A stretch of 46,652 nucleotides of DNA from Thermoanaerobaculia bacterium (GTDB lineage: Bacteria; Acidobacteriota; Thermoanaerobaculia; Multivoradales; JAHEKO01). Made by a program: the position numbers and the translations under genes. Within the stretch, counting starts at the first letter, position 1, and every line of letters begins with the position of its first letter. A model generated the notes under the pieces. That model was not told the DNA's origin. It did not search any database and saw only the letters and a program-made list of their open reading frames with translations. Shown piece by piece: positions 1-46,652 of the stretch. The DNA is taken from assembly GCA_945787575.1 (NCBI GenBank), contig CALZKB010000006.1, forward strand, positions 59,431 through 106,082, written 5' to 3'.

Positions 1-797
1 GTCGCTTCAGCCACGACGAGCCCCCAGCAAGCCAGAAACAGGGTGCCGGCAGTGACCCGGTGGGCGCGGGCCCAGGCGTCGGTCGCCTCGGAGCCGACCG
101 ACGCCAGTTCGCGCTCGCCGGTGCGATAAATCCGGGCCTCACCGCAACATTCGGGGCCGCGCAGCGGGGTTCCCGGGCTCCACGAGCTCGATTTCCAGAA
201 GTCGGCGGCGGCTGGCGCCTGCGGGCTGCGCGACCACGACACGTAGTCCCGAAAGGGGCGGGATGGCAGCTCCTCGTGGTGTCCGCGTCCGGTGATGGCG
301 TTGTAGCGGGCGAGCACCTCACGAAGCACGAGAGCGCTCGACCAGCCGTCGAGAAGCAGGTGATGACAGCTCCAGACGAACCGATGTTCGGTCTCCGAAG
401 TTCGCAGCAGCGTCCAGGACATGACAGGCGGCCGTCTAATCTCGAGCCCTCGCTGACGCATCGTGGCAAGCTGCCGAGCGAAGCGAGCCTCCTGGCTGGC
501 GACTGGAAGACCTCGCCAGTCCGCGTGGACCGCCGGCATCGTCGCCGCCGGGGCGACCACTTGAACGGGGTGCGGGAGGCTTTCCCAGTGCACCGAGCGG
601 CGCAGCTCCGGGTGGTGGGCGATCGTCTGGCACCAGGCTTCGTCGAGAGCGTCGACATGCAGCTTGCCGCGCAGCAGCCCCCGCATGAGGATCACACCGC
701 TGTCGGATTCGCCCATCCGAAGGCGGTGCAACAGGATCGCCTCTTGCAGCTCGGTGAGCCGATAGATGTCCTCAGCCGGTTTCTTCGCCGACACCAT
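1..797 (-). CDS. NRPS, N-terminal condensation domain (partial, runs off left edge)
   Basis: Only the first 265 codons are inside the window. Translating the minus strand from ATG at 797 gives an opening typical of a condensation domain (DIYRLTELQEAILLHRL) and then the catalytic motif HHLLLDGWS (HHxxxDGxS) about 130 residues in. The reading frame stays open to the window edge. It starts 18 bases after the stop of the NRPS at 816-5414, so it is probably the next module protein of the same operon. That upstream protein ends in an epimerization domain, so this C domain should be of the DCL type, accepting a D-configured upstream residue; that is inference from module order. A strong Shine-Dalgarno is not visible, which fits translational coupling. 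Release domains (TE or reductase) and the remaining modules must lie to the left. Confidence 0.93.
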   Translation of the reverse strand, partial: MVSAKKPAEDIYRLTELQEAILLHRLRMGESDSGVILMRGLLRGKLHVDALDEAWCQTIAHHPELRRSVHWESLPHPVQVVAPAATMPAVHADWRGLPVASQEARFARQLATMRQRGLEIRRPPVMSWTLLRTSETEHRFVWSCHHLLLDGWSSALVLREVLARYNAITGRGHHEELPSRPFRDYVSWSRSPQAPAAADFWKSSSWSPGTPLRGPECCGEARIYRTGERELASVGSEATDAWARAHRVTAGTLFLACWGLVVAEA

Positions 798-815
798 CAC
801 TTCACTCGCTTGCGA

Positions 816-3800
816 TCAAGGCTTGCCCGATTCCAGGCGGTCGAGGAGCCTCTCGAGATCGGCAGCCTCGAGCTCCGCCGCCGGAAAGTCAACGGTGGAG
901 ACGCCCCCGGCATCTTCGTCGAGACAGTGCTCGATGAGCGACTCGAGCTCCTCGATAAAGAGCCCGGCCACGCGCTCTATGGTCTCGCGGCGGTGCACGC
1001 CGAGGCAATAGGTCCACCGCGCCGACAGCCTCTCTTCCCGGATCGCGGCGTTGATCTCGAGCAGGTGCGAGCGGGCGTTGCGCGGGTCGCGGCAGGTCGC
1101 CTGAGCACCGTCGATCGGCTTCCACGGCGACCCGCCGGCGCTCCCGTCGACACGGCTCAAGAAGTTGAATAGAACCTGTGGCTCGGAGCGCTCGGCGAGG
1201 CGGGCGGCGGCCCTTCCGTCGCGGTCGAGGTAGCGCAGAACGCCGAAACCGCGACCGTCTCCGGGCACGGCTCGGAGCTGCTCCTTGATCGCCTGTATGG
1301 ACGGACCTGGGCCTTCGGCTCCGGCGAGCGACAGCTCGACCGGATAGGAGACGGTGAACCAGCCGACGGTGCGCGAGGTGTCGAGATCGTCGGGGCGACC
1401 GTGCCCCTCGACCGCCAGGCGCAGCTCGGTCCTGCCGCTCCAGCGTCGGAAGCCACGGACGAGGGCAGTAGCGAGGAGCTCGTCGACTCGGGTGCCGTAG
1501 GCGTTGTAGGTGCGGCGCAGCAGGGCGTCGGTGAGTCGTCGATCGAGCTCGACGTCGATCGTGCGGGCGTCGGCTTCCGACGGCGGTCGCTCGGGCTCGA
1601 AGTCGACCGGGATGTCGACGCCTTCGGCCGGGAGGGCGGAGAGCCAGAACTCGAGCTCGTCCGCCGGCTTGGCTGGGCCGGTCGAGTCCGCGAGGCTCGT
1701 CGCCCAACGCTGGAAGGAAACGGTCCGCGCCGGCAGGGTGACGGGCTCCCTCGACTCCAGCTGGCGGTAGGCCTGGTGGAGGTCGGCGAGCAGCGGCGGC
1801 CACGAAGCGAGGTCGACGACGAGATGATGAAGGCTGAGCAGAAGCTGATCGGGCGCGTGGGCGTCGCCTCCGTCCGCCAGTCGGATCCACGCAGCTCGCA
1901 GCAATGGGGGTTGCGCGAGGTCGAAGCCCGCCTGAATGTCGGCGAGGCTCCGCTCGCGAAGCGCGGAGCGCTCGCTCTCGGGCACCGAGGAGAGGTCGAC
2001 GACAGACAGCGGAGCGAAGACCGTTCCAACCGGCGCGATCTCCTGGCGCCACCGGTCGTCCGGCTCGCGCACGAACCGGGCCCGCAGCATGTCGTGATGG
2101 TCGATGCAGTGCCGCAGTGCGTCGGCGAAGCGATCGGCGTCGAAATCGCTCGGCAGCTCGAATAGCTGTGCCTGGTTCCAGTGGTGGAGCGCGACGAGCT
2201 GGCGGTCGAGGAACCAGGCCTGGATGGGCAACAGAGGGAGCTCGCCCGACGTCGGCCGATGATCGTCCCAGCTGCCTCCGGCCGCCTCGGCCACCGCGGC
2301 GAGCTCGGCGAGCGTCGGGTGAATGGCGACGTGCCGAGGCTCGATCGCGTAGCCCGCCTGGCGAATTCGGGAGACGACCTGGATGCTGAGGATCGAGTCG
2401 CCGCCGAGCTCGAAGAAGTTGTCGTGAAGACCCACGCGGGCGACGCCCAACAGTTCGCTCCAGATCGCCGCCAGCTCCCGCTCGACTCCGGTCCGCGGGG
2501 CGACGAAGCGATCGCGGCGCTCGGCGCTACCGCCGCTCGGTGCCGGCAAGGCGCGGTAATCGATCTTCCCGCTGGCGGTGTGCGGCAGCCGGGCGAGCAC
2601 GACGATCCGGTCGGGGATCGAGAAATCGGGAAGCCGCTCGCCCAACCAGTCCCGGAGTACCCCGCCCTCGAGGCGGGTGGGCATTTCGCGGGCGCCGTCA
2701 GGGGGAGCCACCCAGGCGACGAGCTGGGCGGGGGCCTCGCCAGCCGGGCGGATCGCGGCGACCGCGGCCTCGCCGATGTCCGGGTGTCGCCGGAGGCACT
2801 CTTGGACGCCCTCCGGCTCGATTCGGTACCCGCGAATCTTCACCTGTGAGTCGGTTCGGCCAAGGAAGAGAAGGCTGCCGTCGTCCCGGTAGCGCACTCG
2901 GTCTCCCGTTCGATAGGCTCGTTGTTCGCCGACCCCGTCGAGATCTAGGGTGACGAACCGCTCCGCCGTCAGTCGTTCGTGCCCGAGGTAGCCACGCGCG
3001 ACGCCGGCGCCGGCGATATAGAGCTCGCCGGCAACGCCGGTCGGGAGCGGCCGCTTGCGCTCGTCGAGTACATAGATCCGGGTGTTGGCGATCGGCCTGC
3101 CGATCGGCACCGGTCCCCGACCGTCCGCTTCGATGATCTCGTGCACGGTACTCCACACGGTCGCCTCCGTCGGACCGTACTCGTTGAACAGCCGAGTCGC
3201 GGGCAGAGCTGCGTGGTGGGCCCGAGCCAGAGACGGCGGGCACGCCTCTCCGGCGACGATGACCGTCTCCAGCGAGTCGAGAGTCCGCGAAGCGGCCTCC
3301 TCGAGCAGCACTTCGTATAGCGCCGGCAGGCAGAGAGTGTGGGTGATCCGGCGTTTGCGGATGGTCTCCGCGAGCGCCTCCAGGTCGCGCTCGATGCCGG
3401 GCTCGAGCACCAACGTACCGCCGGAGGTGAGCGTCCAGAAGATGCCGGCGACCGAACTGTCGAAGGCGAAGGAGGAGAGAAGCAGAAAGCGACCGTCGTC
3501 GCCCTCGTAGTGCCTCCGCCGAGCCAGGGTCGAAGAGACCAGGTTGCGCTGCGTGACCTCGACACCCTTGGGGAGCCCCGAGGAGCCGGACGTGTAGATC
3601 ACGTAGGCGAGCGGGTCCGCGGAGGCGACTGGCAGCGGCGCGGGGTGGCCGGCGACGATCGAGGAGAGCTCGGCGTCGCCGAGGAGCAGGTGCGAGGCGC
3701 CGGTCGAGGGCAGACGGCCGAGCAGTGGTTCTTGGGTCAAGACGACGGAGGGCGACGCCTCGTCGAGCATCGACCGGAGGTATTCGGGCGGGTAGCCGGG

Positions 3801-5414
3801 GTCGAGCGGAAGGTAGGCACCGCCGGCGGCGAGAATCCCGAGCATTCCCACGATGAGCTCGATCGAGCGCTCGGCGTGAAGGCCGACGAGCATTTCCTCT
3901 CCGACCCCGAGGTCGGTCAGCTGCCGAGCGAGATGCTCCGCGCGCCGGACCAGCTCGCTGTAGCTCACCGATTCGTTCCCGCACGTCACAGCCGTCCTCT
4001 CGCCCGCCCGCCGAGCCTCCTGTTCGACGAGCGCGTAGATGCCTGCATCCTCCGTCCCGTCGTCCCTGGTGTCGTTCCATTCGACGAGGATCCGGGTGCG
4101 CTCGGCCGGCGTGAGCATCGGCAGATCCCCCAGCCGGGAGTCCGGCTGTTCGACGAAGGCCGAGAGCAGTGCCTCGAGCTGCCGCGGGAGGCGCTCGGCA
4201 TCGGCGGGCTCGACGCGCGCTTCGTCGTAGACGAGAACGAGCTCGATCCGCTTCCCGGGAACGACGAGCAGGGCGAGCGGGTAGTTGCTCTGTTCGGCGA
4301 AGTCGAGGTCACGCAGCTCGAAACCGGCGTTACTCTCGAGCGAGCTCTGAGGGTGGTTCTCGAACACCACGACGCTGTCGAACAAGGGCTCACCTGCGCC
4401 CAGCTCACTCCAGCCCTGAACCGCCTGTAGCGGGCTCGCCTCGCGAGACTGTCGCTCGAGACCTCGATCCTGAAGCACTTGCAGCCAGGCGAAGAGCTCG
4501 GTTCGCGGGTCGATGCGCGCGCGCAGCGGCAACGTATTGATGAAGAGGCCGATCGCATTCTCCACCCCTTCCAGCTCCGGTGGACGACCGGCGCTGGTGA
4601 CGCCGAAGACGACGTCGTCGTCTCCCGAGTAGCAGCTGAGGAGCAGCCCCCAGGCGCCTTGAAAGATCGTGCTCAGGGTGATCCGCCGGTGGGCGGCCAA
4701 CGCGCGTAGGCGCGAACTGGTCTCCCGGCTCAATCTGAGGGCCGCCTGCCGCGCCCGAGCGGCGGTGCCGGTCTCCGGTCGTAAGATGTCCAACCGGTTC
4801 GGTTCGGTGAAGCCGGCGAGCTCGTTGCGCCAGTAGGCCTTGGCCCCCGCGGGGTCCTGGCGCGCATGCCAGGCGATGTAGTCGCGGAAGCGGAAGGGCT
4901 CGCTGAGAGCTCTCGGCCTCGATCCCGAATAAAGCGCCGACATCTCCCTCAGCAACAGACGTGTCGACCAGCCGTCGGCGATCAGGTGATGGAGGCTCCA
5001 GATCCAATGCCACTCGCGCTCGTCGATCCGGAACAGAGCCATCCGCATCAGCGGCGCCACCTCGAGGTCGAAACCGCGCGCACGGTCTTCGCGCAGGAAG
5101 GCGTCGAAGCGCTGCCTCCGGCTGCCCGGATCGAGGCCGCGCCAGTCGCGGACGTGCCACTCGAGCGCGGCGCGCTGGCGCACCACCTGCAGCGGTTCAT
5201 CCAGGCCGTCCCACAGGAAAGCCGTTCGCAGACTGGTGTGGCGAGCGACGAGCTGCTCCCAGACTCGCTCGAGATTGGCCTCGTTGAGTTCGCCTACCAA
5301 CAGAGCGCTGACCTGCGTGACGTAGACGCCAGGGGCCCCCGCGGCGGTATGGAAGAGCATCCCCTCCTGCATCGGAGAGAGAGCGTAGACATCCTCCACA
5401 TTCCCGAACTGCAT
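816..5414 (-). CDS. one-module NRPS, C-A-T-E
   Basis: 1532 residues. Condensation domain about 1-440 with HHLIADGWS at 142-150. Adenylation domain about 455-960 with YTSGSSGLPKG at 607-617, NEYGPTEATVW near 744-754, YRTGD near 834, and TASGKIDYRAL at the A10 position. Carrier domain with DNFFELGGDSI; Ser1007 would carry phosphopantetheine. C-terminal epimerization domain about 1055-1510 with HHLVVDLASW at 1196-1205, EGHGR, RTVGWF and VLFNFLSR. Aligned by eye to GrsA, the specificity residues are about D-S-A-L-I-A-E-V-W-K. I do not recognise this as a standard code; it shares seven positions with the published histidine code (DSELTAEVCK), so the substrate stays unassigned. The module should add one residue and invert it to D. 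The gene begins 12 bases after the stop of the upstream NRPS and belongs to the same operon. Confidence 0.96.
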   Translation of the reverse strand: MQFGNVEDVYALSPMQEGMLFHTAAGAPGVYVTQVSALLVGELNEANLERVWEQLVARHTSLRTAFLWDGLDEPLQVVRQRAALEWHVRDWRGLDPGSRRQRFDAFLREDRARGFDLEVAPLMRMALFRIDEREWHWIWSLHHLIADGWSTRLLLREMSALYSGSRPRALSEPFRFRDYIAWHARQDPAGAKAYWRNELAGFTEPNRLDILRPETGTAARARQAALRLSRETSSRLRALAAHRRITLSTIFQGAWGLLLSCYSGDDDVVFGVTSAGRPPELEGVENAIGLFINTLPLRARIDPRTELFAWLQVLQDRGLERQSREASPLQAVQGWSELGAGEPLFDSVVVFENHPQSSLESNAGFELRDLDFAEQSNYPLALLVVPGKRIELVLVYDEARVEPADAERLPRQLEALLSAFVEQPDSRLGDLPMLTPAERTRILVEWNDTRDDGTEDAGIYALVEQEARRAGERTAVTCGNESVSYSELVRRAEHLARQLTDLGVGEEMLVGLHAERSIELIVGMLGILAAGGAYLPLDPGYPPEYLRSMLDEASPSVVLTQEPLLGRLPSTGASHLLLGDAELSSIVAGHPAPLPVASADPLAYVIYTSGSSGLPKGVEVTQRNLVSSTLARRRHYEGDDGRFLLLSSFAFDSSVAGIFWTLTSGGTLVLEPGIERDLEALAETIRKRRITHTLCLPALYEVLLEEAASRTLDSLETVIVAGEACPPSLARAHHAALPATRLFNEYGPTEATVWSTVHEIIEADGRGPVPIGRPIANTRIYVLDERKRPLPTGVAGELYIAGAGVARGYLGHERLTAERFVTLDLDGVGEQRAYRTGDRVRYRDDGSLLFLGRTDSQVKIRGYRIEPEGVQECLRRHPDIGEAAVAAIRPAGEAPAQLVAWVAPPDGAREMPTRLEGGVLRDWLGERLPDFSIPDRIVVLARLPHTASGKIDYRALPAPSGGSAERRDRFVAPRTGVERELAAIWSELLGVARVGLHDNFFELGGDSILSIQVVSRIRQAGYAIEPRHVAIHPTLAELAAVAEAAGGSWDDHRPTSGELPLLPIQAWFLDRQLVALHHWNQAQLFELPSDFDADRFADALRHCIDHHDMLRARFVREPDDRWRQEIAPVGTVFAPLSVVDLSSVPESERSALRERSLADIQAGFDLAQPPLLRAAWIRLADGGDAHAPDQLLLSLHHLVVDLASWPPLLADLHQAYRQLESREPVTLPARTVSFQRWATSLADSTGPAKPADELEFWLSALPAEGVDIPVDFEPERPPSEADARTIDVELDRRLTDALLRRTYNAYGTRVDELLATALVRGFRRWSGRTELRLAVEGHGRPDDLDTSRTVGWFTVSYPVELSLAGAEGPGPSIQAIKEQLRAVPGDGRGFGVLRYLDRDGRAAARLAERSEPQVLFNFLSRVDGSAGGSPWKPIDGAQATCRDPRNARSHLLEINAAIREERLSARWTYCLGVHRRETIERVAGLFIEELESLIEHCLDEDAGGVSTVDFPAAELEAADLERLLDRLESGKP

Positions 5415-5426
5415 GGCGGCGCTCGT

Positions 5427-8400
5427 TTAGCTACCGCCTCGCCGAAGCGCAACCGAGAGCTTCTCGAGGCCGGCTTGGTCGAGGTTGGCGAGCGGGAAAT
5501 CGCTCGGAGAGACCTCGGCACCAGGTTCCTCGAGAGCGTGCTGGACGAGCCTACCGAGCTCCGTGAGAAGCTCGGTCGCGAGCCGCTCCACCGTCGCCGG
5601 TCGATGGCGCTTCCGACTGAACTCCCAGTCGATGTTGAGCCGGTCGCGATCGACCGCCGCATGGACCTCTAGGAGAAACGGCCGGCGGAGCGCGGCGGCG
5701 CGGGAGAGCTCGAGGGGGCTCTCGACCTGGAAGATCGAGTCGGCGGATGTCAGCCGGTCGAAGCGGCCGAGGTAGTTGAACAGAACTCCGAACCGCCGCC
5801 GTGCCCCCGAGGTCCGACCAAGCCCCTCGACACCGGCAAGGTAGCGAAGCAAGCCATAGCCGATTCCGTTCCCGGGCGTTGCTCGAAGCTGCTCTCTGAC
5901 CGAGCGCAGGACGCTTCCAGGAGAGCCCTCGTCCGGCAAATCGACCTGCACGGGGAAGAGAGTGCTCAGCCAGCCGACGGTCCGGCTGGCGTCGAGATCC
6001 GCTTCCACGACGTCGCGGCCGTGACCCTCGAGAAAGAGACCGATCGAGCGGCTCTCACACCAATGGGCGAGTGTCGCCACCAACGCGGTGACGAGAATCT
6101 CGTGTGTCCGGATCTGCTTCTTGGGCAGCTCCTCGAGCAGACCTCGGGTGAGCCGAGCGTCGAGGGTCGTCCGCACCGAGTCCGCGGTTGCCATCGTGTC
6201 GTCGGTCTCGGCGTCGAAGTCCAAGGGAAGCGGCGCCGCGTTGCGCCGTAGCGTCTGGCGCCAGTGGTCGAGTCCTTCGGTGACGTGAGGCGCGGTCGCG
6301 GCCCGGGCGAGCGCCGCGGACCACCGACTGATGCCGGTCACCGGCGGTAACCGCGCTTCCGTTCCCAGCTCGAGCTGCTCGTAAGCCGACCACAGGTCGT
6401 CGAGAAGGATCGACCACGAGACCGCGTCGACGGCCAGGTGATGGGCGACGAAGAGCAGCCGGCTGTCCGGGTTGCTGGCGACGAGCGCCACCCTCAGGAG
6501 CGGTGGTCGGTCGAGCTGGAAACAGCCGTCGATGCCGATCGCTTCGGCGGCCGCGCGGTCGACTTTGGGCGATCCGCCATGCTCGCCGCCGCTCGCGACG
6601 ATCAGGCGAGGGGTCGCTTCGACGACCTTCCGCTCGGCCACCCAGTGGTCTCCGTCGCGGTGGAACGCAACCCGCAGCGCTTCGTGGCGGTCGACGACGA
6701 CCGCCAGAGCACGCTCCAGCCGCCGCGGCTCGATCTCGGACGAGACCGTTACCGAGAGCACGTGGTTCCAGTGCTCGAACGAGAACTGCGCGTGGCTGAA
6801 GAACCAGTGCTGAGCCGGTGTGAGGTCGACGGGGCCGGCGTCCGTTTCCGCTTCCTCGGTCTGCTCGGCGGTGACGCACACCCGAGCCAGCTTCTCGACA
6901 GTCAGGGTGTCGAAGAGTTGTGCCGGCGTCAGATCGAGGCCGGCGCGATGACAGCGAGCGACGATCTGGATCGCCATGATCGAGTCGCCGCCGAGCTCGA
7001 AGAAGTCGTCTCTGACGCCAATTGTGTCGACTTGGAGCACCTCTTGCCAGATTCGAGCGATCGCCGTCTCGAGGCCCGTGCGCGGCGGAACGAGCTTCTC
7101 GGCGTTCGCCGGGCGGCCATCGGCTGGCGGCGCCAGTGCCGCGCGGTCGGCCTTTCCGTGGGCGGTCCGAGGGATCGCCTCGAGGCGGAAGAAGCGGGAT
7201 GGGATCATGAAGGCGGGCAGGGTATCGGCGGCGTAGTCGCGCAACTCCGCCGTCGGTATGTCGCTTGGGGAGGTGTAGTAGGCGACGAGGCGGTCGCCGC
7301 CGGCGCGAGCGGGCGAATCACCGCCGTAGCCGACCTCTTCGAGGATTCGCTCCACCTCTCGCGGGTCGATCTCGTCGTTGAGCTCGGCGAGCGCGGCCGC
7401 GCGGGTCTTGTGACCCATCCGCACGTCCCAGCTATAGGGCAGCGCATAGTTGTGGAAGCCGCGTTCGTGCTTGTGGACCCAGATGCCGACGTCGTTGATC
7501 CGGCAGTTGGTCGAGCGCCCGGTGTCCGACGGCCGTACCCACGGAACCCTCTCGTTCAGATAGCGCATGAGCTCGTCGAGATCGACCGCTACGTAGCGGT
7601 AGAAATCGATGAAGTGGACCTCGTCGAAGATTCGATCGTCGTCGAAGAGCCCGACGTCGAGGTGCCGGCGGACGGCGTCATCGACACGGTGATAGGCCTT
7701 CCTCGCCTCCAGGACGAACGAGTCGACGTCCTCCATCTCGAGCTCTGGGTCGGTGAAGAGCTCTTCGGTGAGACGGGTCTCGAAGAACTGGCCGCGCGAC
7801 AGGCCGGTGACGACGATGGGGATTCCGCGCCGCCGCGCCAGCTCCAAGGCGAGAGTGTAGATCGTCTTGAAGCAACCTTGGCAGACATTGGCGTGGCGCT
7901 CGAGACTGTCGACGAAGATGGCGTTCATCGCCGGGGTCGAGCCGAACTCGTGATCGACCCCCAACGCCGCGACCACCCGGCTAATGTTGGCCTTGGCCTG
8001 GTCCGAGATGAAGCCGTTGTCGAGGGTGAAGGCGAGTACCCGATAGCCCATGTCGACAAGCCAGCAGAGCATGTAGGTGCTGTCCTTGCCGCCGCTCAGC
8101 AGCGCGATGCAGTCGTAGTCGGTCGCCGTGCGGCGAGAGGTGTCGAGGGTCGCCCGGAGCTCCTCCGGCGACCGGAAGTAGCTCTGCGCACGCTGCGCGT
8201 AATGCTCGAACCTCCGGCATTGACTGCACACCCCGCTGGCGTCGAAGTCGATTCCCGGATAGTTGGAGGGAAGAGCGCAGCGGCTGCAGTAGGTGAAACC
8301 GTCGGCCGCTCCCGAGCGCCGCGCCCCGGTGACGGTGACGACGCATTGATCGATGTTCGGGTGGCCGAGGATCGCCGCCTCGACTTCGCCGAGCTCGATC

Positions 8401-11006
8401 CTCGCCCCGCGCACCTTGACTTGATCGTCGCGACGCCCGATGTGCTCGAGCACCCCCGGCGCGCACAGACGCGCCAGGTCGCCGGTTGCGTAGAGTCGGC
8501 CTCCGGGATCGAGCGGGCTCGCGACGAAACGTTGCGCGGTTTGCTCCGGGCGGTTGAGATACGAGTGCGCGAGGCCGGCTCCTCCGACATAGAGCTCACC
8601 GAGGACGCCTTCCGGGACCGGGCGCCGCTCTTCGTCGAGCACGTAAGCGCGGAGGCCAGCGATCGGCTTGCCGATCGGAACCGTCCCGGAGGTGTCTCGC
8701 CGCGGGTCGAAGGTGTGCACGATGCAACCGACGGTCGCCTCGGTCGGACCGTACTCGTTGTGCACCACCACGTCGTCACCGAAGAGAATCCGCGCCCGCT
8801 TCGCGAGCTTCGCTGTCAGCGCCTCGCCGCCGAAAATGAGCCGACTTACTCGCGACGGCTGGGGCGCGCGCTCGCGAAGCAGCGCCATGTGTGACGGCGT
8901 TAGCTTGATCACGTCGACGGCGTCGTCGTCGACGACCTCGAGCAGCGCGAGGTCGGCGCGACTCTCCTCGGGGTAGATGACGATCCGTCCGCCCGAGGCC
9001 AGCGGCACGAAGATCGAAGTCACCGTCAGATCGAAGGTCAGAGGCGAGAACAGAGGAAAGGCCAGACGCTTGTCACCGACGTAGTGCTCGCGAGCCCAGA
9101 CGACGTAGTTGGCCAGCGCGGAGTGCTGGATCACGACTCCCTTGGGCCTTCCAGTCGAGCCCGATGTGTAGAGAACGTAGGCGACGGACTCGGGATCGAT
9201 CGCAGCGTCACCAGGTTCAAAGTCAGCGAGACCGGGATCTACGCTGCTGGAGGTCGGATCGACGGTAATCACCAGCGGCCGTGCGCTCTCGGGCAGCTCG
9301 CGCTCGGTGCCCTGCCTGACGAGCACCGCGGAGACTCCGGAGTCTTCGAGCGCGAGAGCGATCCGACCATCCGGTAGCTCCGGGTCGATCGGGACGTAAT
9401 GAGCTCCGCTCTTGAGAACCGCGAGGATGGCGGTCACCGCCTCCACCGACCGCTTCATCATCACCGCGACGGCCGACCGCGGGCCGAGGCGCGACCGCAA
9501 CAACCTAGCCAGGCGATCGGTGCGGTGATCGAGCTCGCCGTACGAGACGATCTCCTCGCTGCAGACCAGGGCGGTCGCGTCGGGTGTCAGAGCCGCTTGC
9601 GCGGCGATCATCTCGACGACCGTTCCTGTCGAGTGCGGTGCGCCCGCGGCCGAGTTGAGGTCGCTCAACTGTTGCTCACGCTCCGCCGGCGCCAGTAGAT
9701 CTGCGCCCGAGATCGGCTGGTCCCAGTCGTCGAGCAGCGCGTCGACGAGCCGCTCGAAATGCCCCACGACCCGCGCTCGCCGTCTTGCGTCGAAGAGCTC
9801 GTCGTTCAGGTCGAAGAGTAGTCGAAAGCTGCCGCGGGCGTCGAAGTCGTGGAAGTGAAGGCGCAGGGCGTGCTCGCGGTCGTGATGACCGGGATGGAGC
9901 CACTCGCTGCGGACCGGCATGCCGGCGAAATCCCCGAACGAGCCGCGGATCGAGTTGAGGACCGCGCAGAAGCAGCGGTTGTAGCGTGGGTCGCTGGCTC
10001 CGGCCTTGGCGAACTTGAGGAACCCGAGGCTCTCGTTGCGCACGCGGCCGAGGAGCTGCCGGAAGCTCTCTCCCTCTTCGATCTCGACCGCGAGCGGAAA
10101 GGCCTCTGTGAAGAGGCCGGCGGTCTGCCGAAACTGGGCCGTCGGCCGGTTGTGGGAGAGGGCGCCAAGGCCGATTCGGTTCTGGCCGCCGATCCGGTAC
10201 TGATAGGCGAACAGCAGAGTCGCCATCAGGTTGAAGAGACCAAGCTCGAGGGTGAGAGCTCCAGCCTCGGGATTGTGGGCTAGGTCGCGGAGCGCCGCGG
10301 AGCGGTCGCCACCGAGATCGAGGCTGAGCCGGGTGCTCGCTGTCGACCCGGCCGGCTGCCGCCGGCCGTAGAGCCTAGGGGGAGAGAGATCGCTGTCGGC
10401 GTAGCGCCGCCAATGGCTCTGCGCGGCGGTGTCCGTGCGCGCCTCACGCTCGAAGGCGACATACGACGAGTAGTCGGGCAGCGCACGACGTGCGCCGCTG
10501 TCGTCCGCCTGCAGGCGCGCGTAGAGCTCGCTCAGGCGGCGAAAGAGGAGCGCCATCGACCAGGCGTCGGAGACGAGGTGATGTTGGGCAAGATAGAGGA
10601 TGAATCGCTCGCTCGACAGCCCCAAGAGCGCTGCGTCGAAGAGGCGTCGATCGAGCTCGAAGAGGCGCTCGCAGCGATCCTGTACGAGACGCCGGGCGAC
10701 ACTCGTGGGGTCTTTTTCAAAGGTGAGGTCGACGAGATCGAGGCGATCGTCGAGATCGTCGAGGACGAGCTGTCGCGGGGTGTCGCCATCGACCTCGATC
10801 ACGGTGCGCAAGGCGTCGCACTCCGCCACGAGCTGCGCGAATGCGCGGCGGAGCAGCTCCGGCTCGACGGCGCCCTCGATCGCGAAGGCGAAGGCCATGT
10901 TGTAGAGCGGTGCGTCCGGGTGGAGGCGCTGCCCGGTCCAGATCGCGAGCTGACTCCGGGTCAGGTTCGCGCGATCGGTTACCTCAGGAGCCGGCTTGCT
11001 GTCCAT
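5427..11006 (-). CDS. one-module NRPS with PP-loop domain inside the A domain, C-A(PP-loop)-T-E
   Basis: 1859 residues. Condensation domain about 10-440; its motif is HHLVSDAWS (142-150), with Ala where Gly is usual but His143 and Asp147 kept. Adenylation domain from about 465: YTSGSTGRPKG at 613-623, NEYGPTEATVG near 750-760, YATGD near 839, and A8 GRRDDQVKVRGARIELGEVE at 857-876. The A domain is then broken by a PP-loop domain (about 904-1230) and resumes at about 1239 with A9/A10 (TAHGKADRAAL 1281-1291). Carrier motif DDFFELGGDSI, Ser1342. Epimerization domain about 1395-1845 with HHLAVDAVSW at 1522-1531 and VLFNYLGRF. The specificity residues by eye are D-L-T-K-I-G-E-V-G-K, close to the published asparagine code (DLTKLGEVGK). 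The start overlaps the carrier-protein gene by 23 bases. The role of the insert is inferred; see its own entry. Confidence 0.96.
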   Translation of the reverse strand: MDSKPAPEVTDRANLTRSQLAIWTGQRLHPDAPLYNMAFAFAIEGAVEPELLRRAFAQLVAECDALRTVIEVDGDTPRQLVLDDLDDRLDLVDLTFEKDPTSVARRLVQDRCERLFELDRRLFDAALLGLSSERFILYLAQHHLVSDAWSMALLFRRLSELYARLQADDSGARRALPDYSSYVAFEREARTDTAAQSHWRRYADSDLSPPRLYGRRQPAGSTASTRLSLDLGGDRSAALRDLAHNPEAGALTLELGLFNLMATLLFAYQYRIGGQNRIGLGALSHNRPTAQFRQTAGLFTEAFPLAVEIEEGESFRQLLGRVRNESLGFLKFAKAGASDPRYNRCFCAVLNSIRGSFGDFAGMPVRSEWLHPGHHDREHALRLHFHDFDARGSFRLLFDLNDELFDARRRARVVGHFERLVDALLDDWDQPISGADLLAPAEREQQLSDLNSAAGAPHSTGTVVEMIAAQAALTPDATALVCSEEIVSYGELDHRTDRLARLLRSRLGPRSAVAVMMKRSVEAVTAILAVLKSGAHYVPIDPELPDGRIALALEDSGVSAVLVRQGTERELPESARPLVITVDPTSSSVDPGLADFEPGDAAIDPESVAYVLYTSGSTGRPKGVVIQHSALANYVVWAREHYVGDKRLAFPLFSPLTFDLTVTSIFVPLASGGRIVIYPEESRADLALLEVVDDDAVDVIKLTPSHMALLRERAPQPSRVSRLIFGGEALTAKLAKRARILFGDDVVVHNEYGPTEATVGCIVHTFDPRRDTSGTVPIGKPIAGLRAYVLDEERRPVPEGVLGELYVGGAGLAHSYLNRPEQTAQRFVASPLDPGGRLYATGDLARLCAPGVLEHIGRRDDQVKVRGARIELGEVEAAILGHPNIDQCVVTVTGARRSGAADGFTYCSRCALPSNYPGIDFDASGVCSQCRRFEHYAQRAQSYFRSPEELRATLDTSRRTATDYDCIALLSGGKDSTYMLCWLVDMGYRVLAFTLDNGFISDQAKANISRVVAALGVDHEFGSTPAMNAIFVDSLERHANVCQGCFKTIYTLALELARRRGIPIVVTGLSRGQFFETRLTEELFTDPELEMEDVDSFVLEARKAYHRVDDAVRRHLDVGLFDDDRIFDEVHFIDFYRYVAVDLDELMRYLNERVPWVRPSDTGRSTNCRINDVGIWVHKHERGFHNYALPYSWDVRMGHKTRAAALAELNDEIDPREVERILEEVGYGGDSPARAGGDRLVAYYTSPSDIPTAELRDYAADTLPAFMIPSRFFRLEAIPRTAHGKADRAALAPPADGRPANAEKLVPPRTGLETAIARIWQEVLQVDTIGVRDDFFELGGDSIMAIQIVARCHRAGLDLTPAQLFDTLTVEKLARVCVTAEQTEEAETDAGPVDLTPAQHWFFSHAQFSFEHWNHVLSVTVSSEIEPRRLERALAVVVDRHEALRVAFHRDGDHWVAERKVVEATPRLIVASGGEHGGSPKVDRAAAEAIGIDGCFQLDRPPLLRVALVASNPDSRLLFVAHHLAVDAVSWSILLDDLWSAYEQLELGTEARLPPVTGISRWSAALARAATAPHVTEGLDHWRQTLRRNAAPLPLDFDAETDDTMATADSVRTTLDARLTRGLLEELPKKQIRTHEILVTALVATLAHWCESRSIGLFLEGHGRDVVEADLDASRTVGWLSTLFPVQVDLPDEGSPGSVLRSVREQLRATPGNGIGYGLLRYLAGVEGLGRTSGARRRFGVLFNYLGRFDRLTSADSIFQVESPLELSRAAALRRPFLLEVHAAVDRDRLNIDWEFSRKRHRPATVERLATELLTELGRLVQHALEEPGAEVSPSDFPLANLDQAGLEKLSVALRRGGS
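7317..8297 (-). other. PP-loop (N-type ATP pyrophosphatase) domain inserted between A8 and A9/A10
   Basis: Residues about 904-1230 of the NRPS at 5427-11006. Order of motifs: CSRC (907-910) and CSQC (927-930), a likely zinc knuckle; SGGKDS (971-976), the pyrophosphate loop that adenylates a carbonyl oxygen; CQGC (1042-1045); TGLSRGQFFETRL near 1067; and STNC with Cys1168. The opening pattern (YCSRCALPSNYPG, then FDASGVCSQC) resembles N-acetyl sugar amidotransferases of the WbpG/PseA type. CxxC plus a distant third Cys is how TtuA/Ncs6-type tRNA thiolases hold a [4Fe-4S] cluster. Known members activate a C=O with ATP and replace the oxygen with sulfur or nitrogen. I infer a thioamide- or amidine-forming step on the residue loaded by this module. 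Domain edges are approximate. Confidence 0.88.
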
Positions 11007-11265
11007 CGTCGCCCTCCAGCGAACTCAGGTACGTGACGATGCCGCGAACCGTCATGAAGTGCTCGATCGTGATGTCGGCCGGAGGGATCGCCACGTCACA
11101 GCGACGCTCGAGGAAATCGACCAGTCGCATCACCCCGAGGGAGTCGATCAAGCCACTTGCGAGCAGGTCGGAGTCGGGCTCGAGCGCAACGTTTTCGCAA
11201 CTACCGATGAGCTCGGTCGAGACGAAATGCAGGATCGTCGCGGTGAGTTCGGAAGCGCTGGCCAT
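10984..11265 (-). CDS. free-standing acyl/peptidyl carrier protein
   Basis: 93 residues from ATG at 11265, which overlaps the stop of the upstream A enzyme in a TGATG junction, so translation is probably coupled; the longer open frame upstream lies inside that gene. The core SGLIDSLGVMRLV contains Asp41-Ser42-Leu43, the phosphopantetheine site. The size and four-helix pattern fit stand-alone carriers of the PltL/RedO or D-alanyl-carrier kind. Its placement directly after a single A enzyme suggests that the pair loads a starter amino acid and presents it to the first condensation domain of the NRPS that begins 23 bases inside this gene. The substrate is not known. Confidence 0.9.
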   Translation of the reverse strand: MASASELTATILHFVSTELIGSCENVALEPDSDLLASGLIDSLGVMRLVDFLERRCDVAIPPADITIEHFMTVRGIVTYLSSLEGDDGQQAGS

Positions 11266-12884
11266 CACGATAGCACCGGCGGCGCGCCGCTCGATTCGAT
11301 CGAGGTCTGCAGCCCGCGCCTGTCGATCTTGCCACTCGTCGTTCGCGGCAGGGTGTCCATCACCCTCGTGGTCTTGGGCACGGCGTACCATGACAAGAGG
11401 TCGGAAACAAAGTGACGCAGCTCTTCGGCCTCGACGGTGGCTCCGGGCCTCGAGGTCACCGCCGCGCCGAGATGATCGATCTCCTCACCGACGCGGATGG
11501 GAAACACCGCGGCCTCTTCGACCGCCGGATGGGCGGTGATGGTGCGCTCGATCTCGTCGAGCTCGACCCGGTATCCACGAATCTTGACCTGCCGATCCTT
11601 GCGCCCCAGGAACATCAGTTCGCCTTGCTCTTGGCGCCGCACCAGATCTCCGGTGCGATAGAAGACCCGCTCGTAGTTCGAGTCCACGCACTGGCGAAAG
11701 AACGCCTCGGCGTCGAGATCGGGCCGTGCCCAGTAGCCGAGCATCATGGTGGAGGAGCGGATCAACAGCTCGCCTTCCTTGCCGTCGGCAACGGGTTGAC
11801 CGGCCTCATCGACCACCAACGCCTCGGTGTCGTCCCAGGTTCTGCCGATGGGAATCGGGGCACCGTCGTCCTGTGCGCCCTCGCCGCGACGGGGCACGTG
11901 GTGGTACGTGCACTGGTTGACCTCGGCGGGGCCGTAGACGTTCGAAAAGCGAGCCTGCGGCCAGCGCGCCATCAGCGCCTCGACATGTTTGCGCGAGAAG
12001 GGCTCCCCGCCGAACAGCACCCATCTCAAGCTCTCGAGGTTGCGGGACTCCAGCACTCCGCGACCGAGCAGCTGGATCAGCGCCAGCGGCACCGAGTACC
12101 AGATGGTGAGGCGCTCGCTCTCCATCAGCTGCGAGAGGCTGGCCGCCATTTTGGTGTAGGCCTCGGGGATGAGCAGCGTCGTCGCTCCGGCGCACGGACC
12201 CGAGAAGTAGCCGAAGGTCGACATGTCGAAGTGGAGCGGGGAGTGGTTGCCGATCCGATCGCTTGGACCGACTTCGTAGGTCGCCACCGACAGCCGGGCG
12301 TAACTCATCCCGCTGCGGTGGCTGTGCATGATGCCCTTCGGCCGCCCGGTGGAGCCCGATGAGTACATGATGTAAGCGAGATCGTCTCCCGTCGTCGAGA
12401 TCGGCGGCGCCGAGCCGTCGGTCAGCTCGTCCAGGTCGCCCCACGGTCGCAGGCGAACACGCGCGCCGAGCTCGGCGCCTGGACCGGCGACGCCAGGGCC
12501 GACGATTGTCTGCAAGGCGGATCGCCGCTCGACGAGTCTGAGCAGCTGCGAAGCGAGGCTCTCGTGGGCCACGAGGTGCGCGATCCCGCAGTTGTCGACG
12601 AGACCGGCGAGGCCGCCAGGCGGCATCTGCGGGTCGATCGGCACGTAGGCAGCGCCGGCTTTGAGGATTCCGTAGACGGCGACTGCCGTCTCGAGGCATC
12701 GCGGCATGAAGATCCCGACTCGGTCTCCCGGCCGGACACCTTCGTCGAGGAGGAGGTGAGCCAGCTGGTTGGAGCGACGGGCCAGCTCGCCGTAAGACAG
12801 TCGCTCGCCGGGAGCGCAAAAGGCCTCGCCGTCCTCGGCGCGGTCGGCGGCATGGTCGACGAAGTGCGGTAGGAGGTAGATCAC
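11265..12884 (-). CDS. free-standing amino-acid adenylating enzyme (A domain)
   Basis: 539 residues, a complete A domain without condensation or carrier domains: LSYGELARRSNQLAHLL near the N-terminus, YSSGSTGRPKG at 174-184, FDMSTFGYF, GGEPF, NVYGPAEVNQ, YRTGDLVRR, GRKDRQVKIRGYRVELDEIE and TTSGKIDRRGL. It should make an aminoacyl-AMP and transfer it to the adjacent carrier protein. The layout recalls PltF/RedM-type ligases that load proline on a separate carrier, and the neighbouring cyclodeaminase-like gene could supply proline or pipecolate. The specificity positions (about D-M-F-Y-L-G-V-Q-C-K) are not a code I recognise, so that link is inference. It starts 12 bases after the cyclodeaminase stop. 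An acyl rather than aminoacyl substrate is possible. Confidence 0.92.
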   Translation of the reverse strand: MIYLLPHFVDHAADRAEDGEAFCAPGERLSYGELARRSNQLAHLLLDEGVRPGDRVGIFMPRCLETAVAVYGILKAGAAYVPIDPQMPPGGLAGLVDNCGIAHLVAHESLASQLLRLVERRSALQTIVGPGVAGPGAELGARVRLRPWGDLDELTDGSAPPISTTGDDLAYIMYSSGSTGRPKGIMHSHRSGMSYARLSVATYEVGPSDRIGNHSPLHFDMSTFGYFSGPCAGATTLLIPEAYTKMAASLSQLMESERLTIWYSVPLALIQLLGRGVLESRNLESLRWVLFGGEPFSRKHVEALMARWPQARFSNVYGPAEVNQCTYHHVPRRGEGAQDDGAPIPIGRTWDDTEALVVDEAGQPVADGKEGELLIRSSTMMLGYWARPDLDAEAFFRQCVDSNYERVFYRTGDLVRRQEQGELMFLGRKDRQVKIRGYRVELDEIERTITAHPAVEEAAVFPIRVGEEIDHLGAAVTSRPGATVEAEELRHFVSDLLSWYAVPKTTRVMDTLPRTTSGKIDRRGLQTSIESSGAPPVLS

Positions 12885-12896
12885 GAATCTTCGGGC

Positions 12897-14030
12897 CTAT
12901 CCGTCACCGGGTGCGTCCAGCCCGTCGGTCGGCGCCGTCTCTGGGTCGCCGTTCGCCGGCGGGAGGGTGTCCACAGTCGAGCTTTCGTCTCCCAGGAAAG
13001 CGTACGGATCTCGGGGGTCCGGTGCGGTCCCCTCGAGATCGATCTCCGACCCGATGCCGTAGGCACGAGCCCAGTCGAGCGCGAGCTCGAGCGCCGCCTG
13101 GTCTTCCAAGGCCCAGCCGGTCGAGTCGAAAACCGTCCGCTGCTCTCGTAGCGATTCGAACGCCTGCCTGTCGCGAGCAACCTCGGCGATTTCCGGACCG
13201 ATCGACATCGGCTCGAGCTGCTGGCACTCACCCTCGAGCCGAGCTTGCTCGAGAAAGTCGGGGCAGACGAAGCTCTCTTCGAGCAGCTCGCGAGGCACTT
13301 CGATCTTGCCCGGAAAATCCGAGCCCACGGCGTTGACGTGCAGCCACGCCTGGGTCTCGCAAGCCTGGAACACCGGACCCTGGTCGACTCCGACCGAAGT
13401 CGCGACGCAGAGGATGTCGGAGCGCGGTACTAGCTCCGACGGCGGTAGAGAATGGAACTCGACGTCGTTGGGCACCATCAGGGCCACCCGTGAGGCGAGG
13501 CTCGCTTCGACTACCGGATCGACGTCGTGGGTCAGGATCTCTTCGATCTCGAAGCTGCGGCAGATGGCGTGCACCTGGGTCACCGCCTGCGTGCCGCAGC
13601 CGATCACTCCCAACGTCCGGCTCTGCGGCGAGGCGAGCAACCGGCTGGCGACGGCCGACGCCGCCCCCGTTCTCATCGAGGTGAGCAAAGTGCCGTCGAC
13701 GATTGCTCGCAGATGACCGCTGTCGGTATCGTACGCTGCCAGCGTCGACAAGATCGTCGGCAGGTTCCTCTTTTCCGGGTTCTCGGGGTGGTAGCCGACG
13801 ACCTTGAGCAGCACATGGGAGCCCAGATCCATGAGCGGCATCCACTCGATGAGGCCGGGGGCCGGCTGGCGATAGTGGAACCCGCTGCGGACGGGAATCT
13901 GGGAGCGGCGCCGGTCGAACTTCGCGAACGCGTCCGTCAGTCGGACGACCAGCTCGTCGATCATCCGATCGCGACCGACCCGCCGGACGATCTCCTCGAG
14001 ATCTCGGCTCGACAGCAGAAGCGTTTTCAC
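12897..14030 (-). CDS. ornithine cyclodeaminase / mu-crystallin family enzyme
   Basis: 377 residues from GTG at 14030, chosen because it overlaps the stop of the HupE-like gene by 4 bases (GTGA); the longer open frame would lie within that gene. Lys76 in LLKVVGYHP, SMRTGAASAVAS around 118-129, the Rossmann motif GVIGCGTQA at 141-149 and VNAVGSDFPGKIEVP with Asp238 all match the OCD family. Family members are NAD-dependent: they convert ornithine to proline or lysine to pipecolate, or act as imino-acid dehydrogenases such as SbnB in diaminopropionate synthesis. No SbnA-like partner is in the window. In this operon it most likely supplies a building block. The last 40 residues are Pro/Asp/Gly-rich and probably disordered. 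Confidence 0.9.
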   Translation of the reverse strand: MKTLLLSSRDLEEIVRRVGRDRMIDELVVRLTDAFAKFDRRRSQIPVRSGFHYRQPAPGLIEWMPLMDLGSHVLLKVVGYHPENPEKRNLPTILSTLAAYDTDSGHLRAIVDGTLLTSMRTGAASAVASRLLASPQSRTLGVIGCGTQAVTQVHAICRSFEIEEILTHDVDPVVEASLASRVALMVPNDVEFHSLPPSELVPRSDILCVATSVGVDQGPVFQACETQAWLHVNAVGSDFPGKIEVPRELLEESFVCPDFLEQARLEGECQQLEPMSIGPEIAEVARDRQAFESLREQRTVFDSTGWALEDQAALELALDWARAYGIGSEIDLEGTAPDPRDPYAFLGDESSTVDTLPPANGDPETAPTDGLDAPGDG

Positions 14031-15229
14031 GACTGGATCCCTAGCGCCCGGGTGACGAACCAGTAGGTGGCCACGAGACTGATCGCGATCGAGCCGCCGG
14101 CGAGCACCGCCGGCCGGTAGATCGAGCTCTTGCGCAGCAGGAACAGGAGCGGGAAGACCGCCGCGACGATCGCCACCTGACCGACCTCGACTCCGACGTT
14201 GAAGGCAAGCACGACCTGAACGAGATTGGCCATCCTGAAGGGCAGATCCCCCATCACCGAAGCGAAGCCGAGGCCGTGGAAGAGACCGAAGAAGAAGATC
14301 ACGATCCAACTCCCCTCACGGAGCCTCGGGAAGATGTTGTTGAGAGCGATCAAGACGATGGAGAGGGCGATTACCGACTCGACGAGTCGACCCGGTAGCC
14401 GGACGAGATCGAGGGCTGCGAGGCTGAGAGTGAGCGAGTGCGCCACCGTGAAGAGCGTCACGATCTTGGCGACGTTCCACAACGCTTCGCGGAAGCCGGT
14501 GACCGGTTGCCACGCGGAGCGGCTCGTCGCTGTGGACGGCACGCCGTCCGCTCTCTCCTCCTTCCGCATCAGAACCGCAGTCAAGAGCAACGCGATGAGG
14601 AAGAGCACGTGGTCGATGCCCGCCCATATGTGGAGCATTCCCTGCCAAACGAAATCACGCACCCGCAGCAGCCCTCGAAGGTTGGCCAGGTCGAGAACCT
14701 GGTCACTGTTCGACCGGCTGAAGACGAGCGCGGTGAACTCTTCACCATAGTCCGATCCGTTGCGGCGGTCGTACTGGATGCACAGCAGGCTGCGGTGGAA
14801 ACGGTCGTCGTCGAGCAGGACGCGGTTACGAATCTCGAGCCGATCGGGGATCTCGGCTCGCGCGGTGCGGTAGAAGAACTGAGCGAAGCCGCCCAGGTCG
14901 CCGGCTTCGACGAGATCGATTCCCGTGAACTCATAGGGAATCTCCATCCCGTTCGAGACAATCGAGAAGCTCTGACGGAGGTATCGCTCGATCGGTCCTG
15001 CACTGCTCGCGACGGTCTCCTTGGCGGCTTCGCGGTCGGCGGGGAGATCGAGCCCGAAACGCCGTTCCAGATCGACGACTCGGATCTCGAAGCGCCCCTC
15101 GAGACGGGTCTCGACACCAGAGCCCTCGACGTTGAGCCATACGTAGTTCTCCCCCGTTGCGTGACCCCACGCGACGGTCGGGAAGAGGAGTCCCAACAAT
15201 AGTGCGGCCGTGAGGCTGTGGCTCCTCAT
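14027..15229 (-). CDS. HupE/UreJ-like membrane protein
   Basis: 400 residues. A signal peptide (LTAALLLGLLFPTVAWG) is followed by a soluble beta-rich region of about 180 residues and then six or seven membrane helices from about residue 190. HIWAGIDHVLFLIALLL, VTLFTVAHSLTLSLAAL and FFFGLFHGLGFASVMGDLP are the conserved His/Asp-bearing helices of the HupE/UreJ_2 family. HupE and UreJ relatives are linked to nickel or cobalt uptake for hydrogenase and urease; the large version with an exported N-terminal part is poorly characterised. It is the first clear gene of the NRPS operon and overlaps the next gene by 4 bases, which argues for a role tied to the product, such as metal handling or export. 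That role is inference. Confidence 0.88.
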   Translation of the reverse strand: MRSHSLTAALLLGLLFPTVAWGHATGENYVWLNVEGSGVETRLEGRFEIRVVDLERRFGLDLPADREAAKETVASSAGPIERYLRQSFSIVSNGMEIPYEFTGIDLVEAGDLGGFAQFFYRTARAEIPDRLEIRNRVLLDDDRFHRSLLCIQYDRRNGSDYGEEFTALVFSRSNSDQVLDLANLRGLLRVRDFVWQGMLHIWAGIDHVLFLIALLLTAVLMRKEERADGVPSTATSRSAWQPVTGFREALWNVAKIVTLFTVAHSLTLSLAALDLVRLPGRLVESVIALSIVLIALNNIFPRLREGSWIVIFFFGLFHGLGFASVMGDLPFRMANLVQVVLAFNVGVEVGQVAIVAAVFPLLFLLRKSSIYRPAVLAGGSIAISLVATYWFVTRALGIQS

Positions 15230-15438
15230 GACGGTTGTCTCGCGCGAACGGCTCGGTGGGGATTGTCGAGGATCGTGATGGTGACCGGACGACGAAGCGA
15301 ATCAGCCTCGTCGCTCGCCCGGCACACGACTCTCAGGCTAGAAGAATCGAGCACCGACTCTATCTCAAGCCCTCGTCCGACATGAAGTTGCGGCTCGAGA
15401 CCTCGCGCCTGCTGCTCTCTGAGCTCTCCACTGATCAA
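15226..15438 (-). CDS. possible small ORF upstream of the HupE-like gene
   Basis: Seventy codons from a TTG start at 15438, bounded upstream by an in-frame TAG. Its TGA stop overlaps the ATG of the HupE-like gene (ATGA), the same junction type as elsewhere in this operon, and the HupE-like gene lacks a clear ribosome site of its own. The protein has no signal peptide, no recognisable domain and a mixed codon choice. It could be a leader ORF, the remnant of a longer gene, or chance. Confidence 0.25.
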   Translation of the reverse strand: MISGELREQQARGLEPQLHVGRGLEIESVLDSSSLRVVCRASDEADSLRRPVTITILDNPHRAVRARQPS

Positions 15439-15560
15439 AGAGCGGGGCTAACGGGCGCATGTTCGGCCTCTAGCCGCACACCCGGGGGTCATCGGTGTCC
15501 CTCGCGGCGCTTCGCGGGCGCCGTGGCATACTTGCTCGCGGAAACCGAGGAAAACCACCA
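15230..15560. other. divergent intergenic region between the NRPS operon and the formate dehydrogenase gene
   Basis: Apart from the doubtful small ORF at 15226-15438, nothing codes here. For the plus strand, TGGCATACT at 15524-15532 looks like an extended -10 element, and GAGG at 15547-15550 lies 10 bases before the dehydrogenase ATG and is its likely ribosome site. A -35 element is not convincing. The promoter of the NRPS operon should also be here, but I cannot point to it. Confidence 0.4.
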
Positions 15561-18329
15561 ATGCCTGAAAGCAAGTTCGTGATCATCGACGGCAACGAGG
15601 TCGACTACCGTGCGGGCGAGACCGTGCTGCAGGCGGCGCGGCGGGCCGAGATCGAGATTCCGACGCTGTGCCACGACGATCGAGTGACGCCGGCCGGCGC
15701 CTGTCGCATCTGCCTGGTGGAGGTCGAGGGACAGGGACTGATGCAGCCGGCCTGCCACTTCCAGAGCTCGCCGGGAATGGTGGTGCGCACCGACACGCCA
15801 CGGGTCGCCCGCAACCGACAGTTCATCACCTCGATCCATCTCGCCGACACGATCGCCGACCGCGAGATCGCGGAGGACAACAACCCGTCGCAGGTTCACG
15901 AGCTGGCCGAGCGTTACGGCACCGCAGGCGACTGGACGGCGGTCGACTCGCCGCGGCAGGGGCGGCCGCACGACGACAATCCGTTCGTCGAGTTCCGGCC
16001 CGACCGCTGTATCGCCTGTTCGCTGTGCACCCGCTACTGCGACGAGGTCGAAGCGGTTTCCGCGATCACCCTCGCCCACCGCGGCGCCTTCACGACGATC
16101 TCGACCGCCGACGGCCGGGCGCTGACCAACACCACTTGCGAACTCTGCGGTGGCTGCATCGACGTCTGTCCCACGGGCGCGATGACCGAGAAGCAGGCTC
16201 TGGCGTACGGCAAGCCCGAGCGCGAGCTCGAGAAGGTGCGCACGACCTGCAACTTCTGCGGCGTCGGTTGCCAGATCGACTTGAACGTCGATCGCTCGGC
16301 GAACCGGGTCGTGAAGGTGACGAGCCCGCCGCCCGGCACGACCGTCAACGACGGCAATCTGTGCGTCAAGGGGCGATTCGCCAACGACTTCATCGAGCAC
16401 CCCGACCGGCTGGACACACCGCTGGTTCGGGGCAAGGACGGCCAGCTCCACCCGGCCTCTTGGGACGATGCGCTCGACCGGGTGGTCGAGGGTCTCCAGG
16501 GCGTGGCCGAGCGGCACGGCGACGATTCGCTCTGCTTCATCAGCTCGAGCCGTTGCACCGTCGAGGAAAACTACCTGATGCAGAAAATGGCCCGCGCAGC
16601 CTTCAGGACGCACAACGTTCATCAATGCGCGGCCACGTGACACGCTCCCACGGTCGCCGGTCTGGTGGCCACCTACGGGGCGGGGGCGATGACGAACTCG
16701 ATCCCCGAGATTCGTGACGCCGACTTTCTGTTCGTCATCGGTTCCAACACCTCCGAGGCTCACCCCATCATCGCGATGGAGATGAAGATGGCGATCGGCC
16801 GCGGCGCCAGGCTGGCGGTTGCCGACCCGCGCGCCATCTGGATGACCCGGATCGCCGACTGGCACCTGCAGCTCCAAGGCGGCACCGACGTCTGGCTGCT
16901 CAACGCGATGGCACACGTCATCGTCACCGAGGGGCTCGAGGCCAAGGAGTTCATCGCCGCCAATACCGAGAACTTCGAGGCGGTGCGCGAGACCGTGCTG
17001 CGCTACCCGCCGGAGGAGGCGGAGAAGGTGACCGGGGTGCCCGCCGACGTGATTCGGGAGGTGGCGCGGGCCTACGCCACGACCGAGAAGGCGGGGATCT
17101 ACTACACCCTCGGCATCACCGAGCACACCACCGGTACCGACAACGTCTACGCCCTGTCGAACCTGGTGCTGATGACCGGCCACCTGGGCAAGCGCTCGAC
17201 CGGGATGAACCCGCTGCGCGGCCAGAACAACGTCCAGGGCGCCAACGACGCCGGCGCCACGCCGATCTTCCTGCCGGGCTACCAGCGGGTCGAGGATCCG
17301 GAGGTGTGTGCCAAGTTCTCGGACGCCTGGGGGGTCGAGCAGAAGCCGGAGCCGGGTCTCAATCTCAACGAGATGATGAAGGCGATGTCGAAGGGCGAGC
17401 TACGCGGGATGTATCTGATGGGCGAGGACATCGTCATCTCCGAGCCCAACGTGGGGCGGGTCGAGGAGGCGATGAACGAGATGGAGTTCGTCGTCGTGCA
17501 GGACATCTTCTTCAACGAGTCGTGCCGGTACGCCGACGTGGTGCTGCCGGCCGCGTGCTTTGCCGAGAAGGAGGGGGTATTCACCAACTCCGACCGGCGG
17601 GTACAGCTCGTGCGCAAGGCAGTCGACGCGCCGGGCGAAGCTCGCGAGGACTGGCGCATCCTCGTCGAGGTCATGCGGCGCGCCGGCTACCATCAGCCCG
17701 AGGACGCCGGACCGTCCGAGATCTACGCCGAGATGGCTTCGCTGACGCCGAAGTTCGCCGGCATCTCTCACGAGCGCATCGAACGCGAAGGGGGGCTGCA
17801 GTGGCCGGTCGAATCGGCGGACGCGCCGAGCACCGAGTATCTGCACAAGGACGGCATCCTGCGCGGCAAGGGGCTGTTCCAGGAGGTCGAGTACCGACCG
17901 CCTTTCGAGTGCGCCGACGCAGAGTATCCGCTGGTGCTTTCGACCGGCCGTACGCTCTACCACTACAACGCCGGCACCCAGACCCGGCGCTCCGTCGGGC
18001 TGACCACCAAGCAGCCGGAAGGGTTCGTGGAGATCCACCCCAAGACGGCGCGCCACCTCGGGGTCGGCGACGGGCAGCTGGTCGACGTGGTGAGCCGCCG
18101 CGGCCGGGTGCGCTGCCGGGCGATGGTCAGCCGCCAGGTGCGCCGCAACTCGATCTGGATGCCGTTCCATTTCCCGGAGGCGCAGACCAATCTACTGACC
18201 ACCGACGCGGGCGACGCGGTGACCGGCACCGGCGAGTACAAGGTGTGCGCGGCGAAAATCGAGCCGGTGGTCGAGAGCGAGCCGCAGCAAGTGTTTCCCG
18301 GCTCGTACGCGACGGCGCCTATCGAGTAG
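15561..18329 (+). CDS. fdhA: selenocysteine-containing formate dehydrogenase catalytic subunit
   Basis: 922 residues when the in-frame TGA at 16638-16640 is read as selenocysteine (residue 360, in QCAATUHAPTVAGL). ATG at 15561 was chosen for the GAGG 10 bases upstream. Order: NuoG-like [2Fe-2S] domain (Cys37, 48, 51, 65); two ferredoxin-type [4Fe-4S] motifs (CIACSLCTRYC 150-160, CELCGGCIDVCP 193-204); the [4Fe-4S] of the molybdopterin domain (CNFCGVGC 230-237 and NLCVKGRF from 267); catalytic Sec; then the bis-MGD oxidoreductase and dinucleotide-binding domains. It oxidises formate or reduces CO2 in the cytoplasm. No Cys lies between 66 and 149, so the His-Cys3 cluster usual after the [2Fe-2S] domain is missing. 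No NuoE/F-like partner or Sec-machinery gene is next to it. modABC at 40972-43540 could supply molybdate or tungstate. Confidence 0.95.
16638..16670 (+). promoter_or_regulatory. selenocysteine UGA codon with bacterial SECIS hairpin
   Basis: TGA at 16638-16640 is followed by a hairpin: stem GGTCGCC (16652-16658) with GGTGGCC (16664-16670), seven pairs including two G-U, closed on a GGTCT loop (16659-16663). GGUCU is the apical loop that SelB recognises in E. coli fdhF. The loop starts 18 bases after the UGA, the same distance as in fdhF. The reading frame continues without a break into the rest of the dehydrogenase. Confidence 0.95.
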
Positions 18330-18416
18330 GGCCTACCGGGCCCGCCCCGGCCCCAACAGGTGGTGTCATCGCGATCCTGTGCCGCGCTGCCGCCGTGACC
18401 GGGCCGAGGTAGGGAG

Positions 18417-18450
18417 TAAGATACTTCTGGCCCGCAAGGACACCGGGAGG
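18417..18450 (+). promoter_or_regulatory. likely -10 element and ribosome site of the secreted repeat protein
   Basis: TAAGAT at 18417-18422 (or GATACT at 18420-18425) resembles a -10 hexamer. GGGAGG at 18445-18450 is a strong Shine-Dalgarno four bases before the ATG at 18455. No clear -35 element is visible. Confidence 0.35.
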
Positions 18451-18454
18451 TGTA

Positions 18455-19717
18455 ATGAAACGCCTGATCATTTGGAGTCTGCTGGCATGCTTGTGCTTGG
18501 CGGTCCCGATACCTGCGGGCGAGGTAGTGCCGCACGGGGAGGATTTCCTCGTGAGGACGCTTGAGTTCGGCGCCAAGGGCACGGCCAGCGCGATGTCCCC
18601 CGATGGCTCGTTCGTCGTCGCTTGGGACGCTTACTTCTGCTGCATGGCGGCGCGCGGGTATGACCGGGACGGCAACACTTCTGGGTTGGTTTGGGACCTC
18701 AACCCAGGCTTCCCCGCGACTCCCGACCCGATCGACGTCAGCGCTCTGGCCGACGACGACTTCGTGGTGGTCTGGGAGACCTACAACGAGGCCTACGAAC
18801 CGGTGATCCGGTCTCGGCGGTTCGCCCTCGAGGGGACGCCGTTGGGGGCGAGTGTCGACGTGACCGACGCGAGCGATGGCTCGACCAACATCCATCCCGC
18901 CGTCGATGCCTGGCCTAGCTTCTCGGGCTTTCTGGTCGTCTGGGCGCAAGAAGATCCGGCCGATCCTGGCACGGACGGGCTCGACATTCAGATCGCGGCC
19001 TTCGGCACCGCGGATGCTCCTGAGGGTCACTTCCTCGTCAACAGCTACACTCCGGGCGACCAGGATTCACCGGCACTCTCGGTCGGTGTCGATTCGAGTT
19101 TCGTCGTGACGTGGCGAAGCGTGGGGTCTCCGGGAGACGACGGCGACGGCAAGAGCATACAGGCACGCTGGTTTTCGCCGGGCGGCACTCCCGAAGGGCA
19201 GTTCCAGGTCAATACCTTCACGGTCGGTGACCAGGACGACGCCGACGTCGCCGTGGCGCCCGACGGTCGGTTCCTGGTGGCTTGGGACGGCCGGTCGGCC
19301 GCCTCCGATCTCGATCGCTCGATCCAGGGTCGGATGTACGACCCCGACCGCGTGCCTCTCGGCCCCGACTTCCAAATCAATACGACGACTCCAGAGATCC
19401 AGTCGCAGCCGGCGGTTGAAGCCCGAGCTGACGGCTCCTTCCTCGTGGTCTGGCGTTCGGCCGGCGGGGTGTTCGGCCAGGTCGTGGATGCGGATGGCGG
19501 CCTGCTCGGATCCGAGGTCGAGATCAACACGACCGAGGGGGAGGGTTTCTCCCGTCCGACCGTGGCGGGCGCGTTGAACGAGCGCTTCGTCGTCACCTGG
19601 GACTCGGATGACGACTACTACGGGCACGATCGTCGAGCGCGAAGGCTCCGCGACGCGCTATTCAGCGACGGCTTCGAGTCGGGTGACACGACCGCCTGGA
19701 GTGAAACGGTCCCCTAG
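18455..19717 (+). CDS. secreted repeat protein with DGFESGDTTAW tail
   Basis: 420 residues. An N-terminal signal peptide (MKRLIIWSLLACLCLAVPIPAG) is followed by about six degenerate repeats of 45-60 residues built around GSFVVAWD, DDFVVVWE, SGFLVVWAQ, SSFVVTWRS, GRFLVAWDG and GSFLVVWRS. Several are preceded by VNSYTPGDQDSPAL- or VNTFTVGDQDDADV-type strands. The pattern suggests a beta-propeller or stacked beta repeat. It ends in FSDGFESGDTTAWSETVP; such tails recur on exported proteins of Acidobacteriota and some Proteobacteria and may be a sorting or processing signal, though no mechanism is known to me. No enzyme motif was found. The gene stands alone, convergent with the Nudix gene 15 bases away. 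Confidence 0.85.
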   Translation: MKRLIIWSLLACLCLAVPIPAGEVVPHGEDFLVRTLEFGAKGTASAMSPDGSFVVAWDAYFCCMAARGYDRDGNTSGLVWDLNPGFPATPDPIDVSALADDDFVVVWETYNEAYEPVIRSRRFALEGTPLGASVDVTDASDGSTNIHPAVDAWPSFSGFLVVWAQEDPADPGTDGLDIQIAAFGTADAPEGHFLVNSYTPGDQDSPALSVGVDSSFVVTWRSVGSPGDDGDGKSIQARWFSPGGTPEGQFQVNTFTVGDQDDADVAVAPDGRFLVAWDGRSAASDLDRSIQGRMYDPDRVPLGPDFQINTTTPEIQSQPAVEARADGSFLVVWRSAGGVFGQVVDADGGLLGSEVEINTTEGEGFSRPTVAGALNERFVVTWDSDDDYYGHDRRARRLRDALFSDGFESGDTTAWSETVP

Positions 19718-19732
19718 GGGGTTTGAGATCGG

Positions 19733-20287
19733 CTAGTCGATCCTCAACCGCCCCGCGGCCGCCAGGCTGAGGAAGAGGCTGGCGACGTGGAGTGACTGGA
19801 GTAGCTCGCCATGGCGAGCGCGCTCGACAGCTTCGGCCATCGGCAGGAGCATCGAGACCAGCTCTTCGCCGGCGTCGAGCTGGGGCTCGGCGAACCGTTC
19901 GGCGCCGGTGGCGAGGTAACAAAAGGTGGTATTGGCGTGGGTGGCGGGGTTTGCGGACAGCTCGCCGACGAGCTGCCAGCGCTTGGCTTTGAAGCCGGTC
20001 TCCTCGAAAAGCTCACGGCGGGCGGTCGCTTCCGGCCTTTCGTCCGCAGTGTCGACGGCCCCGCTCGGGATCTCGAGCACGCTCTGCTTCACCCCGTGGC
20101 GGTACTGCCGGACGAGCACGAGCTCGTCACTGTCGGTGAGGGCGACGACGTTGACCCAGTCGGGGTACTCGAGGACGTAGAACGGATCGATCGCGTGGCC
20201 GCTCTCGGTGCGGCAAGCTTCTTCTCGAATCGACAGCCACGGTGGGTCGCGCACGATGTAGCGGGAGCGTTCTACGGTCCAAGCCAT
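19733..20287 (-). CDS. Nudix hydrolase (ADP-ribose pyrophosphatase-like)
   Basis: 184 residues from ATG at 20287, chosen over an ATG 21 bases upstream because AGGAG sits 7 bases before it. The Nudix box reads GAVDTADERPEATARRELFEETGF in segments: REL-x-EETGF and the Glu seven residues before REL are intact, and the spacing from the first Gly is one residue longer than the consensus. The preceding VRQYRHGVKQSVLEIPSG is typical of ADP-ribose/NUDT5-like enzymes, which hydrolyse nucleoside diphosphates linked to another group, using Mg2+ bound by the EE pair. It lies just downstream of the spermidine-synthase-like gene on the same strand (58-base gap), so the two may be co-transcribed. Confidence 0.9.
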   Translation of the reverse strand: MAWTVERSRYIVRDPPWLSIREEACRTESGHAIDPFYVLEYPDWVNVVALTDSDELVLVRQYRHGVKQSVLEIPSGAVDTADERPEATARRELFEETGFKAKRWQLVGELSANPATHANTTFCYLATGAERFAEPQLDAGEELVSMLLPMAEAVERARHGELLQSLHVASLFLSLAAAGRLRID

Positions 20288-20345
20288 CTTCGGTCTCCTG
20301 ACGAGCATCTTCTCACCCGTTTCGGCTGCGCCGGAGCGGTGCTGG

Positions 20346-21002
20346 CTAGCTCCGCGCCACGAAGACGGCGTGGCGCGAACCTCTCTCGCCGTGTGCTCGC
20401 ACGGTGTGGCTGCTCGCCTCGAATCCCGCCTTGCGCAAGGTCTTGAGAAAGCGGGGGTCGGGGTGGGCCGACCAGAAGGCGGCGACTCCCTTCGGAGCGA
20501 GTGCCGCCTGGATCTGGAGGAGGCCAGGCTTGTCGTAGAGCCGTCGGTTCGACTCGAGGCACCAGGCGACCGGGCCGTTGTCGACGTCTAGGAGGATCGC
20601 GTCCCACGGTGCTTCGCGGCGGATGAGATCCCAGACGTCGGCGTGAGCGATGCGGGTCCGGCGATCGGTGAGAGCGTCGCCTTGAAGGTCGGGAAGGTAG
20701 GTGCGGTTCCACTCGATGACGCTGCCGAAGACCTCGGCGACGACGACGCGCGCGCTCGGTGGCAGTCGGTCGAGGGCGGCTCGCAGAGTAAAGCCGAGAC
20801 CGAGGCCGCCGATCAACACTCGTGGCTTGCCCCCGAGATTGGCGCACGCCAGCTCGGCGAGCGCCCGCTCGGAACCGGGCGCCCGGCTCGACATCAGCTC
20901 GTCGCCGTCGAGGTAGACGAAGTAGTCGCCATCGCGCCGGTGGAAGGTGAGCTGCTGCCCGTCCGGCGTGGTGAACCGGTCGAGGGTCTCGAAGGCCTTC
21001 AC
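20346..21002 (-). CDS. spermidine-synthase-like Rossmann protein
   Basis: 218 residues from GTG at 21002. A short beta N-terminus (TPDGQQLTFHRRDGDYFVYLDG in two strands) leads into a class I SAM-binding-like fold: VLIGGLGLGFTLRAAL, VVVAEVFGSVIEWNR, ADVWDLIRREAPWDAILLDVDNGP. This order matches the spermidine-synthase/methyltransferase group annotated as spermine synthase-like. The usual polyamine-synthase Asp gatekeeper motif is not clear, so transfer of an aminopropyl group cannot be asserted; a small-molecule methyltransferase is equally likely. It lies 13 bases downstream of the desaturase gene and is probably in the same transcript. Confidence 0.75.
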   Translation of the reverse strand: MKAFETLDRFTTPDGQQLTFHRRDGDYFVYLDGDELMSSRAPGSERALAELACANLGGKPRVLIGGLGLGFTLRAALDRLPPSARVVVAEVFGSVIEWNRTYLPDLQGDALTDRRTRIAHADVWDLIRREAPWDAILLDVDNGPVAWCLESNRRLYDKPGLLQIQAALAPKGVAAFWSAHPDPRFLKTLRKAGFEASSHTVRAHGERGSRHAVFVARS

Positions 21003-21015
21003 GCGCGGGTGCGGC

Positions 21016-22113
21016 TCAGCCGGCGAGGGCCCGTAGCTGGCGGAAGCTGATCAACCGCTGCGCTCTCGGATCCCACAGGTGCTGGCGAGCGCACTTCAGG
21101 CTGCTCGAGATGGTGAGCCGGGTGACGTGGCTGAGCTCGGGGATCGAGCGGAACGTCTTCTTGAGGTTGTAGTTCGGGATCCGGCTGGCGAGGTGGTGGA
21201 TGTGGTGAAAGCCGATGTTTCCGGTGCCCCAGTGGAGGATGCTGGGGAGGTCGTAAAAAGAGCTCCCCTCGATGCCGGCGCGATGGATCTCCCACTCCGG
21301 GTGCTCCCGCCAGTAGGTGTCCTCGAACTGATGCTGGACGTAGAAGAGCCAGATTCCCAGGGCGCCGCCGATGATGTTGATCGGCATTTGCACGAGGAAG
21401 AGGGCCTTGAGGCCGATCGTCTGCCACCCGACGAGCAAGACCAGTGCCAGCCCGACGTTGGTCCACATGACGCTCGCCCATTCGCGCTTCCAGCGGCGTG
21501 GAATGTCGAACGGGAAGCGGTACTTGATGAGGAATTGGTAGATCGGCCCGAGAACGAGCAGGACGAACATGTTGCGATAGAGGCGGTAGCACAGACGCCC
21601 CCACCGAGTCAGCGCCCGGTACTCGTCGACGGTCAGTGTGACGATGTCCCCGAGCTCGCGGTGGTCGAGATCGCCGGAGGTCGCGTGGTGTATGGCGTGG
21701 GTTCGTCGCCAGTACTGATAGGGCATCAACGACAGCAGGCCGAGCACCGCTCCCAACCGGTTGTTCGCCGTGGTCGAGCGAAAGAACGATCCGTGGCCGC
21801 AATCGTGCTGGAAGATGAAGAGGCGGATGAAGAGGAACGCCTGGGGTATGGCGAGCAGCAGCGTCAGCCAGTAGGAGACTTCGAGACTGCGGTACATCAG
21901 GTACCAGAGCGGCACGAAAAGCCCTACCGTGCCGAGCACCTGAAAGAGCGCTTTGCGGTTGTCAGCCAGAGAGTAGGGCGCTAGGACCCGGTTCCAATAG
22001 CGCGTCGCGTCGGTTGCGGTCGTCTGTTCGGTATTACTCGTCTGTTCGGTATTGCTCGACTGTTCGGTATCGCTCATCTGTTCGGTATTGCTCATCTGTT
22101 CGGTATTGCTCAT
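21016..22113 (-). CDS. membrane fatty acid desaturase with repeat-encoded N-terminus
   Basis: 365 residues if the first ATG of the repeat tract (22113) is used. The three His boxes of the di-iron desaturase family are present: HDCGHGS, HAIHHATSGDLDH and, near the C-terminus, HHIHHLASRIPNY. Hydrophobic pairs (LFVPLWYLMYRSLEVSYWL, FVLLVLGPIYQFL, LALVLLVGWQTIG, IIGGALGIWLFYV) give about four to six membrane helices. It resembles delta-12-type acyl-lipid desaturases, which introduce a double bond using O2 and ferredoxin or cytochrome electrons. Residues 1-30 are five six-residue units (MSNTEQ, MSNTEQ, MSDTEQ, SSNTEQ, TSNTEQ); any of the first three could supply the start Met, and no Shine-Dalgarno decides between them. 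An open frame continues further upstream into the caspase-like gene but looks non-coding there. Confidence 0.9.
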   Translation of the reverse strand: MSNTEQMSNTEQMSDTEQSSNTEQTSNTEQTTATDATRYWNRVLAPYSLADNRKALFQVLGTVGLFVPLWYLMYRSLEVSYWLTLLLAIPQAFLFIRLFIFQHDCGHGSFFRSTTANNRLGAVLGLLSLMPYQYWRRTHAIHHATSGDLDHRELGDIVTLTVDEYRALTRWGRLCYRLYRNMFVLLVLGPIYQFLIKYRFPFDIPRRWKREWASVMWTNVGLALVLLVGWQTIGLKALFLVQMPINIIGGALGIWLFYVQHQFEDTYWREHPEWEIHRAGIEGSSFYDLPSILHWGTGNIGFHHIHHLASRIPNYNLKKTFRSIPELSHVTRLTISSSLKCARQHLWDPRAQRLISFRQLRALAG

Positions 22114-22131
22114 CTGTTCGGTGTCGTCAGG
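22024..22131 (-). repeat. 18-bp tandem repeat, five full copies plus a partial one
   Basis: Plus-strand unit CTGTTCGGTATTGCTCAT. Copies start at 22024, 22042, 22060, 22078 and 22096; the last two are identical and the others differ at one to four positions. A diverged partial copy (CTGTTCGGTGTCG) follows at 22114. On the coding strand each unit encodes a hexapeptide at the N-terminus of the desaturase. Unit length is a multiple of three, so copy changes would alter length but not frame. Confidence 0.95.
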
Positions 22132-22238
22132 ATCCCCAGTGGTCCCATGGGTCAGTCTAGCAATCCTGACGCCGGTTAGGGGTGCCAGGCCTGCAAGATG
22201 CACGGTGAGGGGTGCCAGCGGGGCCAGGCGCCCACTCG

Positions 22239-24335
22239 CTACTCGGTGATCTGGAAGGTCACCGCCGAGGTCGTCACTCCGCCGTCGGTGCCGACCGCCT
22301 TGGCGGTGCTGCCGCGGCTCGTCGGTGTCAGCGCCTCCGCGAAGAGCGCCTCGAGCGGGTTGGGTGGCGCGCCCCGGCTGGTCACCCGCGGGCCGAGCAG
22401 CCATTGGAAGTCGATCGGCTGCTTGCTGGCGAAGACCTTGAGCACGTTGTCCCCATACGGCGGGCCGATCTGCCACATCGAGTCAGGAGTGTAGGTCTCG
22501 CCTGGCGGCACCGGCAAAGCGGTCTGGTTGCGAGGCGGCCAGAGCACGTCCCACTGGCCGTCCGGCATCAGCTCCAGCACCTGGACGTAGGCCTCTTCCT
22601 TGCCGGTGTTCTCGATCTCGAGCCGGTAGCCGACGCCCTCGGGCATGATGAGGCTGCCGCCCTCCATTCGACCGCTACCCGGCGGCTCGCATTTGCAGGT
22701 GCCGAAAGCGTCACAGTCCATGGCGCACGGCTTCACGCGGAGATCGACGGCCAGGGCGTCCGATTGGAGCTCCATCCGCCGCAGGTAGCGGTTACGTGCA
22801 AAGTCCTTCAAGTGCTGAACCAGCTGGGGTGCCGGATCGCCACTCGAGCGCGGCGGCCCCCACAACCGGCGACCGTCGACGATCGCTTCGACGACCAGTC
22901 CTTCGTCGAGCTTCCGGATGGCGACGTGAGGGGTTCCCTCGAAGGTCACAAGCTTGGTTCCGTCCTTCTCGATGGCCGCGGTCAACGCCGCTTCGAGGGC
23001 CGCCGCCTCGCCTTCGAGGCGGGCGACGATTCCCACCGGCCCGAAGCTCTGGGCGGTGACGTAGGCCCAAGCGTTGGCGACGTCCTCCTCGTAGACGGCT
23101 GGATTGATCGAGACCCGCGCCTGGAGAGGGGTGACACTTTGGATGTCGCCGCTGGTGATCGGCTCGGCGTCACGCCAGGCGGTCGTACCGGCCGGGTAGA
23201 TCGCCACCCGGGTGCCCGCGAAGAGGCCCATGACACTGCCCGCTTCGAGCATCAGCTGAGTGCCGTCGCTGCTCAGCTTACCGACCTTGAAGAACGGATC
23301 CTGGACGACCGGCTCGCCCTGGAACAGACCTGCGTCGAGCTCCCCTTCGGCCTGCGGGATGTTGGACACGCCGTAGCCCGCCATCTCGTTGCGCAGTTTC
23401 TCGAAAAGCGAACGGTAGGTCTCGCGCGGGCCGAGGTCGGGCAGCGCCGATACCAGCGCGTACGACAGGGACCCGACCGGGTAGCCCTCATCGTCGCTCG
23501 CCTCGATGGCGAGCTGGTCGTGGCGCGCCGCCGAGAAAGCGACCATCGGCGCCAGTCCTTCATCGCCGACGGCGCCGCCGCGGGCGGTGGGCCCTCCTTC
23601 GAGGTAGCCGCCACCGGTCTCCTCGGACGCCTCGGCCGTCCGCTCCTGAGGCGGGCCGATCGGCGTCGAGCGGCCTCGAGCCCTCGCCTCGCCTCGGGTA
23701 CCGGTCCCCGAGAAGCAGGAATCGAGGGACACCACGACTTCCCCTTTTTCGCCCACCTTGCGTCGAAGCTCGCGCAGCAGGGAGTTGAGCACGTCGTCGC
23801 GCAGGTGCCTGGCGCCGTCGTATCCCGCCGGGGGCTTGGCCGGTGCGTCATGCGGCACCAGCACCTCGTCGTAGCCGTCGATCTCGTCACTGTTGTTGTC
23901 GGTGATCTGGTGGCCGTGTCCGGAGTAGTGGAAGTACGCGAGATCGCCCGGGCCGACGGCGGCCATCAGCTGCTCGCGAAAGGCGCGCTCGATGCCGGCA
24001 CGGGTGGCCTCGGCATCGGTCACCGTCTTCACGTCGAAACCCTGCGCCTCGAGGGCGGGCTGCAGGAGCTCGAGATCTCGATCGCAGGCGAGGTCGTCCC
24101 AGCCGGTGTCGGAGGCGTAGTCGGCGATCGCCACGACCAGGGCGACCCGCCGCGCGCCGTCGCCACCCGCTCTCGCACTCGGGGCGCCACCATCTTCACT
24201 CGCGGCCGCGACTTCGCTGGCACCCTCGTCCCGAGCAGCCGAACCGTCGACCGGCACCGCGGCGCCGTTACAGGCCAACATGAATACCAACGTGAGAATC
24301 GAGATCGAGCGCGATGTCGTCTCCTTCGTCATCAT
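22239..24335 (-). CDS. caspase-like (peptidase C14) lipoprotein with C-terminal DUF4384-like region
   Basis: 698 residues. The N-terminus has a lipobox (LTLVFMLAC, Cys22), so it is probably an envelope lipoprotein. After a low-complexity linker the peptidase fold begins at about residue 62 (RRVALVVAIADYASD). The dyad is His140 in YFHYSGHGHQ and Cys207 in VVSLDSCFSGTG, as in metacaspases. PMVAFSAARHDQLA and SLSYALVSAL close the domain at about 330. The second half contains beta-rich sequence and near the end a region (LEIENTGKEEAYVQVLEL, WQIGPPYGDNVLKVFAS) that resembles DUF4384, often found with bacterial caspase-like proteins. It should cut after basic residues if it behaves like metacaspases. 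The start overlaps the stop of the alpha/beta hydrolase gene by 4 bases, so the two are coupled. Confidence 0.9.
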   Translation of the reverse strand: MMTKETTSRSISILTLVFMLACNGAAVPVDGSAARDEGASEVAAASEDGGAPSARAGGDGARRVALVVAIADYASDTGWDDLACDRDLELLQPALEAQGFDVKTVTDAEATRAGIERAFREQLMAAVGPGDLAYFHYSGHGHQITDNNSDEIDGYDEVLVPHDAPAKPPAGYDGARHLRDDVLNSLLRELRRKVGEKGEVVVSLDSCFSGTGTRGEARARGRSTPIGPPQERTAEASEETGGGYLEGGPTARGGAVGDEGLAPMVAFSAARHDQLAIEASDDEGYPVGSLSYALVSALPDLGPRETYRSLFEKLRNEMAGYGVSNIPQAEGELDAGLFQGEPVVQDPFFKVGKLSSDGTQLMLEAGSVMGLFAGTRVAIYPAGTTAWRDAEPITSGDIQSVTPLQARVSINPAVYEEDVANAWAYVTAQSFGPVGIVARLEGEAAALEAALTAAIEKDGTKLVTFEGTPHVAIRKLDEGLVVEAIVDGRRLWGPPRSSGDPAPQLVQHLKDFARNRYLRRMELQSDALAVDLRVKPCAMDCDAFGTCKCEPPGSGRMEGGSLIMPEGVGYRLEIENTGKEEAYVQVLELMPDGQWDVLWPPRNQTALPVPPGETYTPDSMWQIGPPYGDNVLKVFASKQPIDFQWLLGPRVTSRGAPPNPLEALFAEALTPTSRGSTAKAVGTDGGVTTSAVTFQITE

Positions 24336-25885
24336 GACGCTCCTTGGACCTGCACCGCCTCTGTGCTTCCCGCGGCCTCGAATGCCGAGACCGCATGCGA
24401 GCGGCGGTCCATCTCCATCAGAAAGCTGCGGAGGAAGTTGAGAAAGTAGCGGTTGTAGATGCCGTTATGGTTGGTGACTACCTCGTCGGTGGTCAGGGCG
24501 GTAATGAACGGGGTCCGCTCATCGGTGCCGTCGAGCGGAATCAGTTTGGTGTCGCCGTAGACGCCGTGCGCGGGATAGATGCGGAACTCACCGAACGGGT
24601 CGTCCTCGGCCGCCTTGACCGCCGCCTCGAAGTAGTCGCACTTGCAGTCAGCGGCGCCGCGGGCCTTTGCCGCGTCGACTTCGGCGATGTCGTCGAGTCG
24701 AGCGAGTCCTCGTAGCTCTTCTTCGGAGGCGAGCTCCAGGAGGTGGGTGCGATGGCCTTCGAAGTTACCGATCGTCGTCACCATCGCTTCGGACTGCTCA
24801 CCATCGCGGGTGTTCGAAAACGGGGTGGCGAAGAGGCGGCCCGTCGGGAAGGCGATGTTGGTGGCGGTATCCGAGCGCGAGGAGACCGTCACCAACACCG
24901 CCGGCTGGTTCTCGTCGAATTCAGGTATCTGCCTCGCGAGTTGATAGATGCCACTGTAGAGAGAGGCTTCGAAGGCGGGGTTGATGAGGACCACGAGATC
25001 GCCGAAGCCGCGGATCGCGTCGGGTCCGGTGCGTCCTTCGGCAGCCGCCCGCGCGAGGCGCTCGTGGAGGACTCGAGACAGCGCCGAGTAGGTCAGCGCC
25101 CCGCCGAAGCTGTGGCCGAGGATCACCAGCTTGCTCGCGTCTTGCCCGGCGGCCACCAGCTCGTCCCGCCACACCTCGAGGCGGGTGAAGAGCTCGATCA
25201 CCTCGCCGGCGCCCACCCGGTGAGCGGTCGCCTTGCGATTGAAGAAGGTCGTGAGCTGAAGCCCCGGGAGACTATTCGAAAGCCCGCGCCAGCCGACGTA
25301 GACCCCGAAGACGTAACGCGGCCGGATGTCCGACGCGACCCCCTGGGAGCCGGCCTCCGCCCGAGCGTTGCGCAGGGCGTGCACCCGGTAGTCCTCGGCG
25401 TTGGCGAGCGCTTCGAGCATGTCGCGGAAGCACGCGACGTTCTGGTCGCAAACAGAAGCGTTGTGCTGCCAACCGTGGACGAAGACGACGGTCAGCACGC
25501 CGTCGTGATCGGGGCTGGCCGCCGCTTCGTCGAACTCGCGCTCGAGCGTCCCGAGCTGGTCCCGCGACCAGAACAAACCCTGGTCGTCGAACTCGACGAA
25601 GCCGACCTTGAAGCGCTCTTGGCCGCCCACGACATGAGTCTCGAGGCAGGAGCGACCCGCCGCGACACGGGCTTCTTCGCTTCGCACCAGCTCGGCGATC
25701 GACGTCTCGATCTCGCCTTCTGGAACGCGGTACGGCGCATGCGGTGTGGCCTTCAAGACGAGCAACGAACCGACGAGTCCTCCAATAGGGGCGAGCAGTA
25801 GGAGCGCCCACCGCCTGCGGGAGGTGCGCCGGATCCCGCCTACGTCGGAGCGAGCCGATCTATTCCGCTTGTCGCCAGTAGTCAT
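24332..25885 (-). CDS. membrane-anchored alpha/beta hydrolase
   Basis: 517 residues. A basic N-terminus precedes one membrane helix (WALLLLAPIGGLVGSLLVL, about 26-44), so the body is probably outside the cytoplasm. The hydrolase motifs are VVFVHGWQHNA (oxyanion region, HGWQHN 137-142) and LVILGHSFGGAL with Ser259 as nucleophile; YPAHGVYGD and VTNHNGIYN late in the chain are candidate sites for the catalytic His. The size and GHSFGG elbow fit serine esterases or lipases. The substrate is unknown. The gene ends in a 4-base overlap with the caspase-like lipoprotein, so the pair likely acts together at the envelope. Confidence 0.85.
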   Translation of the reverse strand: MTTGDKRNRSARSDVGGIRRTSRRRWALLLLAPIGGLVGSLLVLKATPHAPYRVPEGEIETSIAELVRSEEARVAAGRSCLETHVVGGQERFKVGFVEFDDQGLFWSRDQLGTLEREFDEAAASPDHDGVLTVVFVHGWQHNASVCDQNVACFRDMLEALANAEDYRVHALRNARAEAGSQGVASDIRPRYVFGVYVGWRGLSNSLPGLQLTTFFNRKATAHRVGAGEVIELFTRLEVWRDELVAAGQDASKLVILGHSFGGALTYSALSRVLHERLARAAAEGRTGPDAIRGFGDLVVLINPAFEASLYSGIYQLARQIPEFDENQPAVLVTVSSRSDTATNIAFPTGRLFATPFSNTRDGEQSEAMVTTIGNFEGHRTHLLELASEEELRGLARLDDIAEVDAAKARGAADCKCDYFEAAVKAAEDDPFGEFRIYPAHGVYGDTKLIPLDGTDERTPFITALTTDEVVTNHNGIYNRYFLNFLRSFLMEMDRRSHAVSAFEAAGSTEAVQVQGAS

Positions 25886-26211
25886 GAACCGTGAACCTCT
25901 CGGTTGTCGATGGTCACCCTTCGCCTCGCGCTAACGTCAATCAACGCCAGGTCGGGACTTCTCGGTCCTGTCGGGTTTTCGAAGGGCTCATCATGCCACA
26001 ACCGCCGCCGGCCGAGTCACGAGATCGCGTTCCACGACCTCACCGCCGTGTCCCGCACCCGTGGGATGGCTCCGTCGGGCAACAGGAATCTGCCGTCTTC
26101 GGAGAGCGCGATGTCGCTTCCGCAGCCCAAGGAGGCGAGGAGAGTCGGCTGGCAAGCTCGAGAAGCCGGCGCCTCGTCTACCGCGAAAGCTACTCAGTGT
26201 GGCCACGATAC
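25886..26211. other. intergenic region with no convincing gene
   Basis: It lies between the stop of the membrane protein (26212) and the start of the hydrolase-caspase operon (25885), both on the minus strand, so it should hold a terminator and a promoter, but neither is clear. On the minus strand about 56 codons (about 26190 down to 26020) stay open and read as a plausible fragment (SDIALSEDGRFLLPDGAIP), but there is no start codon or ribosome site. It may be a gene remnant or chance. Confidence 0.4.
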
Positions 26212-27288
26212 TCAAGAACGCGATTCTGTCGCCAGCAAGCCGGCCGCCGCCAGTCGGTCGCGGTGGCGACGGAGGCGAGCGAGCTCGGGGTCCTGAGCGC
26301 AGGCGCGGCAAGCCAGATCGACGGTCGTGGCATCGAGGCCCTCCAGGGCGATCAGCCGCTCTCGCAGATCCGGATCGGCGCAGGCGTCCTGGAACTCGAG
26401 GGCCTGGCGCACGGAGACTTTTCGCAGGGGAGCGATCCCGTCCTTGACGAGGAGGTAGAGCTTGGCCTGGACGATCCAATCGAGCAGTCGGGGGGCTCCG
26501 TATGGGGTCTCCGCCAGGAGGTTGGACAGCCGTGCGTGGGCCAGCCCCTGGGCGTTGTCGATGGCGAGTTCGGAGAGTCGAACGCGGTCAAAGGAGGTCA
26601 TTCCCTCGATCGCGTCGAGCGAAAGCTCGTCGGCCTCGGTGCCCCGGCGCGAGAAGATCGAGATCCTCTCCTTCACCCAATGCAGTGCCCGGCGCGGGAA
26701 GAGACCGGTGAGAAAGGCCACCGCCGGCAGGGCGGCAAGCCCGAACTCGTCGACTCCGGGCAGCCACGAGACGATCAACGCCAGGAGCGGAGCGAAGCAC
26801 ATCCGGAGCCCCGCGCTGTAGTAGGTGCCGGGGTGGAGATCGCCGGCGATCAACCGCCGGAAGATGTTCTGACAGGCCCAGAGGAAGGCGCTGGTGAACG
26901 CGATCACGAGAACCAAGAGACCGAGGCGCTCGGCGCGCGGTCCGTCCGCCAACTCTCCGAGCGGCACCGTTCCCGTGAGTAGGAGATTCAGTTCCAGGCC
27001 GTCGCTGAGAATCTCGTTGCCGAACAGCAGATGCACGAAACCCAAGAGCGACAGCACGGTGACAAACAGTACCGGCAGAATGAAGGCGCGCGAGTGGAAG
27101 CTCTCGCTCGGTAGGAGAGCACGCTCGCGGCCCGCCTCCTCGTCGAGCTCGAGTATCTCCAGCACCCGCTGGTAGCGCGCCATCTTGCGGTGAATCCGAA
27201 ACCGGAAGTAGGAGAAGGCGGTGAACGGCATGAAGGCGGTGAGCACCGCCACGACCACCCCTCGAATGATGACGCTGCTGGTGACCAT
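26212..27288 (-). CDS. polytopic membrane protein of unknown function
   Basis: 358 residues from ATG at 27288, which is preceded by a G-run (GGGGGG, about 7 bases upstream) acting as ribosome site; the longer frame upstream has none. Four or five hydrophobic segments: IIRGVVVAVLTAFMPFTAF near the N-terminus, AFILPVLFVTVLSLLGFVHLLF, LGLLVLVIAFTSAFLWA and FAPLLALIVSWLPGV with AALPAVAFLTGLF. The C-terminal 130 residues are soluble and helical: two short helix-hairpin-helix-like segments (LDAIEGMTSFDRVRLSELAIDNA; AETPYGAPRLLDWIVQAKL), then a Leu-rich tail. I do not recognise the family. The hairpin segments could bind DNA or mediate oligomerisation. Transcribed alone and divergently from the 44-residue protein. 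Confidence 0.75.
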   Translation of the reverse strand: MVTSSVIIRGVVVAVLTAFMPFTAFSYFRFRIHRKMARYQRVLEILELDEEAGRERALLPSESFHSRAFILPVLFVTVLSLLGFVHLLFGNEILSDGLELNLLLTGTVPLGELADGPRAERLGLLVLVIAFTSAFLWACQNIFRRLIAGDLHPGTYYSAGLRMCFAPLLALIVSWLPGVDEFGLAALPAVAFLTGLFPRRALHWVKERISIFSRRGTEADELSLDAIEGMTSFDRVRLSELAIDNAQGLAHARLSNLLAETPYGAPRLLDWIVQAKLYLLVKDGIAPLRKVSVRQALEFQDACADPDLRERLIALEGLDATTVDLACRACAQDPELARLRRHRDRLAAAGLLATESRS

Positions 27289-27413
27289 CGAAAACCCCCC
27301 GGCGGTGAGACCCTCGCACAGCCGTCTCTGTCTCTTGGAAGACGCGGCCGTCGCCGTCTGTGGACTTCTAGTGTGGGACGATCTTCTCACGAATTCTCGC
27401 TCCGGCCTCGCTG

Positions 27414-27419
27414 TATACT
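27414..27419 (+). promoter_or_regulatory. candidate -10 element
   Basis: TATACT, one mismatch from the TATAAT consensus and AT-rich for this region. The expected -35 position (around 27391) holds only a weak match, so this rests on the -10 alone. Transcription would start near 27426. Confidence 0.3.
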
Positions 27420-27438
27420 TCCTCGAGCATCGATCACG

Positions 27439-27510
27439 GAAACGAGCCCGTCGCGTCCCGACGGGTCAGCGCGAAAGCCGATGGCCCCAAAGGCCAGGCG
27501 ACCGCGTTTC
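27439..27510 (+). ncRNA. candidate structured leader RNA
   Basis: Three nested or adjacent helices can be drawn by eye. Closing helix GAAACG (27439-27444) with CGTTTC (27505-27510); hairpin CCCGTCG-CGTCC-CGACGGG (27447-27465), seven perfect pairs; hairpin GGCC-CCAAA-GGCC (27483-27495). The stretch between the hairpins includes GCGCGAAAGCC. The three-way layout faintly recalls the c-di-GMP-I (GEMM) riboswitch fold, but the conserved GEMM bases do not line up well. It sits in the leader of the 44-residue protein gene. Function unproven. Confidence 0.3.
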
Positions 27511-27627
27511 AAGACAGAGAGAGGCCTTGTCGCGGCATCACCCTCGCGGTCGTCAAGCTGGCCGGCGGCCGGCGATCCCAGGGCCCCTTCCGATTCTGGC
27601 CGGCGAAACCGATTAGGGGGCAACATC

Positions 27628-27762
27628 ATGGCCGAACCGAAACCGATCTCCGGGGAAAAAGCCGCCGAGGCACGGGTCGCGATCAAGCAGGCACAGGACG
27701 CACTGGCCGCCGCGCTCGTCGCGCTGAGAGAGACCCGCGGAATCCGCGACGACGGCGGCTAG
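27628..27762 (+). CDS. 44-residue protein of unknown function
   Basis: ATG at 27628 with AGGGGG (27615-27620) 7 bases upstream, a good ribosome site. The sequence starts MAEPKPISGEKAAEARVAIK and continues as one amphipathic Ala-rich helix ending in DDGG. It has no Cys, no membrane segment and no signal peptide. Composition and the good ribosome site favour a real gene; the family is unknown to me. Its stop overlaps the end of the convergent kinase gene by 4 bases. Confidence 0.6.
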   Translation: MAEPKPISGEKAAEARVAIKQAQDALAAALVALRETRGIRDDGG

Positions 27763-30700
27763 GAGGTCGCCTTCGCTAGCGCTTCGGCGACTCGGCTCCG
27801 GTCGAGATCGCCGTCGCGCCAGAAACCGACGAAGCGCCGGTAGGCGTCGGCTGCGAGCTCTGGGTTGCCCGAGCGCTCGTGCAGCAACCCCTCGAAATAG
27901 AAGCTGCGGACGTAGGGCACCGGATGCGGGATGTGCTCGCTGCCGCTCTCGACGACCTTGTCGAACCAGTCGAGAGCGGCCTCGGGCCGCCCTGCCGTGA
28001 GCTCGGCACGCCCGAGATCGAACCAGATCGGCACGTGATCGGGGACGATGTGGTCGTGCACCTCGATTCCTCGAGTCGGCAGTTTGGCCGCGGCTTGGCC
28101 GAGGAGATCCACGGCTCGCTCCGGATCCTCTCGACGCAGAGCCAACAGACCCTCGAGATGCAAGAGCTGGCGCTCCTGGACGCGGTTCGGATTCTCCTCC
28201 CATCGTGATTTGAGGGTGTCGACCGCCTCATCCGCGCGGGCGGCGTCTCCGAGATCCTGGTGAGCCAGGCTTGCGAGCATCAGTCCCTGAAGCTCCGCAA
28301 ACTCCTCGACGCCGATCTCGATCGCGAGCTGGGCTGCACGCAGCGCCTCGGCGGGTCGCTCCAGCTGCAGAAGCAACTCTGCAGCCCACGCATGGGCTAC
28401 CGCCGCTTGGGCATCGGGTTCGCTGTAGGCGTCGGCAGCTCTCGCGAGGCTCTCGAGGGCTTGTGCGCCGTCTCCGCGGAAGAGCTCGATGCGGGATTGG
28501 GAAGCCGACCCCAGCCACAGCTCCCACGGGTCGGTCGAGTCTGCCAGCCTGTCGGCGGCAACCGACGCCTGCGACCAATCTTCGCGCATCACCGCCAGCC
28601 GCCAGACCGTCCATTGGACGAACTGGTCCAGAGGCCTCAGTTGAATCGCCTTCAGGAGCTCTTCCTCGGCTTCCTCGTGGCGCCCTTCGACAGTCAGGAG
28701 GTTAGCGAGACCGGTCCGGTTGTACCAATCATCGGGAGCTTCCAGCAGCCGGCTCGAGAGCACTGCGTGGGCCCTTTCGAACCGGCCCTGCGCCGCGAGG
28801 ACCCAGGCAGTCGTGGTGTACATCGGGTTGTACGGGTGGTCTTTGGCGATCAGCTCCTCGAACAGCTCGAGCGCTTCGTCGAAACGCTCGAGAAACACCA
28901 TCCGGTTCGCCATGTTGGCCCGCAGTCTGCCGACCTCCGGCCGTTCCTCGATCGCACGTTGATAGGTATCGATGGCCAGTCCGTAAGTCGCCCAGCGTGC
29001 CCCGTAGTACGAAGCCTCGATCTCGAGTCGAACTCCGACCGGCAGGTGTTCGCGCTCGTCGAGCGCCCTTCGCAGGTAGTCGCGGGCTTCGGCCGCATGA
29101 CCGATGTTGCGATGGAAGCGCCCGAGGTTGACCAAGGCCAGCGCGAACTTCGGGTCGATCGTCACCGCCTGCTCGAGCAAGGCGATCGCTTCCCGATCCC
29201 GAGCCCGTCGCTGCAGGTCGTTGGCTTCGGTGTAGTAGCGCCACGCCTCTTGAGAATCGGTGGTGACCGCCTGAATGGTCTCCGGCAGGCCGGGCGAAAT
29301 CGATACCTCGAAGCGATCGCGGATGGCGGCCGACAGCTCGTCGACCACCTCGAAGAGACTTTCTTCGCCGCGACCTTGAAAGCGGCCCGAATCGAGAACT
29401 CTTCCGGTCGCGAGGTCGTCGATCGAGAAGGAGATCTGCAGCACCTCACCCTGCCGCAGGTAACTGCCGCGCACCAGTGCCCCGACGCCGGCGGCCTCGG
29501 CGATCCCCTGAACGATATCGAGCCCCAGCTGACGCTCGTCGAGAACGCCGAGCTCGTCGAGGATTTGATGAACCCTGCTGGTGCTGAGCACTTCGATGCC
29601 CGGAGACTGGGCGAGATCGGTGACCAGCATCTCGGCGATGCCGGTCCGCATCCAGTCGACGAGCTCGTCGCCGCTCGCGTTGTCGAAGAAGAGGACCGCG
29701 AGCGACGGCCGCTCACCGGTCGGCGCGGTGGTCGGAAGCTCGACAGCGGGCCGCACGAAGAGCCAGGCGACGACCACCAACGCCAGGGCGCCGAGCGCGA
29801 AGGCGATCCACCGCCAAGCGCGAACGGGAACGACGCCCGCGACCATCGTCCGGGTGTCGCCCGCACCGAGCTCCGCCAACAGCTCGCCGGCGTCCCGGTA
29901 GCGACTCTCCCGGTCTTTCGACAGCAGCTTCTCGACGACTGCGGCCTTGTCGGCCGGAACGTCGGCGGCCAGCGGCGGGGGCTCCTCGTTGAGGATCGCG
30001 AAGATCGCCGTCTGGGGGTCGCCACCCTCGAACGGTCTGCGGCCGGCGAGCATCTCGTAGAGCACGGTGCCGAGCGACCACAGGTCGGAGCGCTGGTCCG
30101 CCGTTTGGCCACGCGCCTGTTCGGGGGACATGTAGGCGGGTGTCCCGAGGGTGCTGCCGGCCTTTGTGAGGTCGGCATCGCCACCGACCTTGGCGACCCC
30201 GAAGTCGAGAAGGACAGGGCGTCCCGAATCGGTCAACAAGATATTGGCGGGCTTGATGTCGCGATGGACGATGCCGGCTTCGTGGGCGCGCCGAAGGCCC
30301 CGGGCGAGCTGCCGGGCGATTTCAAAGGCCTCCGGATGCGACATCGGGCCGTTCCGAAGGCGCTGCTTGAGGGTCTCGCCCTTGTAGTAGGCCATGACGA
30401 TGTAGAGCCGGCCGTCGTCGGTCTCGCCGAGGTCGTGGATGTTGCAGATGCTCGGATGCTCGAGTGCCGAGGCGGCCCGAGCCTCGCGCAGGAATCGCTC
30501 CTTGGCCTTCGGATCGCGGCCGTATTCGGGGGGCAAGAACTTGAGCGCTACGCGGCGCCCGAGCCGGGTGTCCTTCGCCTCGTAGACCACCCCCATGCCC
30601 CCGGCGCCGACCAATCGGACGATCTCGTAGGGACCGATGAGACTGCCGGCTCCGTGCTCCAGAACCTCCGTGCGATCCGCCGAGCTGTCTTCGATCAAGT

Positions 30701-30908
30701 CGGCAGCTGCGTTCTCGACCGAACCGTCGAGGAACGAGCCCGACCTCTGGTCCGCCTCTAGCATCTTCTCGACCTGAGCGCGGAGCTCCTCGTCGTTGCC
30801 GCACGCCTCGTCGAGGTAGCGGCTGCGGGCGTCGCCGGCAAGCTCGAGAGCACGGTCGAAGATCGGCTCGAGCCGACGCCACTGAGCGGAGTCGAGAGAG
30901 CGGCTCAC
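27759..30908 (-). CDS. membrane Ser/Thr protein kinase with TolB/FlgO-like and TPR regions
   Basis: 1049 residues from GTG at 30908, placed 7 bases after the sigma-factor stop, with GGGGTGAG upstream. Kinase domain about 93-350: GAGGMG (101-106), catalytic Lys123 in VALKFL, HRDIKPAN (Asp217) and DFG (Asp235), all intact, plus SPEQARG as the APE equivalent. One membrane helix at about 366-385 (IAFALGALALVVVAWLFV). Outside: LAVLFFDNASGDELVDWMRTG, a fold seen in TolB/FlgO-type N-terminal regions after such kinases, then about ten TPR-like helical pairs to the C-terminus. It follows the sigma factor in the same operon. Kinases of this kind are common in Acidobacteriota and Planctomycetes; the substrate is unknown. 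Confidence 0.93.
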   Translation of the reverse strand: MSRSLDSAQWRRLEPIFDRALELAGDARSRYLDEACGNDEELRAQVEKMLEADQRSGSFLDGSVENAAADLIEDSSADRTEVLEHGAGSLIGPYEIVRLVGAGGMGVVYEAKDTRLGRRVALKFLPPEYGRDPKAKERFLREARAASALEHPSICNIHDLGETDDGRLYIVMAYYKGETLKQRLRNGPMSHPEAFEIARQLARGLRRAHEAGIVHRDIKPANILLTDSGRPVLLDFGVAKVGGDADLTKAGSTLGTPAYMSPEQARGQTADQRSDLWSLGTVLYEMLAGRRPFEGGDPQTAIFAILNEEPPPLAADVPADKAAVVEKLLSKDRESRYRDAGELLAELGAGDTRTMVAGVVPVRAWRWIAFALGALALVVVAWLFVRPAVELPTTAPTGERPSLAVLFFDNASGDELVDWMRTGIAEMLVTDLAQSPGIEVLSTSRVHQILDELGVLDERQLGLDIVQGIAEAAGVGALVRGSYLRQGEVLQISFSIDDLATGRVLDSGRFQGRGEESLFEVVDELSAAIRDRFEVSISPGLPETIQAVTTDSQEAWRYYTEANDLQRRARDREAIALLEQAVTIDPKFALALVNLGRFHRNIGHAAEARDYLRRALDEREHLPVGVRLEIEASYYGARWATYGLAIDTYQRAIEERPEVGRLRANMANRMVFLERFDEALELFEELIAKDHPYNPMYTTTAWVLAAQGRFERAHAVLSSRLLEAPDDWYNRTGLANLLTVEGRHEEAEEELLKAIQLRPLDQFVQWTVWRLAVMREDWSQASVAADRLADSTDPWELWLGSASQSRIELFRGDGAQALESLARAADAYSEPDAQAAVAHAWAAELLLQLERPAEALRAAQLAIEIGVEEFAELQGLMLASLAHQDLGDAARADEAVDTLKSRWEENPNRVQERQLLHLEGLLALRREDPERAVDLLGQAAAKLPTRGIEVHDHIVPDHVPIWFDLGRAELTAGRPEAALDWFDKVVESGSEHIPHPVPYVRSFYFEGLLHERSGNPELAADAYRRFVGFWRDGDLDRSRVAEALAKATS

Positions 30909-30915
30909 CGCGGGC

Positions 30916-31482
30916 TCACCCCGTGGGCTCGAGCGCGGACAACAAGAAGGCTCGCGCCTTGCGCCAGTCGCGTTTGACCGTGCGCTCGGAGGTGCCAATC
31001 AGCTCGGCCGTCTCCTCCACCGTGAGCCCGCCGAAGAACCGCAGCTCGACGATCTTGGCCAGCCGTTGGCTGAGCGAGCCGAGGCGGCTCAGAGCCTGGT
31101 CGAGGGCCAGCATCTCGACCGTCGCCGCCGGGCGGCCGACGCGGCCTTCGTCGAGACTGACCAGCACCTGGTTGCCGCCTCGCTTCTGAGCGGTCTTGCG
31201 GCGCGCGTAGTCGACGAGGATGTGACGCATCGCGACCGCCGCCACCGCCAGGAAGTGATTGCGGTCCTGCCAGTCGGTGTCCATCTTGGCGGCGAGCTTG
31301 AGATAGGCCTCGTGGACGAGCACCGTGCTGTTGAAGGTGTTGCCGGGTCGGCGGCGCCGCAGTTGGCGATGGGCGACCTCGCGCAGCTGGTCGTAGACCA
31401 GCGGCAAGAGCTGATCGACAGCATCCTGGTCCCCGCGACGTGCCGCTGCGAGCAGCAGCGTGATCTCTCCCGGGTCTGTCAT
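30916..31482 (-). CDS. ECF-like RNA polymerase sigma factor (TIGR02999-type)
   Basis: 188 residues. Sigma region 2 spans about 20-90 with FNSTVLVHEAYLKLA, DRNHFLAVAAVAMRHILVDYAR; region 4 ends with FFGGLTVEETAELIGTSERTVKRDWRKARAFL, a clear helix-turn-helix. NSTVLVHEAYLKL and HFLAVAAVAMRHILVDYAR are characteristic of the ECF-like group found beside Ser/Thr kinases. It lies 7 bases upstream of the kinase gene, so the kinase may act in the same signalling path or on the sigma factor itself. No anti-sigma gene is seen. Confidence 0.93.
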   Translation of the reverse strand: MTDPGEITLLLAAARRGDQDAVDQLLPLVYDQLREVAHRQLRRRRPGNTFNSTVLVHEAYLKLAAKMDTDWQDRNHFLAVAAVAMRHILVDYARRKTAQKRGGNQVLVSLDEGRVGRPAATVEMLALDQALSRLGSLSQRLAKIVELRFFGGLTVEETAELIGTSERTVKRDWRKARAFLLSALEPTG

Positions 31483-31613
31483 GGCCCCGCCCCGACTGTT
31501 CGATGTTCAAACAGCTGCGAGGCTAACCTCGACAACCGGCGAATTCAAATGCCGAACGGGCAACATGACGAGAGTCACCGCAACCGCGGCTATCGAGGTG
31601 TGCGGCAATCGTG

Positions 31614-31667
31614 TATGGTGCGCCTCCCCGCCCGGCCTTGGCTGCCCCCCAACGCCGCTTTCCGGAG
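31614..31667 (+). promoter_or_regulatory. likely -10 element and ribosome site of typA
   Basis: TATGGT at 31614-31619 is a possible -10 hexamer. GGAG at 31664-31667 lies 7 bases before the ATG of typA and fixes its start. The divergent sigma-factor gene starts at 31482, so this 190-base gap carries both promoters. Confidence 0.4.
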
Positions 31668-31674
31668 ATAGACC

Positions 31675-33483
<1,809 letters not shown>

Positions 33484-33559
33484 TCGGCCGGTAGGTTCTT
33501 GCCGCTCGGGCTGAGAGACCGGGAGCGCCAGTCCCCCGGCCAGCCGCGGAAAGACAGCT

Positions 33560-34264
33560 CTATTCCACTTCGAACTCGGTCTCCGAGATCGTGCGGTTGC
33601 CGCTCTTCTCGATGGCGATCACCTCGACCTTGTAGGTCCTGCCGCGCTGCAAGAACTCGGAGGGGACGGTGACGCTGGTCTGGCGGTTCCCCATGTCGGC
33701 GCGGAAGACTCTCAGAGTCGGCTCCTCGCGCTCGACGATGATCTCGTAGCTCTTGATCCGGCTACCCGAGGGGTTGGGCACGAGCTCCCACTCGATGGCC
33801 GCATCGCCGATCTCGAGAGTTCCCTCTTCCTCTGGGGAGACAATCTCCGGCGCGGCGGGGATCTTGTGGGTGAGGCGGGCGCCGCCGAACAGACCCGCGC
33901 CCTCGGTCGTCCTCCCGCGGAAGAAGTAGACGCCGGGCGGGAAGAGCTCGAGGAACTCGGCGAGCGGTTGATCTTCGAACGAAGGCTCGGAGCTTTCGAT
34001 GAAGAACTCGGTGATGCCCTGGACGCCGACGTTGCCGGTGGCGGCGACTCCCATCACCCTGCGGCCCCTGGGGTCGAAGATCTCCATCGTGTCCCAGTCC
34101 TCGCCGTCGAGAAAGATCTGGACCCCGGCGTCGCCGTCGGTGTCGTTGAGCTCGATGTAGATCGCCGTTTCGTCGAGCCGGACCGCCCAGGCTTCGGGCG
34201 CGGCGACCCCCGCGAAGAGCGCAACGGCAGCCGCGGTAACCAACCAAGGTCTTGCGTACTTCAT
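33560..34264 (-). CDS. secreted protein with C-terminal beta-sandwich domain
   Basis: 234 residues with a signal peptide (LVTAAAVALFAGVAAPEAWA). The ribosome site AAAGGAG lies 8 bases before the ATG. The N-terminal half (about 30-130) is beta-rich and includes TAIYIELNDTDGDAGVQIFLDG and FPPGVYFFRGRTTEG. The C-terminal half (about 140-234) reads as one fibronectin type III-like domain: PEIVSPEEEGTLEIGDAAIEW, IKSYEIIVEREE, GRTYKVEVIAIEKSGNRTI. No enzyme motif. The exported two-domain layout suggests a binding or structural protein. Confidence 0.75.
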   Translation of the reverse strand: MKYARPWLVTAAAVALFAGVAAPEAWAVRLDETAIYIELNDTDGDAGVQIFLDGEDWDTMEIFDPRGRRVMGVAATGNVGVQGITEFFIESSEPSFEDQPLAEFLELFPPGVYFFRGRTTEGAGLFGGARLTHKIPAAPEIVSPEEEGTLEIGDAAIEWELVPNPSGSRIKSYEIIVEREEPTLRVFRADMGNRQTSVTVPSEFLQRGRTYKVEVIAIEKSGNRTISETEFEVE

Positions 34265-34426
34265 CTCACAGTCTCCTTTCGGCGCGGGGCGCCCGGGCCC
34301 GGAAGTGAACCCCTGATCGACGCCCGCGGTCGGGTTGTTTCTGACTTAGATGCCGGAGCCCCAGGAATCCTTCGGCTGCGGGACGGGGCCCGGCCCGAAC
34401 GAGAGGAGTAAGCAGGGGTCTCGCAC

Positions 34427-34432
34427 TAGGAT
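34427..34432 (+). promoter_or_regulatory. candidate -10 element, possibly giving a leaderless transcript
   Basis: TAGGAT ends seven bases before the ATG at 34439, so transcription would begin at or next to the start codon. A purine-rich GAGAGGAG (34401-34408) lies too far upstream to serve as the ribosome site of that ATG. Confidence 0.3.
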
Positions 34433-34438
34433 AGGGGG

Positions 34439-36754
34439 ATGTCCCCGTCTTCACCTGCGATGGCCGACCCGAGCGGCGCGGAACTCGAAGCCGTCCGTGC
34501 CTTCGTCCGCTCGGTCTACGAGCTCGACGGTGAGCTCGAGCGGCTGGGTGGAGAGAACCTCAACGTCGCGATCGCCGAGGGCGACCGCCGACTGGTTCTC
34601 AAGATCGCAATGCAGGGACAGACCCCCGAAGAGCTCGAGTTCGAGCACGCTCTTGCCGAGCACATCGCCCGATCCGAGGTCGCGCTGAGCGTCCCGCGGA
34701 CCATCGCGGCGGCCGATGGATCCTTGGTGTCGACGTTCGTCGACCCCGCCGGGACCTACCGGCCCGCTCGTCTCACCCGCTTCGTCGGCGGCGCGCCGTG
34801 GCGCTGCGTGGCCGCGCCCTCCGCCGATCTCAGGCGCGATCTCGGTCGCCGACTCGCCGCGCTCGACCTCGCGCTCGCCGACTTCGCCCACCCTGTCGCC
34901 AAGCGCAGCCACCGCTGGGATCTCACCCGGGCGGGGCGCCATCGCAGCAAGGTGTCGGCGGCCCCGGACCCCGAACGTCGCGACCTGCTCGACGCGGCGT
35001 TCCGGACTTTCAACGCGGTGGCGCGGCCCCTACTGCCCGAGTTGCGGCGCTCGGTGATTCACGCCGATGCCAACGATGAGAACGTCCTCGTCGACGATGG
35101 GCGAGTCGTCGGTCTCGTCGATCTCGGAGACGCTCTCGACAATCCGGTGATCTGTGAGCTCGCTATCGCCTGCGCCTACACGATGCTCGGCTGCCCGGAG
35201 CCTGCGGCGGCGGGTGGTGACCTGGTGGCCGGCTACCACCAGGTTCGACCTTTGAGCCCCGAGGAGCTCTCCGCGCTCACCGGGCTCGTTCTCGGCCGTA
35301 TCGCGGCGAGTCTGGCGATCGCCGCCGACCGCCGGCGGGCGCACCCGGAGCACGCCACCTACTACACGACGGAGCCCGCCGCCTGGGAGCTGCTCGAGCG
35401 CCTCGTCGCTGCAGGTCCGCGGCTGACCCGCGAGGCGTTGGTTCGGCAGGTCGAGCCGGCCCCGCCGTCGCCACTGACCGTCGAGCTGCTGCTCGCCGAT
35501 CGCCGCCGCCTCCTCGGTCCCTCGCTCAGCGTCTCCTACGCCGACCCGCTGGTGATCCTCCGCGGCCGCGCTCAGTACCTCTTCGACGCCGACGAGCGCC
35601 CCTACCTCGACCTCGTCAACAATGTCTGCCACGTCGGCCACTGCCATCCGCGGGTGGTGGCGGCCGGCCAGGCCCAGATGGAGCGCCTCAACACCAACAC
35701 CCGCTATCTCCATCCCGGCCTCGGCGAGTACGCCGAACGGCTTTGTGCAACCCTGCCCGCCGAGCTCGAGGTCTGCTATTTCGTCAACTCCGGCAGCGAG
35801 GCCAACGAGCTGTCGCTGCGACTCGCCCGCGCCGCCACCGGCCGCCGGGATCTGCTCGTCGTCGAGGGCGCCTACCACGGCCACACCTCGTCGCTCGTCG
35901 AGGCCAGCCCCTACAAGTTTCTCGGCCCGGGGGGCAGCGGTCGGTGCGAGCCCTGGATCCACACCGTGCCGATGCCCGACAGCTTCCGCGGCCGGTTCCG
36001 CGGTGACGGCACCGGGGAAGCCTACGCCGAGACCGTGCGCGAGGAGCTCGCTCGAACCGAGAGCGAGATCGGAGCCTTCATCATCGAGCCGCTGCTCGGC
36101 TGCGGTGGGCAGATCGTCCCTCCGGAAGGCTATCTGGCCGCCGCTTTCGATCATGTGCGCGCCGCCGGCGCGGTGGCGATCGCCGACGAGGTGCAGGTCG
36201 GCTTCGGTCGGGTGGGCAGCCACTTCTGGGCCTTCGATGCGCAAGGGGCGCGTCCCGACGTCGTGACGCTCGGCAAGCCGATCGGCAACGGACATCCGAT
36301 GGCCGCCGTCGTCACCACTCGCGCGATCGCCGACGCTTTCGCCAACGGAATGGAGTTCTTCAGCACCTTCGGCGGCAACCCGGTGTCGTGCGCCATCGGC
36401 CTGGCGGTGCTCGAAGTGATCGCGGACGAAGGCCTGCAGCAGCGCGCGCTGGAGCTCGGAGAGCTCTTCCTCAGAGGCTTCGAAGAGCTCGCCCAGCGCC
36501 ACGAGCTGATCGGCGACGTAAGGGGTCTCGGACTCTTCCTCGGCGTCGAGCTGGTGCTCGACCACGACAGTCTGGAGCCCGCCGCTGCCGAGACCGCAGC
36601 GATCGTCGAACGGATGCGGAAGCGGGGCGTTCTCATGGCGACCGATGGACCGCTGCGCAACGTTCTCAAGGTCAAACCTCCGATGGTGCTCGATCGAGGG
36701 GACATCGAGATGACTCTCCGCGGCCTCGACGACGAGCTCTCGCGCCTTGGCTGA
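34439..36754 (+). CDS. fusion of APH-type kinase and class III aminotransferase-fold enzyme
   Basis: 771 residues. The N-terminal part (about 15-330) is an aminoglycoside-phosphotransferase-fold kinase: [30 protein letters not shown] (His208, Asp210, Asn215) and GLVDLGDA (Asp228). The C-terminal part (about 350-771) is a class III PLP enzyme: [37 protein letters not shown] (Asp583) and [15 protein letters not shown] with Lys613. The same pair of activities is known in humans as separate hydroxylysine kinase and phospholyases (ETNPPL, PHYKPL), which phosphorylate an amino alcohol and then eliminate phosphate. A bacterial fused version is therefore best read as a kinase-phospholyase for 5-hydroxylysine, ethanolamine or a relative; the substrate is inferred. 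It overlaps the dimethylargininase-like gene by 8 bases. Confidence 0.9.
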
Positions 36755-37637
36755 GGGCGACCGCTCGCCGCGGCGGCAGGCCGACTTCGGCACCCTCACC
36801 CGGGTAGCGATCAAGGAGGTCCGCGCGGCGTTCGAGAGCGCGGAGGCGATCAGAGGCCAATGGGCGGCGCTGCGCTTCACCGCCGCTCCCGACTTCGATC
36901 GCGCCGTCGCCGAGGGTGAGACGTTCGTCTCCTTGCTCGCCGAGCGCGGAATCTCCGTCGAGAGAATGCCGGCGTTCGCCGGCACGGGGATGGACTCGCT
37001 CTACGTGCGCGATGCGACGGTGTTGACCGATCGCGGCGCCATCCTCTGCCGGATGGGCAAGAGGGCCCGGAGCGGGGAGCCGCTCGCCCAGGCGGCCTTC
37101 CTCGAGAGTCTGCGAGTCCCCGTGCTCGGAGCGATCGAGGAGCCGGGGACTCTCGAGGGCGGCGACGTCGCCTGGCTCGGTCCGCGCACCGTGGCCGTCG
37201 GTCACGGCTACCGCACCAACGCGGAGGGCATCCGTCAGCTCGAGTCGATGCTCGGGTTGGCGGTCGACGAGGTGCTGGTCGTGGCGTTACCTCACTACCG
37301 CGGGCCGGAGGATGTCTTCCACCTGATGTCGATCTTGAGCCCGCTCGGTCCCGATCTCGCCCTCGTCTTCTCGCCGTTGATGCCGGTGCCGTTCCGCCGG
37401 GAGCTGCTCGCCCGCGGCTTCAGGTTGGTCGAGGTGCCGGACGAGGAGTTCGAGACCCTCGGCTGCAACTGCTTGGCGATCGACCCGCAGACCTGTCTGC
37501 TGGCGGCCGGCAACCCCAAGACCCGCCGGCGGCTGGAGGCGGCCGGGATAGAGGTCCTCGAATACTCGGGGCGCGAGATCTCGATCAAGGGCGGCGGCGG
37601 ACCGACCTGCCTGACACGACCCCTCGAGTGGAGCTGA
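36747..37637 (+). CDS. dimethylargininase / arginine-deiminase-fold hydrolase
   Basis: 296 residues if the TTG at 36747 is used; later starts are possible. Guanidino-modifying fold motifs: [36 protein letters not shown] with His192, and [13 protein letters not shown] with Cys288 as nucleophile. This order and length match dimethylarginine dimethylaminohydrolases, which turn N-omega-methylated arginines into citrulline and methylamines. Arginine deiminase or an amidinotransferase relative is less likely at this size. It overlaps the kinase-aminotransferase fusion, so both may serve breakdown of modified amino acids released from proteins (methylarginine, hydroxylysine); that link is inference. 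A strong terminator follows 13 bases after the stop. Confidence 0.88.
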
Positions 37638-37650
37638 TTCCACGAACCCC

Positions 37651-37688
37651 GTAGTCGGGGGACCCGGGGCCACGGGTCCCCCGACTAC
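37651..37688. terminator. perfect 16-bp inverted repeat, likely bidirectional terminator
   Basis: GTAGTCGGGGGACCCG (37651-37666), loop GGGCCA, CGGGTCCCCCGACTAC (37673-37688): 16 perfect pairs. It lies between two convergent genes (stops at 37637 and 37711), where a two-way terminator is expected. No T-run follows on either side. Confidence 0.8.
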
Positions 37689-37710
37689 CGGATCCCTCGC
37701 ACTGAATCGA

Positions 37711-39195
37711 TCACGTCTTCGTGCGGCGGTCGGATCGGCTGTCTGTCGTCTCCGAAACCTCGAGTGGCCGGATGCCGAAGGTCCCGAAGCGGGAGCCGAC
37801 GGCGTAGGCGAGGGAGAAGACCGGACCGCCGATGCAAAACACCGCCCACGGCGCGTACTCGACCGTCGGTACCCCCAGAGTCGTAGCCATGAAGATGCCC
37901 GAGACGGTCCACGGCATCAACGCTTCCACGACGGTCACCGAGTCCTCGAGGCTTCGCGACAGGTTCTCGGGGGCGAGCCGGCGCTCGCGGAAAGCGTTCT
38001 GGAACATGCCGCCGACGATCAGGGCGGTGACCCCAGCGTGGCTGGTGAGCGAGATCATCGTCATTCCCGCGGCGACGGTCGCGACGATCAGGCCGAAAGT
38101 CGACCGAACGACCGAGAGCAGAGCGCCGAGGATCCGATCGAGCGCGCCGGAGACATCCATCGCCGCGGCGAGCAGGAAGGCGGCGATGACCACGATCAAG
38201 GTGTTGGCCATCGAATAGAGACCGCCCCGGTCGATAAGCCTGAGAAAGAGGGCGCTCAGCTCGCTCGGTTCGTGGCCGAGCGCCTCGAGCATCGCCGGCT
38301 CGAAGCCGCTGACGGCGGCGGCCAGCACCTGCTCGATTCCGAGCCCCTGGAGGACGACGCCGAGGACCATCGCGACGAGGGATGAGGCGGCGAGCACGAG
38401 CGCCGGCGGCCGCCGGAGCGCGACCCCCACGAGCACCAGCGCGATCGGCGCCAACGCCCATGGCCCGATCTGAAAGACCCGCTCGATCTCTGTCAGCAGT
38501 CGTTCGGCTTGCGCCGGACGCCCGTCACCCGGCGCGCCGCCGGCGAGGGTGAAGACACCGAGTGCGACGAAGAATGAAGGCAATGCGGTGTAGAGCATGT
38601 GCCGGATGTGCGTGTAGAGATCGGCGCCCGCGCCGAGGGCGCAGATGTTGGTCGAATCCGAGAGCGGCGACATCTTGTCGCCGAAGTAGGCGCCGGAAAC
38701 GACGGCTCCGGCGGTCGCGGCGAGCGGCGCCTCGAGGGCCGCAGCGGCGCCCATCAGCGCCACTCCGAGAGTCCCCGCCGAGCCCCACGAGGTGCCGGTG
38801 CCGAGCGACATGGCCGCGGTCACGAGGAATGCGGTGACGACAAAGAAGCGAGGGTCGACGAGCTGGATCCCCCACGACACGAGCAGCGGGATGGTCCCTG
38901 AGCAGACCCAGGTGCCGATGAGCATGCCGATGGCGAGCAAGATCAGCACCACCGGCAGGACGGCCGCGAGCTTCTCACCGGTCGAGCGCTCGACGGCTGC
39001 CCAGCCGGCACCCTGACGCCGAGCGACGAGACCGGCCACGGTCGCCGCCGCCAGCATCGAGGCGATCAGGACCTCGGTACTCAGGCTCCAGACCAGCGCC
39101 CCGGTCGTGAAGCAGGCGAGCAGCGTCAGAAGCGGCAGCAGGGCCACTGCGAGCGTCAACTCGCAGCGCGGGACCGTTTCTTCGATGGCGTCCAC
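37711..39195 (-). CDS. nhaC: NhaC-family Na+/H+ antiporter
   Basis: 494 residues from GTG at 39195, with about 11-12 hydrophobic helices. Family-typical sequence: AMSLGTGTSWGSAGTLGVALMG, SGAYFGDKMSPLSDSTNICA and the symmetric ISLTSHAGVTALIVGGMFQNAF in the second half. NhaC proteins exchange Na+ for H+ across the inner membrane and help pH and sodium control; some members carry organic acids with Na+, for example malate-lactate antiport. No regulatory domain is fused. The gene is followed on the same strand by nothing and ends at the bidirectional terminator. Confidence 0.93.
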   Translation of the reverse strand: MDAIEETVPRCELTLAVALLPLLTLLACFTTGALVWSLSTEVLIASMLAAATVAGLVARRQGAGWAAVERSTGEKLAAVLPVVLILLAIGMLIGTWVCSGTIPLLVSWGIQLVDPRFFVVTAFLVTAAMSLGTGTSWGSAGTLGVALMGAAAALEAPLAATAGAVVSGAYFGDKMSPLSDSTNICALGAGADLYTHIRHMLYTALPSFFVALGVFTLAGGAPGDGRPAQAERLLTEIERVFQIGPWALAPIALVLVGVALRRPPALVLAASSLVAMVLGVVLQGLGIEQVLAAAVSGFEPAMLEALGHEPSELSALFLRLIDRGGLYSMANTLIVVIAAFLLAAAMDVSGALDRILGALLSVVRSTFGLIVATVAAGMTMISLTSHAGVTALIVGGMFQNAFRERRLAPENLSRSLEDSVTVVEALMPWTVSGIFMATTLGVPTVEYAPWAVFCIGGPVFSLAYAVGSRFGTFGIRPLEVSETTDSRSDRRTKT

Positions 39196-39228
39196 CGCCG
39201 GAACGCCTCGGAGGCTACCGACAGCCCG

Positions 39229-39570
39229 CTACTCGGTGTCCGGGTCCGGAGCGACCGACAAGATCTTGAGGTACTCGCAGAGGACGAACTCGTCGGGCTC
39301 GTGGTCCTCGTCGAAAGCGCGGATGCCGGCGACGGTGACCCTGCTGCCCCTGCGGAGGTGAATCACTCGTCGAACCGTCTCGCCGCGGCAGGCTATCGGA
39401 ATCAGCGCACTGATCTCGTGAGAGGGATGCTGCACCAAGAGACTGAACAGCACTTCCGTCTTGCCGCGGTAGGTGGCGATCTCCGGCTCGCCTGCAATCT
39501 CGCCGGACAGAACCTCCGTCTCGATCTCAGGTTCGAACTCCCTTTCAGGTAATGCGGGATTGTCGTACAC
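39229..39570 (-). CDS. small protein, possible OB fold
   Basis: 113 residues from GTG at 39570, with AAGGAA 8 bases upstream. The first 30 residues are acidic. The rest reads as five beta strands: KTEVLFSLLVQHP, EISALIPIACRG, HLRRGSRVTVAGIRAF, EFVLCEYLKILSV. The order of strands with GSRVTVAGIRAF resembles the single-stranded DNA-binding (SSB/PriB) OB fold, but no aromatic DNA-binding residues stand out. It lies 33 bases upstream of nhaC on the same strand. Function unknown. Confidence 0.6.
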   Translation of the reverse strand: MYDNPALPEREFEPEIETEVLSGEIAGEPEIATYRGKTEVLFSLLVQHPSHEISALIPIACRGETVRRVIHLRRGSRVTVAGIRAFDEDHEPDEFVLCEYLKILSVAPDPDTE

Positions 39571-39735
39571 GCCCGTTTCCTTCTTGGCCCTCTCAGTCCC
39601 CGAACAGCCCTCTGGAGCGCTTCCTCCGGCCGGCCTCTGACCGAGGGAGACGAGAGCCGCTCCCTGAATCTACCGGTTTTGAAGCCGTTCGTCAGCTCCG
39701 CGCCGCGGTCGGCCGGCACGGGGTCGGCCGGATTG

Positions 39736-40914
39736 CTAGGTCGCGCCCAGCGCCTCGTCCAGGTCGGCCGACAGCGCGCTCGGATCCTCGAGGCCGACCG
39801 ACAGTCGTACGAGCCCCGCGGGCAGGCCGTGGCGAGCGAGACCCTCGGCGTTGTCGCCGCGATTCGGCGCGAGAACGAGACTCTCGACCCCTCCCCAGCT
39901 GACGCCGATTCGAAATCGGGAGAGGCGGTCGACGACGGACGCGACATCAGCTGCGGAGTCGCTGTCGATCTCGAAGCTCAAAACCCCCGAGAAGCCGGTG
40001 AGCTGACGCTCGAGAAGCGCTGGATTAGCCGTGAGCGCCGGGTGGTGAACGGCCCGGACCCGCGAATGCTCGGCCAACCCTCGGGCGACCGTCAGCCCGC
40101 TCTCGTGGTGACGGCGCATGCGCAGGGGCAGAGTCCGCAGACCTCGGTTCAGGAGGAACGCGTCCCAGGGGGCGAGGGCGGCGCCGCCGAGGAGGAAACC
40201 GCGGTGGAAGATCTGCTCGAGGAGCTCTTCCGAGCCGACGACGGCCCCCGCCACCACATCGCTGTGACCGCCGACGTACTTAGTGGCCGAATGGACGACC
40301 AGGTCAGCGCCGAGCTCGAGCGGCTTCTGGAATAGCGGCGAGGCCCAGCTGTTGTCGTGGACCGTCAGGGCGCCGTGTTCGTGAGCGACCGCGGCGACCG
40401 CGGGCAGGTCGACGACGCGCATGAGCATCGTGCCGGGACTCTCGACCCAGACCAGCTTCGTCGTCGGCCGCAGCGCTGCCGCTACCGCCTCCGGGTCGAG
40501 CTCGAGCAGGAGGTCGTGCTCGACGCCGAAGCGTTCGAGGTGGCGCGCCAACTTCAGGGTCGGCCCATAGGTCTGATTGACGAAGAGGACGTGATCACCG
40601 GCCGCGAGTGTCGCTTGCAGCACCGCGCTGATCGCCCCCATCCCCGAGCCGAAGCACTTTGCGGCCTTACCCCTCTCGAGCCTGGCGAGCTTGTCCTCGA
40701 CCGCTTGAACCGTCGGGTTGCGGCCACGGGTGTAGACCGTCTGCCGAAACTCGTCGGCCAGCCCGGCTCCGAGATCGGCGTGCGAGCCCTGAGCGAAGAG
40801 TGAGGTCTGGACCACCGGGGGTGCCAGCGCCCCTCCCTGGGCAGCGACATCTTCGTCGTGACCGAGACAGGTCAGCTCGTCGGCCGGGTCGATCTGAGGG
40901 AGTGAATCCGCCAT
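39736..40914 (-). CDS. trans-sulfuration-family PLP enzyme (cystathionine gamma-synthase/beta-lyase-like)
   Basis: 392 residues. The PLP Lys is in HSATKYVGGHSDVVAG; the family marks VYTRGRNPTVQAVEDKLARLE, CFGSGMGAISAVL, NQTYGPT and HDNSWASPLFQKPLELGADLV are all present. These enzymes work on cystathionine, homocysteine or O-acyl-homoserine in methionine and cysteine metabolism. Sequence alone does not tell cystathionine beta-lyase (MetC) from gamma-synthase (MetB); NSWASPLFQKP is more like the beta-lyase group. Divergent from modABC, with a 57-base gap. Confidence 0.9.
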   Translation of the reverse strand: MADSLPQIDPADELTCLGHDEDVAAQGGALAPPVVQTSLFAQGSHADLGAGLADEFRQTVYTRGRNPTVQAVEDKLARLERGKAAKCFGSGMGAISAVLQATLAAGDHVLFVNQTYGPTLKLARHLERFGVEHDLLLELDPEAVAAALRPTTKLVWVESPGTMLMRVVDLPAVAAVAHEHGALTVHDNSWASPLFQKPLELGADLVVHSATKYVGGHSDVVAGAVVGSEELLEQIFHRGFLLGGAALAPWDAFLLNRGLRTLPLRMRRHHESGLTVARGLAEHSRVRAVHHPALTANPALLERQLTGFSGVLSFEIDSDSAADVASVVDRLSRFRIGVSWGGVESLVLAPNRGDNAEGLARHGLPAGLVRLSVGLEDPSALSADLDEALGAT

Positions 40915-40971
40915 CGGCGCTCTTCGTGAGCCGCGAGTATAGCCACGGGACGGAGTAGGATCGCCGACATC
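40915..40971. promoter_or_regulatory. compact divergent promoter region
   Basis: Only 57 bases separate the PLP enzyme (minus) and modA (plus). The minus strand has TATACT at 40936-40941, 21 bases before its ATG. The plus strand has TAGGAT at 40956-40961, ten bases before the GTG of modA, which implies a very short or absent leader. The two promoters probably share this space back to back. Confidence 0.4.
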
Positions 40972-41754
40972 GTGCCCCGTCGAGCCCGCTCAGTCTGTGC
41001 CCTGGCACTCGTCGCGACCTGCTTCGGCTGCATCCCGCTCGCCCCCGACGGACCGGAGCTCGCGGTGTTCGCGGCTGCCAGTCTGAGCGGCCTCGGGCCG
41101 GAGCTGGCCGCGGAGTTCGAGGCGGCGCGCGGTGTGCGTGTCATCTTCAATTTCGCGAGCTCGAATGCTCTGGCCCAGCAGATTCTGGCGGCACCGGTCG
41201 CCGACCTGTTCATCTCGGCCGATCGCGCCTGGGTGGATGTCCTGGAGCAAGCGGGAGTCACCGTTGGTGGCGGGCGCGATCTCTTTGGCAACAGGCTGGT
41301 CGCCATCGCCAACCGCGACGTGGCCTGGCGCGCGGAAACGCCGCGCGAGCTCGCCGATCTCGAGATCCGCTTCTTGGCCGTAGCCGACCCGGACGCCGTG
41401 CCCGCCGGTCGCTACGCTCGAGCTGCGCTCGAACAGATCGACGTCGCCGGCGTCACGCTTTGGGACCACTTCGCCGCTGCTCGCGTACCGACCCTCGACG
41501 TGCGCGCTGCCCTGGCCCTGGTCGCCTCGGACCCCGAGATCGTCGGCGTCGTCTACCGCACCGATGCGATGAGCTCGGACCGGGTTCGGATTCTTTGCGA
41601 GCTCGACCAGCCGCTCGAGGCGCCGCCGATCGCCTATCGGGCCGTCCTCGTCGCCGGTGGGGACCCCGAGCTGGCCGGTCGGTTTCTCGACTTTCTCAAC
41701 CGCCCGGAGGCGCGCGCGATCGCCTCCCGGCACGGTTTCGAGCCGGAGCCGTGA
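40972..41754 (+). CDS. modA: molybdate ABC transporter, substrate-binding protein
   Basis: 260 residues with a signal peptide that ends CFGC, a degenerate lipobox, so probably a lipoprotein. The ModA core is intact: [46 protein letters not shown] and late [10 protein letters not shown]. It binds molybdate or tungstate outside the membrane and delivers it to ModB. GTG at 40972 is used as start. The stop overlaps modB by 4 bases. Confidence 0.93.
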
Positions 41755-42419
41755 TCGAGATGCTGCCGGTGCTCGTCCTCACTTTGCGAGTGGCCGCTCT
41801 CGCGACTCTCGGAGTCGCGGTCCCGGCGGTCGCGTTCGGCTATCTCCTGGCCCGACGACGTTTTCCCGGTCATCGTGTGCTCTCCGCCCTCGTCGGCCTG
41901 CCGCTCGTGCTGCCACCCACTGCCGTCGGCTTTCTGCTGCTGCGCCTGCTCGCGTCGAAAGGACCGTTGGGGCGCGAGACCCTGGGGTTCGACATCGGGG
42001 TTCTGCTGACCTGGAAGGCGGCGGTTCTCGCCGCCGCGGTGATGTCGCTGCCGCTCGTCGCCCGCACCGCCCGCGTCGCCTTCGAAGCGGTCGACCCGCG
42101 GCTCGAAGCGATGGGCCGGACTCTCGGTTACGGACCGGTAGAGACCTTTCGCCGGATCACCCTCCCTCTCGCCGCGCGAGGCCTCGCGGCCGGTGTCCTG
42201 CTGGGCTTCACTCGGGCGCTCGGCGAGTTCGGAGCGACGGTGATCGTCGCCGGCAATATCCCGGGACGTACTCGGACCCTCGCCTCGGCGATCTTCAGCG
42301 CCCAGCAGGCGGGAGCCAGCGGACGAGCCGATGCTCTGATCGCCGTGGCTCTGGTGACCGGGTTCCTCGCGATTCTCGTCGCCGAGCTGCTGAGCGATCG
42401 ACAGGGGGGCGGTCGATGA
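41751..42419 (+). CDS. modB: molybdate ABC transporter, permease
   Basis: 222 residues from GTG at 41751 (GTGA overlap with modA). Five or six hydrophobic helices and the permease EAA-loop motif [20 protein letters not shown], then [22 protein letters not shown], which is diagnostic for ModB. It forms the channel that binds ModC through the EAA loop. Confidence 0.95.
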
Positions 42420-43540
42420 AGAACCTCCATGTCGATCTCGAACTGCCGCTCGATCGCTTCACGCTGCGAACGGAGTTCGTCGCGACTGCCTCCGTCACCG
42501 GCCTCTTCGGTCCCTCGGGCGCTGGCAAGACGAGCGTCCTCGAGACGATCGTGGGGCTCCGGCCCGAGGCATCCGGGCGAATCGCCTTCGACGACGAGGT
42601 GTGGTTCGACTCGAAGCGCTCGCTCCGAGTGCGGACGGAAGATCGCGGGATCGGCTACGTTCCTCAGGATTCGCTACTCTTCCCCCACTGGGACGTACGC
42701 GCCAACTTGCTCGCCGGGTCACGCCGCTCGATTGAGGCGGGGGTCGACCCGGCGCCGGTGCTCGCCGGCGTGATCGATGCGCTCGAGCTGACGTCGCTGC
42801 TCGAGCGTTCGGTGACGACGCTGTCGGGCGGCGAGCGGCGGCGGGTCGCGATCGGACGGGCGCTCGGCTCGGCTCCCCGGATGCTGTTGCTCGACGAGCC
42901 ACTTGCCTCTCTCGATCTGCCGCTTCGGCGAAGGCTCTTGCCGATGCTCCGTCGGGTCTGCACCGAGCTCACGGTGCCGATGCTCCTCGTCTCGCACGAG
43001 CCCCTCGAGATCCAGGCGCTGTGCGATGAGGTCGTCGCTCTCGACCGGGGGCGCACCCTCGCTCAAGGGCCGCCGGCCACTGTGCTGACCGACCCGCGGG
43101 TCTTTCCGCTCGCCGAATCCAGTGGCCTGGCCAACGTGCTTGCCGGTCGAGTCATCGACACCGTCGGCGACATCGGTCGCATCGCGGTCGGAGGCGCCGG
43201 AGGCGGAGGTCTGGAGATCGTCGCGAGCCCGGTCGCCGCTGCTGCAGGCGCCGACGTGCTCATCGAGCTTCCCGTCAATCAGATCCTCATCGCCGTCGAG
43301 CGTCCGAACGGCCTGTCTGCCCGCAATCTCTGGCCGGCGGTCGTCCGCACCATCGAGCCCCGGGGTGCCCTCGCCCTGGTGACCGCCGAGCCGACCGGCG
43401 GTGGCGAGCCGTTGATCGTCGAGCTGACGGAGGCGACGCCCGCCGAGCTCGATCTTGCCCCCGGCCGCGCGATCCACCTCGTCTTCAAGGCGACTTCGTG
43501 CCGCGTCTACGGAGGCCGTGACCCGGAGCCTGACGGCTAG
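42416..43540 (+). CDS. modC: molybdate ABC transporter, ATPase
   Basis: 374 residues from ATG at 42416 (ATGA overlap with modB). Walker [11 protein letters not shown]-loop [12 protein letters not shown], signature [15 protein letters not shown], Walker [13 protein letters not shown] and switch His in VSHEPLE. The C-terminal 100 residues form the TOBE/mop-type domain that binds molybdate and tunes transport. The three mod genes form one operon by their overlaps. The formate dehydrogenase at 15561-18329 is the one clear Mo/W enzyme in the window. Confidence 0.95.
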
Positions 43541-43561
43541 CGGATATCGATCGGTGGCCGA

Positions 43562-44920
43562 CTATTCGACGACGAGCTCGATAGTCGGTGCTGGAGCTTG
43601 GTGAGAACCGAACCAGCACTTGCCTTCGATCACCATCTCGAACTCGACCAAGTAGACCCCCGGCTCGTCGAGAGCCGGGAGCTCGACCTCGAGCTTCAGC
43701 TCGTGATCGGGAGGGAGGTCTTTGGGCAGACCGGCGCGGAGCCAGTCGAGATCGATCAAGGTCGGGGGCTCGCCGGCCTGATAAAGGTGCCCGCCCAGCC
43801 GAGTCCAACCTTCTCGATTCTCGTGGTGATGACCGAGCCAGAGAGTGTCGCCGCCGTTCCGGACCCAGAGCTCGACGATCGCCGATTCGCCGCTCGACTT
43901 GCAGATTCGCCTTCGGCCCGCTAGGGAGATCTCGGCGCTCAGGGTTCGCGGCGTCCGCGTCGTCGGCGTCATCGAGCCCTTGTAGAGGAACAGGAAGTGC
44001 TCGTTCTGAAGCGCGTTGCACAGGTTGCTCCAGTAGTGAATGAAGCCCTTCCCTGTCATGAAGCTGCCGATGTCACGAGCCTCGATCTCGACGAGCGCGT
44101 GGACGCTCGCTGGGATCACCGCGGCCTCGCGAAAGCCGCACTCCTCGGCCAGCTCCACGAGCTCCTCGACGACGATGTCGTTCTCCAGCACACCGCTCTC
44201 GGACTCCTGAACGCTGACCGGGTGCAGGGAGTGGTCCTGGCCCGGCTCGCGCATCCCGACGATGCCGTCGGGGCGCAGGATGCGGGCGAACTCCGAGAGC
44301 ATCGCGCGCTGATTGGGCACGTGGTGAAAGGCGTCGTTGATGAGGACCTTGTCGCAGCAGCCGTCGGCCAGAGGAAGGCGGTGGCCGTCGTAGGCGACGA
44401 ACTCGGGCTCGAGCTGCCAGTCGGTTCGCGGATCGCTCTCGAACAACTTGCGGCCAAGCTCCAGCGCCGTGGGCGAGACGTCGACCGAGATCGTCTGACA
44501 ACCGAACCGATGGATAAGGTGCGACATCCAGCAGGAGCCAGCGCCGAAATCGACGACGACGTCGGAAGGCGACAGCCGGACCCCCTTGAACAGCACGCCC
44601 AGGCTGAACAGGCGGGTGGCGAACTCCTCGGGCTCGGAGAACGGCTTGTTCATCAGGAATTCGTTGTCCGAGAAGTTTCGGAAGTACTTCTCGGCGGCGG
44701 CGTTGTAATCATCGGTCCGCGCTTCCAAGTCTGTTGTCCGGCCGGCGTCCGACGAGCGGCGAACCTTGCCGAACGGTGAGAGCGCCACCCGGTAGAACGA
44801 GCGCACGACGGTCTTGGCCACGGCGACGATCGGGACGATCACCGCGCGAGCCCCAGGCACCGATCGAAGCAGTGGCCACATGCGCCTTCGAGCCCGATCG
44901 TAGGAATCACGGAGTCTCAT
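43562..44920 (-). CDS. SAM-dependent methyltransferase with C-terminal beta-sandwich
   Basis: 452 residues from ATG at 44920. Residues about 1-60 are basic with a hydrophobic stretch (AVIVPIVAVAKTVVRSFY). The class I methyltransferase fold runs about 120-290: VVVDFGAGSCWMSHLI (motif I), TISVDVSPTALELG, VLINDAFHHVPNQRAMLSEFARIL. After about 330 comes a second domain rich in Trp and Gly: IVELWVRNGGDTLWLG, WTRLGGHLYQ, GVYLVEFEMVIEGKCWFG, similar to Ig-like domains found on sugar-modifying enzymes and NBR1. The whole may methylate or modify a polysaccharide or lipid; inferred. It begins 16 bases after the amidohydrolase stop. Confidence 0.85.
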   Translation of the reverse strand: MRLRDSYDRARRRMWPLLRSVPGARAVIVPIVAVAKTVVRSFYRVALSPFGKVRRSSDAGRTTDLEARTDDYNAAAEKYFRNFSDNEFLMNKPFSEPEEFATRLFSLGVLFKGVRLSPSDVVVDFGAGSCWMSHLIHRFGCQTISVDVSPTALELGRKLFESDPRTDWQLEPEFVAYDGHRLPLADGCCDKVLINDAFHHVPNQRAMLSEFARILRPDGIVGMREPGQDHSLHPVSVQESESGVLENDIVVEELVELAEECGFREAAVIPASVHALVEIEARDIGSFMTGKGFIHYWSNLCNALQNEHFLFLYKGSMTPTTRTPRTLSAEISLAGRRRICKSSGESAIVELWVRNGGDTLWLGHHHENREGWTRLGGHLYQAGEPPTLIDLDWLRAGLPKDLPPDHELKLEVELPALDEPGVYLVEFEMVIEGKCWFGSHQAPAPTIELVVE

Positions 44921-44936
44921 CGCGCTCGCAGCCGGG

Positions 44937-46541
44937 TCAGTACGGCAGGCCCGGAATGGTGATCTCGAAGCCTTCGGCTTCCTTGGCCGTCTGCACCATC
45001 TCCCGCACATCGGCGAGGAGTTGCCGGGCGTCGAAGACGATGCCGTCCTTGACGGTGTAGCGCACGGAGCCGACGCGGGTGACGTCGTTGTCGTCGCCGA
45101 GCTTGAGAGCCCCGATGCCGTAGAGCACCTTCAGGTTGGCCAGCGGGTTCTCGTCGACGATCACGAGATCCGCCAGCTTGCCGGGCTCGATGGAGCCGAT
45201 CTCGTCGGCCAGGCCGAGACCTTCGGCACCCATCAGGGTGGCGGAGCGGATGACCTCCAGCGGGTGGAAGCCGGCCTCGCGCAGCAGCTCCATCTCGCGG
45301 ATGTGGGAGAAGCCGTAGAGGTTGAACGAGTAGCCCGAGTCGGAGCCGACGGCGACCCGCCCGCCGCGATTCTTGAACTCGTTGACGAAGGTCATCCAGA
45401 GACGGTAGTTCTCCTTCCAGGCGACCTCTTCCTCGGTCCCCCAGTAGAACCAGTAGGAGGCGTGAGCGAGGCGGTCGGGGAGGAAGAAGCGCCACAGATC
45501 CGGCAAGACGTGCCTCTCGTGCCACTCGGCCCGCATCATGCGCGAGAGATCGCGAGTCGCCTCGTAGGCGACGAAGGTCGGGACGATGGTGAAGTCGAGC
45601 GCCACCAGCTCGTCCATGACCGCGTTCCACCTGTCACTGTGGGGCGCCGCCGCTTGTTTCCAAAGCCGGCCCGCCTCGGCGAAACGGTCCTGTTCGTTGT
45701 TGTAGTCGTAGGCGGCGGGGTAGTCCTGGCTCACTCGGTCGGTGAACATCGCCTCAGGTAGCCCGTACCAGTGCTGCATCGAGGTGAGCCCCATGCGCGC
45801 CGAGTCGAGGGCATTCTGCCGGACCACCTCGAGCTGGGCGTGGTGACAGGTGGTCTTCAAGCCCAGCTCGGTCGCCTGCTCGATGGTGGCGCGCATGAGG
45901 TCCGGCCGCAATCCGAAGAGCTTCACGCCGTCGGCCCCGCGGCGGGCGACGCCGCGCACCCAAGCGCGGGCTTCCTGCACAGTCGAGATCGGCCCGTCGT
46001 GGTCCTGGCCGAAGGCGGAGTAGGCCTCGATGCGCGGCGCGGTGATCTCGTTGGCGGCGCTCTTCGCCTTGTGCCAGAGGATCCAGTCGAGGCCGTTACC
46101 GCTGCCCGGATCGCTGATCGTGGTGATGCCGTGGGCCATCCATAGCTTGAGCACGTACTCGGCCGGGGTCTCGCGGATCGAGCCGCCGAGGTGGCCGTGG
46201 AGATCGACGAAGCCGGGCAGCACGTAGTGGCCGTCGAGCTCCATCACCCGATCGTCGGGGCCGGCCTCGGGCCGACGGTCGGAGTCGATCGGAACGCCCG
46301 GCGCTCCGACCGAACGGATGCGGCGGATCCGGTTGCCCTCGATGATGATGTCGACCGGTCCTCGCGCCGGCGCGCCGGTGCCGTCGATCAGGATGACGCC
46401 GCGCAGGATCAACCGCTCGAACGGACCTTCGCCTTCTTGGCGGTCCGGTGCGCGGGGCGCTTCCTCGAGCGCCGACGCGGCGGCATGCATCGGGGCGACC
46501 AGCAGCGAAGCTGCCAGAAGAAGCCCTGTTCGCTCCAGCAT
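44937..46541 (-). CDS. secreted amidohydrolase-family metallohydrolase
   Basis: 534 residues from ATG at 46541, chosen because it begins a clean signal peptide (MLERTGLLLAASLLVAPMHA); a GTG 30 bases upstream falls in the palindrome at 46569-46590. Metal-site motifs: FVDLHGHLGG (HxH), KLFG with the likely bridging Lys, TTCHHAQLE, and VGSDSG with the catalytic Asp. GLGLADEIGSIEPGKLADLVIVDENPLANL is the usual C-terminal beta part of imidazolonepropionase/dihydroorotase-like enzymes. The substrate is unknown. Such secreted members are common in Acidobacteriota and Bacteroidota and act on cyclic amides or peptides. Confidence 0.9.
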   Translation of the reverse strand: MLERTGLLLAASLLVAPMHAAASALEEAPRAPDRQEGEGPFERLILRGVILIDGTGAPARGPVDIIIEGNRIRRIRSVGAPGVPIDSDRRPEAGPDDRVMELDGHYVLPGFVDLHGHLGGSIRETPAEYVLKLWMAHGITTISDPGSGNGLDWILWHKAKSAANEITAPRIEAYSAFGQDHDGPISTVQEARAWVRGVARRGADGVKLFGLRPDLMRATIEQATELGLKTTCHHAQLEVVRQNALDSARMGLTSMQHWYGLPEAMFTDRVSQDYPAAYDYNNEQDRFAEAGRLWKQAAAPHSDRWNAVMDELVALDFTIVPTFVAYEATRDLSRMMRAEWHERHVLPDLWRFFLPDRLAHASYWFYWGTEEEVAWKENYRLWMTFVNEFKNRGGRVAVGSDSGYSFNLYGFSHIREMELLREAGFHPLEVIRSATLMGAEGLGLADEIGSIEPGKLADLVIVDENPLANLKVLYGIGALKLGDDNDVTRVGSVRYTVKDGIVFDARQLLADVREMVQTAKEAEGFEITIPGLPY

Positions 46542-46568
46542 GGCGCGAGAATACCGGAGGAACCTCGT

Positions 46569-46590
46569 CACGGGCTGCTAGCAGCCCGTG
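46569..46590. repeat. perfect 22-bp palindrome
   Basis: CACGGGCTGC-TA-GCAGCCCGTG, ten perfect pairs around TA, 28 bases upstream of the amidohydrolase ATG. It may be an operator or the terminator of a gene beyond the right edge. Confidence 0.7.
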
Positions 46591-46652
46591 GCAGCAGTCC
46601 TGCGGGTCGCGCGGCAAGGGCTTACGGTGCAGCTGCAAGGCGCGAGGAGGAA

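What the first reader, a model, noticed from the sequence alone, without database searches (positions are those of the whole stretch)
1..15229. Whole NRPS operon: cyclodeaminase, loose A and carrier, and one-module NRPS proteins ending in E domains
Seven genes with overlaps or gaps under 20 bases form one unit. Order predicts starter (free A plus carrier, perhaps a cyclic imino acid made by the cyclodeaminase), then D-Asn-like (modified), then a D-residue of unassigned code, then more to the left. I cannot match this set to a known peptide.
Basis: partly seen in the sequence, partly recalled or inferred. Interest (0 to 1): 0.75.

Follow-up and report, generated by a model that had tools for sequence, protein, structure and literature searches.

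The report
NRPS operon with nitrile-making adenylation domain
This is a bacterial assembly line that probably builds a small Pro-(modified Asn)-His peptide, with an extra ATP-using enzyme lodged inside the Asn-loading domain; the same gene set occurs in about ten bacterial phyla, its product is unknown, and genes that look like metal-uptake genes often sit beside it.

Summary
The operon is real: seven minus-strand genes (HupE, cyclodeaminase, free A, carrier, three NRPS proteins) at 1-15229 with gaps of 15 bases or less. It is not whole: the third NRPS runs past the left edge and ends C-T-TE without an A domain. Predicted order: proline-type starter, Asn, His. The Asn A domain is interrupted between motifs A8 and A9 by a ~335-aa PP-loop domain. 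By size, SGGKD motif and Asn code it matches the AMDH (amide dehydratase/aminomutase) domain of albicidin AlbIV and cystobactamid CysH, which turns bound Asn into beta-cyanoalanine or isoasparagine. So the domain type is known; the cluster is not. One scan found 314 relatives; in 87 loci examined the same partners recur (carrier 75, HupE 63, free A 60, TonB receptor 43) across about ten phyla. New lead: besides zinc-type cysteines, a CxxC...C triad is invariant in all NRPS insertions examined but missing from true sugar amidotransferases. It resembles the [4Fe-4S] ligands of LarE/TtuA and would explain why purified CysH is brown. A metallophore role is a guess.

The parts
14027..15229 (-). HupE/UreJ_2 membrane protein, first gene of the unit
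   Evidence: PF13795 E 5.9e-47; only copy in this genome; HupE present in 63 of 87 related loci
12897..14030 (-). Ornithine cyclodeaminase-family protein (GTG start), probable L-proline supply
   Evidence: PF02423 E 3e-52; start and 4-base overlap with HupE; conserved D238 in GSDFPGK, 27/27
11265..12884 (-). Free adenylation protein, code DMFYLGVQC, probable proline loading
   Evidence: PF00501 and PF13193; code
10984..11265 (-). Free carrier protein (PCP)
   Evidence: PF00550; ATG at 11265
5427..11006 (-). NRPS1: C-A(interrupted)-T-E, Asn code DLTKIGEV(G)
   Evidence: Pfam; code; motifs HHxxxD, GGDS, A10 Lys present
7302..8315 (-). AMDH-type PP-loop domain inserted in the NRPS1 A domain between A8 and A9
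8079..8096 (-). PP-loop SGGKDS (insertion residues 74-79)
   Evidence: invariant in all rows
7872..7883 (-). CxxC (insertion residues 145-148), proposed Fe-S ligands
   Evidence: 89/89 NRPS insertions, absent from true NASATs, aligned with the CxxC of [4Fe-4S] LarE
7503..7505 (-). Cys 271 of the insertion, proposed third Fe-S ligand
   Evidence: 89/89 NRPS insertions, absent from true NASATs
816..5414 (-). NRPS2: C-A-T-E, code DSACIAEVW, His-like
   Evidence: Pfam; code
1..800 (-). NRPS3, N-terminal half of its C domain; continues outside the window as C-T-TE (C6:57707-59430)

Best explanation
A short NRPS line. OCD makes L-proline (inferred). The free A domain loads it on the free carrier (inferred from code and context). 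NRPS1 activates L-Asn (from its code). The PP-loop domain lodged in its A domain activates the side-chain amide of carrier-bound Asn with ATP and removes water, giving beta-cyanoalanine; the alternative product is isoasparagine (reaction shown for CysH in the literature, inferred here). The E domain turns the residue to D. NRPS2 adds His and epimerises it. The A-less C-T-TE protein releases the chain, or joins it to a residue loaded in trans. The likely core is Pro-D-cyanoAla-D-His, possibly glycosylated. The inserted domain probably carries a [4Fe-4S] cluster on C145, C148 and C271 besides a zinc site on its first four cysteines (inferred). HupE and, in relatives, TonB receptors suggest that the product handles a metal ion (inferred, weaker).
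For: Insertion between A8 and A9 of about 335 residues with SGGKDS; an Asn-type code in all 86 interrupted A domains read. AlbIV has the same Asn code and a 342-residue SGGKD insertion; CysH loses 18 Da from bound Asn only with its AMDH domain, and is brown. His-like code. Cys triad invariant in 89/89 and in a 60-row set, absent from true NASATs. Profile hits [4Fe-4S] LarE first; fold closest to NASAT, then LarE, nitrile synthetase ArtA and others. Partner genes recur.
Against: CysH and AlbIV could not be aligned with the insertion here. PMC7966384 looked only for CxxCxxxC and reports no Fe-S site in CysH. Third-Cys geometry was not measured. No TonB, acyl-CoA dehydrogenase or classical chelator gene was found on this contig stretch. 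HupE is common in the phylum.
Confidence: 0.62

Rival explanations
1. The inserted domain works as an aminomutase, so the second residue is isoasparagine, not cyanoalanine.
For: CysH does this after beta-hydroxylation by CysJ.
Against: No oxygenase gene was found in the operon; without CysJ, CysH dehydrates Asn.
Confidence: 0.14
2. The inserted domain is a sulfur transferase: it uses sulfide on a [4Fe-4S] cluster, as TtuA or LarE do, to turn the Asn side-chain amide into a thioamide, a soft-metal ligand.
For: CxxC...C triad, LarE as first profile hit; metal-type neighbours.
Against: Albicidin and cystobactamid, made with the same type of domain, carry nitrile or (iso)asparagine. A shared site does not show sulfur transfer.
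Confidence: 0.1
3. The inserted domain is a sugar-type amidotransferase (NASAT/WbuX) that makes an amidine from Asn.
For: Best family name is TIGR03573; best fold is 8wex, Z 20.3.
Against: 133.7 bits against a cut-off of 203.2; catalytic-region residues differ and the Cys triad is missing from true NASATs; no ammonia-supplying partner is in the operon.
Confidence: 0.06

Closest known systems
Cystobactamid CysH, AMDH domain (PMC7966384)
   Same: A PP-loop domain with SGGKD inserted in an Asn-activating A domain, acting on carrier-bound Asn
   Different: CysH is a stand-alone A-T module with partner CysJ; here the module is C-A-T-E in a Pro-Asn-His type line with HupE
Albicidin AlbIV (PMC12283262, PMC8949500)
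   Same: Asn code DLTKIGEVGK and a 342-residue insertion of the same superfamily
   Different: Stand-alone A-T module serving another line; different peptide
N-acetyl sugar amidotransferase, LpNASAT 8wex (PMC10607449)
   Same: Overall fold, zinc-type tetracysteine, PP-loop
   Different: Lacks the CxxC...C triad; acts on sugars; below family cut-off
[4Fe-4S] LarE / TtuA sulfur insertases
   Same: PP-loop plus CxxC at the matching place; fold Z about 11 to 13
   Different: Stand-alone; substrate and overall body differ; cluster not shown here
QueC family cluster 5, subcluster 1 (PMC13329287)
   Same: Very large multidomain proteins (900-2603 aa), mostly Flavobacteria, beside WbpG in sequence space; probably these NRPSs (inference)
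   Different: NRPS and nonribosomal do not occur in that paper's main text, so the link is not drawn there

Membership tests
AMDH-interrupted Asn adenylation domain (CysH/AlbIV type) | PP-loop domain of about 340 aa with SGGKD inside an A domain | tested here: met
AMDH-interrupted Asn adenylation domain (CysH/AlbIV type) | Asn specificity code in the host A domain | tested here: met
   DLTKIGEV in the window; Asn-type in all 86 read
AMDH-interrupted Asn adenylation domain (CysH/AlbIV type) | Sequence homology to CysH or AlbIV AMDH | not tested
   Neither sequence was held in reach of the tools
AMDH-interrupted Asn adenylation domain (CysH/AlbIV type) | Dehydration or isomerisation of bound Asn | not testable with these tools
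   needs intact-protein mass spectrometry
N-acetyl sugar amidotransferase (TIGR03573) | Score over the curated cut-off | tested here: not met
   133.7 against 203.2 bits
N-acetyl sugar amidotransferase (TIGR03573) | Zinc-type tetracysteine and PP-loop | tested here: met
[4Fe-4S] PP-loop sulfur insertase (LarE/TtuA type) | PP-loop with CxxC and a third Cys | tested here: met
   the place of the third Cys in 3D was not checked
[4Fe-4S] PP-loop sulfur insertase (LarE/TtuA type) | Bound [4Fe-4S] cluster and sulfur transfer | not testable with these tools
   needs purified protein
Ornithine cyclodeaminase (PRK07589 type) | Score over the curated cut-off | tested here: not met
   177.4 against 350 bits; family membership PF02423 holds, so function is inferred
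NRP metallophore cluster | Known chelator pathway or TonB-type uptake gene in the cluster | tested here: inconclusive
   TonB receptor in 43 of 87 related loci; none found on this contig stretch with one query

The most novel reading that the evidence does not exclude
A multi-phylum NRPS family makes nitrile- or thioamide-bearing Pro-Asn*-His peptides that carry nickel or copper into cells via TonB and HupE, and the AMDH domain is a new class of [4Fe-4S] PP-loop enzyme built into an adenylation domain.
Probability: 0.2. Interest if true: 0.85.

Novelty: new variant of a known kind. Interest (0 to 1): 0.6.

Why it matters
The AMDH domain makes nitriles on an assembly line, and its mechanism and metal were left open when it was described (PMC7966384). 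The invariant CxxC...C triad gives a direct hypothesis for both and for the brown colour of CysH. The cluster family is widespread, sits in named strains (Leptolyngbya, Zobellia, Maribacter, Arenibacter) and has a predictable three-residue core, so its product and role can be sought now.

Tried and rejected
The amidotransferase label from the family hit was rejected: the score is under cut-off and the catalytic region differs. Searches with PP-loop, thioamide or amidotransferase terms found no precedent; it came through the specificity codes. Homologues of the acyl-CoA dehydrogenase, TonB receptor and small His-rich protein were sought on C6:19500-106082 with one query each and no hit was printed (no positive control was run). 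A centre in Gammaproteobacteria was not accepted, so AlbIV-like genomes could not be searched. A first comparison with stand-alone proteins used poorly chosen frames for those proteins and was replaced; one search failed to load them. HupE is not specific to the cluster: 117 of 396 Acidobacteriota genomes carry at least one. The counts come from one phmmer/BLAST clustering of partly truncated loci and are lower bounds.

Full report
Observation. The window is C6:59431-106082 of assembly G000. Seven minus-strand genes form one unit at 1-15229, with junctions of -4, +12, -1, -23, +12 and +15 bases. NRPS1 and NRPS2 are each C-A-T-E. The contig continues left: after an 84-base N run NRPS3 ends in T and TE, without an A domain, followed by a UGT-like glycosyltransferase (C6:56322-57710) and a sulfatase-family protein (C6:54167-56311). 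The next genes read as small and large subunits of a NiFe hydrogenase (my reading of the translation, not scanned).

The interrupted domain. The A domain of NRPS1 is split between A8 and A9 by about 335 residues (7302-8315). They hit TIGR03573 at 133.7 bits, under its cut-off of 203.2. A search of 396 genomes of the phylum found eight further loci at 59-63% identity, seven of them in open frames over 1400 aa, then a sharp drop to stand-alone proteins at 37% or less among the full-length matches. One scan of bacterial and archaeal genomes gave 314 relatives; the best 80, at 57-69% identity, were kept. By their record titles they come from ten groups: Bacteroidota, Cyanobacteriota, Actinomycetota, Acidobacteriota, Chloroflexota, Gemmatimonadota, Planctomycetota, Verrucomicrobiota, Rhodothermota and Pseudomonadota; many are metagenome bins. 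A quick tree puts the NRPS insertions in one clade apart from the stand-alone ones, largely grouped by phylum (the careful search did not finish and several branches are long). The window's nearest row is L051, then Acidimicrobiia.

Substrates. Codes read against PheA: the interrupted A is DLTKIGEV in 72 of 86, DLTKVGEV in 9, the other five one residue away from DLTKIGEV. The last letter came out as C in that alignment; by eye it is G. This is the Asn code. Downstream A domains read DSACIAEVW, DSAMIAEVW and close variants in most of 64; DSALIAEVWK is listed for His-activating domains (PMC12283262). The free A (DMFYLGVQC) resembles, from memory, proline ligases of pyrrole pathways; acyl-CoA dehydrogenases, which in such pathways oxidise carrier-bound proline, accompany 32 of 87 loci, though none was found here. 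The cyclodeaminase keeps the Asp in GSDFPGK in 27/27, which from my knowledge of the family is the catalytic one.

Precedent. PMC12283262 and PMC8949500 describe albicidin AlbIV: Asn code DLTKIGEVGK and a 342-residue SGGKD insertion, proposed to turn Asn into cyanoalanine. PMC7966384 shows this for cystobactamid CysH: bound Asn loses 18 Da only when the AMDH domain is present; after hydroxylation by CysJ it is isomerised to isoasparagine instead; the protein is dark brown; the mechanism is unknown; homologues sit in Asn A domains of many unassigned clusters. No CysJ-like gene was found in this operon, so dehydration is the more likely outcome. The insertion is therefore most likely an AMDH domain. 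I could not align it with CysH or AlbIV.

A lead on mechanism. Beyond the zinc-type cysteines shared with NASAT (PMC10607449), C145, C148 and C271 are invariant in 89/89 NRPS insertions (two of these rows are the same contig) and in a 60-row set that includes a 39%-identical Streptomyces copy. Proteins over the NASAT cut-off lack all three; a few other stand-alone PP-loop proteins have them. A profile of the insertion hits 8cnz first (E 1.4e-7), aligning both PP-loop and CxxC; 8cnz is [4Fe-4S] LarE. The AlphaFold model (pLDDT 89.4) is closest overall to NASAT (Z 20.3); [4Fe-4S] LarE, nitrile synthetase ArtA and others tie far below at about 12 to 13. I read this as a NASAT-like body with a LarE-like cluster site. 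The geometry was not measured.

Neighbours. In 87 loci: carrier 75, HupE 63, free A 60, TonB receptor 43, acyl-CoA dehydrogenase 32, a small His-rich protein 32, OCD 26, glycosyltransferase 18. An A-less C-T-TE protein recurs in several loci. Two alphaproteobacterial plasmids hold HupE, carrier, acyl-CoA dehydrogenase and free A together; in Roseovarius the interrupted NRPS is the next gene, and in Pseudohalocynthiibacter the insertion lies beside them in DNA without a listed gene. HupE as such is common in the phylum (117 of 396 genomes), but this genome has one copy and it is here. A metallophore is a fair guess, no more.

Verdict. The kind is known; this cluster family and its product are not matched to anything I found, with the limit that no cluster database was available.

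Noticed in passing
L161:14089-18139 (Streptomyces sp. NBC_01216 plasmid NZ_CP108680.1): A 39%-identical PP-loop domain at the N-terminus of a separate condensation-type protein, next to an uninterrupted A-T protein, asnB and a tyrosine aminomutase gene: the domain also occurs outside an A domain.
   Followed up: partly
C6:50495-53427 (L009), left of the window: Genes that read as NiFe hydrogenase small and large subunits directly after the operon's downstream genes; with HupE at the other end this may hint at nickel, or be chance.
   Followed up: no
L021, L022, L023-L026, L155: Stand-alone PP-loop proteins in Acidobacteriota that share the CxxC...C triad with the NRPS insertion and are not true NASATs; function unknown.
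   Followed up: partly
window 34439-36754: Fusion of an APH-type phosphotransferase domain with a class-III aminotransferase.
   Followed up: no
window 22239-24335: Caspase-like (Peptidase_C14) protein with a DUF4384 domain.
   Followed up: no
G000:C345 (L011), 3195 bases: A short contig of the same genome holds another condensation-domain fragment, so a second NRPS may exist.
   Followed up: no
L074:11484-11951 and 31 similar loci: Small protein of about 155 aa with His-rich stretches, in many Flavobacteria just downstream of the interrupted NRPS and before the TonB receptor; no Pfam match.
   Followed up: partly

Follow-up and report, generated by a model that had tools for sequence, protein, structure and literature searches.

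A PP-loop ATP pyrophosphatase inside an asparagine-type adenylation domain of a widespread nonribosomal peptide synthetase family, with a possible role in thioamide formation

A nonribosomal peptide synthetase of 1859 residues (NRPS 2; 5427–11006, minus strand), encoded in the 46,652-nucleotide stretch of DNA analysed here (the window), contains a PP-loop domain within one adenylation (A) domain, between motifs A8 and A9/A10. Its domains run, in order, C, the N half of A, the PP-loop insert, the C half of A, PCP and an E-type domain, so that a single polypeptide holds A1–A8 before the guest and A9–A10 after it. The A-domain core (residues ~463–895; 8322–9620) is followed by the insert (residues 904–1230; 7317–8297), with zinc-ribbon cysteines, an SGGKDS loop at residues 971–976 and a CxxC...C triad, then by the A-domain C-terminal part bearing A9/A10 (residues ~1236–1300; 7107–7301) and by the peptidyl carrier domain of the same module (residues ~1312–1376; 6879–7073), all on the minus strand. 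Pfam matches the C domain, AMP-binding at residues 469–817, AMP-binding_C from residue 1236 and the PCP at 1315–1375; it also assigns residues 1393–1832 to a second C-superfamily domain, in which the epimerisation-type motifs HHLAVDAVSW and FNYLGRF are present. The original prediction of an A domain interrupted at 7317–8297 by a PP-loop ATP pyrophosphatase of the amidotransferase/thiolase kind is fully borne out by Pfam, motifs, fold and homologues. As to function, we see roughly an even chance that the insert is a thioamide synthetase housed within the A domain, with carrier-bound asparagine as its substrate in a Pro–Asn*–His pathway that perhaps makes a metallophore.

The predicted structures agree with this architecture. 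With 73 homologues, AlphaFold2 models the whole interrupted domain at a pLDDT of 89.7, and the insert alone at a pLDDT of 93.6 with a pTM of 0.91; the insert thus folds confidently as a PP-loop domain in the structure prediction that had been proposed as a check. It emerges between two strands of the C-terminal subdomain after A8 (model strands 429–435 and 781–787). The top Foldseek match of the whole interrupted domain is 5wmm, the A domain of TioS interrupted by a methyltransferase. For the insert, the best full-length structure match is a Legionella N-acetyl sugar amidotransferase (8wex, VIA Z 20.3 over 297 residues), which spans the entire insert, zinc ribbon included; the PP-loop core also matches LarE, NcsA, NAD synthetase, the nitrile synthetase ArtA, TtuA and YcfA with Z of 12–14. 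Among sequence families, an HMM search against PP-loop families, again suggested beforehand, matched both TIGR03573 and, partially, QueC. The match to TIGR03573 (N-acetyl sugar amidotransferase, WbuX) covers residues 905–1224 with an E value of 4.8e-37, and its 128.2 bits lie below the curated family cut-off of 203.2 bits. The isolated insert scores 28.9 bits against PF06508 (QueC), above the gathering score, over profile positions 2–75 of 210.

The fusion is not confined to this window. Counting A–(PP-loop)–A proteins across 84,980 species genomes, as the original prediction had recommended, we kept at least 80 loci with the insert; among the genome-scan matches listed, the insert is 51–70% identical, and at least 14 named phyla are represented. 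In every listed locus with readable context, the insert lies between the N and C halves of an A domain, usually in the order C-A[insert]-A'-PCP. This architecture is also found on closed plasmids of Roseovarius pelagicus and Pseudohalocynthiibacter aestuariivivens, with the insert at the same point and 55–56% identical; further named strains are Aureicoccus marinus, Tropicimonas sediminicola and the planctomycete Poly30. Within the class of the window genome, 17 of 149 genomes carry it. Median pairwise identity among the listed loci is 56% for the insert versus 39% for the surrounding A core, and the distance matrices of the two agree, as expected of co-inherited parts (Mantel r 0.83). We interpret this better conservation, together with the matching matrices, as the mark of an old functional unit that moved as one. 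The window does stem from a fragmented draft genome of 484 contigs, and the original prediction had named an assembly error joining the two A halves as the finding that would undo it. However, the same fusion recurs in finished plasmids, in isolate genomes and across at least 14 phyla, with an open frame and no stops; because independent records share the insert, an assembly error is already refuted, and we give an artefact or a chance joining of two genes practically no credence. A free-standing relative occurs on a plasmid of Streptomyces sp. NBC_01216 (L003:11021-16943), where it is joined to an incomplete C domain and adjoins A-PCP and asnB genes. It branches within the inserts as sister of L064, which indicates that the domain can enter or leave an A domain.

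The substrate of the interrupted domain can be predicted from its specificity code. All 77 readable codes among the listed loci are DLTK[IV]GEVG or one residue off, and the window copy reads DLTKIGEVG; DLTKIGEVGK is an Asn code (PMC12283262). The original prediction held that the module loads an amino acid, and the code now names that residue as asparagine, which, judging from code and domain order, would be selected by the interrupted A domain and loaded on its own PCP. A His-type module nearly always comes next: its code is DS[AV]L[IVM]AEVW in 62 cases among the listed loci, and DSALIAEVWK is among the His codes (PMC12283262). In the window, this next module of the line is NRPS 1 (816–5414, minus strand; 1532 residues), a C-A-PCP-E protein with the His-type code DSALIAEVW. 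On the other side of NRPS 2, and on the same strand, lie a small carrier protein (10984–11265), whose start overlaps the previous stop, and a stand-alone A domain (11265–12884); among stand-alone PDB entries, the prolyl-carrier ligase PltF matches this A domain best. Next to these is an ornithine cyclodeaminase/mu-crystallin family protein (12897–14030, minus strand; start uncertain, with the reading frame extending to 14309). A C-PCP-TE protein (G000:C6:57707-59899) crosses the edge of the window, which encodes its N-terminal part on the minus strand at 1–469; the C domain of this protein is split over two reading frames by an apparent frameshift (window ~1–12; G000:C6:59341-59442).

An acyl-CoA-dehydrogenase-like protein is encoded upstream in 44 listed loci, and the best PDB match of the copy in L024 is the prolyl-ACP dehydrogenase 4irn. 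The window cluster has no prolyl-ACP-dehydrogenase-like gene, and has the ornithine cyclodeaminase-like gene instead; the window genome's best dehydrogenase copy lies outside the cluster and is 39% identical to that of L024. From the Asn and His codes, together with the prolyl-ligase-like A domain, the carrier and the dehydrogenase, we predict the backbone to be a proline-derived unit–Asn*–His.

In clusters from other phyla (L038:11504-15738, L051, L056, L059 and L047), the following His-type A domain is itself broken at the same A8/A9 point. In three consecutive reading frames, the L038-type split encodes a C domain with the N half of the A domain, then a protein resembling guanidinoacetate methyltransferase (E 4e-25), then the C half with the PCP: an A domain that is divided and interrupted in trans. 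Beside the NRPS at L084:16322-17710 stands a gene for a glycosyltransferase of the macrolide type (EryCIII/UDPGT), which belongs to a cluster (c4) found in 11 loci; since this gene recurs by the NRPS, some products may be glycosylated.

We envision the following sequence of events. The A domain would adenylate asparagine and load it on the PCP of the module, and the embedded PP-loop enzyme would then spend ATP on adenylylating an amide oxygen, either of Asn or of acyl-Asn, on the PCP. Methyltransferase guests of A domains modify the carrier-bound amino acid (PMC11355689), and if the PP-loop guest behaves likewise, its substrate would be Asn-S-PCP, in which the only amide is that of the side chain; were it to act after condensation, the N-acyl amide would be a second candidate. 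The amide of the side chain is the most likely target, given that the choice of asparagine alone is conserved. A [4Fe-4S] cluster held by the CxxC...C triad would carry a sulfide on its open iron, and this sulfide would displace AMP to give a thioamide, a step modelled on closthioamide synthesis, in which CtaC acts in trans. As a whole, the line would run from a proline unit on the free carrier, often oxidised by the acyl-CoA-dehydrogenase-like enzyme, through Asn* and His to release by the TE domain. Cluster binding by the triad, sulfur as the nucleophile and the identity of the carbonyl are each inferred, and the choice of sulfur over nitrogen, dehydration or cyclisation might go either way.

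The cysteines are the main pointer to sulfur. SGGKDS and seven cysteines are invariant in 79 of 79 inserts, from the at least 80 loci; in insert numbering, C4, C7, C24 and C27 have the layout of a zinc ribbon, and C139, C142 and C265 form the CxxC...C triad. CtaC is an Fe-S-dependent, carrier-protein-dependent thioamide synthetase that takes PCP-tethered peptides as substrate, and its full activity needs D77 and S78 of the ATP loop as well as C154, C157 and C284 (PMC6772006). It shares with the insert a PP-loop and a CxxC...C set, placed at +81/+84/+211 from the PP-loop in CtaC versus +71/+74/+197 in the insert, a likeness read from published residue positions rather than from sequence alignment. 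Unlike the insert with its place inside an Asn module, CtaC is a free-standing enzyme; it acts outside any NRPS, on a beta-alanine chain, and its homologues come mostly from anaerobes. The tRNA thiolases TtcA, TtuA and NcsA, together with mmLarE, likewise combine the PP-loop fold with a CxxC...C [4Fe-4S] site for sulfur insertion; they differ in acting on tRNA or a nucleotide cofactor, and are ~15% identical to the insert in structural alignments. Profile alignments place the CxxC of the insert on that of mmLarE and of TtcA-like proteins; the latter were taken from class relatives, and the window genome's sole PF01171 match resembled TilS.

These cysteines also set the insert apart from most of the enzymes that it otherwise resembles best. 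N-acetyl sugar amidotransferases (TIGR03573 WbuX/WbpG/PseA; 8wex) are its closest match in sequence family and in whole-domain fold, and HisH/HisF ammonia-supply genes stand beside most true TIGR03573 members sampled. The insert departs from them in its score below the cut-off, in having no HisH/HisF partner, in the triad and in a predicted carrier-bound amino acid substrate. In a control sample of 12 PP-loop proteins of this nearest named family flanked by both HisH and HisF genes, the CxxC is absent from 11 and present in one, L086 (L086:2992-4197), a HisH/HisF-paired sugar amidotransferase on a Rhodobacteraceae plasmid with the insert's CxxC...C cysteines. In the tree, a split (99/96) sets the inserts, together with the free-standing triad proteins of L003, L088 and L115, apart from the other family members, and L086 falls on the opposite side of it; several branches are long. 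No HisH/HisF, AsnB or other glutaminase was found in the window cluster or among the 25 commonest neighbour families (147 neighbour proteins). The invariant triad, absent in 11 of 12 paired amidotransferases, and the lack of a glutaminase neighbour favour sulfur over nitrogen, short of proof; the triad of L086, present in a HisH/HisF-paired protein, does not allow sulfur chemistry to be read from the triad by itself.

How these observations weigh depends on the alternatives. If the insert worked like WbpG or PseA, the ATP-activated Asn amide would be attacked by ammonia, which would displace AMP to leave a beta-amidino residue. The nearest named family and the nearest solved structure both being N-acetyl sugar amidotransferases speaks for such an amidine synthase and weakens the thioamide reading, and the same triad in the HisH/HisF-paired L086 points the same way. 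However, the neighbour-family tally that yielded no glutaminase, the rarity of the triad among paired members, the separate branching of the inserts and the score below the TIGR03573 cut-off all tell against it, and we judge it improbable. A slightly better, still unlikely candidate is dehydration with no external nucleophile, by which the Asn amide would become a nitrile in the manner of QueC, ToyM or ArtA, or a neighbouring amide would close a ring, for example a dihydropyrimidinone from acyl-Asn, as proposed for CongE/OzmP. An Asn side chain would suit this chemistry, the fold matches include ArtA (Z 13), the isolated insert exceeds the Pfam QueC gathering score over the first third of the profile, and for the PP-loop proteins CongE and OzmP a cyclodehydratase role on an NRPS-PKS line has been proposed (PMC4504003). 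Yet the QueC match is partial, its PP-loop core is common to the whole superfamily, and the invariant CxxC...C triad would be left unexplained.

That catalysis by the insert is a prediction, and that inserts can in principle be structural, allows for a non-catalytic insert that scaffolds or regulates the A domain. Invariance of all ATP-loop and cysteine positions in 79 inserts, and conservation above that of the surrounding A domain, make this very improbable. Against the thioamide reading we also count that we noted no gene for sulfur relay in the clusters; to our knowledge, none is associated with CtaC either. The original prediction also had a carbonyl oxygen exchanged for sulfur or nitrogen on the tethered residue. 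ATP activation of the amide, its first half, fits what we see; for the exchange itself, amidine, nitrile and ring formation still stand as alternatives.

The predicted peptide may bind metal. A HupE/UreJ_2-type permease is encoded at 14027–15229 on the minus strand; it bears an HX5DH motif, and a His immediately follows its predicted signal peptide. Its gene is found in 48 of the listed loci examined, many contig ends notwithstanding, and in 13 of the 17 positive genomes of the class it is no more than 7 kb from the insert; both the HX5DH motif and the His directly behind the predicted signal peptide are kept in all 48 copies. Mature HupE may begin with this His, like the histidine-brace copper proteins. 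An exposed N-terminal His is known in copper proteins, and an N-terminal X-X-His sequence forms the ATCUN site for Cu(II) or Ni(II). A ring nitrogen at the N terminus, a modified Asn, the imidazole of His and the adjacent HupE-type permease together suggest a metal-binding product, and, on the strength of these analogies, a metallophore is plausible. A TonB-receptor-type family is present in four listed loci. We more tentatively envision cross-phylum NRPS tripeptides (proline-derived–thio-asparagine–His) that would be ATCUN-like, handled by HupE and supplied with sulfur by the embedded thioamide synthetase.

Genes for the large and small subunits of an NiFe hydrogenase adjoin the window cluster outside the window (G000:C6:50495-53427; L084:10495-13427). 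A nickel link was considered and rejected: hydrogenase occurs in 5 of 17 insert-positive versus 66 of 132 other genomes of the class, with no enrichment (p 0.13), and given this lack of association in the 149 genomes the adjacency is probably incidental. Rfam gave no match except tRNA, and hence no metal riboswitch, in the window or 15 related loci, and nothing relevant tying HupE to a siderophore, a nonribosomal peptide or a nickelophore was found among titles and abstracts.

Among known systems, the closest in architecture are the methyltransferase-interrupted A domains of TioS, KtzH and McyA (5wmm), which also place a second catalytic domain between A8 and A9; here, however, the place of the SAM methyltransferase is taken by a PP-loop ATP pyrophosphatase whose cysteines are of the zinc-ribbon and Fe-S types. 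A categorisation of interrupted A domains from 2020 was reportedly concerned with methylation domains. The guests listed in reviews are methyltransferase, monooxygenase, oxidase and reductase only (PMC8949500, PMC11355689), in agreement with the earlier remark that no described biosynthesis uses such an insert, and a literature search of incomplete coverage found no published description of interrupted adenylation together with a PP-loop. Compared by description only, CongE/OzmP of the conglobatin and oxazolomycin lines resemble the insert as PP-loop proteins of an NRPS-PKS line with proposed amide activation, but are free-standing, with a proposed ring closure on formyl-glycine (PMC4504003). 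We regard NRPS 2 as an interrupted A domain with a new class of guest, probably of CtaC-like chemistry; new here are the Asn specificity of the interrupted domain, the seven invariant cysteines and the recurrent cluster partners. If this is true, amide-to-thioamide conversion or another ATP-driven amide change joins the known abilities of A domains. The fusion probably yields a widespread family of small peptides, perhaps sulfur-modified and metal-binding; at least 14 phyla, known mostly from metagenome-assembled genomes, would share this single conserved line of products. The fixed Asn and PP-loop module might serve to engineer thioamides into peptides.

Elsewhere in the window, one reading frame (34439–36754) fuses an aminoglycoside-phosphotransferase-like domain to a class III aminotransferase, and another (22239–24335) joins a DUF4384 domain to a caspase fold (Peptidase_C14).
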